DNA from: Arthrinium phaeospermum
Lineage: Eukaryota; Ascomycota; Sordariomycetes; Amphisphaeriales; Apiosporaceae
Direction of reading: 5' to 3'
Length of the DNA: 64,000 nucleotides
Assembly: GCA_006503535.1 (NCBI GenBank)
Contig: QYRS01000014.1
Coordinates: 496,001 to 560,000 of the forward strand
Shown: positions 1-64,000 of the stretch, piece by piece
Layout: every line of letters starts with the position of its first letter
Numbering within the stretch: position 1 is the stretch's first letter
Made by a program: the position numbers and the translations under genes
The notes under the pieces: generated by a model
Databases searched by the model: none
What the model saw: the letters and a program-made list of their open reading frames with translations, nothing else
What the model was told of the DNA's origin: nothing

Positions 1-1159
1 TATAAACAGGCAGTTAGAAATAAGGGAATTCTCAGGCAAGATAATGAGGAAGAAGAACACGGACTATCTACTTATACATCAATCCGACCTTTTCGACAGA
101 TTAAGGCCATACGGACGCCAATCTACCAGCCGGAAGTCCCTGGCGCTGCAAACTTTCCATCGCCTGATATCTGCCATCCCTGCATGAGACCGGTTTCAGC
201 AGAAGCAGCAAACAGTATTTAATATCCAGTACAGTGTCGTACTATCAATAACAATGCTGTCGTCAAAGCATGGATAATCTGAAAGAAAGGGAGGCTGGTC
301 AATTGGGCAGAACAATCGTAGGAATTAAGCAATCTCTAGCTTATCTGTTCGCGTTATTTCATAGCATAGGGTGTATCACATATCCCCAAACCAATCCCGT
401 AGGGCTGCTTTATTGGAGAAACGAAATGCGGGGCTGGATCGGCACGATTGTTAGCTGTTGGTTTCAAATTCTCGTTATGTCAGTACTCATGTTATATGAA
501 CAGCAATGCGCATTCCTCAGCACCCCCGCATGGCCATCTTGTTGGTTTCGATATGGTCAAATGGCACCCCCCTGGTACGGGCTAAGACCACCTGTTCCCT
601 GCTTGCACCATACCCGAATTATTCGCTGCCCAACATGCTTGTTTTCCTTGCTTGAGTTTTCGGGTCTGGAGTGGCCAATCATAGCGAAATCGGGTTGTGG
701 GTGTACGCCGAGAGTATACAGGGACGAGGTCTAGCGTATATCTTTCACTATCAAGCGCCTACTTCACGAAGTATTCCTCCCATGAATACGACCATTGCTG
801 GTCAGAGATCTGGTGTACACACTATTCTAGAATGATACGCTCGACGGAGCATCTTCTCCGACTTCAGCCGTATGTCAACAGAGAATTGTCGGGTAGGCTT
901 CTGAACTACCAGATCTCACAGATAGCACCATGCGCAGTCGGCAATAAGTTCAGTCCATCGTAGCACCATTCTTCCACTATTAGTTAAGCTAATACTACAG
1001 AAACTATATAAAGGCATAAGCCAATAATTCGAAGCGAAACTCGTATCTCTAACACTGACACCTTGATAAGTAGCATCCCCTTCCCTACTCGTATCCAGCC
1101 ACCCTGCCCATTGTCTCTCGTCTTCGTTCCTCTCCCTCCAACACACTACCGCTGTCTAT
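1..1159. other. Intergenic, no supported gene
   Basis: Several short open frames occur here, but none has a signal peptide, a recognisable domain or coding-like composition. No tRNA-like or repeat structure was seen. Confidence 0.5.
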
Positions 1160-1777
1160 CTAGCAACTGGTCCTCGGCGACTTCCACGCATCGCCGAAGT
1201 AGTCCTTGTGGTCCGACCTCATGTAGCCCGCGACGTGGGCCGGCTTCCAGCCCTCGCTGCCGGCCTTGTAGCGCCCGCAGCGGTCGGTGATGTGTCTCCA
1301 GGATCTCCTGGCGTCGTCGGAGGTGGGCGAGTACGAGATGGGGTTGCCGTTGGCCGCCGGCACGCAGATGAAGGCGACGACGCTCCGCGCGAACGAGTAG
1401 AAGCACTTGCCCGGCTCGACGGTGTGGACCGTGTCCGCCCAGAACTCGACGGCGTGCGTGGCGTCGTCGCAGTCCCGGGGGTTGAGGTCGACGCAGCCGC
1501 AGGCGATGTAGTCGTCTCGCTTGGTGAGGAGGTGGGCGGCGGAGGTGTTGTCTACGTTGGGGGACGACGATACCTCGGCCGCGGCATGGGCCTGGAGTTC
1601 GAGGGCGGTCGGGTCGGGTAGACGCTCGTGGAGTTCTTGGCGGGTGCCCCAATGGTGGACGAGGTAGGACCCATCGGATTGGCCTGGAGGGATCCGGATG
1701 ACAGGAGGTGGGCTCGTTGGTATGGCCTGAGACCCGGCGACGAGCAGGGCCAGAACGGTAGGGATGGAGAAGTGCAT
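1160..1777 (-). CDS. Small secreted cysteine-containing protein
   Basis: The 205-residue product starts with a clear signal peptide (MHFSIPTVLALLVAGSQA, cleavage near residue 18). A proline-rich stretch follows, then a Kex2-like dibasic site in LLTKRDD near residue 87. The mature part begins IACGC and has cysteines spaced along the chain (GKCFYS, FICVPA, DRCGRY) and a terminal Cys. The cysteine pattern and the KR/RR-DD processing site recur in the next gene (2982-3524), so I treat the two as diverged paralogues. The start is fixed by the signal peptide; a GTGTATAAAGA TATA-like box lies about 120 bp upstream. The layout suggests a secreted, proteolytically matured, effector-like protein. The function is unknown. 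Confidence 0.75.
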   Translation of the reverse strand: MHFSIPTVLALLVAGSQAIPTSPPPVIRIPPGQSDGSYLVHHWGTRQELHERLPDPTALELQAHAAAEVSSSPNVDNTSAAHLLTKRDDYIACGCVDLNPRDCDDATHAVEFWADTVHTVEPGKCFYSFARSVVAFICVPAANGNPISYSPTSDDARRSWRHITDRCGRYKAGSEGWKPAHVAGYMRSDHKDYFGDAWKSPRTSC

Positions 1778-1887
1778 GATGAAGTTTGACAGTGAGTGCA
1801 GAAGCAGGCGGCAATGAAAACTAACGAATGTAGGTGATTAGACAAGCTGCTAGTAACGATCTTCCTGACGCTTCAACATGAGAGGTG

Positions 1888-1906
1888 CTAATGGTCTTTA
1901 TACACA
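1888..1906 (-). promoter_or_regulatory. TATA-like box of the first secreted-protein gene
   Basis: On the minus strand this reads ATGTGTATAAAGA, about 120 bp before the ATG at 1777. Virtually the same 13-mer lies upstream of the paralogue (3781-3797). Confidence 0.5.
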
Positions 1907-2981
1907 TCTTGATCACAACGAAGACAGACCGGCCCGAAGGCAATCTCATACACCTGGCCATCGTACGAGCGTTGGAAGCTAGAAAAAGGAAATCGAAGAC
2001 ATTGTAACATCGTCGCCTAACCGTCCATGATGCCTCATTTCGTTTTCCCTTCTATTTCCCATGTCACCCTCGTGTGTACCATTGTTGGGTCCCTGTTTCC
2101 TGGGGTTTTCGGGACGACCTGATATTGTGAATATCATGCCTCCTGGTGCCGCGGCCGGATCTACACCAGGCATTACCGTAATCGTCTCACCAACCCTTCT
2201 TTGGGTAGCTGAAGGTAGGAGTGGCGGCGACGATAGACAGCGTATTTGACCAAAATGGCATTCTACTGGGCTGCGTCCTACACATGATATCCAACCGATG
2301 CAAAACTGCTTTGCGATGCAAGATTCTAGGGGTCAGAGCGTATCTCCCGGAATTATCCTCAGGACCGTTTTCTGTTATTGGGTGCGTTGCTCAATCTTTG
2401 GACCCATACGATCATCTTGTTGGTTGCATCAAAGTCATGGGCGCGCTCACAGGTGGGGCTAGCTACCCCGGCTTACTTCGATGCCTGATATCGAATTACC
2501 GGTACGCTGGTTAGCAATGAACGAACAAATGCCACCCCTCATGATACAAAGTCGAGTATCAATGGAGTTTGGCCATTTCGCTGGCAGCAGAAGGTAGTCC
2601 AGTGGCCTTATCAGAGGCGACTATAATATTTGAGGAACTCATGGAATAGGTTTTCACCTTGTAACCGATCACATCAGCCAGCGTGCTGGGAGGTTGAAGA
2701 AAGCGTGAACATCTGATTGGTAATTTACCTGAACTGTTCTGAAACAAATGCCCTAAAATGACTGAATGAACGTAGCGAAGTGAAGAGAAGAAATAGTGGA
2801 AACGATAACTGCCAGTGCCATCGTCCCCGAAAAGGTTTTGCGACGCCAAAGATCTTTCCTGAGTATAGTTACCCCTTCTTCTCCCTTTGCCACACAACCA
2901 AGCCAACACAACCAACTTTATCCCCTTGTTTCCAACACTCAACCGCCCGCACACCTAGGCCAACCGATGTGGACCCCAGTC
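1907..2981. other. Intergenic, no supported gene
   Basis: The only open frames are short and lack recognisable features. Confidence 0.45.
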
Positions 2982-3524
2982 CTAGAGCATCATCGACAGC
3001 ACGCGATGCTCGAGGTACTCCTCCTGTCTCGTGGATATGCGACCCCCGATGAAATCCCATGATATGCCGACAATGCCGGGGTGATAGGGATTACACCACC
3101 CGTCAACTGCAGCCCACACGTCTTGCATCCTGCCCTGGGGCACCGGTTCATGGGCAGCCGAGCAGTAGAAGGCAGTGACGCCCCCGCAAGTGGCCGTCAG
3201 GCACCCGTGGTCCGGCACCTTGACGCCCCGCTGAATCTGCTCGTCCAGCGCCTTGGCGGCGTCTTCGGCCTCCTGGTGGTTCAGCTCCACCCTCCAGCCG
3301 CCACAGTTGTACTGTCTGTAGAAGAGGTTGGCGTCAGGAGGATAAGGCTGGGACGGGAAGGTTCCCATTGATGGTGGGAATGGATCGTCATCGTCGCGGC
3401 GTGACAGTGAGCTGAGGAGGCCTCTAGGCGGTTGCGCCTGCTCTCCGTTCGTTGTCGGGGCGGCTTGTGTCCCGGCGGCCAGCAGGCACAGCAAGAGGGC
3501 GGTGGGGAGCGAGGAGTATTGCAT
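2982..3524 (-). CDS. Small secreted cysteine-containing protein (paralogue)
   Basis: The frame also opens at 3554, but the inner ATG at 3524 places a typical signal peptide first (MQYSSLPTALLLCLLAAGTQA). It has the same TTCATCATGCA context as the gene at 1160-1777, so I choose it; the product is 180 residues. A Kex2-like site follows (SLSRRDDDD). The mature part contains YNCGGW, HGCLTATCGG, FYCSAA and DGWCNP. It can be aligned by eye with the neighbouring secreted protein through its Cys spacing, a central DA..A.. helix and the Phe-x-Cys motif. The product is predicted extracellular. The function is unknown; an effector or surface role is only inference. Confidence 0.75.
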   Translation of the reverse strand: MQYSSLPTALLLCLLAAGTQAAPTTNGEQAQPPRGLLSSLSRRDDDDPFPPSMGTFPSQPYPPDANLFYRQYNCGGWRVELNHQEAEDAAKALDEQIQRGVKVPDHGCLTATCGGVTAFYCSAAHEPVPQGRMQDVWAAVDGWCNPYHPGIVGISWDFIGGRISTRQEEYLEHRVLSMML

Positions 3525-3780
3525 GATGAAATTGTCTTTGGGGGAAAGAGACAAGTCGGGTCGTTTGGGGAAATATCTTAAGGAGTTTCGTAAGTCAAAG
3601 TGTGTATGCGTGTACGTGTTTTATGTGCAAGCGCCCGCGAAGGATTATTGCCAGGTCTGACAAGAATGCGAATATGAAAGAGTGAATGAATGAGTGTGTG
3701 AACTGGAAACCAGTGAGTTGTTGGCAGATATGCTCTGTCTGGGTGACGGGAAAGAAATGCAGAATAGAAAAAGAGAACGT

Positions 3781-3797
3781 CTCTCTTTATACACATG
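3781..3797 (-). promoter_or_regulatory. TATA-like box of the second secreted-protein gene
   Basis: The minus strand reads ACATGTGTATAAAGAG, matching the element upstream of the paralogue. It is about 260 bp from the chosen ATG at 3524, implying a long leader. Confidence 0.45.
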
Positions 3798-4389
3798 TAT
3801 CGCTCTGACCTGGTAAGGCTGCGAAAGGCATACGCGATCGCGTCCGACCCTTGGACAATCTGTGAGCGACTCTGATTATCATATTCGGCTATCCCTGCAT
3901 GAGTGCGGTTTCGAATGAAGTAAATCACCAATTTACGTCCAGTTGGGTCAATGGTGTTTCGCAAGTTCTGGCTGTGTAGGTTGAGTCGTCATCTTCATCA
4001 ATTCTCTTGAATCTGATCTGTAAGGAATCATTAGTCAATATCACCACCAACCCCTGACAGCTGATCAGTAAACGCGAACATTTAATTTTTGATTGCAAAT
4101 TGTGAATAACCAACAGTGTTTGCTACATGAAACATACCCGACATATGGGAGAGATTGAAATTGGGTTACTTTCAGGAAGTAAGCAGGGAGAAACGTGCAG
4201 TAACCTTTGGGGCAAACACTAAAGTCAGAACAGCCTTGACAGTTAGAACTCTTGAACTACGGAGATAATGAGAAATCACCATAGCTACAATGAGCCGCAG
4301 CAGAATATCATGATAGAGTGAGTATTGAGCTAATCCATGAGGGACTGATTGATCCTAGAACGCCTCGCCATGCCGGTTACAATTGATAT
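3798..4389. other. Intergenic, no supported gene
   Basis: This is the spacer between the secreted-protein gene and the 3' end of the Yos9 gene. No gene or repeat was recognised. Confidence 0.4.
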
Positions 4390-6126
4390 CTACAAGTCCT
4401 CCCTGAAGAACTTCTCCTCGCTTCCCTTGTCGTCGCCACCATCATTCTTGTCGTTGCCGTTGCCTTGACCCTGGCCCTGTCCCTGACCCTGATTTTGGCC
4501 CTGACCCTGACTCTGGCCTTGACCTTGACCCTGGTGTTGACTCTGACCCTGCCCCCCGTCCTCGTCCTCATCGTTATCGATGACCCCCCGAATCTGCCGG
4601 TTCTGCCCGTCCTGGTCCTCGACCACCTCGAGTTTCCAGCCCTTATCGCCGGCGACCTCCTGCAGCTTCTTCTTGAGCTGCTCAATGACCTCGGGGTCGA
4701 TGGCCAGCCGCTCGAGCTCCTCGTCCGTCAAGACCTCAAACGCCGCCTCGTCGCCGTCCTTACCGCCGCCGGAGCCGAGCGCCACAATCTCGACGTACGC
4801 GTCGGGGTCCTGGCGGAACTGCCGCGGCGCCGTCAGCGTCGCCGCCTCCTTGCCGTCCTCGCCGCGGCCCAGCATCTCGCGCGCGCCGACCACGACGCCG
4901 CCGATCGTCATGGGGGCTTGCTGCTGGGCTTTCTGCTGTTGTTTGTTGCCGACCATGGCGGCCTGGGCCTCGAGGCTCTTCTGGGCGTGCCAGGCCGCCT
5001 TGTCCGCGTCCGGGATGATGGTGCGGCAGGCGATGCTGTTGGCGCGCGTCTCCTGCGGCGGCAGGAAGGCCACGTCGGAGCACAGGCGCGGCGTGTTGAC
5101 CAGCATCAGGTAGGAACACGTAGTCACCTCCTTGATCCAGCCGATGCGGTCCTGCGTCGAGCCGGGGCTGCAGTGGTACTGGATCTCGATGACGCGCGGC
5201 CGGTTCGTCAGGTCGCAGAGCGTGCCGTCCTCGAGGCGCTGCACCAGGTAGCGCTGGTCGCCCTTGACCTGGAGCTCCGTGTTGGGCGGGGGCGTGTGGC
5301 CGCTCGACTGCTTGTTGACGCCCTTGGCCGGCGGGGGGTTGTTGGGGGCCGCCTGCCCGCCACGGCCGCGGCGCGACTTGGGCGATGGCGCTTTGGAGGA
5401 GCCCGCGACGCGGCCCAAGACGTACTCCTGGCTCTGGGGGTCCCGCACGGGCGGGCCGGCGCGGCTGGGCAGGGCGTGGAACTGCACGACGTCCTCGCCG
5501 TAGCAGAAGCTGTAGCTCCACCAGCCCGACACGTAGTAGAGGCACGACCCGTCCAGGCCGCCCATGAGCTCCCAGCCGTTGGCCGAGGCGCGGGCGAGCT
5601 CGCGCGCCTCCTCGGCCTTGGCCAGCTCCGTCGCCGTCTTGTTGGGGGCTGGCGGGGCCGCGAGCACGGGGATGGCGCACAGGTAGCGGTGCGGCGCCAT
5701 GTTCATGATCTCGTACGTCTCGGAGACTTTGTTGCTGCCGTCTTCGTTCTCGTTGTCGTCGCTGCCGGCAGGAGAGGGGGCCGCGGCCCGGATGTTGGAC
5801 GCGACGTCCTTGTTGTTACTGAAGTCGGCTGCATATTCGGGGTGGGTGGCCTCGTTGGCCCGGTCCAGGAGGGTTTTGGCTTCTGCTTCCGAGACGAAGG
5901 CTTCGGAAAAGATGACTTCGAACTACATAGCGCGCCGGGGTTAGTCCTTCGTGTTAGCCTTTGGGGCAATGAAATGGTGGATGCTATGGTCGATGTAGGT
6001 AGTTGCCGTCTTTTGGAGTGTACGCACCTGTGGATATGCTAGTAGGTCGTGGTGAATGCTGAAGCCTGGCTGGCGAGCTCCGCTGAGCTGCAAACCAGCC
6101 AGCAGGATAGCAATGTGACGGCGCAT
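4390..6126 (-). CDS. yos9: Yos9/OS-9-type ER quality-control lectin (MRH domain)
   Basis: This lectin recognises trimmed N-glycans on misfolded glycoproteins and passes them to the Hrd1 ERAD ligase in the ER lumen. There are two exons, 6126-6028 and 5922-4390. Exon 1 encodes a signal peptide and LLAYPQ; the phase-0 intron has donor GTGCGT and acceptor TAG. Exon 2 resumes with FEVIFSEAF, the usual OS-9 N-terminus. The product is about 543 residues. The MRH domain spans roughly residues 155-320 and starts with GGLDGSCLYY and the double-tryptophan motif GWWSYSFCYG. Later come NRPRVIEIQYHC and KEVTTCSYL, which carry the expected Arg, Glu and Tyr ligands. The C-terminus has a Gly-Gln repeat and ends FFREDL, a scrambled form of the expected HDEL-type retention signal. 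Confidence 0.92.
4460..4560 (-). repeat. Low-complexity Gly-Gln coding repeat in yos9
   Basis: Hexanucleotide-like CAGGGT/CAGGGC units encode alternating Gly-Gln, with Ser and Asn substitutions, near residues 485-520 of the Yos9 product. Such an array can change length by slippage while keeping the frame. Confidence 0.8.
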
Positions 6127-8661
6127 TATGCCGTTTGGTAGGAAGCTGCTTCACATGAGCTTCGCGACTCGATTACAAGAATACTGAGTGCGCAATGAGT
6201 GCTTCGGTCGTCGATGTGCTGATTGTCAGGTTGGCTGGTTGGAAGTGTCGAGGTGGCATCATTGTCGGTTAAACCGGACTTCTGCCGGCCCGGCAAAAGG
6301 GACAGCTACAGCTCTGGTGGGGTGACCCCGGATCTCACTGAAATCGCAACGAGATCTCAATCTAAGTCAACATGAACCTTCTCCAACTTGGCAGGCAACA
6401 TCTCCCTCTGCATTCACATATGTTCGTACTCACTACAAAAATGCATATGCCACTTTTCATGTCAACATGTTTTCGCTACATGTCCTCTTGACTTGGACCA
6501 CCAGACTTGTACCAGTCTGCCAGCACTTTGAGCATCCGCCAAGGTAATTAGCAAATGGGCAATCAACTGGACTGGGCAGACTGGAGCTCGAACAGTGACA
6601 GCAACAGCAACCATAGCAACAACAACCCGTCGCCGAGTGTGCACAGATCTCGAGATTAGCCTCACTCTTCTCTACTTAGTACTTACCACTCTATTTCCGT
6701 ATTTACGTAGCTGCACGGGCATTCGTACAATGGGTTTGCTTCAAGCGCCATTACATGAACACCCCCTTGTGTCGATTTCCATTACCGCAATCGGATCGCA
6801 AACCAACTGTGAGGTCATCGCAATATGTACTGGTAGACCGTATATCGTGCTTGCCGGGTTTATGGCCGTGCGCTTTGGAGACACGGGTTCCCGCCCTGTA
6901 TCGATCTGCATCAACCCATAGCTGTCTGACTCATATCTACGCAAGAGCGACTCGGGAAGCCGTCATGGGCTTTTTCTGGTCGGCTCCGACCGGGTCTTCC
7001 GGTAGCCCGTACGTACGGCCATGCGATCCACATCAGCCCTTCCGGCTGCTTGCTGCTAAGGAATCATGGTGGGTAGGCTTTTTGGCCTCGTAGGGCAGGA
7101 CAGGCCGGCGGGCGCGATATCGCTCGTTGCCGGGATGCCACGGCCATAGCACGCAGCCATTAAGATTCATGCACGAAACCTTCACGATATGCTGTCCCAC
7201 GGGGAAACTGACGCACGTTGATGTCAGTTGGGAAAAGTACACGATTACGTAGGTCCCCAGGTAGCTTGATCTATCTATCTACCACGTTCTGCTGCTGCTT
7301 TTGACACGCGCGTCGCCAAACGGGGGTATCACGACGGATGAGACAATTGACCCCCACCGGGCTGCGTTCTGGAAGCATCGTGTACATTTGGGGGAGCATC
7401 ATCAATGTGAGTTGTGATTGCAGTAGCGACATCGCATGCCTACCCTTACGTCAAAACTCGGAACACCGTGGCTACAAACCCTGGCGGTTCGAAAAAGGTT
7501 TGCGCGTCCCGCGCGATCTTCGCTGTCAACCAGGGTCGAGAACATCGGTCATATTCGTGGCTGATTGCAGTTAACGTTATCTTTCCAAATGGGAAGCAAA
7601 GGGTTGTAGATCGTTACTCTGTTCAAAGAAATGTGCCCCTGAGGCTGTTAATATCCTGGTTCGTTATCACGAAAAAAAGAACGTGGTGGTGTCAAGAACC
7701 CCTGGGGAAAGAAAAATGTGTGGCTGCGTATCCGACAGGTCGGATGAGATGACGCGATGGCTTTTTGCATTCCCGGGCCCAGAGGGAAAAAAACGTTGGT
7801 CGGCCGTGATCGTCCGGGGATTTGTCCCGACCGGCCTTCCCTTGCTCTTGCCCTTGCCCTTGCCCTGGCGAGTTGCAACGACTCATGAACACCCTGGTCT
7901 TGCTTTTCCCGTTCGTGAACCCGGCATGTCAAACTACCACGACGTAATGTTTCGGCGACGTACTCACTCGCTGGTACCAGGCGGCAGGTAGAGGCAGCCC
8001 CAGGCATGGATAAGTGGTGGTGGATGGGACTCGTTCCCGTAGACCGCAGCCCGAGACGGGCAAACCGAGAAACGGTCAGCAGAAGACGGTGTAAGATCAT
8101 GCTATTGTTGTTGATGTTGTTGTTTGGTTTGGGCGTCAACACAACAAGTTCATGCTGCCTTACACCGAATTGTGGTGGAATATGGCGGAGTGTAGGATCG
8201 GGTTCTACGACCGACGGCTAAGAAGGTGAGCTCCACTTGGGGTCCTTCTTGGTGTGGCATCGTCACGTTTTCTCGGTGACACCGCCGAGGGAAATTGCGG
8301 TAAGATCCAACTGGAGCCCGGGGTAGACTACCACCTCGCTTGCTTGCGGCTCTGGCGTTTGATCTTCGTCTCTCCGTCTTTCCGTTTCGTCGCGGTTCTC
8401 GTCTCCTCCCGCCGCTGCGCCGAACGGTATGTCGACATCCATGTACAGTACTCCGTACAGTATGTAGGTATGTACATGTGTCGATAAGTCTCCCGATAAA
8501 CAAAGAAACAAACATACGTACATTCGTATGCGCGCCCAGGCGGCTGCTACTGTCGTGCGACTCGATGACTCCATCCCGCCGTATAGACCGGGCGAGTGAA
8601 GAAGAAACGCAAATGCTGAACACGCTGGGACTGACCGTATCGATTAGCGGCATCAGTCAAT

Positions 8662-8683
8662 CAATCAATCAATTGATTGATTG
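8662..8683. repeat. Perfect 22-bp palindrome
   Basis: CAATCAATCAA is followed directly by its exact reverse complement. It is probably a simple CAAT-type repeat that has inverted; no gene association is visible. Confidence 0.8.
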
Positions 8684-11504
8684 TGCAGGGGAGAGAAGTA
8701 TTGGTAGGGGGTTCCAAGCAAGTCTAGCGTGGAGAGTTGAACGGAGAGAGACGAGACGAAGACCCCACCAGCGCCCGGGATAGGCTGCCCAGGTCGGGCA
8801 GGGATTTTGGGCCAGTCAGATCTCCGCCTCACTTTGGCCAGTCGGCCGATACCCAATAGCAACCACACCTTTGGCTGATGCCAACGCACAAAGGACTGCT
8901 TGGACTGGTAGTCGCTGGGAAAACAAGGCAATCAGCTGGCACTAGGTCTGCTCTCATGCATGCGCTTCTGCATGCACGTTTCCTCTAGTCTCCTTCTTTT
9001 CGAAGCACCGAAGCAGTCGCATCGAATGACGGCACTGCGCCAGAACAAGCAGACGTGCTTGCAGTCGACACAGCTTCTTCCAAGTGCTTCCTTTCCACTT
9101 CCTTCTCCCTTGCAGCACCCAGGCAAGAAGCAGGCAGGTGCTAGCCGCCTTTTTACCGCGTGTTCCCTCGAAGCAGCTAAGCCTCTCTCCATGGATCTTC
9201 GCTGAACACCAATGGTCGGTCAGTGAGATCAGATCGTGTACTTGGGACCCCGCAATGTGTTTCTTTTTCTGCTTTTAGGTACATATTCAAGATTGCTATC
9301 ATGATCTGATAGGCTGCGCCATCTGCAAATGATCAAGATCCCTTTTCAAACGGACTTTGGATATTGACATCCAAAACCGAGGAAGGGGCAATGCAATGTG
9401 AATGCAGGAAACGGACGCTTTTCCCCGGTGCCAACCAAACCCAATCACTGATGCAACCAGACCCTGGAATCCCATTGATCTTTCCGTACGTCCATGTACG
9501 GTAGAGGTTGCCTGCATGAAATCCACGATGCCTCCAGGCGAGGTCATTTCCGCGACTTGCGTATGCTTTCTACTTGTCGCCATGGCAGTCAGATGTTTTT
9601 CTCACAACACATCAGAAGAAACGGGACTGTTATTCGCAACTAGTTCTCAATCTGTACTGACAGCTGTTCAACCCATGGCGAGGTCATCTACGGAGGACCC
9701 TGTAGAACGTTAATTATAGCACGGCTTTAATATGACTAGCCCGCTAGCTCTACCTAGGCTGCACCAGGATCTAGCTTGTCGCGTCGAGAAATTAGAGGGT
9801 TTTCTTCCAAGGTCCTGTTCCAAAGTTTGGGTACTCTGGGGAATTTCATACATTACAATCCAGTATTCCGGCTGATGAGTTGTATTGTCCTACTAGTCCT
9901 ACCATCAGGCGCAACAGGGACAGGTCAAGGAGACCAGAAGAAGAGGGCCTGTAGTGTAGACGCCGGAGCACTGCTGGCCGGGAGAGGGTAGGTAAGGGCA
10001 GGTAGGGCCATGCAAGATCGACCTAAGTGGGGGGATCTAAGGCTTCAAATATGGGGCCTGTCAATCATCATGCCGCCGTAGCAGGGCAGGCATCCCAAAA
10101 TAAAACCCAAAACTCCAGTTAGTCACAGCCTGTCTACCGACGGCAAGTGAGCAAGAGAAAGAAAAAAGCCTTTTCTTCGGATCACGAGTACACAAAACAT
10201 TGTCGATGGCATCGTGAAACATTATTTTCCTTGCCGGCCTGTACTGCCGAATTAATGCCATTTGGGTTCCCCAGTTATTGACAGTTGGCTAGCCTGGGGG
10301 ATGCCATTTCCCCTTCTAGTGCATCTCATCTTGATTCTCCTCATCTCGTTCATCTCATATTCGTTCCCCTCCCTAACTCCTAACGGCGTTAAGTCACAGG
10401 TCACAGCCGCAACCATTGCGACGCCCGCTATGGCAGGCCGGCATGGGGGGTCCCTCAATCTCATTTGACGACATGCGGTCAAGCCAGCGTGCTCCTCTCA
10501 CGATGCGATACGGTGCATATCCAGCAGCCATCGTCATCCAACCGCGAGATCCCCCGGAAAGGACACAGACTACCTAGATTGAGCAGTCTGGCGGGCTGCG
10601 TCACCGTGATCAGCATCGGGCGTGGGGACATCCCCTGTCGCCCATTTCATTTGACAACTGTAGAATTTGACCTGTAGGATTACTTGCCAGTGCCCTTTTC
10701 TTCGGCGCAGCATTGGTCACAGCACACTGCACGCAGCACGCAGCGCGCAGCACACTGCACACGGATGTGTAGTAAGTATCCCGCATCTTGCAGCGCCAAG
10801 GGCTGTCTGATACGGCCTTCAGCAGGCTAAGGACCCAGAGCATGCACCCATCAATCACGCCAGCCGGCCAATTTGCTGCAACTGTGCTCGCGTTTTTCCA
10901 ATAATGGCACCTTGGGGTGGTATCCAGCGACAGTTGGGTAGATTGTGAAGGCAGAAACGCCCTAAACCACATACATGCTGACCGAGACACGACAGCAAAG
11001 AGGTGTGCAATCGTTGATACATACCTCTCTCTTCTGCATCAGAGTGCTGACAGTCGGTACAGAACAGGAGCTCTACTGTCTGTCTACCTACTCCACAAAC
11101 ACAGGCGACCGGGCATTGGCTGACATGTTGATGGTGCAGTGGTTGTTGGCGTCTGCGGTTTCTCCACACTCGGCGTTGACACGCTGTTCCACGCACGCCC
11201 CCCAAAAGGGCCAAAAGATGTCCCGTTGCTTTCAAACCTGCAACCCACCAGTAGGGGCATCAAATAGATACCGGAATAACTACTTAAGGCAAATCGCCCA
11301 TGCTTATACCACTCGAATGGAATAATCAGTAGTAATAAATAACTAAGGTAGGTATATATAATTTAATTACCCAAATGGAATAACCACCCGATTACTCGTA
11401 TACTAAATATATTATACCAATTGCCAGCTGTCGGGGAAGGCTGGCTGTTCGGTTAGTACGGTGTCTTGTTGATGTCCCTACTGAACCTACGAAACCGACT
11501 GACC

Positions 11505-11544
11505 GACACCAGCCCAGGGTGTGGGACACCAGCCCAGGGTGTGG
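11505..11544. repeat. 20-bp unit duplicated in tandem
   Basis: The unit GACACCAGCCCAGGGTGTGG occurs twice back to back without a mismatch. Confidence 0.9.
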
Positions 11545-12477
11545 GCCTCGTCATCTCACCACCACACCCCCTATGTAACCCTCCTAACAGTACGAGGGTG
11601 GGAACATGCAGCGTCTCTCGAACAAGCCATTTACGGAATGGCAGTTTGCAAATTTCCGTTTCGACCCAAACCACACACACTAACCGACCTAGCCTGCTCG
11701 GCATCCAATACGGCGGTCCCTGCCCATCCTGCCCAAGCTGCTGCCAATCCCTCCCCTAGGGCCTGGCAGCCTGCCTACCTAGGCAGTAACCTAGGTGCTA
11801 GCCATGCTAGGTACCTTGGAGCTGACGGAGCCAAGCCAGGCCTCGTAAATTGACTGCATACACACTATGTACAAGCCCATACGTACCCGCCATGTTATAC
11901 CCATGCCTTACGGGACTGGGTCCCAGGCAAGTCAAGTCTTGAGAACCTGACCTGACCTTGACCCGCTTCCCATGGGTGTGCCCGCCCAAAAGCCTCATCG
12001 GGTTCACTGGTACATAATCCTTTGCTTGTCCCAGTCTCGGCCTCGACCTTTCCACCTGCTTGCTTCTTGTCTTTCATTTGACGCTTCACGCTGATCCAGC
12101 ATCCGTTGTTCATCCAAGTCTCTCAAAACATTGCTATTGTCCCGCCTGCGAACCCTACCCTGCCAACCGATTCGGCCGGAACAGCTGTGGAGAAAGAACC
12201 CACACCCCTTGCTGGCGCGTGAGCAGCCATACCATACATACTGAACCTCGAGATATCCCAACGTCGTCAACCCGGAAGAAGCGAGGCTGTCTTTTATCTC
12301 GTCTTATCTTGTCTCAGCTCAAGCTCGAACGACGACCGTATCATCCTCACCTCGCCTTTCTTTTTATCCTTCTCCTTGCCGTCACACTCGGAGAGCTCAT
12401 TCGAGTCCTTCGGCATCTTCGGCTCGTACTTGTACCTATCAGTCTAGGTTTAGGCATTGCATCTTTGCTTAGTACCC

Positions 12478-14698
12478 ATGATGAACCGGGGCCCCGAGGT
12501 GGACTTTGAGATTCAACAGCTCAGGGAAGCACTACGACAGAAGGATTTCCAACATCAAGCTGCGGTAGAGGCTGCACATAGAGCAAGGCAGGAGTTATGG
12601 CAGTATCAAAGTCAATTCCAGCAACCCCAGTCGTCAAGCCCAAGTAATCTTGATGTACCCTCCCCCGTCTGCAATGAGTTCCAGCTGTCGGGTGCGTCGC
12701 ACATGGCCGCGCCCTTTGACCAAGATGATGCTGCCTCGAGACGGAGCTGTCAGGGGCAAGCTCCCATTGCTACCCAACATGTTGCTGTCCAGAACACCCC
12801 ACGATCATCTGTAAGAGAAGAACTATTACTAGGTTCACGCATGGAGACCCGAGTAGACATCTGACAGCATATTACAGATACGCACCAACCAAGATCACCC
12901 CATTGTGAAACGTCCGAGAACAATGTCTCAACAGGCTCCCCGGGCGCATCAGATGGACCGCTCCACCTCAAATCCATCAACGCGATCTGCCGGAGCCGGG
13001 CCTTTCGTCGGCGGCCCAATCACTCCGCCCCCAAAGCCCAACGGGCCAACAATGATGACGGCAAACAACAGTGGCAACATGTATGAGTACATGGGCCAAG
13101 AGGATGCCGCCAACACCTACACATCCTACCCCAATGGCATCCCGATAAATCGAGCGCATTCCATGAGGAGACACCGCTCCGACATGCCAACTGTCAATGA
13201 GTCCATCATCATGGATCCCGCGGCTTACATCGCCATGCTTCCTGCCGATGAGGAAAACTACCTGCCCTCGTCTATGCCTACGCACAACCAATTCGACGTG
13301 GACTTTGGCCAATACAACAACGGCAACGCCTCGGTCTGCGGCTCCATGACGTCGGCACCTACCCTGGAAACGGCCATGAGCCGCGACAACAGCTCCTTTG
13401 GCAACCCATCGATTTCGCATGCCATGGACCGAGTCAACATCCAATCCCAGCAAAGCTTCAGTGGCATGATGCCGCCGATGGAGAGCCCCCAGACCTCCCT
13501 CATGGGCAGTGGCGGCAACTCCCCGCTCGGGAAACGAAATGCGCCCCACGATGAGGACTTGCTCGCCGTCGGATCCAATCTCGACGGGCAGTACTACTCT
13601 AGTTCGGCCCCAATGGACACGCTCCTCGTTTCGCAAGACATGTCCCGGTCCGCCTCCAACGCCAGCATGTGCAGCATCAAGTCGGCGTCTTCCCTCAGCG
13701 CCCGCGCCAAGGAGACGCTGCAGCAGCAGAATGCCCGCAGCAAGAGCACGCTCCTCAAGCCCAAGCCGGCGTCCGAACTCAAGGCCAGCGAGTCGCAGCA
13801 AAACGCCAAGAAGGACGGCAAGGCAGCCATCACCAAGGCCAAGTACGTGCGGCCCAAGCAGCCCAAGGTCTTCTGCAATGAATGCAGTGAGCACCCGGAA
13901 GGGTTCCGCGGCGACCACGAGCTCCGACGCCATCGCGATGCCAAGCACCCTCAGCAGGGCGTCGTGAAGAAGTGGATCTGCGTTGACCCTCATTCGGTCG
14001 GTCTCCCCATCGGCGTGCCCGTTGTCAACCCCCTCAACAAATGCAAAGCCTGCACGTCGAGGAAGAAGTACGGCGCGTATTACAATGCCGCCGCGCATCT
14101 GCGCCGCACCCACTTCAAGGAGAAGCCTTCGCGAGCCAAGAACAAGTCGGGCGGTGGGCCTCGCAGCGAAGAGGAGAAGCGCGGCGGAAAGGGCGGCGGC
14201 GACTGGCCCCCGATGCCTGAGCTCAAGAACTGGATGAAGGAGATCTACGTGCACCAAGACGAGCTCGAGGCCGAGGAAGACGAAGAGGCTGAGGACGAGG
14301 TCAACAGCGGTGCCGGTGCCGGTGCCTCTCTGCCGCACACGGAGGTGGAGCTTGCCAGCATTGGCTCTGTCCACCATGACTACGCCAGCAAGATGCCGGA
14401 GACGGTGCTGACCGAGATCGACTGCGGCTTCAACCCTGCCGAGACCATCAACATCAACCCCGACACCATGCCGCTTTACACCAACCACATTCCCCTCTCA
14501 TCGGCCAACTTCGACTTTGCAGGCTCGCCCATGAGCCCCAACTTCATGGCGTACATGGCGGCACATAACCAGATGAACGCACCGCCGCAGTACGGCAGCG
14601 TCGTGTCGAGTAACGATACCGTGACTCCCATGACGGCCTTCAATGACGCCACCGACAACTTCGAGGAGATGCACTTCGACATGGCATATCCGCAGTAG
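12478..14698 (+). CDS. C2H2 zinc-finger protein, putative transcription regulator
   Basis: There are two exons, 12478-12810 and 12878-14698. The phase-0 intron has GTAAGA at its start and TTACAG at its end. The product is about 717 residues. Residues 1-40 form a charged, Gln-rich helix. The long middle is rich in Ser, Asn, Met and Pro, typical of fungal activators. At about 444-470 lies a C2H2 finger (CNEC ... HRDAKH), followed by WICVDP, then a second finger at about 500-525 (CKACTSRKKYG ... HLRRTH). A basic Lys-Arg segment and an acidic Glu-Asp run come next. This arrangement is a conserved Pezizomycotina C2H2 architecture; the target genes cannot be read from sequence. Two adjacent ATGs (12478, 12481) are possible starts. 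Confidence 0.85.
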
Positions 14699-17425
14699 TG
14701 GAACCGAGTGTTCACTATGAGCCTCCCGCACGATGGCGCCCGTTTCATCTCCGTCTCTTTTTCTCCCTTTTACTCTCTCTCATAGCGACTTGGGGGCCGA
14801 CTATGGGGGATTGTCTGCTATATCTCTCCTGCTCCAGTTCAACTTTTGCATGATGATGAACGACAAATGCAACGAAACCAACACGAAGGAATCCCGACCG
14901 GCCTTGACCAAAGCCGTCGCCAATCGTTTACACCACTTCCAATGGTGCCTACCGGAGTTCAAGCTTATCGTTTTCTGATTTCAGTTTCGCGCCGCGCAAA
15001 TGTTTCCAAGTTACTGCTTTAATTTGCTATTTTAATTGGTTCTTGCTTTTCTGTTTACCAGGGGCGGGCGGACGTGGTCTTTTTTACCGTGCGGATACGT
15101 TTTTTTTACCACCACCGCTTTGCTGGCCAGGGGAAGAAGAAGGCCACATGCACAACAGCAGCAAGCCCCCATCTGATTGATGATCAGGCGGCTCAATCTC
15201 GTCTGTCGCAAGACACGACGAGCAGATGTATCACATTACCAAACGTTTTTTACCGCTTTACCTCGTCTCCGAGCTGAGGTATCGCTCGGAAGAAGGAAAG
15301 AAAGAAAGAAAGAAAGAGGCTGTTGTAGAAGGGAACACTTGGAAAGGCGACTCAAAATCAAGCGGACAAAAGTGGGAAATGGGCATATGGCGGGGTTTAC
15401 GGGGAGCATTAGCGATCTGGCGTTTTGGGGAAGAAGCTTTTTGAGATTTCGTTTTTTTCTTTTCTTTTTTTTTTCTTTCGCACACTTGCATGCATCGGGG
15501 TTTAGGTGTTGTGGAACGCTGCGACCGGCCTGAGGCTTCGACGGGAGATATGTCAAGCTGCCAATGTCAAAACTGGCTGGCGGTCGCACGCGACAGCAGG
15601 GGGGATACTGGGTTGGGCACTGGGCACGGGGTTTGGAATGGGGACAAAGAACATGGGGAAAGATGGGGGAACTACACCATATTGTATTAATCCCTTAATC
15701 GGTTGTTGACAAAGTTGGGGTACTCTCTCTCATTCTCGTGGGAGAGAGTTGCTAGCACATGGCGGGTGTCGTTCGTCCTGCCCGTCAATTTGATTGACGG
15801 GCGGCCGCGCTCGACGGCCGACGTGCTGCAATTAAGCATGCCCACCTTTCACCCGCCGCGGTCTGTCTCGAGAAGGCAAGAAGAGCGAGGAGATGGTGAG
15901 GTGTGCTTGCCAACGTCAGTCAAACCAAAAATCAAAACATGTTACTATTTTTTTAAACCATTACTTGAACTCCACTTGACCTTGACTTTGTGATGCCTGA
16001 TTGCTTGGTGAGAGAGAGCCGCTGGCCTTACCGTAGAGTCTCTTCGTTTATTGGGCACTTGTAGATAGAGGGTGGTAACACCCGTGACATCTCAATAAAA
16101 AAAGGCTTCCACTTCCCATAATAGAAACACGTTCCCAGTGAAACCAACTTCCAGTAAGCATGTAGTGGTGATGGCCGCCTGGCTAAAGTTGCTTGTCGTC
16201 CTGGTAAGGCTGGCGGTGCAAGGGTGCTGTAAGCGCGGATGCGGGGTGAGGTCACCAACGACCAACTGCCAACTGGTAGCTGCCCATCCGTACTAACGGG
16301 TAGCGGTCGATTGAAAATCGCAACACCTGCTCGCTCCCCCCACTCCATTAAGCCCGACGACTTGTGATAATAATAAAACGTCAGTTATGGGAATCTCTAA
16401 CCGAGTATACCTTCTGTCTCATATAATCGTATCTCATTTGATACCGACATTGGGAACCATCTCCGCTTTTTGGAGAGGGAGTGACTGACTGTCGGAGTGT
16501 CGGACCCCCACCACCACCACCAATCTCTCTTCTCTGCCGCCCAGCCGCCGAGTCACCACCTCACCCGCGGCGCGGCTGCCCAATCTTGTTGGCCCCAGCT
16601 GGGCGGAACAGAGACAAGGAAGTGATGGTGATTCATTAGGCCGCAGTCTGTCCAATGTCCAAGATGATTTAAAACCACCATTCATCATCCCACGTCCCAC
16701 GACCTTGGCCTCGCATTCTCCAATGTCACATTACCATCTTTGCTGACACTTTGTCTGTTAGCTCGCCATCGGATGCGGGTTGGCTGCAGCAAGGGGGTTG
16801 CGGCCGTCGGGCTGGGTCCCTACTGGCCGCGACTGTCAACAACCCCATCCATCTGGCGATCCCTTGCTGCTGACAACCACACACACCGGCTTCCACCCTC
16901 CCCCCTTTGTCTTGTCCTGGCCCCCAATCGGATGTTTGTCGTTGGGTCGAAACAGGCAATGGAGGTAGGAGGTAGCCGCGGGATGAAGAAGGCAAATAAT
17001 GGTTCAAATTGAAACATGGAACCGATGTTACCTTGATACGCCATGATACGTACATAGGTCCTATCCAGAAATAGGCAATCGGAACCGTCGAAACGTTTGC
17101 GACGGAACGAGACATGCATATTCATAGGTCATGTGCGCTATAGGGCTACTCACTCGGTCAAGGACGTGTACTCAAACAGTGGTGATCTCGAGGCAGAATT
17201 TGGGTTGCAGCTGCTGGGGCAAGGGCATTGGGTAAGTAAGTGGTATTACTACATGCGGCAACTATTGCCTGCTCACAGACAGACATCCGCTCGTCACGGC
17301 CTGACCGGAGAATGACTTTGCCACCGCGTCGGCTCACGATGTACATCCTCGACTCAGTGTCTGACCGGTGCCAATATTGATTGTCAGTCAGTCCTGTTAT
17401 TGCTTCGTGTGGAGTAGAGAAACTG
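14699..17425. other. Intergenic, no supported gene
   Basis: It contains simple-sequence tracts: GAAA repeats near 15296-15316, a T-rich run near 15450-15478 and CCA repeats near 16510. There is an inverted repeat, GCCCGTCAA/TTGACGGGC, around 15779-15801. Open frames are short and featureless. The first few hundred bases are presumably the zinc-finger 3' UTR. Confidence 0.45.
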
Positions 17426-18475
17426 TTATGCCAATGGCGTGGGGGTGAGTAACTCACGCCCCACGCCCATCGCACCCAGATCGTAAACGCGGTAGCACGA
17501 TCTCAAACCGCCGTCCCCAGTACCACGGTGCCGACTCGTCGTAGCAGCCCTTGTGTGCTCGGCCGCCGACACAAGGTTGAAGACGCACAGCCCTTCTTAC
17601 GCACGAGGTAGGCGAATCAGCACGCCGTGACGGTGAAGGTCTTCTTCTTTTTCTCCTCCTCCTGGTTCTCGTTGCCGCCGAGCTCGAAGATCAAGTCCCG
17701 CAGGTGGTCGCGTGTCACACGGTCTAGTACTTGGTGGCGGTGGTCTTTCCACGTTTATGTCGGGATCGACCGGTAGATCCGCCGGACGAAGGTGGTGTTG
17801 GGGATGGCGATGACGGGCTCGGTCGTGAAGACGGCGATCGTTTTATTGTCGTCGCCCTGGCCAAGACGGCGACCGATGGGGTGCGTCTGGCTATCCCACC
17901 GGACTGCCCGCGCCTCCACCGCCCAGAGACGGTCGTTGTCGCATACCAGCGGCAACGATACAACCTGTGTATCACGGTACTTTGGGTTGGTGGCGCCGAA
18001 GCTGATGTCCCTCCCCATCCTCGGCCCCGGCGCCGGGATGTGGTCGAGGTCGCCGCTCGCGACGCGCGGCACCTCGATGGCGAAGAGGTTCGCGTCCAGT
18101 ACGCCCTCGCGCACCATGCGAGACCACGGTGACGGGAGACGGTCCGCCCAACGCCGTGGTGGTGATCAGACCGTTGATTCTGTACTCTTTGTCGGTGGAC
18201 TGTAATAATTTGCCAACAAAGAGCAAGTCTCCTTTTGCTTGAAGAGAGGGCGCAGGTGGTATTGGGAGGTCAGCTTGGAGGAATACTATTTCACATACCC
18301 ACATGTCGACAGATTGCGTCGAAGGCGAGGCGTCAGAGAGCACGGCCTGTTCAGATCGGGCCCTGAGCGGCCGGCCGGCTGGTGCTAGACAAGCATTCCA
18401 TATCGGGCTGTCAAACACGCCACCCTGAAAAAGGGCCCCAAAGGCTAGCAACAGTAGAAGTGATTGGATTGACAT
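17426..18475 (-). pseudogene. Relic of an A1 (pepsin-like) aspartic protease
   Basis: Reading the minus strand across frames recovers pepsin landmarks in the right order. First comes MVREGVLDANLFAIEVPR (like the segment after the first lobe), then GRDISFGATNPKY, then AVFTTEPVIAIPN, where the second catalytic DTG should be. After these come RDLIFELGGN, CVFNLVSA and GDGGLRSCYRVYDLG at the C-terminus. At least three frame changes or stops separate them: near 18115, near 17755 and after TFTVTAC near 17618. The second active-site Asp is replaced by Phe, and no first-lobe DTG is visible. The 5' end keeps a hydrophobic signal-like start (MSIQSLLLLLAFGALF). I read it as a dead gene; unusual introns could not rescue the missing active site. 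Confidence 0.7.
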
Positions 18476-19500
18476 GATCATAAGAACTATACGCCAGCTC
18501 AATGTCAAATGTTCCTGATATGATTGACCTGACAGAAAAACGTGGTAACAGCTGAAGGGGAAAAGTGATATCATATTGAGAGACTGCATGTGATTAGATC
18601 ACGTGTGGTCGGTCACGTCATGGTCATCTCCATGGAGTAAGAGAATTCACAGAGTACTTCACCATGTCTTCTTAAATATGTTGAACCAAACATCACCCGG
18701 TACCAAGAACGCAGGGTGTCAAACACAAGCGACAAGTTTCCCCGGTTGGAGCATCTTGCACGATAACTCAATCTCCAACGACAGCTCATCATGATTTGAA
18801 TGATATGCCATACATATTATTCGGGTGTGTGATCCTGGTTTTTCACACCCTGGCTGAGAGCCTTGAATCTTTAGGTGATCAAGTTTGGGGTTTCCCTTAT
18901 TCTGCGTGGTTTACATTTCGGACAAGAGATGCTTGGCCCATGTATTCTGGCCTAATCTACATCTAAGCCGAGTATGACGTCCATCGTGGTCTTCTCGTCC
19001 CAAATGCGACCCAGACGTCTTAAAGAACGCAGGCAATGACAGGCAACCAGTCGCTCTGACCGGAATGCCCCATTATGCCACGTTTGGAGCAGTACACCGT
19101 CACACGGTGACCTGGATCTATGTGCTACGATGAGATGGCAACGACCGACAATGATGTGATGCTCAGTCTGGCTATTCCTCCCCTTCTAAAGGGTTCCTCG
19201 TTTTCAGGGTCCATCCTCGACTAATCTTTCCTCCCGGCTGACCGCCTCGTGTGGTCCATGATCACGCGGATACCCCAGGCGTAACGTAGCTACGTCCGTC
19301 GTTTGGGTTCGAGCCGGCGTGAAGCGTATCACAGTCTGGATCTTGCGCGACTCGGTAGAACCTCGCGCGGTAACCCATTGGGGTTCTAGAAGAGAAACAG
19401 GGAGTGATAACAGCTGATAAGCGTGGTCGCCTTATGACGTGTTTGTGGTCTTGTGCGGTTTTGACGCCATATCTTTTACATGGGATGCGGTCGATGAGTG
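18476..19500. other. Intergenic, no supported gene
   Basis: No coding region or structured RNA was recognised. The right end is the promoter of the AA1-like gene. Confidence 0.4.
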
Positions 19501-19519
19501 GAAAAAGAAGAGCACTTCG

Positions 19520-19532
19520 GTTCTATAAATAT
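19520..19532 (+). promoter_or_regulatory. TATA-like box of the AA1-like gene
   Basis: TCTATAAATATG lies about 110 bp before the ATG at 19637, a normal spacing for filamentous fungi once a leader is allowed for. Confidence 0.5.
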
Positions 19533-19636
19533 GTCATCTGTATTCTATGGTGAGGAGACTGAAAACCATACCGAACTCATCAAAGCATCTGACATCTCTC
19601 AGGAAGATATTTGACAACAAGCAAGACATTGCAAAA

Positions 19637-20224
19637 ATGAAGTGCTGTAGCGTGTTACTTCATCTTGTTCTGTCCTCCATCTCTTCCGCGGCGCCCACTT
19701 CCGCGCCAAATGACTTCACCATCGTCAACCTCTACGCCGAAGTCGTCCCGCACTCTTCTTCCAGTCGGTATGAGCGCCCTTTTCTCCTTCTTCTAAACAA
19801 ATTCCCCATGAGCTTCCTCCAATCGAAACTAAACGCCAACAGCTACTCCTTCGACCTCAGCACCAGCACCAACACCATCGCCACCTCGTGCGTCGCGACC
19901 CCCCAGACCGCGTCCAACGGCGAGCTGGTCAACGTGACGCGGACCCCCTGCGACGACGACGGCTACACGTGGGCGTGGACCATCGTCACCACCACCAGCT
20001 CCTCCGGCTCTGACGACTCATCCCAGTCGGACAACAAGGCAGACACGACGAACACGACCTGCAACATCGAGTACTGGTTCGAGGGGTCCAGCTACAGCCT
20101 CTACGCCTCCCACCACGTGCCCGCCAGCCAGATCGTGTGGACGAACCAGCAGTCGCCCACGGGGAACGTGCAGGCGTACGCCGGGCCGGCCAACTTTACG
20201 GTGCCGGTGGCGAGCGTGTACTAG
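19637..20224 (+). CDS. Secreted AA1-like (Alt a 1-type) protein
   Basis: Exons are 19637-19767 and 19843-20224, with a 75-nt intron (donor GTATGA, acceptor ACAG) in phase 2. The 170-residue product has a signal peptide (MKCCSVLLHLVLSSISSAAP). A body follows whose layout fits the AA1-like domain: NLYAEVVPHS, YSFDLS, SCVATP, RTPCDDDGYTWAWTIV, CNIEYWF. Four cysteines lie in the mature part, with N-glycosylation sites (NVT, NTT, NFT). I chose the inner ATG because it begins the signal peptide; the frame is open further upstream. The family is secreted and often effector-like or allergenic. The assignment rests on pattern only. Confidence 0.7.
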   Translation: MKCCSVLLHLVLSSISSAAPTSAPNDFTIVNLYAEVVPHSSSSRYERPFLLLLNKFPMSFLQSKLNANSYSFDLSTSTNTIATSCVATPQTASNGELVNVTRTPCDDDGYTWAWTIVTTTSSSGSDDSSQSDNKADTTNTTCNIEYWFEGSSYSLYASHHVPASQIVWTNQQSPTGNVQAYAGPANFTVPVASVY

Positions 20225-20457
20225 AGAGACACCGTCGGGTAGATTGCAATCAGGAAATAGGGCGTTGGTCTTTACCAAGAATGATGATAAGCTTTACACA
20301 ATTGGACATCTCTGCGCCTTTAGCAATTGATATTTCTCACGATATTACGAAGAACACGACATACACTCAATTACAGTTCCTTATTTACGTTGCTCACTTC
20401 TGTATTACGGTATGTTGCTATTGAACTCCTAGGGGCGACGGTTACCTATCGACTCTC

Positions 20458-20612
20458 GGTGTCAGCATTTACTCTTTCTGGGTTAAATACAACGTCTCGA
20501 GAGGGGATAGTGGAAATATCTAAAATAAGCAGTTATTCCATTCCTCGTGAGACATTGGACTAACGTGGAATAAACACTAGAACAGGAAGGAGTAAACACC
20601 GAAAGTCGCTTA
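20458..20612 (+). repeat. Dispersed repeat, copy A (inverted partner at 36257-36411)
   Basis: This stretch, starting GGTGTCAGCAT, matches the reverse complement of 36257-36411 without gaps. By hand count there are about 22 mismatches in 155 bases, mostly transitions. It starts TGTCAGCA like an LTR end, but I see no target-site duplication. It could be a solo LTR fragment or a MITE. Confidence 0.75.
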
Positions 20613-20663
20613 GCCACGATACGCCGGTGGGCGACATTGAGGGATCCAATCGTTTCTGTTCAT

Positions 20664-21644
20664 TTAGCTAGCGTCATTTCCTTGATGCCCTCCGATCTTC
20701 TCTTTAACGAGGGCGAGGAGTCTTATACCAAAGAGTTCTTCAAGCCGTTGGGCTCGACCTGAACCTTGACTGGCCGCCTGCTTGCTCGTCTCTTTTGGTG
20801 GATGAACCGACGGAGACTCTGCAGCCGAATCCGTAGTAGGTCGAGGCATTCGAAAACGACGATGAGGCAGGTCATAAGGCGGGAGAGGGGGTTCAGTGGG
20901 GGCCAGTCGGAGGACGGTGCGGCTGGCGTGGCTGTTGGCGGAAGTCGACGGAAGTGCAGATCGTATGGGCGACGTAGGGCTCGATGCCAGGGCCTCCTTC
21001 AACCGGTCGAAGAGGGTAATCGACGTCAGCCGCGCTGCTGCATCGCCCCAGGAACCTGAATCGAAAACATCTCCCAGGGTTTCCATGAGCTGAAAGTCCT
21101 CCGTCTGCTCGCTGCCGGTAATGATCTCCACCCGATCTTTGTGCCGTATCGGGCCATGGTAAGGGCAATTCAGTACCATGAGAACCTCTGGGCGAAGCCG
21201 ATTGAGCGTAGCCCGGCGGAGCGCCTCGAAGTCGACCTGGACCTTGTTTCCAAGGTCCTGGTCCTGCATCGGTTGAAGCAGGCACTTGCTTTCTTCGTCG
21301 TAGGTGCTGCGGCCGATGTAGAAGAGCATCAATAGATCGTCTTCGTCCTTGGCCATGTTACTGCAAGAGGTGCGCGCCTCCTCACCGTCGGCCGTTTTCA
21401 GCAGGCGCCGTTTCGGCATCTTGCCAGCTTCGTTCAGGATGACATCGGCGAGGTAGAGCTGATTGTTTTGAAACTCGTCCTCGTCCTGTTTCAGTTCTCG
21501 TACTGTGACGCTGAAATGGTAGTAGTGGCGGAGGGTGTACTTCAGGCGCTCGACGAGAATGTCGATGCGAGGGTCCTGGATGGCATCGCTGTCCCAGTAG
21601 AGGATGAGTACTCTGACCTGCCGTTTCGGATATGGTTTATCCAT
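20664..21644 (-). CDS. Caspase-like protein without catalytic residues
   Basis: The 326-residue single-exon product starts with the order typical of fungal caspase-like domains. It has a first strand VRVLILYWD, a helix with DILVERLKYTLRHYY, and FSVTVREL. The position of the His-Gly strand reads DDLLMLFYIGRSTYD, and that of the Cys strand reads EVLMVLNCPYHG. The usual HG is replaced by RS; a cysteine remains, but not the usual D-x-C context, so peptidase activity looks unlikely. The last third is Pro/Ser-rich and ends in a basic helix (LLALVKEKIGG). It could be a pseudoenzyme or a regulator of a caspase-like or NLR pathway. The fold assignment is inferred from pattern, not from a search. Confidence 0.55.
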   Translation of the reverse strand: MDKPYPKRQVRVLILYWDSDAIQDPRIDILVERLKYTLRHYYHFSVTVRELKQDEDEFQNNQLYLADVILNEAGKMPKRRLLKTADGEEARTSCSNMAKDEDDLLMLFYIGRSTYDEESKCLLQPMQDQDLGNKVQVDFEALRRATLNRLRPEVLMVLNCPYHGPIRHKDRVEIITGSEQTEDFQLMETLGDVFDSGSWGDAAARLTSITLFDRLKEALASSPTSPIRSALPSTSANSHASRTVLRLAPTEPPLPPYDLPHRRFRMPRPTTDSAAESPSVHPPKETSKQAASQGSGRAQRLEELFGIRLLALVKEKIGGHQGNDAS

Positions 21645-22075
21645 GATGATTTAAGAAGTCAATTGCGCTTCTCGCGAGTCTGATGTTGTTCAGTTTTGTT
21701 CTGATGTTGCTCAGTTTTGTTGTATCTGTTGTGTTGGTTGTGTTGTGAGGACGAAGTGGGGTAACTGTTCTGAACTGCAATGTGGTTGACAGTTATCTGC
21801 GATTGTTGATGCCCGTTGCAAATTATTGATGGCTCCCATTCAAGCTTGCCAAGCTGGAAGGAGTCACTTAGGAAAGCTGCCAATGTAGGGGAGTTCTAGT
21901 GGCATGGAAGCTCGAACCGCCCAAGTCTGCAGCACAATCAAATCCGAATCTAGCTATCTTGGCCCAGCTATGAATTCAATCTCGGCAGCATCATACCTTA
22001 TCACATTACATCGTACACTGGCAGCAACTAGCCCAACCTTCATCCCGTTCTTGAATACATACTGGGCTCTCCGCA

Positions 22076-23401
22076 TCAAGACATCATCTCAATCGTATTC
22101 GCCACCGCATCCCGATCCGTCTCGACCCCCGGCACCTCCTCCTTAACCTTCTCAATCTCCTCCTCCCTCAACTCCTCCCCGACCTCCCCATCCACCTTGG
22201 CCCCGCGAAACGCCCGCCTCAACTCGCACTTCCCCGTACTCCTACCCCCAGCTTTACACTCGGCGCAGTCCTTGCCGTGCCGGATCAGCAGCACGTGTAA
22301 GCCGTACTTGTCCTCGGCCGGCACGCGCGCGTCGAGGTGCGCCTGCGCCTGCTCCCGATTACAGCTCTTGTTCTTGGGCAGCCAGCCCAGCAGGCCCGCG
22401 AGCCGGTACACGTGCGTATCCACCGCGAAGCTCTCCCGCCGCAGACAGAAAAGCAGCACGCAGCTCGCCGTCTTGGGCCCCACGCCCTGGAACCCCAGCA
22501 TCTCGGCCATGGCGTCCTCGTCGGACTTCTGGAAGAGGTGGTCGAGCGAGTACTCCCCATAACGCGCGTGCGCCTGCCCCAAAACCCTTAAAATGGTGCG
22601 TGACTTGTTGGCCGCCAGCCCCCCGCTCTGGATCGTCTTCTCCAGCTTCGGCTGCCCCCCCGCGACAATGGCCTCCCACTTGTCGCTCCCCCCGTACTCG
22701 GCGTCCATGCTCAGCTTGGCCCGCGTGCTGTTGCGGTCGCTCGTGTTTTGTGATAGTATTGTGCGCACCAGCGCGTCCAGCACCGAGGGCGCGTCGCCGC
22801 AGCCGGCCCGGTTGGCGGGCGCCGTCGTGATGGGTTCCGAGGGGCGCGTCCGATCCCCGTGCAGCGAGGCCAGGATCCGGTGCGCCAGCTTGCACTCGTC
22901 GGGCGTCGGGCGCGCGAAGTCCGGGAACGGGGAGGCGTTGGCGAACTGCGTGTAGGCCTTCAGCTTCCGGGCCTGCAGCTCCGCGGCCTTCTCGTCTTGC
23001 GACTTCTTGGGCGTTGATGTGCTCTTCTTCGCATTCGTCTTGCTGGGGCTGGAGCTTTCCGTCTTGGTGGCGCGCCGTTTGGTGGGTGGCTCGTCGTCGT
23101 CCAGTGAATCTTCATCCTCCTCTTTCACTTCATTCCTGACGCGCTTGCTCCCTCGCCGATCGGGGGTGGCCGACGCAGATGCTATACGCTTTGCGACCCC
23201 TCTTGGACTTTCAATTGCCTCGGGCTTTATCTTGACATCTGGCTCTTCCTCTTTTGCGGCCTTGCCAGCGTGCCTCCCACTCCGTCGCAGCGGCATTGTC
23301 GCCGTCGTGCTAGCTGTAGCTCTCGCCATGGTCTGTATCTGCCTTGCGGTTCCCAAGAACGGTAAAACGCGTCGTCTCACAGTCAATGCAGCTCGAAACA
23401 T
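22076..23401 (-). CDS. HhH-GPD DNA glycosylase/AP lyase (Nth-like)
   Basis: The 441-residue single-exon product would remove damaged bases in base-excision repair. It has an N-terminal helix rich in Arg and hydrophobics (MFRAALTVRRRVLPFLG), resembling a mitochondrial presequence. A second ATG at 23329 gives a form without it. Basic clusters (PPTKRRATK) look like nuclear signals. The catalytic part spans about residues 165-400. It includes VLDALVRTILSQNTSD, the helix-hairpin-helix GFQGVGPKTAS with the expected Lys, and FAVDTHVYRL with the catalytic Asp. The Fe-S region has only three well-placed cysteines (CAEC ... GKC) instead of four. The VPAEDKYGLH insertion and LGWLPKN resemble ROS1/DEMETER-type relatives. 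Confidence 0.85.
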   Translation of the reverse strand: MFRAALTVRRRVLPFLGTARQIQTMARATASTTATMPLRRSGRHAGKAAKEEEPDVKIKPEAIESPRGVAKRIASASATPDRRGSKRVRNEVKEEDEDSLDDDEPPTKRRATKTESSSPSKTNAKKSTSTPKKSQDEKAAELQARKLKAYTQFANASPFPDFARPTPDECKLAHRILASLHGDRTRPSEPITTAPANRAGCGDAPSVLDALVRTILSQNTSDRNSTRAKLSMDAEYGGSDKWEAIVAGGQPKLEKTIQSGGLAANKSRTILRVLGQAHARYGEYSLDHLFQKSDEDAMAEMLGFQGVGPKTASCVLLFCLRRESFAVDTHVYRLAGLLGWLPKNKSCNREQAQAHLDARVPAEDKYGLHVLLIRHGKDCAECKAGGRSTGKCELRRAFRGAKVDGEVGEELREEEIEKVKEEVPGVETDRDAVANTIEMMS

Positions 23402-24215
23402 ATATATAAATTCTCATGTAAGCCCAAGAAGAACTATCTGGTGGTTGAGACAATTCGAATGGGCGCTGGGCATCTCGACGGGCGGAACTGTCAGAGAATC
23501 CAAGTGGTGATGTCACCAGATCTGGGGCCAAATCGGTCCCTGCGTTAGCGTGGGGGAACCTTCAAGATCGACCAAACGACCTGGGGAAAAGAAATTCGGG
23601 GACGCGTTTTCTCCCACTCAGCCCCAAACGCCAAAATGCGAAATCTCAAATTTCGATACCGATGCTTGGATGCCCTGGATTACGGGTCATTCCGTTAGAT
23701 AGCGGACTTATCGAAGTCGCCTGAAACCCAATGGAGGCAGATTCTTTAAAGCGACATTTTTAAGTGGCCTGTTCGCCTGTTCCTTTGTGTCCGAGGCACC
23801 TAATCGCATCCGGCCAGGCGTACTTACACCACAGTCCCATGTCAATTACCAGCATAGGCACACACACAATGTACTTCAGTCCCCATGTCACTCAGATCAA
23901 ATTGATCCCTATTATGTAGTCATGAGGATGTATAGAATAATATTTCTATATCTAGGTGCGTACACCTAATGCGATAGTACTGGCTCTCTAAAACGAGCCT
24001 TTTTCTTGTTGGATGCCAATTTTGCTCTCAAAAAATGTTTGTTTTCCACACGCCGACCGACCGACCGAAAAGGCCTAATTGAACCCCCCAAGCCCCTGTC
24101 CTGTCCTGTCCTGTCCTGTCCCCAGCTAAAAATGACAAGCCCCGGAGTCTCGCCGCCTTTTGGGCCATGCCAAAATCCCGAATATCAATACAATCCATCA
24201 CCCCTCCCCACTGCC
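23402..24215. other. Intergenic between glycosylase and Cnn_1N gene
   Basis: No gene is supported. It contains the CTGTC pentanucleotide array at 24097-24121 and two CCGAC-type repeats next to it. Confidence 0.45.
24097..24121. repeat. CTGTC microsatellite, five copies
   Basis: Five perfect pentanucleotide units lie just downstream of the 3' end of the Cnn_1N gene. Confidence 0.9.
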
Positions 24216-27210
24216 TCACGCCGCGTTCTTCTTGAGCCCGCTCATCCGGCCCAGGCCCAGCCACTTCGATCGCCTGCTGCTGGCGCTCTGCGGTGTATTC
24301 GGGACCATATCCGAGCCAGCCGTCATCGGCGTGCCAACCTCCTCCGTCTCAGCAATACCAAGAGTGCTGATCGGTGGTGGAGGCGCCCGGTTTCGTTGGA
24401 TCGGCGGCGGCGTGGCGCTCGTCAAGTCGTCTTCCATCGCCTCGGGCGGCCGGAAGGCCCACGGTCGAGCCGGCGGCGGCGGCACGCTCATCCTCCCCGA
24501 TCGATTCGACTGCCGCGGCGACGGCTCAACTGGTTGCTGTTGGTCGTCGACTGCAGCACCTCGTCGGAAGAGTCCATTGAGCCCACTAAACGCTCTAGAT
24601 CTCGTCGGCTGTCCCGCAATCGGAGGATACTGGTTCCGCTTCGAGACGGGCAAAGCGCCAGCTTGTTGTCCCTGTTGCTGTATCGGCTGATGCTGCTGTT
24701 GCATACGGGGCGCTGGCACTGACGAGTCGATGCTGCTGCTTCTTGCTCGCCCCGCCCCATTGCCAAAGCTAACCTTGCGCACGGGGTTCATCCTAAGTTT
24801 CCCGGCTGAAGGCGTCATGCTCATGGTATTGGAGCTCGCAGTCATACTACCCGTACGCGCATGTAGACTCGACCTACGAGTAGGCGGTGTGATACCACCC
24901 TCCGCCTCGTCGGGAGCCGGTGCCTGGAACGTGCCCGCTTCCGAGTAAGCCATCGTGGTTGACGCTGCGTCCACAGATTCTCGTTTCAATCCCGCGGCAG
25001 GCGAGCTGACCAGCCCGCTCCTCTCCATCTCCCCGAAAACAGCTTCCGTCTTCCACCCACCGTCAGGGAAACTGAAGAGATCCGGCTCCGGCTTTCCCGT
25101 TTTGCGAGAATGAGGCGGCATACCAAGGTTTCCATCGTCGCCCTTGGAACCTTCACGCATCCAGTAGTCGAAATCGCTATCCTCATCCTCGGAGTAGGCC
25201 TCGGCACCACCGTCCGAGTCCTCCGAATCCGACGACCAATCGTCCGCTCTGGCTCGCGACGATGTGGTTTCGCATGCAGAGTGCGGCCGAGGTGGCAAGA
25301 GGTGGGCATATTGGCTGTTATTTGCAAAACGGTTGACGTTGATATGCTGTGGAGGCTCCTCCCGGCGACTATTGAAGGCGGTTGTCGAAGCGGGTTGGGA
25401 AATCTGAGAGGATGCGTTACCTCCTCTCCCGTCAACTGACGATGCGAGCGAGTATTGGCCCGAGGACGCCTTGGAACGCGCATCGAATACACTAGTCTGT
25501 GGCGTACTTCTATGGTCATACGACAAGGTGTCGTTCGAGTTGTGATATCGACGCAGCGTGTTGGTGGACACGGTGTCGGGTGTTGGAGGTAGGGCTCGGG
25601 ATGCTGCCAAGTCTCTCTCGGTCGGAGTCGATGTCATCACACGTCGAAGTGCCTCTCTTTTCTCTTGTTTTGTTTTGATCTGGGACGCGGCCTGCGAGTG
25701 TCGCGCAGATGGCGACATCTTGATGCTGTTGCTGCTGCCCCGACTCGCGATGGAAGGTCTTCGCATCTGGCCGCCAGAAGCTAGTCGCGACTCCAGTCTT
25801 TCCAATTGCTGGAGGGGAGATGGCATATCGACCAAGGTGCCGAGCGACTGGAGTGGCGAGGGAAAGCCGGCACTGCTCTTGAAAGCGCCATTACCCGTCC
25901 TCGATGCACTGTTGCCGCCTCTTTGGCACTCCCAGCTCGGCTGCTTCGCCGGAGCGGGCAAGTCTTCGATCTTATCGTCGGAGAAGTCCAGTGGGTGGGG
26001 CTGTGGGGAGGCAAAGATCTTATCCTTGCAGCCGCCGTAGACACTCGTGAAGGAGCTCTCGCTCAGTACGCTGAGGCTGGGGCTAGTAATCCTAGCAAGC
26101 TCGCTGGGATCAGCGCTGGACTGTGACACCTTGCGCAGGTGGAAGATGCTGCTTTTGTTGTTGAGAATGACGTTTCGCAGATTCTCTGTATGCTCGCTGC
26201 GTTCCGACATGAAGCTGGGCATCCGGTCCAAGACCTTATCGTTGTCAACATCGAGTGCGCCCGGGAAACGCTCGGCTTTGGGCGTGGAGGCGGCCGGCTC
26301 CTCCAGGTCGGATTCATCGTTGCGCGAGTGTCGGTACGTTCCGTCGGCCTCGACCTGCCGTACCATTTCTCTCTCCAAGAGGAGATCCCCTACTCTCTTC
26401 TCCAAGCCCATGATGAGGCTAATAGCCTCTTTAAGTGCTACGTCGCGCTTATTCAGTTCGGACCAGACGTTCTCGTTGAGCTCCATCAACTCAGCTTGAT
26501 CCCTCTGTAAGGTGGCATTTCTCTGCTCCAATGCATTCTGCCGCTCCCTTCGATGGTACAGTTCAACCTTCAGGTCGAAGTTTTGTTTGTGCAAAGTCGA
26601 CAGAGTCTATATGGGTAGATTGTTAGTATCGTAGACGCCCCCAGTTGTGTTCAAGTCGGCATGATAATAGGGCATTTCTCACCTTTTCCATTTCTTTGGC
26701 GCCATATCCCTTCTGGCTGTCGGCCTCGTCGCCACTAGCCGAGCGTGGCCGCCGTCCCATGGCTGTCGTGCTCCTCCGCAAGGGCGAGCTGCTCAAATCT
26801 TCATCTCGGAATCCTCCAGTCGGCGTGTTTCGACCTGTGCTGGTCCTTGGGGAGTTTCTAGCGCCATCCTGCCTCTCCTGCTGCAGCCGTTCCTGGAGAT
26901 AGCTGGATATGGCTGGGATCCTGTTTGGCCTCGCATCATCGCTCATTTCTCTTGCTAATCGTGAAGGCGGCCTGGTGTTTGTCGCGCTGACGTTGGAGCT
27001 TGCGCAGCGAGAATGGTGGTGTTTGTGAACCGGGTGAGACTGCGATGGCCACCCAGAAGAAGAGGTTTGAGATAGAGAGCTGTTTGTGCTTCTCGAGGTA
27101 CCCTGGGTGTTCGAAGAATGGCTAGTAGCGATGCTCGAACTGGAAAAGGCCCGGGGGTGGGAAGAGTGACGAGAGCCTCTCAGCTCCCTCGGGCAGGTAC
27201 TCCCATCCAT
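24216..27210 (-). CDS. Cnn_1N-domain (centrosomin motif 1) protein
   Basis: There are two exons, 27210-26683 and 26606-24216, with a phase-0 intron (donor GTGAGA, acceptor ATAG). The product is about 972 residues. The intron lies inside the key motif: exon 1 ends GYGAKEMEK and exon 2 starts TLSTLHKQNFDLKVELYHRR. Together these form the Cnn_1N helix that binds gamma-tubulin complexes in centrosomin/Mto1 relatives. A coiled coil continues to about residue 265. The remainder is Ser/Pro-rich and disordered, with an acidic patch (SDSEDSDGG) and a basic C-terminus (KWLGLGRMSGLKKNAA). The first 175 residues are Ser/His-rich. A role at the spindle pole body or other microtubule-organising centres is likely from the family. 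Confidence 0.85.
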
Positions 27211-30200
27211 TATGAATCAAACAGCAGCGAGTGCCGTGTCCAAGCATCCACTTGGCAATGAGACCAACGAAAGTACTTTAGAGTGGTACTTGCATTTAGC
27301 AAACACGTCAGTGCTAAGAAAGCGGCGCTAGCCAGCCACTGGACGCCAAGGATTGGCTGGAGAGGTGATTCGGCAGGCTGCAGGGGCAAAGACACTGGTC
27401 AGGGTATCGCTTGAAACAACCTGAGAAGTGACGAAAGACCCTGTGTAATGGAGAATCCTCCTGCGACCAACAAAGAGCAAAAGAGAGCGACGTTGCTAGG
27501 AAGCTAGAAAAGCGCCCGTTGCGTTAGCCGTTCAGTATGGGGTGGTCGTGGCGCGAACTACCACTCAAGGTTTTTTCCGCGCAAGACGTTGCTCGGGCAC
27601 CTATATCAACGGCCTGATATAGCTGTGCGTTGGTCGGGATTCGCGACTCAGTTCGGTGACGCGATGCGGAGGCTCTTATCAGAACTGTCGTAAGACTGTT
27701 TGTCGCTTAAGGCTTACTGCCCAAAAAGCCACGTGCTACGACCTCCGAGCTCCTCTGCCGGTATTGGCAGCTAGGTTGCGAACCTGCGACCGAGGGTAAG
27801 GACTTGTATCGGACCAAACTGCAATTCCTCAATTGCAGAGGCTCGTCGAGGGCAGAATAAATGCGAAGAGAAGATGCAAGACCGCCAAGCCGTATGACTT
27901 GGAAAGTAGTGAGCTGAAGAAGATGATATGTCTCTCCGATGTGCCGTAATGTCTCGTACAGACGGGAGGGTCGCGATTGGCTCGTTACATGCGCGATCTA
28001 ATTGGAATGGCGTCGAGAAGAAAGCCAGCTCGGAAAGCTCCCCGGTGGGATGCGAGAGTATTGATGAAAAGAGAGAAGAGGCGACCACCGCCCAAGTAAG
28101 TGCAATTCAAGTTGGCGCAGTCGGTATTCGGACCCGATCTGATGCTAGACAATTTTGACGATAGGTGAAGACAAGGTTTCGGTTCTCTCGATGCCAGACC
28201 TGGACACGCGATAGCTAGCTTATAATGACGGGAATGAAACAAGAAAAGAAAGCCACCCTCAGCAGAAGCAAAATAACAATCAATAGAAAAGAGTGAAGTG
28301 GGCAGCAATGGGGTGGATCGTGCTGTATGGAGGTGACAGCGAAGTCGACGTCCCAGCGGTCAATCGATGTTGTAGTTGTAGTAGCAGCGCAAGGGCAGTA
28401 GGCGAATGACAGCAGAAGGGTCTCTAGGAACTTTAGAACAGCTCAGGTCCGAGGTGGGATGCGAGTGGGTAATTGAGAGTGACCGACGTCGTAGTCGAGG
28501 GGGGCCGTTCTGTTCTGGGCAAAGAGCCAAGCCGAATGTGCTGAAGCTCCTGCAGCGGCTTCCCTGTAATAGGTTGCATGGCGAGGAACCCTGCCCGTCG
28601 TCGGTAGCCCATCTCGGACTACCACTGAGCCACTACACGGCACTGCAGTAAGTGCTAGCCAAAGGTGACCTATCCCAGCTTGCATGTGCCTGCTTCCCAT
28701 GGGCGATCCATGGGCGATGGGCTAGGCAGGTAGCCGACGTCAACGGGAGTCACAGATGAAAAGCGAGTGGATCCTTCTCTCCATCGTTGCTTGCCTTGTT
28801 TCAATTCGCACTTGCCTGCTTGCGTCGCCTTGCATTCGATGGGTTTATTGGAGTGATCAAATCGGTTTAACATGGAGACTGCGCGGGTGCTAAGAATTTA
28901 GTGTGCCGAGCAGGCTGTCTGTCGCGCCAACAGTTCCTGCGTTCAAGTGCGTTGCCCAGTTGCTGCATCCAGGATCAGCGAGTTGACGGGGATCAGACGG
29001 TTTCCTTCTTTTTAGTGTGCAACTAACTTGTGTATTTGGGCGTGTATCCTCCAAAATCGAGATAGACATCATCCGTGGTCACGGCGGGAGAAGATACGTG
29101 TACGGTGTACCTGAAGATGCGATGGGAAAGACGCGACGGGATCAGCAGAAGCGGCTGCACTTCAATGCTGAGGATCAAAATGCAATGATTGATGGGCACA
29201 TAAAACAACAATCGTACATGTTTGATCCAACAGTACCTTCCGGCACCCGCATGAAATCGCAGCTCAAGTCGGTTGAAGCTTTCCTGGATTGGATGCAGTG
29301 CATTGAAAGGGGATCGGATGTGCCAAGGACCTTTTGCCGCTGCTCTTGCCTGGTCGACGGATCCGATGTTCCATCAGCACATGGCCGCACAGAGCTCAGC
29401 GTGCTGCTGTCCACTTTTGGTCCAGCAACTACCGCAGACACGGACATTTCCGTCTAAACAATTGCAACATTGCCGGACATCATCAATATCGGGTACGAGG
29501 CCGGATGCTTGAAGTGATTGATTGTGACCAACGAGTCACGGCGGCCAGCTACTCAAATCAGTGTTGATGTGACGAACAGGGAAGGGAGCTCAGAGAGCTT
29601 CAGCATGGTGCCAGGGTTGATTTTTTTAAGCCGCCTAGCCAGAACGAGCTGTAGCTCGCCGGGCAAGACCCGGGACCGGGGTTCAACTGAACCTCTCCGC
29701 TCAGGGTTTAGCTTCCACGACGCTGGGAAGAGTCGTGATTGGCCGTCACACCCTCAACCACACAGCAAATGGAGGTGACGGCTTCCTTCAATCTTGACAG
29801 AGTGTGTGACGAGAAAGAAAAAAAACCAGGGAGGCAGGCGGGGCAGGCAAACTGGCAGGCTGGGCCTGTGTGTCTTGTCTCTGTCTCTCTTTTCCCCCAT
29901 CTCCATCGTCACCTTTCGAACCCCTGCTGCTCAAATGTCTTGGGTGTCGCGCGTTGGCGACTCGCGAGTCTGCGACCGGACGCGCAACGTGATTTCGTTT
30001 CCATGGATGCAACCAAACGTCCTAATCGAGCTACCAACGCGAAGTTAGCAATAGATACCCAAAACCCATCACCTACTGTACGCGTACATTCCCCATCCCA
30101 GATGATATCGCAATCAATTGAATGGGTATCGAAATTTGATATTTGGGATAACTGTTTCCTCGATACAAGGATTTGACCTGTGAAGGACATGCCGATTGTT

Positions 30201-32679
30201 GCGTTGTTCTTTTGCGGCCTGATGGTTTTTAATCAATTCAGCCACGCATCTTCAATCTCGAGATTGATGGATCGCCCCTCTCCGGTCGCTAATCGCTCGC
30301 GGCCTCCAGTTTTGCCAAAGTGCTTGCATGAAGGATCATCCCCCAAACGAAGCCCACAGATAGGGCGTTCTCTTTCTTCTGCTGAACTGTCAAAAGAAAC
30401 GTCCGGGGTGGTGCTTGCTTGTTTTAGCGCTTCATGTCTGGGGCGCCCGCCCGCGCCCAGGGCTAACTGGAATTAATGTCCGCAACACGCCGGGCGCTCA
30501 CTAACGGCCGGAGTTGCAGCCCAGACTGCAGCTTCTGGCCCAGCTGAGACTGGCAACGCTTATCGTCCCACTTGGGCGACACCATGGTCAGAAGAGCAGC
30601 ACTCTACCGCAAATATCGCCTTTTGTGATTTAGTGGCAGTGGTCTCATTGAGTGGTATTTCGTATCCGATCGCAATATACGAATGATACTCCGTACAGGT
30701 GCACTCCTTGTGGGCACTCGGAACATTTTGAGATCCATTTCGAGATGAAGGGGCTCCCCAGAACCAGATTCCATAAATAGGTCATTTCTGGTCTGTGTCC
30801 ATTGCCAGGCCCCTTCCTGCCACAGCAACAGCTACGCCGACTTACAACTAGAAGAAGCACAGGACTCAAACATTCGGACAAAAGCGATAATACGGGATCA
30901 AATCCTCGATTGCTACGACAACTGCAACTTCGCACCGACGGCGAAACCATTGTGCACCTCTCTCGTAGGATCGCGCTATCACTAAGTAGCGCCAGACATT
31001 GTGCATTAGCGGGCAAAGTCCGGGTGGTTTCAGCGGTTGATCCCGTCCTAATGCTTTTCCCCTTCGCCCGATGATGCAACCGACTCCCAGCGTCATCCTG
31101 CACAAACGCTACTGGCCAGAGGTGCCAGACGGGAAGAAGTGGGAGTTGGAACTTGGGGAGCCACACACGCGGTAGGGAGCGGACTGCTGTCAGTGTCAGA
31201 TGTAGATAACAACTGGCTGGGAGAATGCGTTAGACTTGACGCAGGTCGGTGCGACAAACAGCCAATGAGGAAGCCATCATTACTCGGCGTTGGCTTCCCC
31301 ATCCCAATCACACGACGCGGAGATGGAGGTGCCCTGGCCTTCTTCAACATCAACCCATCCGCATGCCGGCTAAATGAGGGATCCCGCCCGCACGTCTCCA
31401 GTCGGGGCGCTGCGGGAGGGCTTTCGGTCGCTCTCATTCGGCGCCGTCCACCGAATGAGAGCTGTGCCGGCTCCCACTTTTCCCCGCGGCCCCCACTGGC
31501 GATTGGCATCGTGTCCTGTCAGTCAGTCGCCCATGCATATCGCATAGAACCGTGTAAGAGCTAAGGCAACTACAGTCGGATTCGGCGGTTACGTGCAGCA
31601 TCGAACACTGGAGCGATCCGATTGCAGACGGGGCCTCTCCTCCACCCATTGCGTGACCCCAACCATTTTTGGAGATGGTGGTGTCTCGGGCTGCAACGCT
31701 GTTTGGGCATCCACCTCTGTGCGTCTTGATACCCGAAAGGGAAATTTGAGGTATATATGGTTGGCAGAGGCAGGCAGAGGGTGCAGTGCAGCTCTATCAA
31801 CTCGTCCTACGTGTCAAGTTTCTGACCATGCATACATATCTGTACGTCGGCCATTGGTCTCTGGTCAGCTGGCTGTCTCGGGTACTGGTTTCGCCAGCGT
31901 CGGCAAGTCTGTACAGCTTCCCCTTGGGACCTCCAAACGAAGGGTTCGACGATGCAGCGACTTGACCGTAACGTCTTCGAACTGAGTGATTGGTCTCAGT
32001 TATTTACGGCATTTTATTCCAGTTGGTGATTGGCCTTCCTGGCTGGCTGGCGAGGGTCCTGCTGATTGGCTCCTGAAACCACGAGAACACTTTAGCAGGT
32101 CGAATGAATCGCCCAGGATTTAATTGTCGTATCCCATCTACTAGAAGGCACATGGTGTGAGTTTACCCAGGATAGGCAGGAATGTGATGGTTGCTGCACG
32201 CTTCGGAGGCTCTCATGGATACCAAGATGGTGTATTCCCCCGGCCCATGGCATACGCGTCATCAACAAAAATAAATCCAGCGAAAGTATATTTCCATAAA
32301 ATGAATAGACGATTCCAACAAAACCCCCGTGGTGTAATGGATAGCTAGAATACATAGAGTTTGTTCTGAGCCTTTTCCGGCATGAGAAAGGAGTAAAAGA
32401 GTTGAAACTCGAAAGACCGACGTTGCAATATGTCCAAGCACAATAATAATATGTATCCAACTATTACAAACCGAAAAAGAGAGCGACAGTTTAAGGAAAC
32501 GACGAGCAACGACTGGAGTTAAACCTGACCCTGATACGGCTCCTTCATGCCCATATGCCCCTACTCGCTTGCCAATGCCGTTCCGAGTAAACGCGCTGGA
32601 GATTCCTTCTTTCCAACGACTTGACGAAGTGATACTTTTCAAGGTCTCCTTGCTTTCCAATGCCATCGATGTGGTCGTT
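27211..32679. other. 5.5 kb gene-poor region
   Basis: The left few hundred bases should be the Cnn_1N promoter. No open frame shows a domain or a convincing spliced extension. An ATG frame at 30189-30476 starts with a hydrophobic segment but has no other support. A short tRNA-A-box-like stretch at 32329-32345 lacks a matching B box and T arm. Confidence 0.5.
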
Positions 32680-35184
32680 CTAACGTCTTGCATTAGCTTC
32701 TGAGCCGCTTCCCAGCATTGGTCCACTTGACACCGTATGCACTTGGCCAGTATCTTCCATGGATACTATGGACACTCTGTGCGATCCCGGGCGTTGCTCT
32801 CCCTCGAGAACCAAGTTTGACCCCTCCTCGGCCTGGAATGTACGTCCTGGCTCGCTAGACGCGTGCTCAGCATCCACGTTGGTCACAGTGTCCTCTGATG
32901 CTTCCGTGGAACCATGTAGGCTGACGACTGTTGCAGTTTGGCTGTTGACTGCTTCTGGCTTGGTCTCTTCTCCCAGGAGTCCGCGATTGAGCCTTGGGTA
33001 CTTGAGGTCGTCAATATTGAGATCAGCTAGTCGATCCTCGGGGCGCGTAACGGGAATATTATCGGTGCAGCCACTCCATTTTCCATGTCCAAGCTCGTCC
33101 TGTGCAAGGCGATGTAGTTGTAGAGCGCCGTTCGTCCTCCATTCCAAGTATTCGTACTGCCTATACCGTCGTCGTTTATGTAGGCAGCGCATAAACGGGT
33201 CCAGAGCGAACGACATCAGAATAATAAGCGCCCCTAGGATATACGTAAACAAAAGCCCGAAAAGGCTGAAAGAAGCATATCCAGAGCGTCGGACTTTCTG
33301 CTTGTTTGTTAGCAAAGTGATCAGACATTCTCAATCGCCTTCGCATACACCCATAGGGTCTCAAGACTTGAATAGTAGCGAAATATCAACGTACCTGGCT
33401 TTGACAGAGGTGACGCTCTTGATCATTGACTGGTGTGGCAATGGAACTTTGCAGGTTAGCATCTGCATGACTGTACCCAAATGCCGTATTGACAAAGGCG
33501 GCCTGGTGGAGAGCGAGTGTCGAATTCCACCAGTTTGTGACATCAAGATGCCATTGATTTTTGGATATACCGAGCTGAACACCAGAAGCCAGGAGTGTCT
33601 GCGATGCTAGAGCTTTGGCTGCAAATGTTATCAAATTATTATAGATACCGGACTTGCTTAAGGTGTTAATTCTTGCAGCCCAGTCGAGCCTGTTGCCGCG
33701 TTCAGTGTTTGGGATATCGGCGTCTCCGGAATTGAAATCATCCAACGTCATATTGAAGAGGGGGTAGGCACCAGCTGTGGCGTCCATCCAACCTGCGAGT
33801 GGTCCGCAACCTTCTGGGATCTCATACTCCGGATTACACCATTGGAACTGCTGTTTGCAACCTAGCGGAGAGGCTGCCTCGGAGGCCATGTATACTGTAC
33901 CAGCTGATTTGGCATGAGCTGATCCCATTTTTCCCCGAGGTTGAGTCGCCCTATACCAGGCATCATCCGATTCCTGGGCAAATACGACCCCGTTACCGGA
34001 TAAGAAAACGATGATGACGTCCCCATCCATAGACGCGATAGCATGGCCGGGAATAAAAGTGCTTTCATTTTGGACCAATGAACCATTGAATGATCTCGAG
34101 AGCTGGGCACTATGTCCAAAACCATTAGTTATATGCACGTCTTATTTAGGGAGACTAGAGGTTATCCAAATCTTGAAATAATTTCAGAGATGGTTTGAAA
34201 TTATTCGTACCTTAAGCGAAAGTTTAGCCCAGTATTCGTACTTTCCGATTGCGTATACTGAGCCTGCAAATCCGGCACCGCGTATGTGTCGCCAGGTGAC
34301 GTCTTGTTTACAGTAGTAGCAAGATGGTTTCCGTAATTGTACCTGACAAAGGTCTTGTTGAAGTGGATATAACTGGTCGTATAGTCTTTAGTTCTCAATG
34401 GGGCACATGATAGTACCTGCCTCCAGATGAACCTCTTTTCTTGCGGAGCATTGAGCCCCATATGGTTGTTACTATCAAGGTAGCCTGTGTCTAGACGTAT
34501 GTTTGTGGCATTGTCGCGACATACGTCTGACGCAAACGGACACCCATAGTTGGTATCAGACGTGGTCGGAAGGCTCTGAACAACAAATCGGTTGCAGTCA
34601 AATAAGTTGGTGCCCTGATCTGCATAGCACTGCTGTACGTAGTTTGCTGCGTCGTTCATCTGGTTTGCTATCCAGCTGTTTATCGCGAGAGTTGAGGTCA
34701 GATTAGTATTATCCAACGACCAAGCCAGCAGGCCGCAGTTGTCCCCGTTTATCAGCACCTCGTCGCCCATGGCAGAGGTGATCTGAGAGGAGTAACCGCC
34801 GGCAACTGTGAACCCCACAATGAACAAGATGGCGAATACGAGGAGGGGCAACAGGCGGAGAAGAGCCCCAACGTGCAACTTGCGCCACGCCCAGGCAAGA
34901 AGTAGGAGGGAGAAAAGGCCGGAGTCGGGGCTTGGGGAGTTTCGAAGGAGGACTTGTCGTTGATGATAGATGGCGTCCTGAGCGCCTTTCTTGGAAGTGC
35001 AGGTGTGAAAGGCGAAGCAGAGCATCTTCCAGAGCCGGGAAGCAACAAACGGCACAAATATGGCGGTGAATGCAATCAGGATGTTACCACTCTTCTGAGT
35101 CGTGGTCAATGTCGCGCCCATGACGGCAGAGCCTCGGGACCAGTTGGTCCAGACACCCAGGTAAATCCGATCATCTGTATCCAT
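32680..35184 (-). CDS. Multi-pass membrane protein with large glycosylated ectodomain
   Basis: There are three exons: 35184-34211, 34109-33395 and 33297-32680. Introns begin GTACGA and GTACGT and end ATAG and GCAG, in phases 2 and 0. The product is 768 residues. Membrane segments are NILIAFTAIFVPFVASRLW (about 32-51), LLRLLPLLVFAILFIVGFTV (about 108-130) and GLLFTYILGALIILMSFAL near residue 580. Between the second and third lies an ectodomain of about 440 residues with many N-x-T/S sites and paired cysteines (CYADQ, DCNRF, GCPFASDVC, QFQWCNPEYE). The C-terminal 180 residues are acidic, Ser/Thr-rich and presumably cytosolic. This three-TM layout is common in uncharacterised proteins of Pezizomycotina. 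I do not know the function. Confidence 0.85.
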
Positions 35185-36739
35185 TGTGCCTAATCACTTG
35201 CCAGTATATATACGACTCAGATGCTAGAGACGTGTTAATGGTACTGGTCGACGAAGCACTCAAATGTTCGTTCGTTGGAGGTAACCTGCTCCCCGTGAGC
35301 CTTCCATTAACGCTAAGTTGATGTAGATTGCATGGGTAAGGACAAGAAGAAGTAGAGAAAAGACGTCAAAGAGGTCTTACTTCCGATTAGTTGCCCAATC
35401 TGAAAAGCAAAATTTAGTGGGAAGATGACTGGCTGGTAATATGATATTTGGTAATAGGATAGATAGTAATGGGATAACTGGCTGGCTAGTCTAATAGTAA
35501 CAGGGGGTCAGGAAAGCTTCTAGCGGTTGATTGTGTTCATGCTGATGGACAACTTGGACAAGACGATAATGACGACCTGCCCTTGTCTCAGGCAGGTGAG
35601 TCTGTGTAATATATATAGATCGCATATAATGAGCAGGAAAGGTGTTGCACCGAGGATGGTTTTACAATTGCCCCCAACCAGTAGGGCCCCCAATCATTAT
35701 GCATGTAAGCAGGTACAGCTTTTCAGCTTATCAAGGCTGGCACCAATAGCCAGCTGGAGATAGAAACAACAGCAAGGCTCGTACGCAACCCGTGTTTGAA
35801 TGACGCATTGAATCTAAATCTCTGACAGGATGTGGTTACACCGTAACTTTTTGTACGGGCGAGGAGGCAGAATGCGACAATAGATATATATAGTACGCCG
35901 TGCAGCCCAACCGCATGAGTTAAAGCTGCGCATATGATTGGATATCCATCTCGGTGAAATTGACCCCCAAAGGGATCTACATGAACCGCCCCCAACTGCC
36001 TGGGGGCGGGGCCTTCTCTTTAACTGTGACAATTTTCCCAGATATTGAACGTCGAAGGTTCTGCCAAGGAAACGCTTGAATATATTATAGTAATTAGTAC
36101 CAGAGACGCCAGGACGCAGCAATAAAGAAGAAGGAAAAAGGTTCGCGTGACTCCATTCGGTGCCGATTCCGCTCGCAGCCGCATCTGTCCAATAACAACC
36201 AGCCGGAGAGGCTAGAGATGGCTTCCCCTGTCGTACGGCGTGGAGGAGGGGGTGGTAAGCGACTTTCGGCGTTTATTTCTTCCTGTTCTAGTGGTTATTC
36301 CACGTTAATCCAGTGTCTCACGAGGGATGGAATTACTGATTATTCCTGAAATTTCCACTATTCCCTCTCGAAACATTGTATTCAACCTAAGAAGAGTAGA
36401 TGCTGACACCAAGAGTCGATAGGTGGTCGACGAGGGAGAGGGAGTCCTAACCGGAAGGGAGTCCTGGCCGGGGAATGCTGGCCGGCGAAGGGAGGGTGTA
36501 CCGCACTAAATGGCGTCCAAGTGAAGAGAACTGGCGATGGGAGTTGATACTGGATTCGATGTGGGAAAGGGGCTAGCGTCGATGAAGATGGAGTAGTTGG
36601 CATTGACGGGGCAGCTGATGACGGGTGTTGGCGTACACGGTACCCTTCGACACGACACACCACTATATAGCGCGGAGCAACCAAGGCTAATTGAATGTAT
36701 TTTTGCAACTGGGATGCTATTTACAAGCCACCCATCCTT
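35185..36739. other. Intergenic, contains a dispersed repeat
   Basis: No gene is supported. It holds the promoter of the membrane-protein gene on the left and repeat copy B at 36257-36411. The stretch around 35380-35500 is AT-rich and repetitive, with GGTAATA/GATAGTAATGG units. Confidence 0.45.
36257..36411 (-). repeat. Dispersed repeat, copy B (inverted partner at 20458-20612)
   Basis: The reverse complement starts GGTGTCAGCATC and aligns gap-free with 20458-20612 at roughly 85% identity by hand count. Similarity stops on both sides at matching points, as expected for a mobile-element fragment. Confidence 0.75.
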
Positions 36740-38056
36740 TCAAGGGGTATATTTCTTCCACCCATCCGCCCGATTGTCCTCCCGCAACTCCTCGTTCTTG
36801 ACATGGACCTCGGTCCGCTTGTAGATCCGTCCGTTGGCGTCCCGCGGGGCCAGGCCCGCCTGCATCTCGATGCCGTTGGTCAGGGGCACCTCGTCGGTCT
36901 CGTCCGTCTCGCCGCGGAACCCGGACCGGCCCGCCGAGATCTGGGACTGGAACGTGTCGTTGTCGGTGGCGCGGCGGTACTGGGCCCGGACGGGCGTCCT
37001 CTGTTGTTTCTTCGAGTGCGGGTTCGAGGAGGTGGTGCCGGCGGCGCCGCCCGGGTGCAGCGAGACGCCGAGCAGCCAGAGGCACTGCTCGAAGACGGGC
37101 TTGCAGAAGGGGGCGCAGGCGGCGATGATGCCGAGGATGAGCTCCAGGATGGTCCAGGTGCTGATGGTGATGTTGAGCCCGATGGCGTCCTGGCCGGGCG
37201 TGGCGAACTTCTCGACGGCGAGGATCTTGACCAGCGACGAGGCGGCCGCGACCACCCCTAGCGACATTAGGACGCCGATCACGATGCGTTCGCGCCGGGC
37301 CAGGTTCAGGTTCCACAGGAAGATAATCGGGGCGAGGGACAGCACTTGGAGGAAAGGGGAGTCAGCGGGCTAATTCATACAGTGGCCACCACGCCAACTC
37401 ACTAATATCGGTAGTTATGCTAACAATCGCCCCTATCAGGGCCGCCGTCGTCTGGGCGTCGGGCCCGGTACAGCTGGCGGTCTCGGGCGGCTCGGGGAAG
37501 TCGCCCCAGGAGGCCCGCATGGGGCGGCAGGAAAAGATGGAAAACCAGAAGTTGCCGAAGCCGTAGCTAGCCGCCAGAAAGATGTTGGCCCAGATGAAGA
37601 CGCTGAACCAGAAGGTCTGCCGGATGTGCAGCAGCGTGAAGCCGATGGCGGCCTTGATGAAGGCCAGCGACATGCCCCAGACGGCGATGGCGAGGTAGGC
37701 GCCCCGGAAGCCGTTGAACACCATCGCCGTCTCCTTGACGCCGGGGGTCAGGAACATCTGCGGCATCAGGAGGCCCCAGTCGGCGATGGCGAGAGCCTGT
37801 GCAGTGTGAAGAGAACTTTGGTCAGCTTTTTTTTTTCATTCTCACACGTCGAGAGAAGTAAGGCCGCCAGGCATTAACCTACCCAGCCTATTGTGATGCA
37901 CGCATCCGACCAAAAACTTTTCCTCCGGGCGCTTTTCAACATGCGGTATATGAATGTCGCGGTGGCCAGCGTCATCAGCGGTATCGTCACGCCGTAAAAG
38001 ACCTGGGCGAGACGCACGGCATTTTCGCTAATCTCGAAAAGAATCGGCGGGGCCAT
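36740..38056 (-). CDS. Fungal rhodopsin-domain (PTH11-related) 7-TM protein
   Basis: There are three exons, 38056-37883, 37796-37403 and 37344-36740, in phases 0 and 1. Donors are GTAGGT and GTGAGT; acceptors are CACAG and CCAAG. The product is 390 residues. Seven hydrophobic segments follow an N-terminus without a CFEM domain. Family landmarks include WGLLMPQMFL, the central FKAA-like IKAAIGFTLLHI, CRPMRASWG and SCTGP, and the last helices FLWNLNL and LELILGIIAACAPF. The C-terminal tail of about 110 residues is polar and ends GWKKYTP. These proteins are plasma-membrane candidates for G-protein-coupled sensing, but the ligand is unknown. Confidence 0.85.
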
Positions 38057-40472
38057 GTCCTTATCGCGGGCGGTGGTTCGGTAGTCGGGTAGTCGGGCGA
38101 TTCGGATCTCGGATGAATCGGTGTGACCAGTCAGTCAATCTGTCGGTTGAGCCTCACCATGGTCAAGAGAATGAGGAGATGGTTTCCTTCTTGGGAAGTC
38201 GGCGTGTCCCTCTTATTAGACGACAGAACCGTTTTCGTTCTTGTGCATAGTTTGCGGGACTGGAGCGTACGCTCGGGCTCGGAACGTACGCTCGGGCTTC
38301 CTATTCCAAGTCGCATCTCGGGGCGACTAGACCGGGGGGTGCGGGGGCCGCTCAGCTGTCCAACTTCCCCCTTTTTTTCTTTTCTTCTTTCAATTGAGCA
38401 GCGTTAATATACAGCTGGCTAGACCGAGGAGATTCGTGCCCCTTTATTTACTTTTGAGCGACGAGGCGTGAAGAATCATCTAATACTCATCTTACAACCT
38501 TTTTAAGCAACGTGGTTTCTCATTTCGAGACCCTGTTATCTCTGACGCTCATCCACTCATCGAACCAGATTGGATCCGATCAGCATCCATTCATCGGACT
38601 GTTACCTTGGTTCTGGAATAGCGTGGGCAGAGTCTGTCGCGTGCGGGCTCCACCTTGCAGGCATTGTCGCGTCATGATCCCTGCCGTCTCGGTGCGGAGC
38701 CGGTTCTGCAACGGTCGTCCGAAACTCTAATCCCGCCTTCTACCGGCCCTTTTCGCACAAGAACAAGGCAACAAGAAGGACATGCCACATGGTATGCCAC
38801 ATGGTATATGTATGGCTGGAAGGCTTGAATATCGGGGCCAGCAGGAAGGGACCCGAGTGGGCGCCCGATACTTGCCCGGGAAAACCCAGGACATCAGAGC
38901 GATAGCCGGCGCGTGCTTGCCGACCAGGAGTGCAAGTACGTGACACACGACGACACGGGCTCGATCTTGACCAATATTTCGGCCTTCCTCCACATGGCCA
39001 ACGCGTCAAAGTGAGGAATGGCACCTGCATCACGGGCCAGTGGACGCGCCAGGACATAGTCGTCGAGGCCCGAGGACTACCCGACTCCCGAGGAAGGTCT
39101 TGAACAGACCCATCAGGACTGTCCACTCCTCGGGCGGGGGCGATCAAGAAAATGAGGATCGGCCACGACTTTGCACGAACCGACCTCCCGACAACCGAAG
39201 ATGCACTTGGAGAGCGAGAGAGCGTCTCGACCACTTGCCACTGTCGGTAATTTCGGCCAGAACAAGTACGCCGTTGAGACCCACTGCTAGCGTGAAATGA
39301 TCTCTCCACCAACATACTTTAGTGAGGGAACCGACTGCCGACTGACCCTTCTCTTCGTTATATTACGTACACTTCACGGCCGTCAAGCTTTGCTTGTAAC
39401 TACGGAATCCAGGCCACGATGGGGAATTCACGTCTTCCATCACCATATTAATGACCAGTATGTAATACTCAGCAAAATCACCAGGGACGCCGAAGACGAG
39501 GACGACAACCACGACGAAAATGATTTACATAGACGACGATCCAACGCGCTTCCGCACGCTTTGGGAGCCGTGTTGGACCTGCGAGGTCGATGTCGGTTCT
39601 AGATCTCGGCTGAGGAGACGACTAGGGTTTATCAACAGTTCTCGAGAAATCGGCAGGGAACTCGGAAAGGTGCACAACTCTTTTCCAAGCAGATCGGACC
39701 ACGCGATGCTGCTCCAACCCATGTCGGAGGCCTCCTTCCGTCGGCCGCACGCGTTGGTGTTTAAACTCAACTTTCTTGCTGTCGTTGCCTGCGAATTAGA
39801 CCGGACCATACGGCTCAAGAGCGAATTCCGCATGCTATGAAGGCTTCTTTCGAATTACGAATGGCTCAGCAGCGTACTACCACCAGCTTTCATGGAGAAT
39901 AGCAACTTTTGAGCTGCGTATATTCATTAAAGCGCCTAGCATACTATGCCCAGTGTAGTAAACTCTTCGGCACGCTACTATCAAGACCTAACTTCACCGC
40001 CCCAAAGGCGATGACCAATGTCGGGTTGACCGGCTTGTAGTAGCCGGCCCAATCAGACCGATAACCTCAGCATTGCCACAGGGGTGCTCGACGTCCTTAC
40101 GGCTGTGTGACCGCGAGAAAGCCGCAAAAGCATCCTATCCTATCTTGCGGTGGCCGCGGAGAGTTTCACGTGTTATTAGTGGATCGCAAATCTTGACGCC
40201 CCATTACTTTACCTACTCGGATTATGCCGCAAATACTCGGGGCCTCGACCACAGGCAGTGTATCAAGCTCCAAGTACGTTGTGTCAGGAACCCCAGCAAG
40301 AGGCTTTTCAGCATAATTAGGTAAGCTTGACCAATAATACGAAGTTGACCGCCCTTTGTTTTTCCTCATGTCACTTATGATAAGTCCTTGTCCGTCCGCG
40401 TCCGTTCAGTCTTAATCAGCTTCGGAATTTGCCGACAACACCCACCGGCCTCGCCCCGACTTGGCGGCGGGG
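38057..40472. other. 2.4 kb without a supported gene
   Basis: The left part should be the promoter of the rhodopsin-type gene and holds a direct repeat CGTACGCTCGGGCT (two copies, 38267-38296). Several frames between 38.7 and 39.8 kb are open but show no domain and are interrupted by stops. A decayed gene is possible but unproven. Confidence 0.4.
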
Positions 40473-41768
40473 TCAATCTCCCCAGATATCGCATGTAGCA
40501 GTAGCAGGTTTTGCCCCAGACACCATGCTGTGCCACACAAACGCGTACTTGAAGCTCCCCCAGTTCCCAATCTGGCGCGGATTGCCCAGCAGCCCCCGGC
40601 CCCGCAGCCTCTCCTCGCTCCAGAATGCGAACCCGAGCCCCATGACCCGCGCGAGCTCCCACCAGCCCAGATGGCCCGCCAGTCTCGGCCAGGCCAGGTA
40701 CGCCGCCGACGGCTGGGCCAGCATCTTGTCGCCCCGGGCCTCGTGGCGCGGGAGCGGCCACCACTCGCTGTCGCGCGCCACCTGTAGTTGGCTACCACCG
40801 CCGCCTGGCACATGCAGCACCTCGTCGGGCCAGTGGCAGCCGTGCGCCCGCTCCAGGTACTGCGCGGCGCTGTATATCTCGTCATTCTCGGGGCGGCTGT
40901 GGGGATTCGGGTTGAGGACGTGCTTGGGGTCATAGAGAAACAGGAGCTGCGTCTGGGTGTAGCTCCGCAACGTGTCCACGTCGTCGGCCGGCCAGGTGGC
41001 GAGGAGACCGCCCCGAGCCGCCCTCCGCACGTCGTACAGGAGCTGCAGGCGCCAAAACGCCCGCGTGGCCCGCTGCTCTTCGACCCAGGAAGGAGGGCCG
41101 GGATCCCGCGGCTTGATGGGGATGCCGCCGAACTCGTCCAATGCCTCGGCGTCGTTGATGTACGGGCCCACGCGGCAGCCTCTCATGAAGGCCTTTTTGG
41201 TTATGGCGGGAATAGCTGGGCAGGTCGACTCGAAACGAGCCAGGTAGAACCGTAAGCAGTCCATAGATAGCCAGTTGAGCCTTCGGTAGGTCGCTAGCAG
41301 ACTGCGTACAACCTTTGGGGGCGTGTCGTTGGGCAGCGACTCGGGCATAAAGTAGCCGCGCGTGGCTCGGCCATGGCGGGTGGTTTTCCACCAGAAAGGA
41401 TCGACGACTTTCTGGCAAAACTCGGACAGGCTGTGGACGGGGAAGCGGCCTGAGCGAATGGCGGCCATCATGTAGAACATGACCCGGATGTAGGCGCACG
41501 TGACACCCGATTCGATCGCGTGGGGGCCATGGTGGATCTCCTCACTCCTGTACGGACGGTGGTTGTAGGTCACGACGATTTCGTAATCGCAGGCGAGTAT
41601 GGTTTCGGTGATTTCTACAGCGTACCCATCAAAGTCGCGATACACGGTTGGTGATGCATGGAGGACGCTGTCAAGAGATGTCAGATCCGGTAGCCCTGAG
41701 AGAACTTTCAGTAGAAGCTCCGTCGGGAGCGACTCGAACAGACAGCGTCTGTTGTGAAAGTCAGCCAT
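40473..41768 (-). CDS. F-box-like protein
   Basis: I start at the ATG at 41768 (MADFHNRRCLFESLP), giving 431 residues; the frame is open 29 codons further upstream. Residues 9-50 (LFESLPTELLLKVLSGLPDLTSLDSVLHASP) fit an F-box, which would bind Skp1 in an SCF ubiquitin ligase. The rest is helical and rich in aromatic residues (FWWKTTRHGR, GWWELARVMGLGFAFW, GSFKYAFVWHSM), typical of the large, poorly characterised F-box-like families of Pezizomycotina. No WD40 or LRR repeats are visible. The substrate is unknown. The gene borders the paralogue cluster on its left and reads away from it. Confidence 0.7.
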   Translation of the reverse strand: MADFHNRRCLFESLPTELLLKVLSGLPDLTSLDSVLHASPTVYRDFDGYAVEITETILACDYEIVVTYNHRPYRSEEIHHGPHAIESGVTCAYIRVMFYMMAAIRSGRFPVHSLSEFCQKVVDPFWWKTTRHGRATRGYFMPESLPNDTPPKVVRSLLATYRRLNWLSMDCLRFYLARFESTCPAIPAITKKAFMRGCRVGPYINDAEALDEFGGIPIKPRDPGPPSWVEEQRATRAFWRLQLLYDVRRAARGGLLATWPADDVDTLRSYTQTQLLFLYDPKHVLNPNPHSRPENDEIYSAAQYLERAHGCHWPDEVLHVPGGGGSQLQVARDSEWWPLPRHEARGDKMLAQPSAAYLAWPRLAGHLGWWELARVMGLGFAFWSEERLRGRGLLGNPRQIGNWGSFKYAFVWHSMVSGAKPATATCDIWGD

Positions 41769-42335
41769 GGTTGTTTTGGATAATGATTTGATTGACTGGC
41801 ACACGATGCACCCAATGCAGTAAATCAGCACTACCGGTGAGCTGGCTCGCGGCAAGCGGTTTTTGGTGGCTCATGCGGGGCGTTAGGCAGACCTCCTTCC
41901 TGGGGGGTTATCCACTGAAACAGGAACACACAGCAGCTGATTGGCCCCGCTCAAGGGCAAATAAGCGCTGCACTGCCAGGCGCCCGCGCCAAACAGCCCA
42001 CCATTTTCAACGACACACCGTCGCGTGAGATAAAACGAGTCACTGTAGGCACATTGGCAAAACAATCACGAATGTCAAAATGAGTTTGAGGAACATCAAT
42101 CCGGATGCTACTGCTGTCAGAAGATGTACTACCTATCATCTAATGTATCTGACAGAACCAGAATGTCATATCTTCCCATCATTGTGCCAGGTGCGATGTA
42201 CAACGTACAACAATGCCGAACCAAAAGTGCAGTTAGTGTGTACCGACGAGCCAGTCCATCACAAGGAAATTCCCTCTCGCACCATGGCGTATTACACGCC
42301 CTGTAATCGTACATAACAAAATTCCTAGTGGAAAG

Positions 42336-42400
42336 CTATGATTTCTGGTTAGCGACGACACGGTTCTTGATTGGATGGAAGCGATATATGTAGGACTTAC
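42336..42400 (-). other. Probable 3' UTR intron, paralogue 1
   Basis: On the minus strand it starts GTAAGTCC, contains GTCGCTAACC and ends ATCATAG (65 nt). It begins 22 nt after the stop of the gene at 42423-43184. Confidence 0.65.
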
Positions 42401-42422
42401 CCGAGCAAATACACGATGCAAA

Positions 42423-43184
42423 TCACTTCCTGTATGGTGCGTGCCTAAAGCAGGGTCTGGCTTTTCTGATGGCGCGTGTCTTGGTCTGGATGTGGACTGC
42501 CCATCCATCGCTGCCAAGTGGTCCCTCCATCTCGTGATAGTTGTGCTCGAGCTCAACTTCGGTCGGGTTCATGCCGTCGCTCATGATGCCAGCTTGTAAT
42601 AAAACAAGGTCGTGGAGGACCATGTTCATCATGCCCAGCTCAGGAATGCAGGCCACGAGGTCATCGCCGACAAAAGCAAAGAAGTACTTCTGGGAGGCGC
42701 CGTGCCTGCTCCAGTGGTGAACACCAGTCATGCTTCCATCCTCGAAAGTCTGGTCGACCTCGGAGCGGTGAACCTCAACCACTCCGCCGCGCTTGGCTTC
42801 CTGCTTAGCTTCTCTCATGGCATTGGCGTAGTCGAACCTGGACGTGGGTCCGACTTTGACGCGCACCTGGGGCCTCGCGACGTTCTGACGTGCGGAGGCG
42901 GAAGCCTGGGGCACGACGTTCTGACGGGCGGCGGCGGAAGCCTGAGAGGGCCGGAGGACGGGCCTGATGCCACTTGAGCTGTTCTGCTGAGTCGCGACGG
43001 GAGGAAGGGCGCGCTTGGGGGTGCGGATCTTAATTCTAGGCGGGCTGTAGCCACGGTCCTCTTGCTTCTTGGCGCCGACGCCTGGGTCGCTGTCGTAATG
43101 CATTGTAATGAGCTCCTCGTCAGACGACTCGTCATCCGAGATCCGAATGCGATGGGGATGCGGGACCTTCTTGTAGCGCCGCAT
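42423..43184 (-). CDS. Cluster paralogue 1 (most divergent member)
   Basis: The 253-residue product belongs to the repeated family of this cluster but is the most divergent member. The N-terminal 110 residues are basic and Ser/Gln-rich, with an acidic patch (SDDESSDEE) and an internal duplication around RQNV (AAARQNVV, ASARQNVA). A KKQEDRG remnant resembles the KQED motifs of its neighbours. The C-terminal domain keeps the frame of the family: FDYANAMREAKQEA, then FEDGSMTGVHH, then FFAFVGDDLVACI, then a helix, then DGWAVHIQTK. The LHIGR motif has become VLLQAGIM. The function is unknown. It is divergent from paralogue 2, with about 950 bp between them. Confidence 0.8.
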   Translation of the reverse strand: MRRYKKVPHPHRIRISDDESSDEELITMHYDSDPGVGAKKQEDRGYSPPRIKIRTPKRALPPVATQQNSSSGIRPVLRPSQASAAARQNVVPQASASARQNVARPQVRVKVGPTSRFDYANAMREAKQEAKRGGVVEVHRSEVDQTFEDGSMTGVHHWSRHGASQKYFFAFVGDDLVACIPELGMMNMVLHDLVLLQAGIMSDGMNPTEVELEHNYHEMEGPLGSDGWAVHIQTKTRAIRKARPCFRHAPYRK

Positions 43185-44136
43185 GGCGAATGGAATTACT
43201 GGTGAATCAAAATTCGGTGGCTTGAGTGATGACGTGCAGAAGGGAATCGTCTCTCGTGGTGGCCGAGATGCTCAGTAGTGATGAATGGTTGGTTTTGTTG
43301 CTTTATAACAGTGGCATCCGATGGGTATGGAACAGCGATGGAGACTTGTGAATGCGAGGAAATAAAGCCTTCTGATGAAGGGATCTGCGAGACGAGGAAG
43401 GACAATCGCCGAGCACCTGGAGCTGGTAATTAAACAACATGATTTTACTTGCTGTAAGACTGAAAGGGGATTAGCGTAGTTTTGACCGATTCTCCAGCGT
43501 CTGTGGACCAATAGTAAAACAGCTTTATAAGATACCTAGGCGCGATTACAGGAAGCTTACCACTAGCCTCTGCTCTAACAACCACTGGCAACTTACCTGT
43601 GAAATGTACCTACCTCTTATAGCAGTGAGAAAAGATTGCAGACAATGTACCTAAACGGGTAAGGTCAAGAATCTGAACCAATCAAAAATAAAGTGACCTG
43701 ATCAGTTTGCTTGTTTTCCCCTGTGCTATAGGCCGGACCCACCTTATAAACCCCCTATGCACCTGTAAAATGGTTGCTATCTCGAACAATCACATTGATT
43801 ACAGAAAGTAATGCGTGATTGCAGCATTCGGCAGATCAGCCAGTTACTGATTGTGACCACCTTTGGAGACATAAATGCACCCCTCCTCTCCCACCTTCAT
43901 CCTAACTGTTCTTCTCCTTCTCCTTCTCCCCATCACTTCATCACAACTGATCTGTGACACCAAACACCACACCACAAAACACCTGTTCCGTCATCTGCTT
44001 TTGCTATATAGCAAAACAACAAAACAAACTCATCATACCAACCTTTCTTGCGAACCAAGAAACAAATTCTTTCTCACATCTTCCATCTCCCACCGCGGTA
44101 GAAAACCTCTTCCAGTTTCTACCAACACAAATCAGC
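43185..44136. other. Divergent promoter region of paralogues 1 and 2
   Basis: This shared upstream region contains the 18-bp palindrome at 43999-44016 and long pyrimidine-rich leaders (CTTCTCCTTC repeats near 43908-43930). It has no separate gene. Confidence 0.5.
43999..44016. promoter_or_regulatory. 18-bp palindrome centred on a TATA core
   Basis: TTTTGCTATATAGCAAAA is its own reverse complement. It lies about 120 bp before the ATG of paralogue 2; the 14-bp core recurs at the same place before paralogue 3. It may be a core promoter or a dimeric factor site. Confidence 0.6.
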
Positions 44137-44670
44137 ATGTCTTCCCGCAACACGACTTCCCAACACATTGAGAACATGGAGTTTTTCATCCTTGGCAACC
44201 TCCCCGCCAACAGCTCTCGATCTCTTGTGAGCATTAAACATGAGGACAAGAAGACTAGTGCCCCCGCCTCGCGCAAGCGCCCTTCTTACGACTGGACCGG
44301 CAACTTCGAGATCGCAGAGGAGAAAGCCGAGGCTGCCGGCATCGTGGAGCTACCTACTACCGACTATGGCGACGTCATCGAGGGAGGCAAGATTGCCAAT
44401 CCCCAGAGCCTGCCTCTACGCGCCCGCAAGAACTTCATCATCTACAACGGAACCGATGTGGTGGCTTGCGTCGAAGACCGCCTTAAGTCTTACGCCCTCG
44501 TACAAAAGCTTGCCAAGCTTCACATTGGCCGGGTCCAGCACAGCCTGAGCTTCGATCACGTCGCTCTCGACGTCGAGTACAAGAACATGACTCGCTCCAA
44601 GGATGAGCAGTGCTGGGTGATTTACTTTCACCCCAAGGCGGACTCGAGCGCCAAGCGAGTCAAGGCTTAA
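44137..44670 (+). CDS. Cluster paralogue 2
   Basis: The start at 44137 (MSSRNTTSQH) matches the position used by paralogue 3; the product is 177 residues. The N-terminus carries one SUMO-consensus motif (SIKHEDKK). The family domain runs from about residue 55: SYDWTGNFEIAEEKAEAAGI, VELP, VIEGGKI, NFIIYNGTDVVACVEDR, LAKLHIGR, ALDVEYK and CWVIYFHPK. The C-terminus is basic (SSAKRVKA). It is closest to paralogue 3, sharing AEAAGIV and DVVACV. The family is not known to me; the helix-strand-strand-helix-strand-strand order is inferred from pattern only. A likely 3' UTR intron follows at 44712-44765. Confidence 0.88.
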   Translation: MSSRNTTSQHIENMEFFILGNLPANSSRSLVSIKHEDKKTSAPASRKRPSYDWTGNFEIAEEKAEAAGIVELPTTDYGDVIEGGKIANPQSLPLRARKNFIIYNGTDVVACVEDRLKSYALVQKLAKLHIGRVQHSLSFDHVALDVEYKNMTRSKDEQCWVIYFHPKADSSAKRVKA

Positions 44671-44711
44671 TCGCCACAAGCAGATCGCGGCGTGCTACAG
44701 ACTTTGATTTG

Positions 44712-44765
44712 GTAAGTCTTTTTGATTGATGAGTTTGGCAGCCAAGACCACCGCTAACTATGTAG
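44712..44765 (+). other. Probable 3' UTR intron, paralogue 2
   Basis: It starts GTAAGTCTT, contains ACCGCTAACTA and ends TGTAG (54 nt). It begins 41 nt after the stop and matches the one behind paralogue 3 (TGGTAAGTCT ... ACCGCTAACTATG). Confidence 0.75.
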
Positions 44766-45486
44766 GAGATCTAGTTTGTCGCTACTAAAGTTGGTCGCGG
44801 ATGGTTACTGGGCGGATAATGCGAAGCACCCTGGTGCAGATGATTTGGATGGATTGGTTAATGAACATACTGTACCCACGAGGGAATGACACCAACACCG
44901 ATATTGGATTGGATGACAATGAATGCTGGAAATGATAATTACGGACATGGCCTTGAGAATTGTAGACTCACACAATGAATTGAGCTCCAGCTATGAACAA
45001 ATACTAATGTAACGTGTTTTTCCTGTGCCGATTCTGCGACTTTCCATCCTCTTGTTCACCCCACCACATCCTTTCGTGAGAAACAGTTGGATTGTTGGCG
45101 TTGATTAGCGGGATACCCGAAGCGATGTCTTTACGCATGGTTGAGAAGGACTGGGCTTTTGGTATATAGAAATCGCAAGGGCGTTGCAGCGGAACTTTCT
45201 GGGAGCAAGCGACAACCTGGCAATGTCAAATATGGTCAGATATGGTCAACGACAATGCCTTGATACGAAATTGTTAGACCCCAATGTTAAACTGAGCTTC
45301 AGCTAAACCAAATACCATTGTGATCTTCCCAAGGCCGCTTCTGCTGTAATTTCCCTCTCCTCTTCACCCCATCACGGCCTTTCGTGACCAACACCACCTA
45401 ATGTTGACATATCGAGGTTCTGTCTCATTTCTACCTAACCACCATGCCTTGATTCGATCGGTACCTGCGCGTCACTTGGCGCAAAC

Positions 45487-45874
45487 CCTCCAACCCGACT
45501 ATCAAGCAAAAGGACAACAACATGAAGCAGTCCAACCAGGGTCACTGTCCCGACAGCAGCCATCAACCCCCCAGTCCTGTCAAGGAGGAAGTGGCCAAGG
45601 AAACCCAACCTCACCAGCCCGACTGCCCTGCTGGTATAGTTCCCTTCTCCTTCAGTGGTGCCAAGCTGGAATACCAGAAGAGCAGCTAGAGCGCCGAGGA
45701 ACAGCGCCGAGGAACAGCGCCGAGAAAGAGCGCCGAAGGAAGAGAGCCGGGCTCCCCGATCCCATCCATCTGCCTGAATTGCAGTTGGGCAAGGCTACCA
45801 AGGATGGCAAAGTCAGCGGTGTGTACCACATGGGCAAAGATGGCTTCAGACACTGTATTCCCGAATGGGCCTGA
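45487..45874 (+). pseudogene. Relic R1 of the cluster family
   Basis: One frame gives TIKQKDNNMKQSNQ and SPVKEEVAKE, then stops at a TAG near 45687. After a frame change another gives HLPELQLGKATKDGKVSGVY and ends after HCIPEWA. This matches the middle of the family domain (LP..QVG...DG.L.GLFHM) but lacks everything after it. A triplicated AGCGCCGAGGAAC unit at 45689-45727 lies at the frame change. R1 matches R2 in both its start (IKQ.DNNMKQ) and its upstream CTTCACCCC..CAC..CCTTTCGTG block, also seen near 45050 and 47887. Confidence 0.65.
45689..45727. repeat. AGCGCCGAGGAAC tandem repeat inside relic R1
   Basis: Roughly three 13-bp units, the last imperfect, lie exactly where the reading frame changes. 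Slippage here is a likely cause of the break. Confidence 0.7.
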
Positions 45875-46414
45875 TGGGGGCCCGCTCTACTAATTGCATG
45901 CTTCTCATTGCCACATAAGTCCATTGGTCTCATCTATCTAGCAGACAGTTACCTTCATGTCACCGCGTTAGATCCAGCATTGCATCACCGACGTTCTTGG
46001 CTGATAATGGTCAGAAGACTGGCAAGAAGCAAGCGTCTGAGCAACGTGGAGGTGAACTGGCTTATTGGTGGGCAGCAGCCGACTTCTAGCGTGTGCTCTT
46101 TGCAACTGGCACGGCTACATGAGGATGGCTCATGCTGGAGATTACGAGTAAGATGCACGACGATGGTTGGTATCGAGAGCCATAGACCCCCGTAGTAATG
46201 ATCTTAGACTGAAAATACCTAAGGTACCATGATGTTTTGTTTTCCAGGGCGCCGTACGCCGCATCGCTTTGTCATATTCAGGAACACGGCTGATTTGGAA
46301 CGCGTCGATGTAATTAAAACGTGAAAAGCATGTAAAGTGCCGAAACTGTGATCTATATTCGAAGGGCATGTTTCCACTTTTCGAAAGAGCAGAAACGAAA
46401 TAATTGTTTGCTAG

Positions 46415-46640
46415 TAATTTGGCCCAATCAGAAATTACTTACCACTATCATAACCACCTTCGACCTATTGAATCAGGCCTCTGTAGCAACATCTGCAGCA
46501 TCACCTGCTGTAACAATTAAAACAACCAGACCCACATTTACTGATTCTACTGATCCTGCCTCCGAACCTGCCTCACTGGAAAGACATAAATTCAGGCCTT
46601 CCTCCAGCATCATTCGGACTTCTCTCCCTCTTGCTCTTCC
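46415..46640 (+). repeat. Duplicated upstream block, copy before paralogue 3
   Basis: A block with CCCAATCAG, AACCAC, GGCCTCTGTAGCAAC, CTGATCCTGCCTC and CATAAATTC...CCTTCCTCCAGCATCATTC. It recurs near 48388-48605 and 53545-53775. Confidence 0.75.
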
Positions 46641-46796
46641 CCATCAACTTGACAAGTTTGATGAACAGACCTCAATTCACCCACACTCATTAAAAACAAC
46701 ATCTCCCTCTCTAGTCTCCTCTTTCATTTCCTCAACCAGCTCTTGGTCGTGAAACAACATCAACACACCACACCACACTTGAACCATTCTCTGCTT

Positions 46797-46810
46797 TTGC
46801 TATATAGCAA
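46797..46810. promoter_or_regulatory. 14-bp TATA palindrome before paralogue 3
   Basis: TTGCTATATAGCAA is a perfect palindrome about 110 bp before the ATG. It is the core of the 18-bp palindrome before paralogue 2. Confidence 0.6.
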
Positions 46811-46920
46811 TCAAACCAACTCTCATCCGCTATTCTGAGCTTTCTTGATACCCAAGAAAGCACTTCACTTTCACATCTTCTTTCGCAATAGAAAGCACCT
46901 TCACTTCTTACCAAGCAACC

Positions 46921-47496
46921 ATGTCTCAATCCGGCAAGTACCAGCAGGTCCCGTCCGAGACCAAGACCAAGCCTGAGGTCACCGGTCGCATCACCTCAAC
47001 CAAGTCAACCAAGCCTATCAAGTCAATGAAGTTCATGGCGTCCAAGCAGCCCCCCACCACTGTTGAAGAGGCCATTGAGTTCGACAAGAAGCACCCGGTT
47101 CTCACCCCTCGCAAGGCACCCTCATACAATTGGGCCGCCAATTTTGATGCTGCCGAGGAACAGGCCGAGGCTGCTGGCATCGTGTCGGTGCCCACCCTCG
47201 ACGTTGGCCGCATCATTGTGGATGGCCGAATCACCGACACATTCAATCTCCCCATGTACGGTCCTGAGAACTACATTATTTACGATGGCTCCGACGTGGT
47301 TGCTTGCGTCCGCGACAGGACTAAGTCGTATCCCTTCATTTACCGCCTTGCTAAGCATCATATCGGCGGCCGAGTAAACAACACCTACCAGCACCCCGAC
47401 GGTGTCGAGCTCGACGTCACTTACAAGAGCTTGGGGCGTGATAAGGACGACCGACGCTGGGTGATCTACCTTCGCCCGAAGAAGACCAAGGCTTAA
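46921..47496 (+). CDS. Cluster paralogue 3
   Basis: The 191-residue product starts MSQSGKYQQV. The N-terminus is Lys/Thr/Ser-rich, with repeated TKSTKP-type segments but no exact SUMO-consensus site. The domain begins at SYNWAANFDAAEEQAEAAGI (about residue 70). It continues DVGRIIVDGRI, NYIIYDGSDVVACVRDR, LAKHHIGGRV, GVELDVTYKS and RWVIYLRPKKTKA. It is the sister of paralogue 2: the CDSs, palindromic promoter elements and 3' UTR introns all match, and each is followed by a relic about 0.5-0.8 kb downstream. The function is unknown; the basic tail suggests nuclear localisation. Confidence 0.88.
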   Translation: MSQSGKYQQVPSETKTKPEVTGRITSTKSTKPIKSMKFMASKQPPTTVEEAIEFDKKHPVLTPRKAPSYNWAANFDAAEEQAEAAGIVSVPTLDVGRIIVDGRITDTFNLPMYGPENYIIYDGSDVVACVRDRTKSYPFIYRLAKHHIGGRVNNTYQHPDGVELDVTYKSLGRDKDDRRWVIYLRPKKTKA

Positions 47497-47541
47497 TTGC
47501 CAAGACAAAAAACATTACGGTGTGGTATAGGCTCTTGACTG

Positions 47542-47605
47542 GTAAGTCTATTCAATTGATGGGTTGAAAAACAAAATCTAGAACACCGCTAACTATGAGT
47601 TTCAG
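47542..47605 (+). other. Probable 3' UTR intron, paralogue 3
   Basis: It starts GTAAGTCTA, contains ACCGCTAACTATG and ends TTTCAG (64 nt; a second CAG lies 3 nt later). It begins 45 nt after the stop. Confidence 0.75.
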
Positions 47606-48009
47606 CAGTCCCAGTCTCTTAAGGAAGTCCATCGAGGGTGCTCGTTGGACGGATGACATTGAGCAACCCTCTGAGAAGGTTGGAAAGATCAGATCTGAAT
47701 TTTTGGCATACTGTCGCGAAGGACTACTGGCTATTGCATCTGGCATGGCTGTGGGAGGAAGAGATATGCTTCCGATGACAGATACAGTGATCGAGAATGG
47801 TTAACTCCCATAATGAAATGACCTTCAGCAGCAAATAAGTGCCCATATGGTTTTTCCCAGTGTCTTTCGTGCAATGTCCCATGTTTCTTCGCCCCGCCAC
47901 AGCCTTCTGTGGCCAGCCCCGTCCAGCAGTAGCATATCAAGCTTGCTTCACCCTCAATTCTCACACATTACGGTGCATTGGTTAGATAACTAGCTGCAGG
48001 TCCAAACCG

Positions 48010-48324
48010 TTCGACCCAGCCATCAAGCAAGAGGACAATAACATGAAGCAAACCGTCCAGGAAGGCCGCCCCGCTGATTTGGCCTCCTCGTCATTAACAA
48101 CCGCCAAGCAGGACGAGAAGAGCAGCATACACACCCCCACCTTGGAGCAGCTCCAATGGAAAAAAGCAGAGCTCTCCGACTCCGATAGGCTGCCTAAATT
48201 AACGTCGGGTAAGGTCATCCACAAGGACGGATAGGTCATCGGTATCTACCACATGGATCAAAAGGGCGTTAGGAACTTTCTCCCTTTCACTGCTTCGGTA
48301 ATGTGGAAATTGATAAAAATGTAG
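48010..48324 (+). pseudogene. Relic R2 of the cluster family
   Basis: The frame reads FDPAIKQEDNNMKQTVQE, an intact SUMO-like IKQED, then RLPKLTSGKVIHKDG, an in-frame TAG at 48232, and IGIYHMDQKGVRNFLPF. It ends where the second half of the family domain should start. It matches relic R1 in start, middle and truncation point. It lies downstream of paralogue 3 as R1 lies downstream of paralogue 2. Confidence 0.65.
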
Positions 48325-48387
48325 TCTCTATGTGTTGTCCTCGAAGGCGAAGGGTGACTTCCCGGGTTTGAAATTACTAGCTCCCAG

Positions 48388-48605
48388 TGATTCGACCTAA
48401 TCAGGGAATGACCACCACTGTAACAATCGCCTTAGATCAAACAAATCCGGCCTCTGAAGCAGCCCCTACAGCAGTTTCTACCGTAATAATCAGAACAATC
48501 ATAGCAATCGGGCCTGAACATACTGATCCTGCCTGCCTCTGCGAAAAAAGAAAAACATGAATTGCCGCGTTTCTCCAGCATCATTCTTCTCTCTCTTCCT
48601 CTTCC
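48388..48605 (+). repeat. Duplicated upstream block, copy before paralogue 4
   Basis: It shares ATTCGACC.AATC.GG.A, AACCAC..CTGTAACAATC, CGGCCTCTG.AGCA, CTGATCCTGCCTGCCTC and CCAGCATCATTC.TC with the blocks near 46.5 and 53.6 kb. A TATA-like GTATAAATACC follows at 48632-48642. Confidence 0.7.
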
Positions 48606-48813
48606 TCCCTCCATCAGCTTCTTTGGAGTCGTATAAATACCACTTCCGCTTCCGCCAGACCAAACTGTCTTTATCCTAGGTCCCATCTCTCCATCGCCTG
48701 TAGCGTCTCTTCACTGCCAAGCAACCAACGCAACCCTCCATCTCTTCGAGGCTACCTCAAATGTACAAGACACAACCAACGCAGAACGACACCAGCCAGT
48801 TGTATCTGCCAAG

Positions 48814-49416
48814 ATGCCTCGACATCCCACTCACAACTCGGTCGTCCCTGCTATCAAGCAGGAAGATGCCAAGAAGCAGGATGTCAAGCAGGAGGACATC
48901 AAACAGGAAGACGACAAGCCGGACCTGCAAGCGCTCGAGCCAGCCCGCCGTCAACGCCCTGTTGCTTATGCTGTCTACGACTGGGCTTCCGCCTTTGCCA
49001 AGGCCAGGGGAAAAGCCATGGAGAAGGGCATCGTGGATTACCCACCCCGGCGTGTCGGCCGTGTCATGGAAGACGGCAAGCTCCTCGGCCTGTTCCCTGC
49101 CGAGGTGTACGGCGGCGCCCGTAGTTTCATCGTCTATGACGGCTTTGACGTCCTTGCACGCGTCCAGAATCGCGCCCTCATCGACGGCGTCATCCTCGAG
49201 TTGGCCAGCCTTCACATCGGTCGGCAGGCCAAGACCGACCGTCCCGGCGTGATCGACTTGGTCGTTAAATCGGAGGCGATGCGGGATGATTGGGGCCAGT
49301 TCTGCGGATGGGCCGTCCTGATTCAGCCGGAGACCGTGCCCGGCGTAAAGAGAAAGGCGGAGGAGATCGACCAGGACGATCAGAACACCCCACAGAAGCG
49401 ACGGGCTCGCTGCTGA
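48814..49416 (+). CDS. Cluster paralogue 4
   Basis: The 200-residue product starts MPRHPTHNS. Three psi-K-x-E-D motifs follow (AIKQEDAKK, DVKQED, DIKQEDD, residues 13-32). The domain runs from about residue 54: YDWASAFAKARGKAMEKGI, VGRVMEDGKLLGLF, FIVYDGFDVLARVQNRALI, LASLHIGR, IDLVVKSEAM and CGWAVLIQPE. The tail is basic (VKRKAEE, QKRRARC). Paralogue 5 is its closest relative (shared RALI/PALI, LASLHIGR.A, FCGWAV). The two converge on opposite strands, with about 1.2 kb between their stops. Predicted to be nuclear; the function is unknown. Confidence 0.88.
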   Translation: MPRHPTHNSVVPAIKQEDAKKQDVKQEDIKQEDDKPDLQALEPARRQRPVAYAVYDWASAFAKARGKAMEKGIVDYPPRRVGRVMEDGKLLGLFPAEVYGGARSFIVYDGFDVLARVQNRALIDGVILELASLHIGRQAKTDRPGVIDLVVKSEAMRDDWGQFCGWAVLIQPETVPGVKRKAEEIDQDDQNTPQKRRARC

Positions 49417-49444
49417 GAACCACGATGGTGGACAAATGGGATTG

Positions 49445-49513
49445 GTAAGTTCCCATTAACTTCTTTCCTCCTGTCCCGGCTCCCTGAACCTTTTCTAATG
49501 TCATTTCCCACAG
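49445..49513 (+). other. Probable 3' UTR intron, paralogue 4
   Basis: It starts GTAAGTTCC, contains TTTTCTAATG and ends CCCACAG (69 nt). It begins 28 nt after the stop. Confidence 0.65.
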
Positions 49514-50595
49514 CTCTCGAGAACGGCTCCCACGATTAGACCAACTACGAGACGTAGACTCGAGACGCATTCTGGCTCATCTGCCACACTTGCTGCCATT
49601 GTTACAAAACACCATCTTATGGAGATACGCTTCGTCGCTTCATCTGGATATGTAGACGACGGCTATCGGATTGAGAGTTACCTTGGACGCAAAGGATATG
49701 TGATGGGAGACGTGGATCCGCAAAGACCAAATCTGCTGCTCGATTTATGAGGGGAACCCCTGCTGGGGAACATGGATAGAGTGAACACGAAAAGAATCAT
49801 CAGAGAATCATGGTTCCTGCATTGCTCGAGATGTAATTGAGAATACGAACATTTTGTCCCCTAGTACCATCTCTGATACACAATTCATATTTCCTTGTTC
49901 CTATGTTTTAATACCTGGGGTGTTGATGCTCAACGTGGATTTTATATCTTTTAGGATCGAAAGATCCAAATCGGTACAGATACACGCCAGGACTTCGAAC
50001 CCATCGTCAGTTACTGGTTCTTTCGTCTTGTAAATTCGTGGCTCCCTGTATCCTGGTATGATTAATGCTGGTCTATGACTTTTGACTCGGACCTTTTAGT
50101 AGTGAATAGATAGGTGCCTATTATTGAAGTAGGAGGATTTCAACACAAACGCACTTCCATCTAAACCACCTCTTAATCACGTTGTCATGGCCTAGTTAAA
50201 GCTGTGAAGCACTTGGAACATCACCAGAAGAAATGGAAAGAAGTTAGTTTTACACATCACGCAGGGCAAAAGCTGTTCGTATTTGCTTGGCTATCTCAAG
50301 TGCCACAAGAACCAGCTGTCTCAATAATACAATCCTAATTTCATGGTTCCATGTTCATCTGCTGTTTCCCATCGCGTTGATTCTCATCCAACAAGAAATG
50401 CCAGAACCTGCTAGAATGATTGTGCCTGCCCCGATCCGGCTGTCCAAGATCGGCCTTGGGTCGGCCAAAAATGCCTCCATCTCTTGATAGCATTCCGTGA
50501 TGCTGATGTTCGCAGTTATCCATTCCCTTATTGTACATCATATCCTACAAGGTTTCCTCCCATATTCCTCAAGCGAATGACAGCAAGTGCGTTGC
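49514..50595. other. Convergent 3' flanks of paralogues 4 and 5
   Basis: No further gene is supported. The minus strand near 50530-50545 reads ATGATGTACAATA, matching the 3' UTR motif of paralogues 7 and 8, but no GTAAG donor follows. Confidence 0.45.
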
Positions 50596-51180
50596 TCAGT
50601 GCTCAGTGCGTCGCTTCATCTGCTTGCTGTGGTTCTGATCATCGGCCTGCTTCCGCTTCTTGCCGGGAGGAACCTCGGGCTCGAACATGACAGCCCAGCC
50701 GCAGAAGGCGCCCTCGTCATCCTTCATCATCGCAGTCGTGACGGTAAGTTCAATGTCGTCCAGGTGCTGGCTCTGAGCCTTGCGTCCGATATGCAGACTG
50801 GCGAGGTCGTAGAGCAACTCGTTGATCAAGGCCGGCTCCCGAACACTGGCCAAGACGTCGTAGCCATCGTACGCAATGAACTCGCGCTCGCCGAAGGGAT
50901 TCGTGTCGATGAAGGAGATCAGCTGGCCATCCTGGAAAACGCGGCCGACGCGGGAGGCGGGAAGCTCGGCGATGCCTTCACTGCGGGCCTTCTCCTTGGC
51001 TTCGTGGATGGCGGAGTCCCAGTGGTAGCCAGGGTAGCGAGTCGGGCGCTTACGAGGTGCTGGCTTGGGGTCCTCTTGCTTCAGATCCTCTTGATTGAGA
51101 TCCTCCTGCTTCAAGTCCTCCTGCTTCACGTCTTCGTGCTTGATAGCAGGAGCAGAGGTGTTGCGACCGAATCGAGGCAT
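50596..51180 (-). CDS. Cluster paralogue 5
   Basis: The start at 51180 (MPRFGRNTS) is chosen from the other members; the frame is open upstream. The product is 194 residues. The N-terminus holds a five-fold KQED-type array (IKHED, VKQED, LKQED, LNQED, LKQED) in which one unit has lost its Lys. The domain follows from about residue 51: YHWDSAIHEAKEKARSEGI, VGRVFQDGQLISFI, FIAYDGYDVLASVREPALI, LASLHIGRKA, IELTVTTAMM and FCGWAVMFEPE. It ends GKKRKQ...KQMKRRTEH, a bipartite NLS-like tail. It is the only intact member without an evident 3' UTR intron. Confidence 0.88.
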   Translation of the reverse strand: MPRFGRNTSAPAIKHEDVKQEDLKQEDLNQEDLKQEDPKPAPRKRPTRYPGYHWDSAIHEAKEKARSEGIAELPASRVGRVFQDGQLISFIDTNPFGEREFIAYDGYDVLASVREPALINELLYDLASLHIGRKAQSQHLDDIELTVTTAMMKDDEGAFCGWAVMFEPEVPPGKKRKQADDQNHSKQMKRRTEH

Positions 51181-52204
51181 CGTGACTGATGGTAGTGGAT
51201 AGTTGTTGATGATGAAGGTTGGTAGTTGGTGGTGACGTTGCTTGTTGACGGGAAAGCGGAGAAATAGGGAAGCAGAGAAAAGAAGATGTGCTTGTGAAGG
51301 ACGATGTACTCGTATGTTTCCAGGGATGATGATGGATCTCGATGATTGATGATGGATGTTGATGTTGAGATACAATGTTGCTGTTGAACAGGGAGAAATG
51401 GAGCAAGAGAAGATCTTGGTTACGTGACATCGATTTATTATTTCGTACGGGCATTGAATGCAAGCTTATGCTAGCTATGTGCAGTCCCGCCCACGCGGGT
51501 ACCTTGCATATCATATTTATAGCTCTATGCAAGTGAAGTAGCTGCGAACGAATCGTGGCACGCGTTCTAGTGGTTCTAGGTACCTGACACCTGATGTGAG
51601 CTAGCACGCGAGGCCTTATGGCAATGTGCAACAGGACGTCGGGTAGTAACCCTAACATACTTATAAGCTGATCTCTCCTGTGTTTCGATTGACTGCGAAA
51701 GAGACGGGCTACGAGAATAGAACAAAGTTATGGCAACAAGCCGGGCCAGTCTTCTTGCAGGCTCACACAAGTACAATCCTGAGAATTTGCAAATCACTAA
51801 TGGCAGCAACGAGAGAGGTATGTGTGTGTATGTGTATTTATTGTGGTGAGAAACAGTGAGATGGTCTGTATCCTCAAATTCATCTCTGCCATTCCTATGT
51901 AGGTTTCCATGGCCCTGCATCATGCCTCATGCGTCCATTGCTATAATACACATGCCCATCTTGCCTGTCCAGCAACGATCCATAAACTCGCGCTCATACT
52001 ACCCAAGCATGGTTCCTCCAATATCCGGGACCGCCTCGCATTAAGCAAGTGGCAACATATCTGTGGGGAAGAGGGCTGGAGCGCACTATACAAGAGATTC
52101 GTCGGTAGGTCGTCAAAGGTTCTCGTCGAGGAGAGTGGTCATCACGATTGATGGGATTCAAGCAAATTTCCTCGTGGGAGAACAATCCCATTCGCGCTGA
52201 TAAT
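51181..52204. other. Intergenic between paralogues 5 and 6
   Basis: No gene is supported. The minus-strand leader of paralogue 5 is rich in CATCATC/CAACATC repeats. The right end is the 3' flank of paralogue 6. Confidence 0.4.
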
Positions 52205-52266
52205 CTGCCGCAAAGAAGTTAGCATCGGTAGAAAACTTGGGAGTAGAGTTGTAATTGTGTGCTTAC
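52205..52266 (-). other. Probable 3' UTR intron, paralogue 6
   Basis: The minus strand reads ACTCGCTGGATATG, then GTAAGCACA, with GATGCTAACTTC inside and GCGGCAG at the end (62 nt). The exon side CGACTCGCTGG...TGG matches the donor flank of paralogues 7 and 8. It begins 109 nt after the stop. Confidence 0.75.
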
Positions 52267-52375
52267 CATATCCAGCGAGTCGTCATATATGATACCAAGC
52301 ATAATCCACAGTTTTCGCTCTTCACCAAAGCCAGTGGATGAATCGTTGTCATGTTGTGAGATAGTGAGGTGGTGT

Positions 52376-52996
52376 TTAGGCGCGTCGGGCGCGCTTCTTC
52401 TGGCCCTGATTCGACTTGGCTTGGTCCTCGGCTGACATCTTGACAGCCCATCCGCCCCCCAGGTTGCCCTTGATCTTGATGCGGCTCACATCAAGCTCGT
52501 GGTCATGCGGGTGCGACCAGCCGAGTCTCTCACCGATGTAGAGCCTAGCAAGGTCGTGTACAGCCGTCTCCATCTCAAAGTCCTCAATGCGAGCGAGAAT
52601 GTCGAGCCCGTCGTAGACGATGAAGTTCTGGGCCGGGCGAACCTTGTCCATGTCGAAGAGACCGATCAGTTGGCCTGCCTCGACCACACGACCGACCTGC
52701 ATTGATGGGATATCGTCGATTCCCAGGCTGCGGGCATGCATGGATGCATGTGCGACTGCATCATCCCACTTGTACTCAATCCGAGCTCGAGGGTGGTGGG
52801 TGCGGGCACGCTTCATGCCGGTCTGGTCCTCTTGCTTGATGGCGACTTGGTCATCATCGTCGGTAGTGTAGTCGCTAGCAGCTTGAGAGGCAATGCGTCG
52901 GAGAGGCTTCTTCTCGTCCTTGTCCTCCTTCTTGATGTAGGCGCTTGGGGCCTGGCTGTCGAGGACCTCCCGCTTGACCTTGACGTCACGAGGCAT
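52376..52996 (-). CDS. Cluster paralogue 6
   Basis: The 206-residue product starts MPRDVKVKREVL. It carries three SUMO-consensus motifs (VKRE, IKKED, IKQEDQ) before residue 60. The domain begins at YKWDDAVAHASMHARSLGI (about residue 75). It continues QVGRVVEAGQLIGLFDMD, NFIVYDGLDILARIED, LARLYIGERLGWSHPHDH, LDVSRIKIKG and GGWAVKM. The tail QKKRARRA looks like a nuclear localisation signal. Its nearest relative is paralogue 9. It is transcribed away from paralogue 7, and the two share an intergenic region of about 1.15 kb with two TATA-like ATAAAT sites on each side. Confidence 0.88.
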   Translation of the reverse strand: MPRDVKVKREVLDSQAPSAYIKKEDKDEKKPLRRIASQAASDYTTDDDDQVAIKQEDQTGMKRARTHHPRARIEYKWDDAVAHASMHARSLGIDDIPSMQVGRVVEAGQLIGLFDMDKVRPAQNFIVYDGLDILARIEDFEMETAVHDLARLYIGERLGWSHPHDHELDVSRIKIKGNLGGGWAVKMSAEDQAKSNQGQKKRARRA

Positions 52997-53199
52997 TGTG
53001 ATGAATGAATGAATGGAGTAGAACTTGGTGACGAGGTGTGTGTGGTTTTGGTTTTGGTTGACGAGTGACGAAGGAACTGGTGTGATGACGCGCTAGGTCA
53101 CGATGAAAATTCAATGTGAAGGTTCACGGTGAAGCTTGGTAGAGATTGGTAGAGAAGAGGAAAAAGGTGACAATAGTGAAAGCAGATTGGTCTGGATGA

Positions 53200-53320
53200 G
53201 AGGCGCAATTTATATGTGTCCGGAGAGCTGGAGATGTGGATGTGGATGTGGATGTTGATGAGGAGAGGAGGAAGATCCGGGGAGGGGCCTGGGGAAGGAG
53301 GGGTGTATTTATGCCTTTCC
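53200..53320 (-). promoter_or_regulatory. Two TATA-like sites upstream of paralogue 6
   Basis: On the minus strand, GGCATAAATACACC (near 53311) and ACATATAAATTGCGCCTC (near 53205) lie about 105 bp apart, the same double arrangement as before paralogues 7 and 8. Confidence 0.5.
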
Positions 53321-53544
53321 AGAGGGCTCGGGATCAGTAAGTGTGATTTGATTGACTGATCTGCTTGATTGGTTTTCTGTAACTGAAGCTGTACCGTGGA
53401 TTGTTTGGTGAATCGAAAGTGATTGTTACGAGAGCTTGTGGTGGATTTAGGGGTTTGCTCCCCCTAAAGCTGTTTCGGTACCGTGTAATTGTGGGGCGCC
53501 TTTCCGTTTTTGGAATAATTAGGAATTGAATAATAACCAGCTTC

Positions 53545-53775
53545 TACTAATTCGACCCAATCGGGAAATAACCACTGCTATAATCAACTGAACCAGGCCT
53601 CTGTAGCAACCTCTGTAGCAGCATCTACAGCGGTCTCTACTGCAACAATCGGAACAATTACCAAGTACAGCAAACAAATCCACATTTACTGATCTTGCCT
53701 CTGATCCTGCCTCTCCGGAGAGATATAAATAGACGCCTTCCTCCAGCATTATCTTGCTTCCACCTCTTCCTCTTT
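53545..53775 (+). repeat. Duplicated upstream block, copy before paralogue 7
   Basis: It shares ATTCGACCCAATCGGGAAATAACCAC, AGGCCTCTGTAGCAAC, CCACATTTACTGAT and ATAAAT..ACGCCTTCCTCCAGCAT with the block before paralogue 3 over more than 200 bp. It ends in a TATA-like ATATAAATA at 53722-53732. Confidence 0.75.
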
Positions 53776-53814
53776 CTCTCAACCATCGGTACATCTGAAC
53801 ACATCAGAACACCA

Positions 53815-53880
53815 CAACATCAACATCCATCCGCGTCTTCATCCCTGGAAGTTTATAAATACATCTTCCTTCCCAACCCA
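53815..53880 (+). promoter_or_regulatory. Second TATA-like promoter block of paralogue 7
   Basis: CATCCATCCGCGTCTTCATC followed by TTTATAAATACATCTTCCTTCCC. It is nearly identical to 55585-55643 before paralogue 8, and each lies about 300 bp upstream of the ATG. Confidence 0.65.
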
Positions 53881-54142
53881 GTCTCTTTCTTTTTCTTGCC
53901 ATCTTTCCATCTGGAAAACGCAACAATCCATCACAATCCTCCACCTCGCCTCTTCTACGCGTCTCTTCACCGCGCCTTGCATCCTTCATCAAGCATATTC
54001 TCATCAGCATCATACGGACATTCTGCACAGCTGAAACCACATTTGTTCGTCACAAAACGTCATTGTTGTTTCCAGCACAACTTCTTCTTCACTCATCAGA
54101 ACACAACCACCCACATCAATCGCTGCTATCCACTTAAACAAG

Positions 54143-54844
54143 ATGCCTCGTGGAAAGTCCAGCCAGTTCAACCTGGTCAGCCGTTTCGGCCAAGTCACCC
54201 AGCTCCCCGACGAGTTCGACCAAGAGGCATCCTCCGGCGATGCGATGATCAAGCAAGAGACCTACGATCGCAAGGTCAAACACGAGGCTAGCGAGCGTCC
54301 GAACTTGAACAACTTCGTCAAGCACGAAGACCAGGGCGACAAGAAGCCACGCCGCGCTACAATCAAGCAGGAGGGTCGAGACCTGAAGAAGCGCACCTTG
54401 AATGACCTCTCTGGCGCCCAAGCCCAATACAATTGGGACGTGGAGCGAGACCGCGCCACTGCCAAAGCCAGCCGTCTCGGGCTCAAGGAGCTTCCGGCCA
54501 ACGAGGTCGCCCAGGTCATCGAGCATGGCACGTTGACGAAGATCTTCCACGCCAACTGGCAGTACGAGCAACTCGACAGTTTCTTCCACTACGACGGCCT
54601 TGAAGTCTTGGCCCGTGTGCTTAACTACGATATGCAGGCGGCTGTCTGCGACCTCGCCGCTATTCACATTGGTGAGAGGCTCGGTTGGTCCCATCCGGAC
54701 GACCACGATCTTCAGGTCAGCAGTGTGCAGATGAAGGGAATGAATTCGCGCGCATATGCGGTCAAGGTGTCTCCGCCCAAGGACTACCTGGCCGGGGCCG
54801 TCCAAACCAAGAAGATGCGCGGAGGACGCGCTCGCTACGACTAA
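54143..54844 (+). CDS. Cluster paralogue 7
   Basis: The 233-residue product starts MPRGKSSQFNLVSRFGQV. This start is confirmed by the matching N-terminus of paralogue 8 (FGQ...QLPD.F.Q). It has four SUMO-consensus motifs (IKQET, VKHEA, VKHED, IKQEG) at residues 36-80. The domain runs from about residue 97: YNWDVERDRATAKASRLGL, KELPANEVAQVIEHGTLTK, SFFHYDGLEVLARV, LAAIHIGERLGWSHPDDH and SSVQMKG. The final GGWAV has become RAYAVKVSPPKDY. The tail is basic (KKMRGGRARYD). It is the sister of paralogue 8, which has lost most of the SUMO-like segment. The function is unknown. Confidence 0.88.
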   Translation: MPRGKSSQFNLVSRFGQVTQLPDEFDQEASSGDAMIKQETYDRKVKHEASERPNLNNFVKHEDQGDKKPRRATIKQEGRDLKKRTLNDLSGAQAQYNWDVERDRATAKASRLGLKELPANEVAQVIEHGTLTKIFHANWQYEQLDSFFHYDGLEVLARVLNYDMQAAVCDLAAIHIGERLGWSHPDDHDLQVSSVQMKGMNSRAYAVKVSPPKDYLAGAVQTKKMRGGRARYD

Positions 54845-54919
54845 GTGCGGCCGCACAGGCAAGGAAACAACTCATGCGAGAAACGAGTTGGCAGATTGGT
54901 TTCAGCCAAAAAGCACCAA

Positions 54920-54936
54920 GGATGATGTACGATAGA
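54920..54936 (+). promoter_or_regulatory. Conserved 3' UTR motif, paralogue 7
   Basis: GATGATGTACGATAGAGGCGAT stands 20-40 nt before the 3' UTR intron. It recurs behind paralogue 8 and, degenerate, behind paralogue 5. Confidence 0.55.
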
Positions 54937-54959
54937 GGCGATACGAGTCGCTGGGCTTG

Positions 54960-55020
54960 GTAAGTCATCTACACAACTGGACACCCAGATTCAGTGCTGT
55001 AACTAACAAACCTTCACCAG
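54960..55020 (+). other. Probable 3' UTR intron, paralogue 7
   Basis: The exon CGCTGGGCTTG is followed by GTAAGTCAT; CTGTAACTAACAAA is a strong branch site and the intron ends TTCACCAG (61 nt). It begins 115 nt after the stop. Confidence 0.8.
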
Positions 55021-55446
55021 CTCACCAGTGACAGATGGTACAATTTAATTACGAAGCACCTGGATAATGAGTAATGACGACCCGGCGAACCAGCAGATTC
55101 GACGTTCCCCCCCGACTTGCGCATGACAACACGCCCCAGCTATTGCTGCTACTACGCAATTGCTACTAGCTTCGCTGGGAACAGTTTGGCAACCTTTGGG
55201 GGAATCATGGTTGAACACCAATGGCGCGAGATGGTTAAATTATTGCATGATCGCCGGCTTTTGGACTGCATTTGAATGAAATGGGTCATGAGGTACATAG
55301 GAGCTTGATGATTAATACAGCTGTGTGCCTCTATTTGTCCTGATATTGCCTCCTCTCGTAATTATGTATCATTGCAAGATCTTCTCGTCTTACTTGTGTA
55401 ATGTTTGTTTTCACTTATCTTATCGTTCTGGCCACTTTGCTGTTCT

Positions 55447-55565
55447 TGTATTCAATTGCATAAACCCCAAAGCACCTCGCCATCAGCTACTTGAAGCTCC
55501 GAAACCCAGCTCTCGGTCTACATAAATTGACGCCTTGCTCCAGCATCATTCTACTTCCTCCTCTC
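55447..55565 (+). repeat. Duplicated promoter block before paralogue 8
   Basis: GTATTCAATTGCA, AGCACC.CGC, ATCA.CTACTTG.AGCTC and CAGCTCGGT.TAC are shared with 57166-57245 before paralogue 9. The following CATAAATTGACGCCTTGCTCCAGCATCATTC is shared with the blocks at 46.6 and 53.7 kb. Confidence 0.7.
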
Positions 55566-55584
55566 CTCAACAACATCGACATCA

Positions 55585-55643
55585 GCACCCATCCATCCGC
55601 GTCTTCATCTCTGGGAGCACATAAATACGCCTTTCTTCCCAAG
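55585..55643 (+). promoter_or_regulatory. Second TATA-like promoter block of paralogue 8
   Basis: CATCCATCCGCGTCTTCATC, then CACATAAATACGCCTTTCTTCCC, matching 53815-53880 before paralogue 7. Confidence 0.65.
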
Positions 55644-55945
55644 CCACTGCCTTCTCTTTCTCTTTCTCTTTCATCTTGTCATCTCTGCACCTGACAATCA
55701 AACATCTTGACCACAAACATCCATCGCGACTCGTCACAGCAACTTGTCTCACCACCACACTTCACCACCGCGACTCCTTCATCGCGCTTTACTTCATTCC
55801 ATCTTGCATCACCGCGCAGACTACAAGTCATCAACAAGCACCAAAGAACTCCGTAGTTGTTGTTGACACAACATCTCGATCATTCCCCATCAAATCACAC
55901 TCCAAAAAAACAACCACCATCTTCACTTTCATCAGCTTCATCAAG

Positions 55946-56476
55946 ATGCCTCACGGAAAGATCTCCAAGTCCAGCCAGGCCGCCATCATCTCCAAGTTCG
56001 GCCAGATCGCACAACTGCCCGACTTGTTTGCCCAGGATGAGTCCTCCAACCACGAGATCGAGCGGGAGGTCGACCAGAAGACCTACGATTGGAACGACAA
56101 GAAGAGCCGAGCCATCGCTAAGGCTCGCAGCCTCGGAGTCGCGGAGCTTCCAGCCAACCAAGTGGCTCAGCTCGTCGACCAGGGCACCGTCACGCGCCTG
56201 ATTCACAACAACCAGACCGGCGAGAAGCGCTACAGCTTCTTCTTTTACGATGGCCTTCACGTTTTGGCTTGCATTCAGAACTCCGAGATGGAAGCAGCCG
56301 TCTACGACATCGCGGCCCATTGCTATGGCCAGGTTCTCGGTTGGGCCCACCCGAGCGATTACGCTCTCGAGGTGAGCCGCGTCCAAATGACGGGCGTCTA
56401 CTCAGGCTCGTACGTACTTAAGCTGTCGAGCCCCAAGGACTATCCGTCCGGGAAGCGCACTGCCCGTGCTGGCTAA
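55946..56476 (+). CDS. Cluster paralogue 8
   Basis: The start at 55946 (MPHGKISKSSQAAIISKFGQ) aligns with paralogue 7; the frame is open upstream. The product is 176 residues. The segment carrying SUMO-like motifs in paralogue 7 is reduced here to EIEREVDQKTYDWN, so the linker looks deleted. The domain follows: YDWNDKKSRAIAKARSLGV, AELPANQVAQLVDQGTVTR, FFFYDGLHVLACIQNSEM, VYDIAAHCYGQVLGWAHPSD, SRVQMTG and SYVLKLSSPKDY. LHIGR has become HCYGQ. It ends GKRTARAG. The function is unknown. Confidence 0.87.
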   Translation: MPHGKISKSSQAAIISKFGQIAQLPDLFAQDESSNHEIEREVDQKTYDWNDKKSRAIAKARSLGVAELPANQVAQLVDQGTVTRLIHNNQTGEKRYSFFFYDGLHVLACIQNSEMEAAVYDIAAHCYGQVLGWAHPSDYALEVSRVQMTGVYSGSYVLKLSSPKDYPSGKRTARAG

Positions 56477-56552
56477 GAGCGAATGATGAAAAAGCAACAC
56501 ACACACATGAGATGGCACAATGTCTTGCAGTTCGACTGCAACAAACCCTTAC

Positions 56553-56569
56553 AGATGATGTACGATAGG
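56553..56569 (+). promoter_or_regulatory. Conserved 3' UTR motif, paralogue 8
   Basis: GATGATGTACGATAGGTGCGAT matches the motif behind paralogue 7 at almost every base and lies at the same distance before the intron. Confidence 0.55.
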
Positions 56570-56592
56570 TGCGATGTGGAACGCTGGGTTTG

Positions 56593-56650
56593 GTAAGTAC
56601 TTGATCATGACCGCACCCAACATCAATGCTAACTAGCAAATCTGCACCAG
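56593..56650 (+). other. Probable 3' UTR intron, paralogue 8
   Basis: CGCTGGGTTTG is followed by GTAAGTACT; it contains AATGCTAACTAGC and ends TGCACCAG (58 nt). It begins 116 nt after the stop. Confidence 0.8.
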
Positions 56651-57540
56651 TGCCTTGGATATCTTATTTTATTACGAAGACTCTTTTTGGCCTGCATCCG
56701 CGTCACACATGATACGAGAGCTCACCAAGCTTGACACCCGACGACCTAGCCGACTGGCTAACCACTATGCCCCCAGCACCTTTTCCGGCTAAGCGATCGC
56801 AAGTATCTTCGCAAGGAACAACCTCGTGCTCTTTGGAGGAATTCATGGATGGGTGGGTAGTACAGGCGAGGACGAATGGGATCGTTAGTGGATGGTGGAA
56901 GAACCAATTTGTACACTAGGAATGGATGCAATCGGCGCATTGCAAAGGAATTTGATCTGGCACTGAACTGCCTGGTATGAATCGCAAGATATGCATAAGC
57001 TTGCGGATACCCTACATACCTCTCAAGGAAGTGTGTACACCATTACCTATTCTCATGCTGCTTCCCCTCGTGTTGGGCGCCCTTAAGTTTGACCTCTTCT
57101 CGTACCTATTGTGTGATGTCTGCGATTGCTACATTGCCCTATTAATACATTCCCTCTCCCGTTATTGTATTCAATTGCACACGCTCCAGAGCACCCCGCT
57201 ACAGGCCATCAACTACTTGTAGCTCTGGAAAGCAGCTCGGTTTACTCGACTGAATGACTACCTACGTACACGTAACATACAAATGCCCCACTTCCTCTGG
57301 TTGATCTGCGTCCATCTTCCTTCATCATCAAGGTCTCATCACACTGGAGAGCATCTTTCATCACGCCGATAAAATTTACAGCGCCAGACCATCATCAACC
57401 CCCGAAGGTAGAACATCAACATTCCCTTCAATCGCAACCATCTTCTTTCTCTTCTTCATATTGTTTTCTTTTTTTCTCGAGTCATACCATCCTCGACAGA
57501 GCCATCAACTCACGCGAACACAACCTTTTCCATTACCAAG
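56651..57540. other. Intergenic with promoter of paralogue 9
   Basis: No gene is supported. It holds the duplicated promoter block at 57166-57245 and a pyrimidine-rich leader (TTTCTCTTCTTC, then TTTTCTTTTTTTC) before the ATG at 57541. Confidence 0.45.
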
Positions 57541-58311
57541 ATGTCTCGGATACTAGCCACCCAATTCTCCAACATGTCGGTTGACGAGAACCCCGACGCC
57601 ACCACCACCCACGAGCTCTCGGATCGCAAGATCAATCAGGAGGATCCTGACGGTGATTACTCTGGTAGCATCATTAAGAAGAACGAGAGTGGCAAGCAGA
57701 AGCGACCTCGCAATGTTCCTGCCTACAACACCCGCCGCTCCGAGAGACTCATCAACAGAGCCTCCAGAAAGACCGAGGATAGCGCGAAGAAGCGACGTCG
57801 CCACGTTGGTGACGACGAGGATAACAGCTTCGGGCGGTTCGAAGGCGGGTCGTGGATTTCGGTCGGTGGGAGAGCCCCCCGTCGTACTGATCTCGCCCCC
57901 GCCTTCAACTGGGACCAGGCCACCATGAAAGCCAATAACGAGGCCCGCGACCTGCAAATCGTGGAGATCCCAACAGACCAAGCCGCTCGCATCATGGAAG
58001 GCGGCCAGCTCACCGGGATTTTCCACATCAACATGGTGAACCCCACCCAGGACCCCGTACAGAACTTCATAGTGTACGACGGGCTGGACGTGCTGGCGCG
58101 AATCCAGGACGAGGGCATGGGGAAGGCCGTGTACGATCTGGCCAAGTTGCATATCGGCCGCCGGCTTGGGTGGGATGATCCCCGGGTCCACGGTCTCGAT
58201 TTCTCCAGCGTGGAGATGAAGGGCCTACTCGCGGGTGGCTGGGCGTTGAAGGCGTCTCCTCTGGATCTGGAAAAGGCGCCCTTTCCGAAGAAGCGAGCCC
58301 GCATGGCTTAG
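57541..58311 (+). CDS. Cluster paralogue 9
   Basis: With 256 residues this is the longest member. The N-terminal 120 residues are basic. INQEDPD and IIKKNES look like SUMO motifs that lost the key Lys or Glu, and a strong basic cluster follows (KKRRRHVGDDED). The domain begins FNWDQATMKANNEARDLQI (about residue 122). It continues IMEGGQLTGIFHIN, NFIVYDGLDVLARIQD, VYDLAKLHIGRRLGWDDP, LDFSSVEMKG and GGWALKASP. It ends FPKKRARMA, a classical monopartite NLS pattern. Its nearest relative is paralogue 6. It closes the cluster on the right. The function is unknown. Confidence 0.88.
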   Translation: MSRILATQFSNMSVDENPDATTTHELSDRKINQEDPDGDYSGSIIKKNESGKQKRPRNVPAYNTRRSERLINRASRKTEDSAKKRRRHVGDDEDNSFGRFEGGSWISVGGRAPRRTDLAPAFNWDQATMKANNEARDLQIVEIPTDQAARIMEGGQLTGIFHINMVNPTQDPVQNFIVYDGLDVLARIQDEGMGKAVYDLAKLHIGRRLGWDDPRVHGLDFSSVEMKGLLAGGWALKASPLDLEKAPFPKKRARMA

Positions 58312-58399
58312 GTCTTGCAAATTCCTACCCGGATAGATCCTGATGTAGTCAGATTGCTGGTTTTGCTACTGTATCATAGAGAATGCGTTCCGAAGTACG

Positions 58400-58463
58400 G
58401 TAAGCATTGCCTGATTCTTACGAGGCTGAGACTGTTCATTTCTAACTAACTCGAGTGAACCAG
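58400..58463 (+). other. Probable 3' UTR intron, paralogue 9
   Basis: It starts GTAAGCATT, contains TCTAACTAACTCG and ends GAACCAG (64 nt). It begins 88 nt after the stop. Confidence 0.75.
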
Positions 58464-59310
58464 GCAAGGGCAATATCACCCCACAATCCCCGAAACGTAC
58501 GACTGTTCTTGCATTATTTGTACTACCAACCAACACCAGCAATTGGATTACCGTCCCGCACCGAGCGACCTGTCGCAGTACATATGAGGCTCTTCTTCTC
58601 TCGCAGATCCGTTGCCACTCGGTTCATAAGGGTGCTTCCTAGGACGGAAAGACATTGGATTAATCAGACGGTACGAAATGGTTGGACCATTGCTGGATAA
58701 ACAGGATGATCTTGTGTCCAATGGTAATAAACGCTGGACGAAAGAAATGAATATTGATTGAGTTCGGGTAACCAGCTGAAAAGAATCGCCAAGTGCAGAG
58801 ATACATTTGCGATAGTTGCCCAAGGAACACCGATAAGAATACATGGATAAACACCCATCTAAATACTGGCTCTTTTAATTCACGTCGGTCTCGAAACGTA
58901 TTCGCTCATAATGCCAGAGCAACATGCTCCGTTTCACTGTGTTGGCATCTCGTACAGACGAAATTTGCCAAACAGTGGCAATAAAGCACTCGCAGTTCCC
59001 AGCCACCTAATACATAACCTTTGCCAAATGTCCACTCTAAGTGCCACACGTCAGGTATCCAGAAGTACTTACTTGTTGATTTCAAACTCCATACCGTAGA
59101 GCTAGCACACTTGCGGAAACAGGGTCATGATACTGTAACGATCTCATCTGCCCATGGATTCAAATATGGCCCATGAAGCACTTCACGATGACAGCATTGT
59201 ACATGGCTAACACGAGATTCATTCTATGTCCTCTATCAAGTGAGAAATATGTACAGCAGAAGTTGTAACCAAAGCGAGATACGTTGGCTGAAGCGCAAAA
59301 ACGAAGCAGT
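58464..59310. other. Intergenic, no supported gene
   Basis: Downstream flanks of paralogue 9 and the expansin-like gene. No recognisable element was seen. Confidence 0.4.
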
Positions 59311-60174
59311 TTAGAAGTTGGACGAAGCCTTGATCTGCGAGTCAGACTCGACGCCGACATTCTCGACGACGACGGTCTTGCCCGACGCGCTGGTGACGCG
59401 GACGCTCTGCTTGGCGGCGCCGAAGCCGGACGAGTTCTCAAAGTAGTTGTAGTCCTGGCGCTTGGCCTCCTTCCACGACTTGCCGCCGTCGGTGCTGACC
59501 TCGAGCTTGGCGACGGCCTCGTTGGCGTTGACGACCTGCATCGAGAACCAGTAGGGCGAGGTGCCCGACTTGTTGTGCAGCACGAGGGGGCTCGTGATGC
59601 CGCACTCGACCTCGGTCCAGGACGTCGTCATGGGGTCCGACGACCCCGGGGAGAGCGCCTTCCACGCGTCCTCGAACAGGTCCAGGTGGCCCGCGTCGCA
59701 CTCGGGGCACTTGTCGACCACCATGACCTTGATGGTCTTGCCCTTGGCGCTCACCTCGAGGCAGGAGCCGCACTTGGCGCCGTTGTTCCAGGCGGAGCCC
59801 GAGAAGGCGGTGCCGTAGATGCCCGAGGGGATGGTGTAGCTGGAGAAGGAGCAAGTGCCGCCATTCAGGTTGCCGCCGTAGAAGGTGGAGGTGCCCGAGG
59901 TGCCGGCGGCGGCCGAGACTTGCTTGCTGCTGCTCTGGGCGGCCGGAGAGGAGGCGGCGGCGGCTTGCTGCTGGTTCTGGGCAGCCGGGGCGGCGACGGC
60001 CTGCTGTTGGCCCTGGCTGCCGCCGACGGCAGCGGGGGCGGCGGCAACGGCGGCGGGAGAGGCAGCAACGGGAGCGGGCTTGGGTTGCTGCTGTCCCTGG
60101 AGGTGGCGGCCGGCGCAGGCTGCGGAGGCGACCGAGGCCACGAGGGGCAGGAGCTGGATGGCGTTGATCTGCAT
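59311..60174 (-). CDS. Expansin-like secreted protein (DPBB plus C-terminal domain)
   Basis: The single-exon product has 287 residues: a signal peptide (MQINAIQLLPLVASVASA), then an Ala/Gln/Pro-rich linker to about residue 90. A double-psi beta-barrel domain follows at about 95-185 (TFYGGNLNGGTCSF, GIYGTAFSGSAW, KCGSCLEV, VMVVDKCPECDAGHLDLF). The catalytic-type Asp of the barrel is present in VVDKCPEC and in the HLDL motif. The C-terminal part (about 190-287) fits the CBM63-like immunoglobulin fold of expansins (PYWFSMQVVNAN, LEVSTDGGKSWKEAKRQDYNYF). Such proteins loosen cellulose or chitin walls without hydrolysis and act outside the cell. The linker differs from the direct junction of plant expansins. 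Confidence 0.88.
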   Translation of the reverse strand: MQINAIQLLPLVASVASAACAGRHLQGQQQPKPAPVAASPAAVAAAPAAVGGSQGQQQAVAAPAAQNQQQAAAASSPAAQSSSKQVSAAAGTSGTSTFYGGNLNGGTCSFSSYTIPSGIYGTAFSGSAWNNGAKCGSCLEVSAKGKTIKVMVVDKCPECDAGHLDLFEDAWKALSPGSSDPMTTSWTEVECGITSPLVLHNKSGTSPYWFSMQVVNANEAVAKLEVSTDGGKSWKEAKRQDYNYFENSSGFGAAKQSVRVTSASGKTVVVENVGVESDSQIKASSNF

Positions 60175-62809
60175 GGCTGCTATGTGTAGGATGTTGCGGG
60201 TAGCAAGTGTAAAGTTGGAGTTTTCAATAACGAATGGCGACGATGCAACGCGAAGGAGCAGTAGTAGTGGAATGAGTGACTGAGCGGCGGCTTGGATGGA
60301 ACCAATCTAGAAAGGATGCGCAGCCGGGCTCGTGGTATTTAAGTTGGATTCACCCCCATGGCCGTTCTTGTTCTCCCTAGAATCGAATCCAATCCTCCCT
60401 TTTAATTAGTATACTTGAAACACACGAAGTAAACCGGGGTTGAGATTAGGGCGCCCCTCCTGGCGAGGGAGCGAGTCAGCTAGCTGGGTTTACGCCGTTG
60501 AGATCGGGTCCACGCTTCGTGAACCACATCACTTAAAGTGAGCACTAAGACGGGAACCCCTGCCTTTGACAAGGCTCTCCCGATCTTTTAGATCAGGAAC
60601 GACATTACTTAGCACCACGAGGCAATCTGGAAACACTCTCTGGGCAATCAAGTTGTTGTCGAATACCCCCAGCAAATTGACTCGAGATGACCAAGGAACC
60701 CCCGTTGGTCCCACTTGGCGCCCAGTTGCTAACCGGATAGGAACGGACCATCTCCGTGTGATATGGCGAGTTTCCACAAACCCCATAGGACGATGGAGGC
60801 ACGATGAGATGAACAGGTGCCGTCCGAGGCGGTTTTGCATTGATGTGGCGGTACGCCTCGCGGGTGGCTGCATTCCGCATCGCACGAGATATCTCTATCC
60901 CCTACGGTGATTCCCAATCCCACCAACCATTACATCAAAAATCACCTAGGGCGCTTTCAAAGGTTACAGCCTCGCGGAGGGCAAAGTCCCGAAGAAGTCG
61001 GCGCACGCCACACTATGTCGGTGGTGGTCTAGGCAAGCAAATATGGAGCGAGATCGGACGGTCCTCAGTCTTGATTGGGACGATGTTTTCCGAATCCAGA
61101 GAGCTGAAGGTTATGTTTGGGAGCGTGCGCCGGTGCGGGCCGCAATTGTCGCTAAATCGTCCAACCAATTCCCAACTGTCCAAGCGACGACCTAAATTGA
61201 ACTTCAAGTCGTCAATTGCACTTTCTGTTTTGTACATGCTGGAATATCGCCAACGGGACGCTTATTGCGTTCCCCGGATCCAACGCAATGGGACGGTATT
61301 GCTTTTGATTTACGTTACATCCCGTTCAATCCGTAGCTCCCAAAAGTTCTGGTCCGGCTGGTTGGGGCGACCCCTGCAAGTTTGCGGCCAAGAACACCAA
61401 AACTGTCGTCATTCCGCGATTCAATCAACGATGGAAAACAAGCTGTGAGTTCATGGCCAGCTTTTCCTTGATTCGTCACCCATTGACCAACGCTTAATTG
61501 AAACGGGCGGCTATTTAGTTCAGATCGCAAGTTCCTTGAACGGATGGACCTTTTGTAGCGGCAGTTCCTGGGAACCCGAGCTAACACTACAGGCCCGAGC
61601 AGGGAGCTCCCGGCGCTTCTTGGCCTCTAATTAATGAAAAGACTCCAGCGTCCACTTCTCACCGCCGAAGAAATCAATCACCACAACACAACATGCTTAT
61701 GTTGCCCAGCGACTTGGCCTGCGTTAAGTGGTGCGTTTTACAATGAAACCAGATGCGAGTGGCTATGGTAATCATTTGCAGCATTTGATTAACGTAAACC
61801 TGCTAGTCTGGCCATGGGTTCAGCTGTGCTGCGATGACAGCATACATGCCTGATCAGCGAAAGCGCAATGAGCTGGCCATGTCACCACGGAGCATCGTCC
61901 GAGCCAATAAAGGGTTAGAGAAGTGCCCAACGAGTCCAAGTCACCTCCATGGAGACGAATTCCTCTCCTGCGATTTGCATCACCAGTGCCCAGGCCGATT
62001 CAAGCAGACTCAATCCGGGTGTGCTTGGGGTTCGACCCAAGATGATCGCGACTGGCGGCTTGTCATCAAGGAAGTGTACTTTCCCACGCCCCCAACTACC
62101 GAGTCTATTGAACTCTACTTTTATGCTGTATCAAATTGCTCCATTCACAGAAGTTCTCATCCAAGTGCCAATGCGCGCGACCCCGAACAGGCAACCCGAT
62201 ATCTAAACATAGGGGCAGCATGTTCGGCAGCGGTGACGAAGAAATGAGCTGGCCCAAGCGCGAATTGCCCCCAATCGGCCTCCTCGACCCCAACTCCTGA
62301 TGCCTGCCGCCGAAAAAGGAAATGCCTCATAACATTGCTTTTGGTTACACCTTATTTAAGTTGATCGCCCTCGCATCGGCATTCCATTACGTGAGTTTTA
62401 CCTGAAGGTTTCCTGGACCTGGCCACCTGGGCGCCTTTTCACCATATGATAAGGCACTGGCCCGTCTGCCACCGCTTCTTCCCGCTCCGCCCGCAGATCT
62501 TGAGCATGTCCGCGGATGGCACGTCAGCAAATGCCCATAGGGCGCCAAACTAACGAGCGCGATTTTTGGGACATTGAGACATTGGCTGGCATGATGCAAG
62601 GCAAGAGGATTAACGCCCGGCGCCCGGGAGGCTGGTTTTGGCATGGCATCTCGTTAGAGCAATTGCGTTGCGGGAGAGAGAGTCATCTCCTTAAATGGCT
62701 TGCACACTCCTCTACACCCCGGCTTGAAGAGTACCACAATAGAAAGAAAACCACGATACAACATCTCTGATCCATTCTATTTTATTGGCTTCACAGCGAC
62801 CAAGTACAG
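60175..62809. other. 2.6 kb without a supported gene
   Basis: It contains the expansin promoter on the left (minus-strand TTAAATACC near 60340). Between 60.5 and 62.7 kb only short frames without domains occur. The hairpin CTTGGG/CCCAAG around 62026-62043 was checked as a T arm and does not fold into a tRNA. Confidence 0.45.
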
Positions 62810-63560
62810 ATGGCTGGTGCGACGCCGACATCCACGGCTTCCGACGCCAATCGCGACCCAGCTATGACAGTCAATACGGGAAGCGTCGCTGCGGGCGTCA
62901 GTATTGCATTGGCCATCGCACTCGCCGTCATCTTCTTGACAGCCTGCAACTCGGGCGCCTTCGGCTCGCTGGGCGTGCTGCGCGAGACGACGGATAGGTC
63001 GTCTCGAAAGCACCCCCACGGGCTGGACAGCGCCATCGTCAATTCGTTTCCCATTATACGGTATCAGCAACCGAAGCTCGCCGCCGACAGATCCCTCAGG
63101 CGATTCCAAGGCCATTCGATCGATGAAGAAGCGGGGGTTAGGAAACCTCTCTCACAGTCCCAGAGTCGAGGGTGTCTCGTTACAAGTCTTCGCATATCGT
63201 TTCCCAGGACCATGCTCGGCCGCCCGCGTACGAGACGTGAACAAGAAACAAGTTGCACCATCTGTACCGACGATTTCGCCGACGGTGTCGACGTACGGAA
63301 GCTGCCTTGTGGTCATATCTTCCATCCTACATGTGTTGACCAGTGGCTCGCAGAGTTTGGAGTCACTTGTCCAGTCTGGCAAGTATCTCCTGCTCATCCA
63401 AATACATACCAACATATCACTATCTGTATTATCTGAAAGATAGGTGCTAACCTACTTGTGTCTTGTTTTCCGCTCCAGTCGTGTCGACCTTGCAGCAGTT
63501 GTGGTCGCGGACAATTCGCTCAGGAGGCCAAAGAAGGCTATGGTGGCTAATAGGTTTTAA
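62810..63560 (+). CDS. Membrane-anchored RING-H2 E3 ligase with GC-AG intron
   Basis: Exons are 62810-63378 and 63479-63560; the product is 216 residues. An N-terminal membrane segment ([20 protein letters not shown], about 26-46) precedes a basic cytosolic linker and a C-terminal RING-H2. Its ligands are C149, C152, C167, H169, H172, C175, C187 and C190 (CTIC ... CGHIFH..C ... CPVC). The last Cys codon is split: exon 1 ends CCAGTCTG, the donor is GCAAGT, GTGCTAACC is the branch site and CAG the acceptor, restoring CPVCRVDL. Using the nearby GTATCT donor gives CPVWQ and destroys the RING, so GC-AG is preferred. It likely ubiquitinates membrane proteins; the target is unknown. Confidence 0.85.
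63379..63478 (+). other. GC-AG intron of the RING-H2 gene
   Basis: This 100-nt intron has the non-canonical donor GCAAGT, branch site GTGCTAACC and acceptor CTCCAG. Its removal joins TG to T, completing the eighth zinc ligand. Confidence 0.8.
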
Positions 63561-64000
63561 TTCGGCATCATAGCTCGGACTCCATCTGTCATTTCTTGGA
63601 TCTAGGGCGTGGCAGCGTCGAATTGAAAGTGATACCTACTTGATATATTGCTTGATCCGTCTTCACTACTAAGATAACGAGACACTGGAATGACCATGCA
63701 ATGATCTTTTATCTTAGTAGTGCCAAGAAAAGCCTAGATATCGTAGCATATGTCTGATTATTACCACTTGTGAGAACCAACGTTCACGCATTGTCCAGAC
63801 ATATAAGGACCCATGTGACAACCTCTGGAATCCATTGCAGCAGCTGCAGGCAAGCCGGCAATGCTCTACCCCAGCAGCAAAGAGACGATAGATCATCAGG
63901 CGGAGTCAACCTGGAGAGGCTCATTCGTTCGACCGATTACCCCCTTTCCACGAGTGGGCAAGTCTCGATCAAGTGGACCATCGTGGTAGGCCACGTCTTT
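63561..64000. other. Right-end flank, no supported gene
   Basis: 3' flank of the RING gene. An imperfect inverted pair, CACTACTAAGATAA/TTATCTTAGTAGTG, lies at 63666-63679 and 63708-63722 and could fold into a hairpin. No gene is supported up to the window edge. Confidence 0.4.

Follow-up and report, generated by a model that had tools for sequence, protein, structure and literature searches.

A single-locus family of nine small proteins in Arthrinium phaeospermum, tentatively read as nuclear SUMO-modifiable adaptors

Nine paralogous genes, packed within 16 kb on both strands, encode a family of small proteins that occupies a single locus in Arthrinium phaeospermum and whose named matches are restricted to Apiospora. 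The proteins are tentatively read as nuclear adaptors that can be modified by SUMO, a reading that falls short of probable. From sequence we infer the nuclear location, the SUMO modification, the adaptor role, the splicing and the control by nonsense-mediated decay (NMD). Motifs as such show neither location nor modification. The folded domain would act as a binding module, not as an enzyme; the N-terminal tail supplies consensus SUMO-acceptor sites, three or four each in g4-g7; and nuclear entry would be mediated by the basic C-terminus. Cluster-specific upstream DNA is common to many of the genes, and the intron predicted behind the stop codon of eight genes could hold the mRNA low via NMD until it is needed. 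A broader version is fairly unlikely. It sees a new fold family born in or near Apiospora, a one-locus nuclear SUMO-platform set whose paralogues cooperate and whose expression is restrained by an ancestral 3'-UTR intron retained through the duplications.

Lineage-specific gene families are common, and a functional handle is missing for most of them. This one offers a confident, compact predicted fold and specific, testable tail motifs, and a one-step deletion of the cluster is possible because all copies found sit in 16 kb. It could reveal how a young family connects to the nuclear SUMO system and to mRNA surveillance. Among the publications listed on Apiospora genomes, lineage-specific fungal families, fungal SUMO and 3'-UTR introns, none deals with it.

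Genes and relics of the cluster

The window is the whole stretch of 64,000 nucleotides that was analysed. All nine genes of the original prediction were found as ATG-to-stop frames; its size range of 177-256 residues needs one correction, the true minimum being 176 aa (g8). The N-tail counts below refer to the motif [VIL]KxE.

g1: 42423..43184, minus strand, 253 aa, domain aa 117-233
g2: 44137..44670, plus strand, 177 aa, domain aa 51-165, one N-tail motif
g3: 46921..47496, plus strand, 191 aa, domain aa 69-185
g4: 48814..49416, plus strand, 200 aa, domain aa 55-171, three N-tail motifs
g5: 50596..51180, minus strand, 194 aa, domain aa 52-167, four N-tail motifs, without a predicted 3' intron
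g6: 52376..52996, minus strand, 206 aa, domain aa 75-188, three N-tail motifs
g7: 54143..54844, plus strand, 233 aa, domain aa 96-210, four N-tail motifs
g8: 55946..56476, plus strand, 176 aa, domain aa 47-161
g9: 57541..58311, plus strand, 256 aa, domain aa 122-239

The family is beyond chance: a whole-genome search with g9 as the only query recovers the eight others (E 7e-35 to 5.5e-5), all at this locus.

Two relics had also been proposed. The main support for both comes from P0012, an A. rasikravindrae protein.

Relic 1: 45483..45629, plus strand, P0012-like N-tail remnant, tblastn E 1.6e-4
Relic 2: 48001..48129, plus strand, P0012-like N-tail remnant, modest support, tblastn E 0.004
Weak third candidate: 49904..50095, minus strand, E 0.41

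Relic 1 is supported, and relic 2 is only modestly above noise because the same tblastn also hits other parts of the window, at E values as low as 0.016. The domain profile reaches only E 0.67 and 5.2 on the two relic regions. Weaker matches of g1 and P0002 in the region of relic 1 extend to 45844.

Shared domain and terminal tails

The C-terminal domain ascribed to the nine proteins is alignable in all of them, with a mean column identity of 35% over the whole alignment. Every one of the nine scores 4.7e-44 or better against the family profile, which was built from these same nine. Tree, motif counts and invariant columns are based on 23 members, the nine genes and 14 relatives. Across them the invariant columns are a single A, a single G and a single L, a result that speaks against conserved polar residues forming a catalytic centre. 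In eight of nine genes the folded domain carries a net negative charge, in g8 of just one.

The statement that the pattern matches no named family has held: Pfam revealed no recognised family behind the nine genes or the 23 members, and a match to a well-studied family, named beforehand as a result that would speak against the prediction, did not arise in the searches. Six families matched the 23 members at E<=1. DUF354 (PF04007; best E 0.005 among the 23) lies below the Pfam cut-off (15.2 bits for g3 and 12 bits for g2 vs 22). The HSP20 small heat-shock proteins are not among the six; the likeness stems solely from the automatic UniRef label "SHSP domain-containing" on the relative PG985_008045. 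The HSP20/alpha-crystallin fold is an all-beta sandwich, and the fold predicted here contains two long helices (7-20 and 70-87). This compact fold, predicted with confidence, runs from a helix through an antiparallel sheet, of which the conserved YDGxDVLAR hairpin is part, to a second helix and two strands. Structure comparison gave no clear PDB match; weak resemblance, with many ties, was seen to the Alba, YajQ and I-DmoI folds. Tail-terminator type folds of Lambda gpU and T5 p142 would be among the nearest candidates.

Four features go beyond the original prediction: N-tails of SUMO type, basic C-tails, a predicted intron after the stop codon and common upstream elements. The N-tails of the nine genes contain 15 [VIL]KxE motifs (shuffle mean 0.61, maximum 5 in 5000 shuffles), and those of all 23 members contain 29 (mean 1.22, maximum 6). 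The rate in the nine is 2.2 per 100 aa (15 in 675), vs 0.057 (9 in 15,675) in a background of 46 long frames from the same genome, some of which may be spurious. The SUMO consensus, which PMC6638150 gives for a fungus, occurs in the N-tail of 12 of the 23 members, among them g2, g4, g5, g6 and g7; the g4 and g5 sites, which fall inside a short KQED repeat, do not count as independent. It is absent from the N-tails of 11 members, namely g1, g3, g8, g9 and seven of the 14 relatives, of which P0013 and P0014 are short records without an N-tail.

K[KR]x[KR] is a class of NLS. In the C-tails this motif is found in 16 of 23 members, including g2, g3, g5, g6, g7 and g9, vs 3.2 expected (maximum 10 in 5000 shuffles). 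The exact motif is missing from g1, g4, g8 and four relatives, though the C-tails of these three genes are net positive. The basic C-tails, together with the weak structural resemblance, with many ties, to Alba and the other folds named above, would also suit a chromatin or nucleic-acid binding family, in which the domain or the tail touches DNA or RNA and the paralogues regulate other genes; this explanation is fairly unlikely as well. Lineage restriction is common among secreted or host-directed fungal proteins, and the family might belong to this class in a plant-associated fungus. However, the N-termini begin with MPR, MSR and the like, no hydrophobic leader is visible by eye in the translations, and NLS-like C-tails occur with SUMO-type N-tails, leaving secretion highly improbable.

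Predicted introns and upstream elements

The adaptor reading includes a possible restraint on expression by introns predicted in the 3'-UTR.

g1: 42336..42400, minus strand, 22 nt after the stop
g2: 44712..44765, plus strand, 41 nt after the stop
g3: 47542..47605, plus strand, 45 nt after the stop
g4: 49445..49513, plus strand, 28 nt after the stop (relaxed and loose patterns, not strict)
g6: 52205..52266, minus strand, 109 nt after the stop
g7: 54960..55020, plus strand, 115 nt after the stop
g8: 56593..56650, plus strand, 116 nt after the stop
g9: 58400..58463, plus strand, 88 nt after the stop

The strict pattern predicts such an intron in seven of nine genes vs none of the 46 background frames, the relaxed pattern in 8/9 vs 1/46, and the loosest in 8/9 vs 4/46; none of the three finds one in g5. 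Only in g6-g9 does the predicted intron lie more than 55 nt past the stop codon, the distance of the 55-nt rule for NMD. In Neurospora, 3'-UTR introns can trigger EJC-linked NMD, as stated in PMC7746235. The genes described there resemble the present ones in having an intron close behind the stop codon, whereas here it is predicted in eight of nine members of one tandem family.

Upstream of several genes, the following elements are shared.

43965..44083, plus strand, leader region of g2, which shares 73% identity with that of g3 (46761-46880)
46469..46645, plus strand, g3 upstream element, 68% to the g4 element and 70% to the g7 element
48386..48605, plus strand, g4 upstream element, common to g3, g4 and g7
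53589..53787, plus strand, g7 upstream element, common to g3, g4 and g7

The palindrome TTGCTATATAGCAA lies within both leaders, at 44001 in g2 and at 46797 in g3. A search that scored the best candidates found no further place in the genome for the g3/g4/g7 element.

A mobile element was rejected because, among the best candidates scored, just nine places came up, every one at this locus, and the upstream elements turned up solely in the cluster. A subtelomeric array was rejected because the window spans 496-560 kb on a contig of 953 kb.

Relatives and evolution of the family

A narrow distribution, as anticipated, is borne out by the eight named relatives, all from Apiospora: PG985_008040, PG985_008043 and PG985_008045 (A. 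marii), PG990_003067 and PG995_014812 (A. arundinis), PG986_010175 (A. aurea), PG988_006139 (A. saccharicola) and PG993_008488 (A. rasikravindrae). The protein search was word-limited, and its first pass missed P0003 of A. marii despite 91% identity with g6. By domain alignment the Apiospora relatives belong to the same family, most with similar tails, and they are annotated just as hypothetical or uncharacterised.

The closest pairs named in the original prediction have the top domain identities (2/3, 51%; 4/5, 47%; 6/9, 54%; 7/8, 51%). In the tree with the 14 relatives, 2/3 and 7/8 stay in common clades, 6/9 is not resolved, and g5 adjoins the A. saccharicola protein and not g4 (support 83/88). 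The g1 clade includes P0002 and P0012. Counterparts are P0001 for g2 (83% in tree columns), P0004 and P0005 for g3, P0003 (PG985_008043) for g6, identical to the stated degree along a 162-aa query stretch, and P0009 (A. marii) and P0010 for g8. The genes g4 and g9 are without a clear one-to-one counterpart among the relatives found. Recent and repeated duplication at the locus is unsupported, because in the tree g2, g3, g6 and g8 have near counterparts in other species or contigs and dS of the closest paralogues is 1.35-1.81.

The relics, and g4 and g9 without counterparts, could reflect a young lineage-specific family of weak or dispensable function that persists through drift and through the birth and death of tandem copies. 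This is unlikely, given that dN is far below dS in the closest domain pairs, that g6 is so similar to its A. marii counterpart, and that splice signals follow the stop codon in eight of nine genes. A conflict or self/non-self cluster, in which allele or species recognition maintains diverging paralogues, had been suggested earlier and is distinctly unlikely. Dense packing on both strands, the relics, named matches confined to one genus and faster-evolving N-tails (dN/dS about 0.3-0.6, five pairs measured) would suit it. Yet no positive evidence emerged: domain dN is below dS in 36 of 36 paralogue pairs, both being near saturation in distant pairs (g1/g7, 0.91 vs 0.92); g2, g3, g6 and g8 are retained with counterparts elsewhere; and Pfam scanning of ten flanking frames matched five, none to a conflict-type domain, and left five unmatched. 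Pfam scans of the nine genes at E<=10 and of the 23 members at E<=1 likewise matched no HET, NACHT or related domain.

In A. marii, three near-consecutive locus tags on contigs of one length suggest that this species also has the cluster.

Gene content and single location of the family

The family features of the cluster lie in the window as follows:

42423–58311, both strands: nine paralogous genes, g1–g9, each with an N-tail, a shared C-terminal domain and a C-tail
45483–45629 (+): relic 1, a remnant of a family gene
48001–48129 (+): relic 2, a probable remnant of a family gene
49904–50095 (−): possible third relic, behind g5

All nine frames of the original prediction are present as described, except that the shortest encodes 176 aa and not 177. 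Their C-terminal domain can indeed be aligned across about 115 residues, and the pairs that had been named as closest (g2/g3, g4/g5, g6/g9 and g7/g8) are those with the highest identity. The two proposed relics are also supported, relic 2 modestly. The possible third relic matches the profile at 13 positions with an E-value of 0.41.

The window covers positions 496,001–560,000 of a 953-kb contig in an assembly of 48.4 Mb and 19 contigs. Six protein queries against the whole genome, namely g9, g1, g3 and the relatives P0012 (A. rasikravindrae), P0006 and P0007, each led to the identical nine places; with g9 alone, the other eight genes were recovered at E-values from 7e-35 to 5.5e-5. Two of the six queries produced three extra matches on contigs C1 and C10 (E 0.35–1.14), which are taken as chance.

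The g1–g9 frames behave as genes. Within the domain, dN is lower than dS in all 36 paralogue pairs. For the four closest pairs, the dN/dS ratio is 0.24–0.28, at dS values of 1.35–1.81 that are near saturation; it approaches 1 in some distant pairs (g1/g7, dN 0.91 vs. dS 0.92). The N-tails are under less constraint, with dN/dS of about 0.3–0.6 in the five pairs measured.

Relatives and age of the duplications

Searches of about 5.8 billion proteins retrieved 14 relatives of g1–g9, eight of which carry a species name (three from A. marii, two from A. arundinis, and one each from A. aurea, A. saccharicola and A. rasikravindrae), while six lie on other contigs. No genus beyond Apiospora was found among the species-named matches to E 10 (one search to E 0.01); the protein search was restricted to proteins with exact words in common, and distant relatives may escape it. 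Over the 162-aa stretch of g6 that served as query, the identity with an A. marii protein is 91%, which makes it very likely that the genome belongs to an Apiospora.

Because the A. marii locus tags are near-consecutive (008040, g8-like; 008043, g6-like; 008045, g3-like), and because the relatives P0001, P0004, P0010 and P0014, for all of which the longest contig measures 86,138 bases, presumably share one contig, the cluster appears to occur in more than one species. The A. marii protein PG985_008045 (P0005) is labelled "SHSP domain-containing" in UniRef. The HSP20 profile matches none of the family members, and the label is probably a misleading automatic name.

In a tree of the 23 domains (g1–g9 and the 14 relatives), g2, g3, g6 and g8 each have a close partner on a different contig or in a different species. 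The sequence that g1 joins is P0002, with 60% identity, and g5 is paired with P0008 from A. saccharicola (support 83/88); g4 and g9 are without a clear one-to-one partner. These groupings with partners elsewhere indicate that the duplications are largely older than the species splits.

Tails, predicted introns and shared flanking DNA

The N-tails of the nine genes contain 15 copies of [VIL]KxE, the SUMO-acceptor consensus, compared with 0.61 expected from shuffles; for all 23 members, the figures are 29 and 1.22. The density in the nine genes is 2.2 copies per 100 aa of N-tail vs. 0.057 in background frames. The copies are distributed over g2 (one), g4 and g6 (three each), and g5 and g7 (four each); the N-tails of g1, g3, g8 and g9 have none. 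At least one copy is present in 12 of the 23 members. The C-tails are mostly short and basic, and K[KR]x[KR] occurs in those of 16 of the 23 members (3.2 expected). Between the tails, the domain is net negative in eight of the nine genes.

With both strands counted, the window has eight occurrences of a strict pattern for fungal introns (GTAAG[TC] ... CTAAC ... YAG). Seven of them lie in sense orientation no more than 300 nt past the end of the coding frame in a family gene. The pattern is absent from all 46 background frames, which are non-overlapping long frames from the window outside the cluster and from six 10-kb stretches, and which are perhaps partly spurious and thus a weaker control for introns. 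When the branch site is relaxed, a 3' intron is predicted in eight of the nine genes vs. one of the 46 background frames, and with the loosest pattern in eight of nine vs. four of 46. The predicted intron begins 22–45 nt behind the stop codon in g1–g4 and 88–116 nt behind it in g6–g9. Introns in this position can result in EJC-linked NMD, as described for Neurospora (PMC7746235), and a study of Podospora reports 3'-UTR introns in about 3% of genes (PMC9801653).

An upstream element of about 200 bp is common to g3, g4 and g7 (68–70% identity), and no further place with it was found in the genome. If a single mismatch is tolerated, nine 11-mers are repeated in five of the nine upstream regions, compared with one and none in two control draws. 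The leaders of g2 (43965–44083) and g3 (46761–46880) are 73% identical, and both contain the perfect 14-bp palindrome TTGCTATATAGCAA, which occurs nowhere else in the window and could be the site of a regulator. Similarity of the downstream DNA is confined to g2/g3 and to g7/g8.

Possible role and neighbouring genes

Together, these features are compatible with a group of nuclear adaptors that would have SUMO-modifiable tails and be expressed under shared control; location, modification, splicing and partners are what we infer here. The original prediction had suggested a conflict or self/non-self function. This is a possible role, for which no positive evidence was found.

Three other genes or frames of the window gave the following observations:

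40473–41768 (−): flanking 431-aa protein
59311–60174 (−): expansin-like protein adjoining the cluster
12857–14695 (+): 613-aa frame

The 431-aa protein has no Pfam match. Contig C16 encodes a paralogue with 39% identity to it, and C2 contains pieces that match it less well; its start resembles an F-box type protein. In the expansin-like protein, Expansin_C is barely over the Pfam cut-off and DPBB_1 barely under it. The 613-aa frame matches DUF7896 with an E-value of 1.2e-35.
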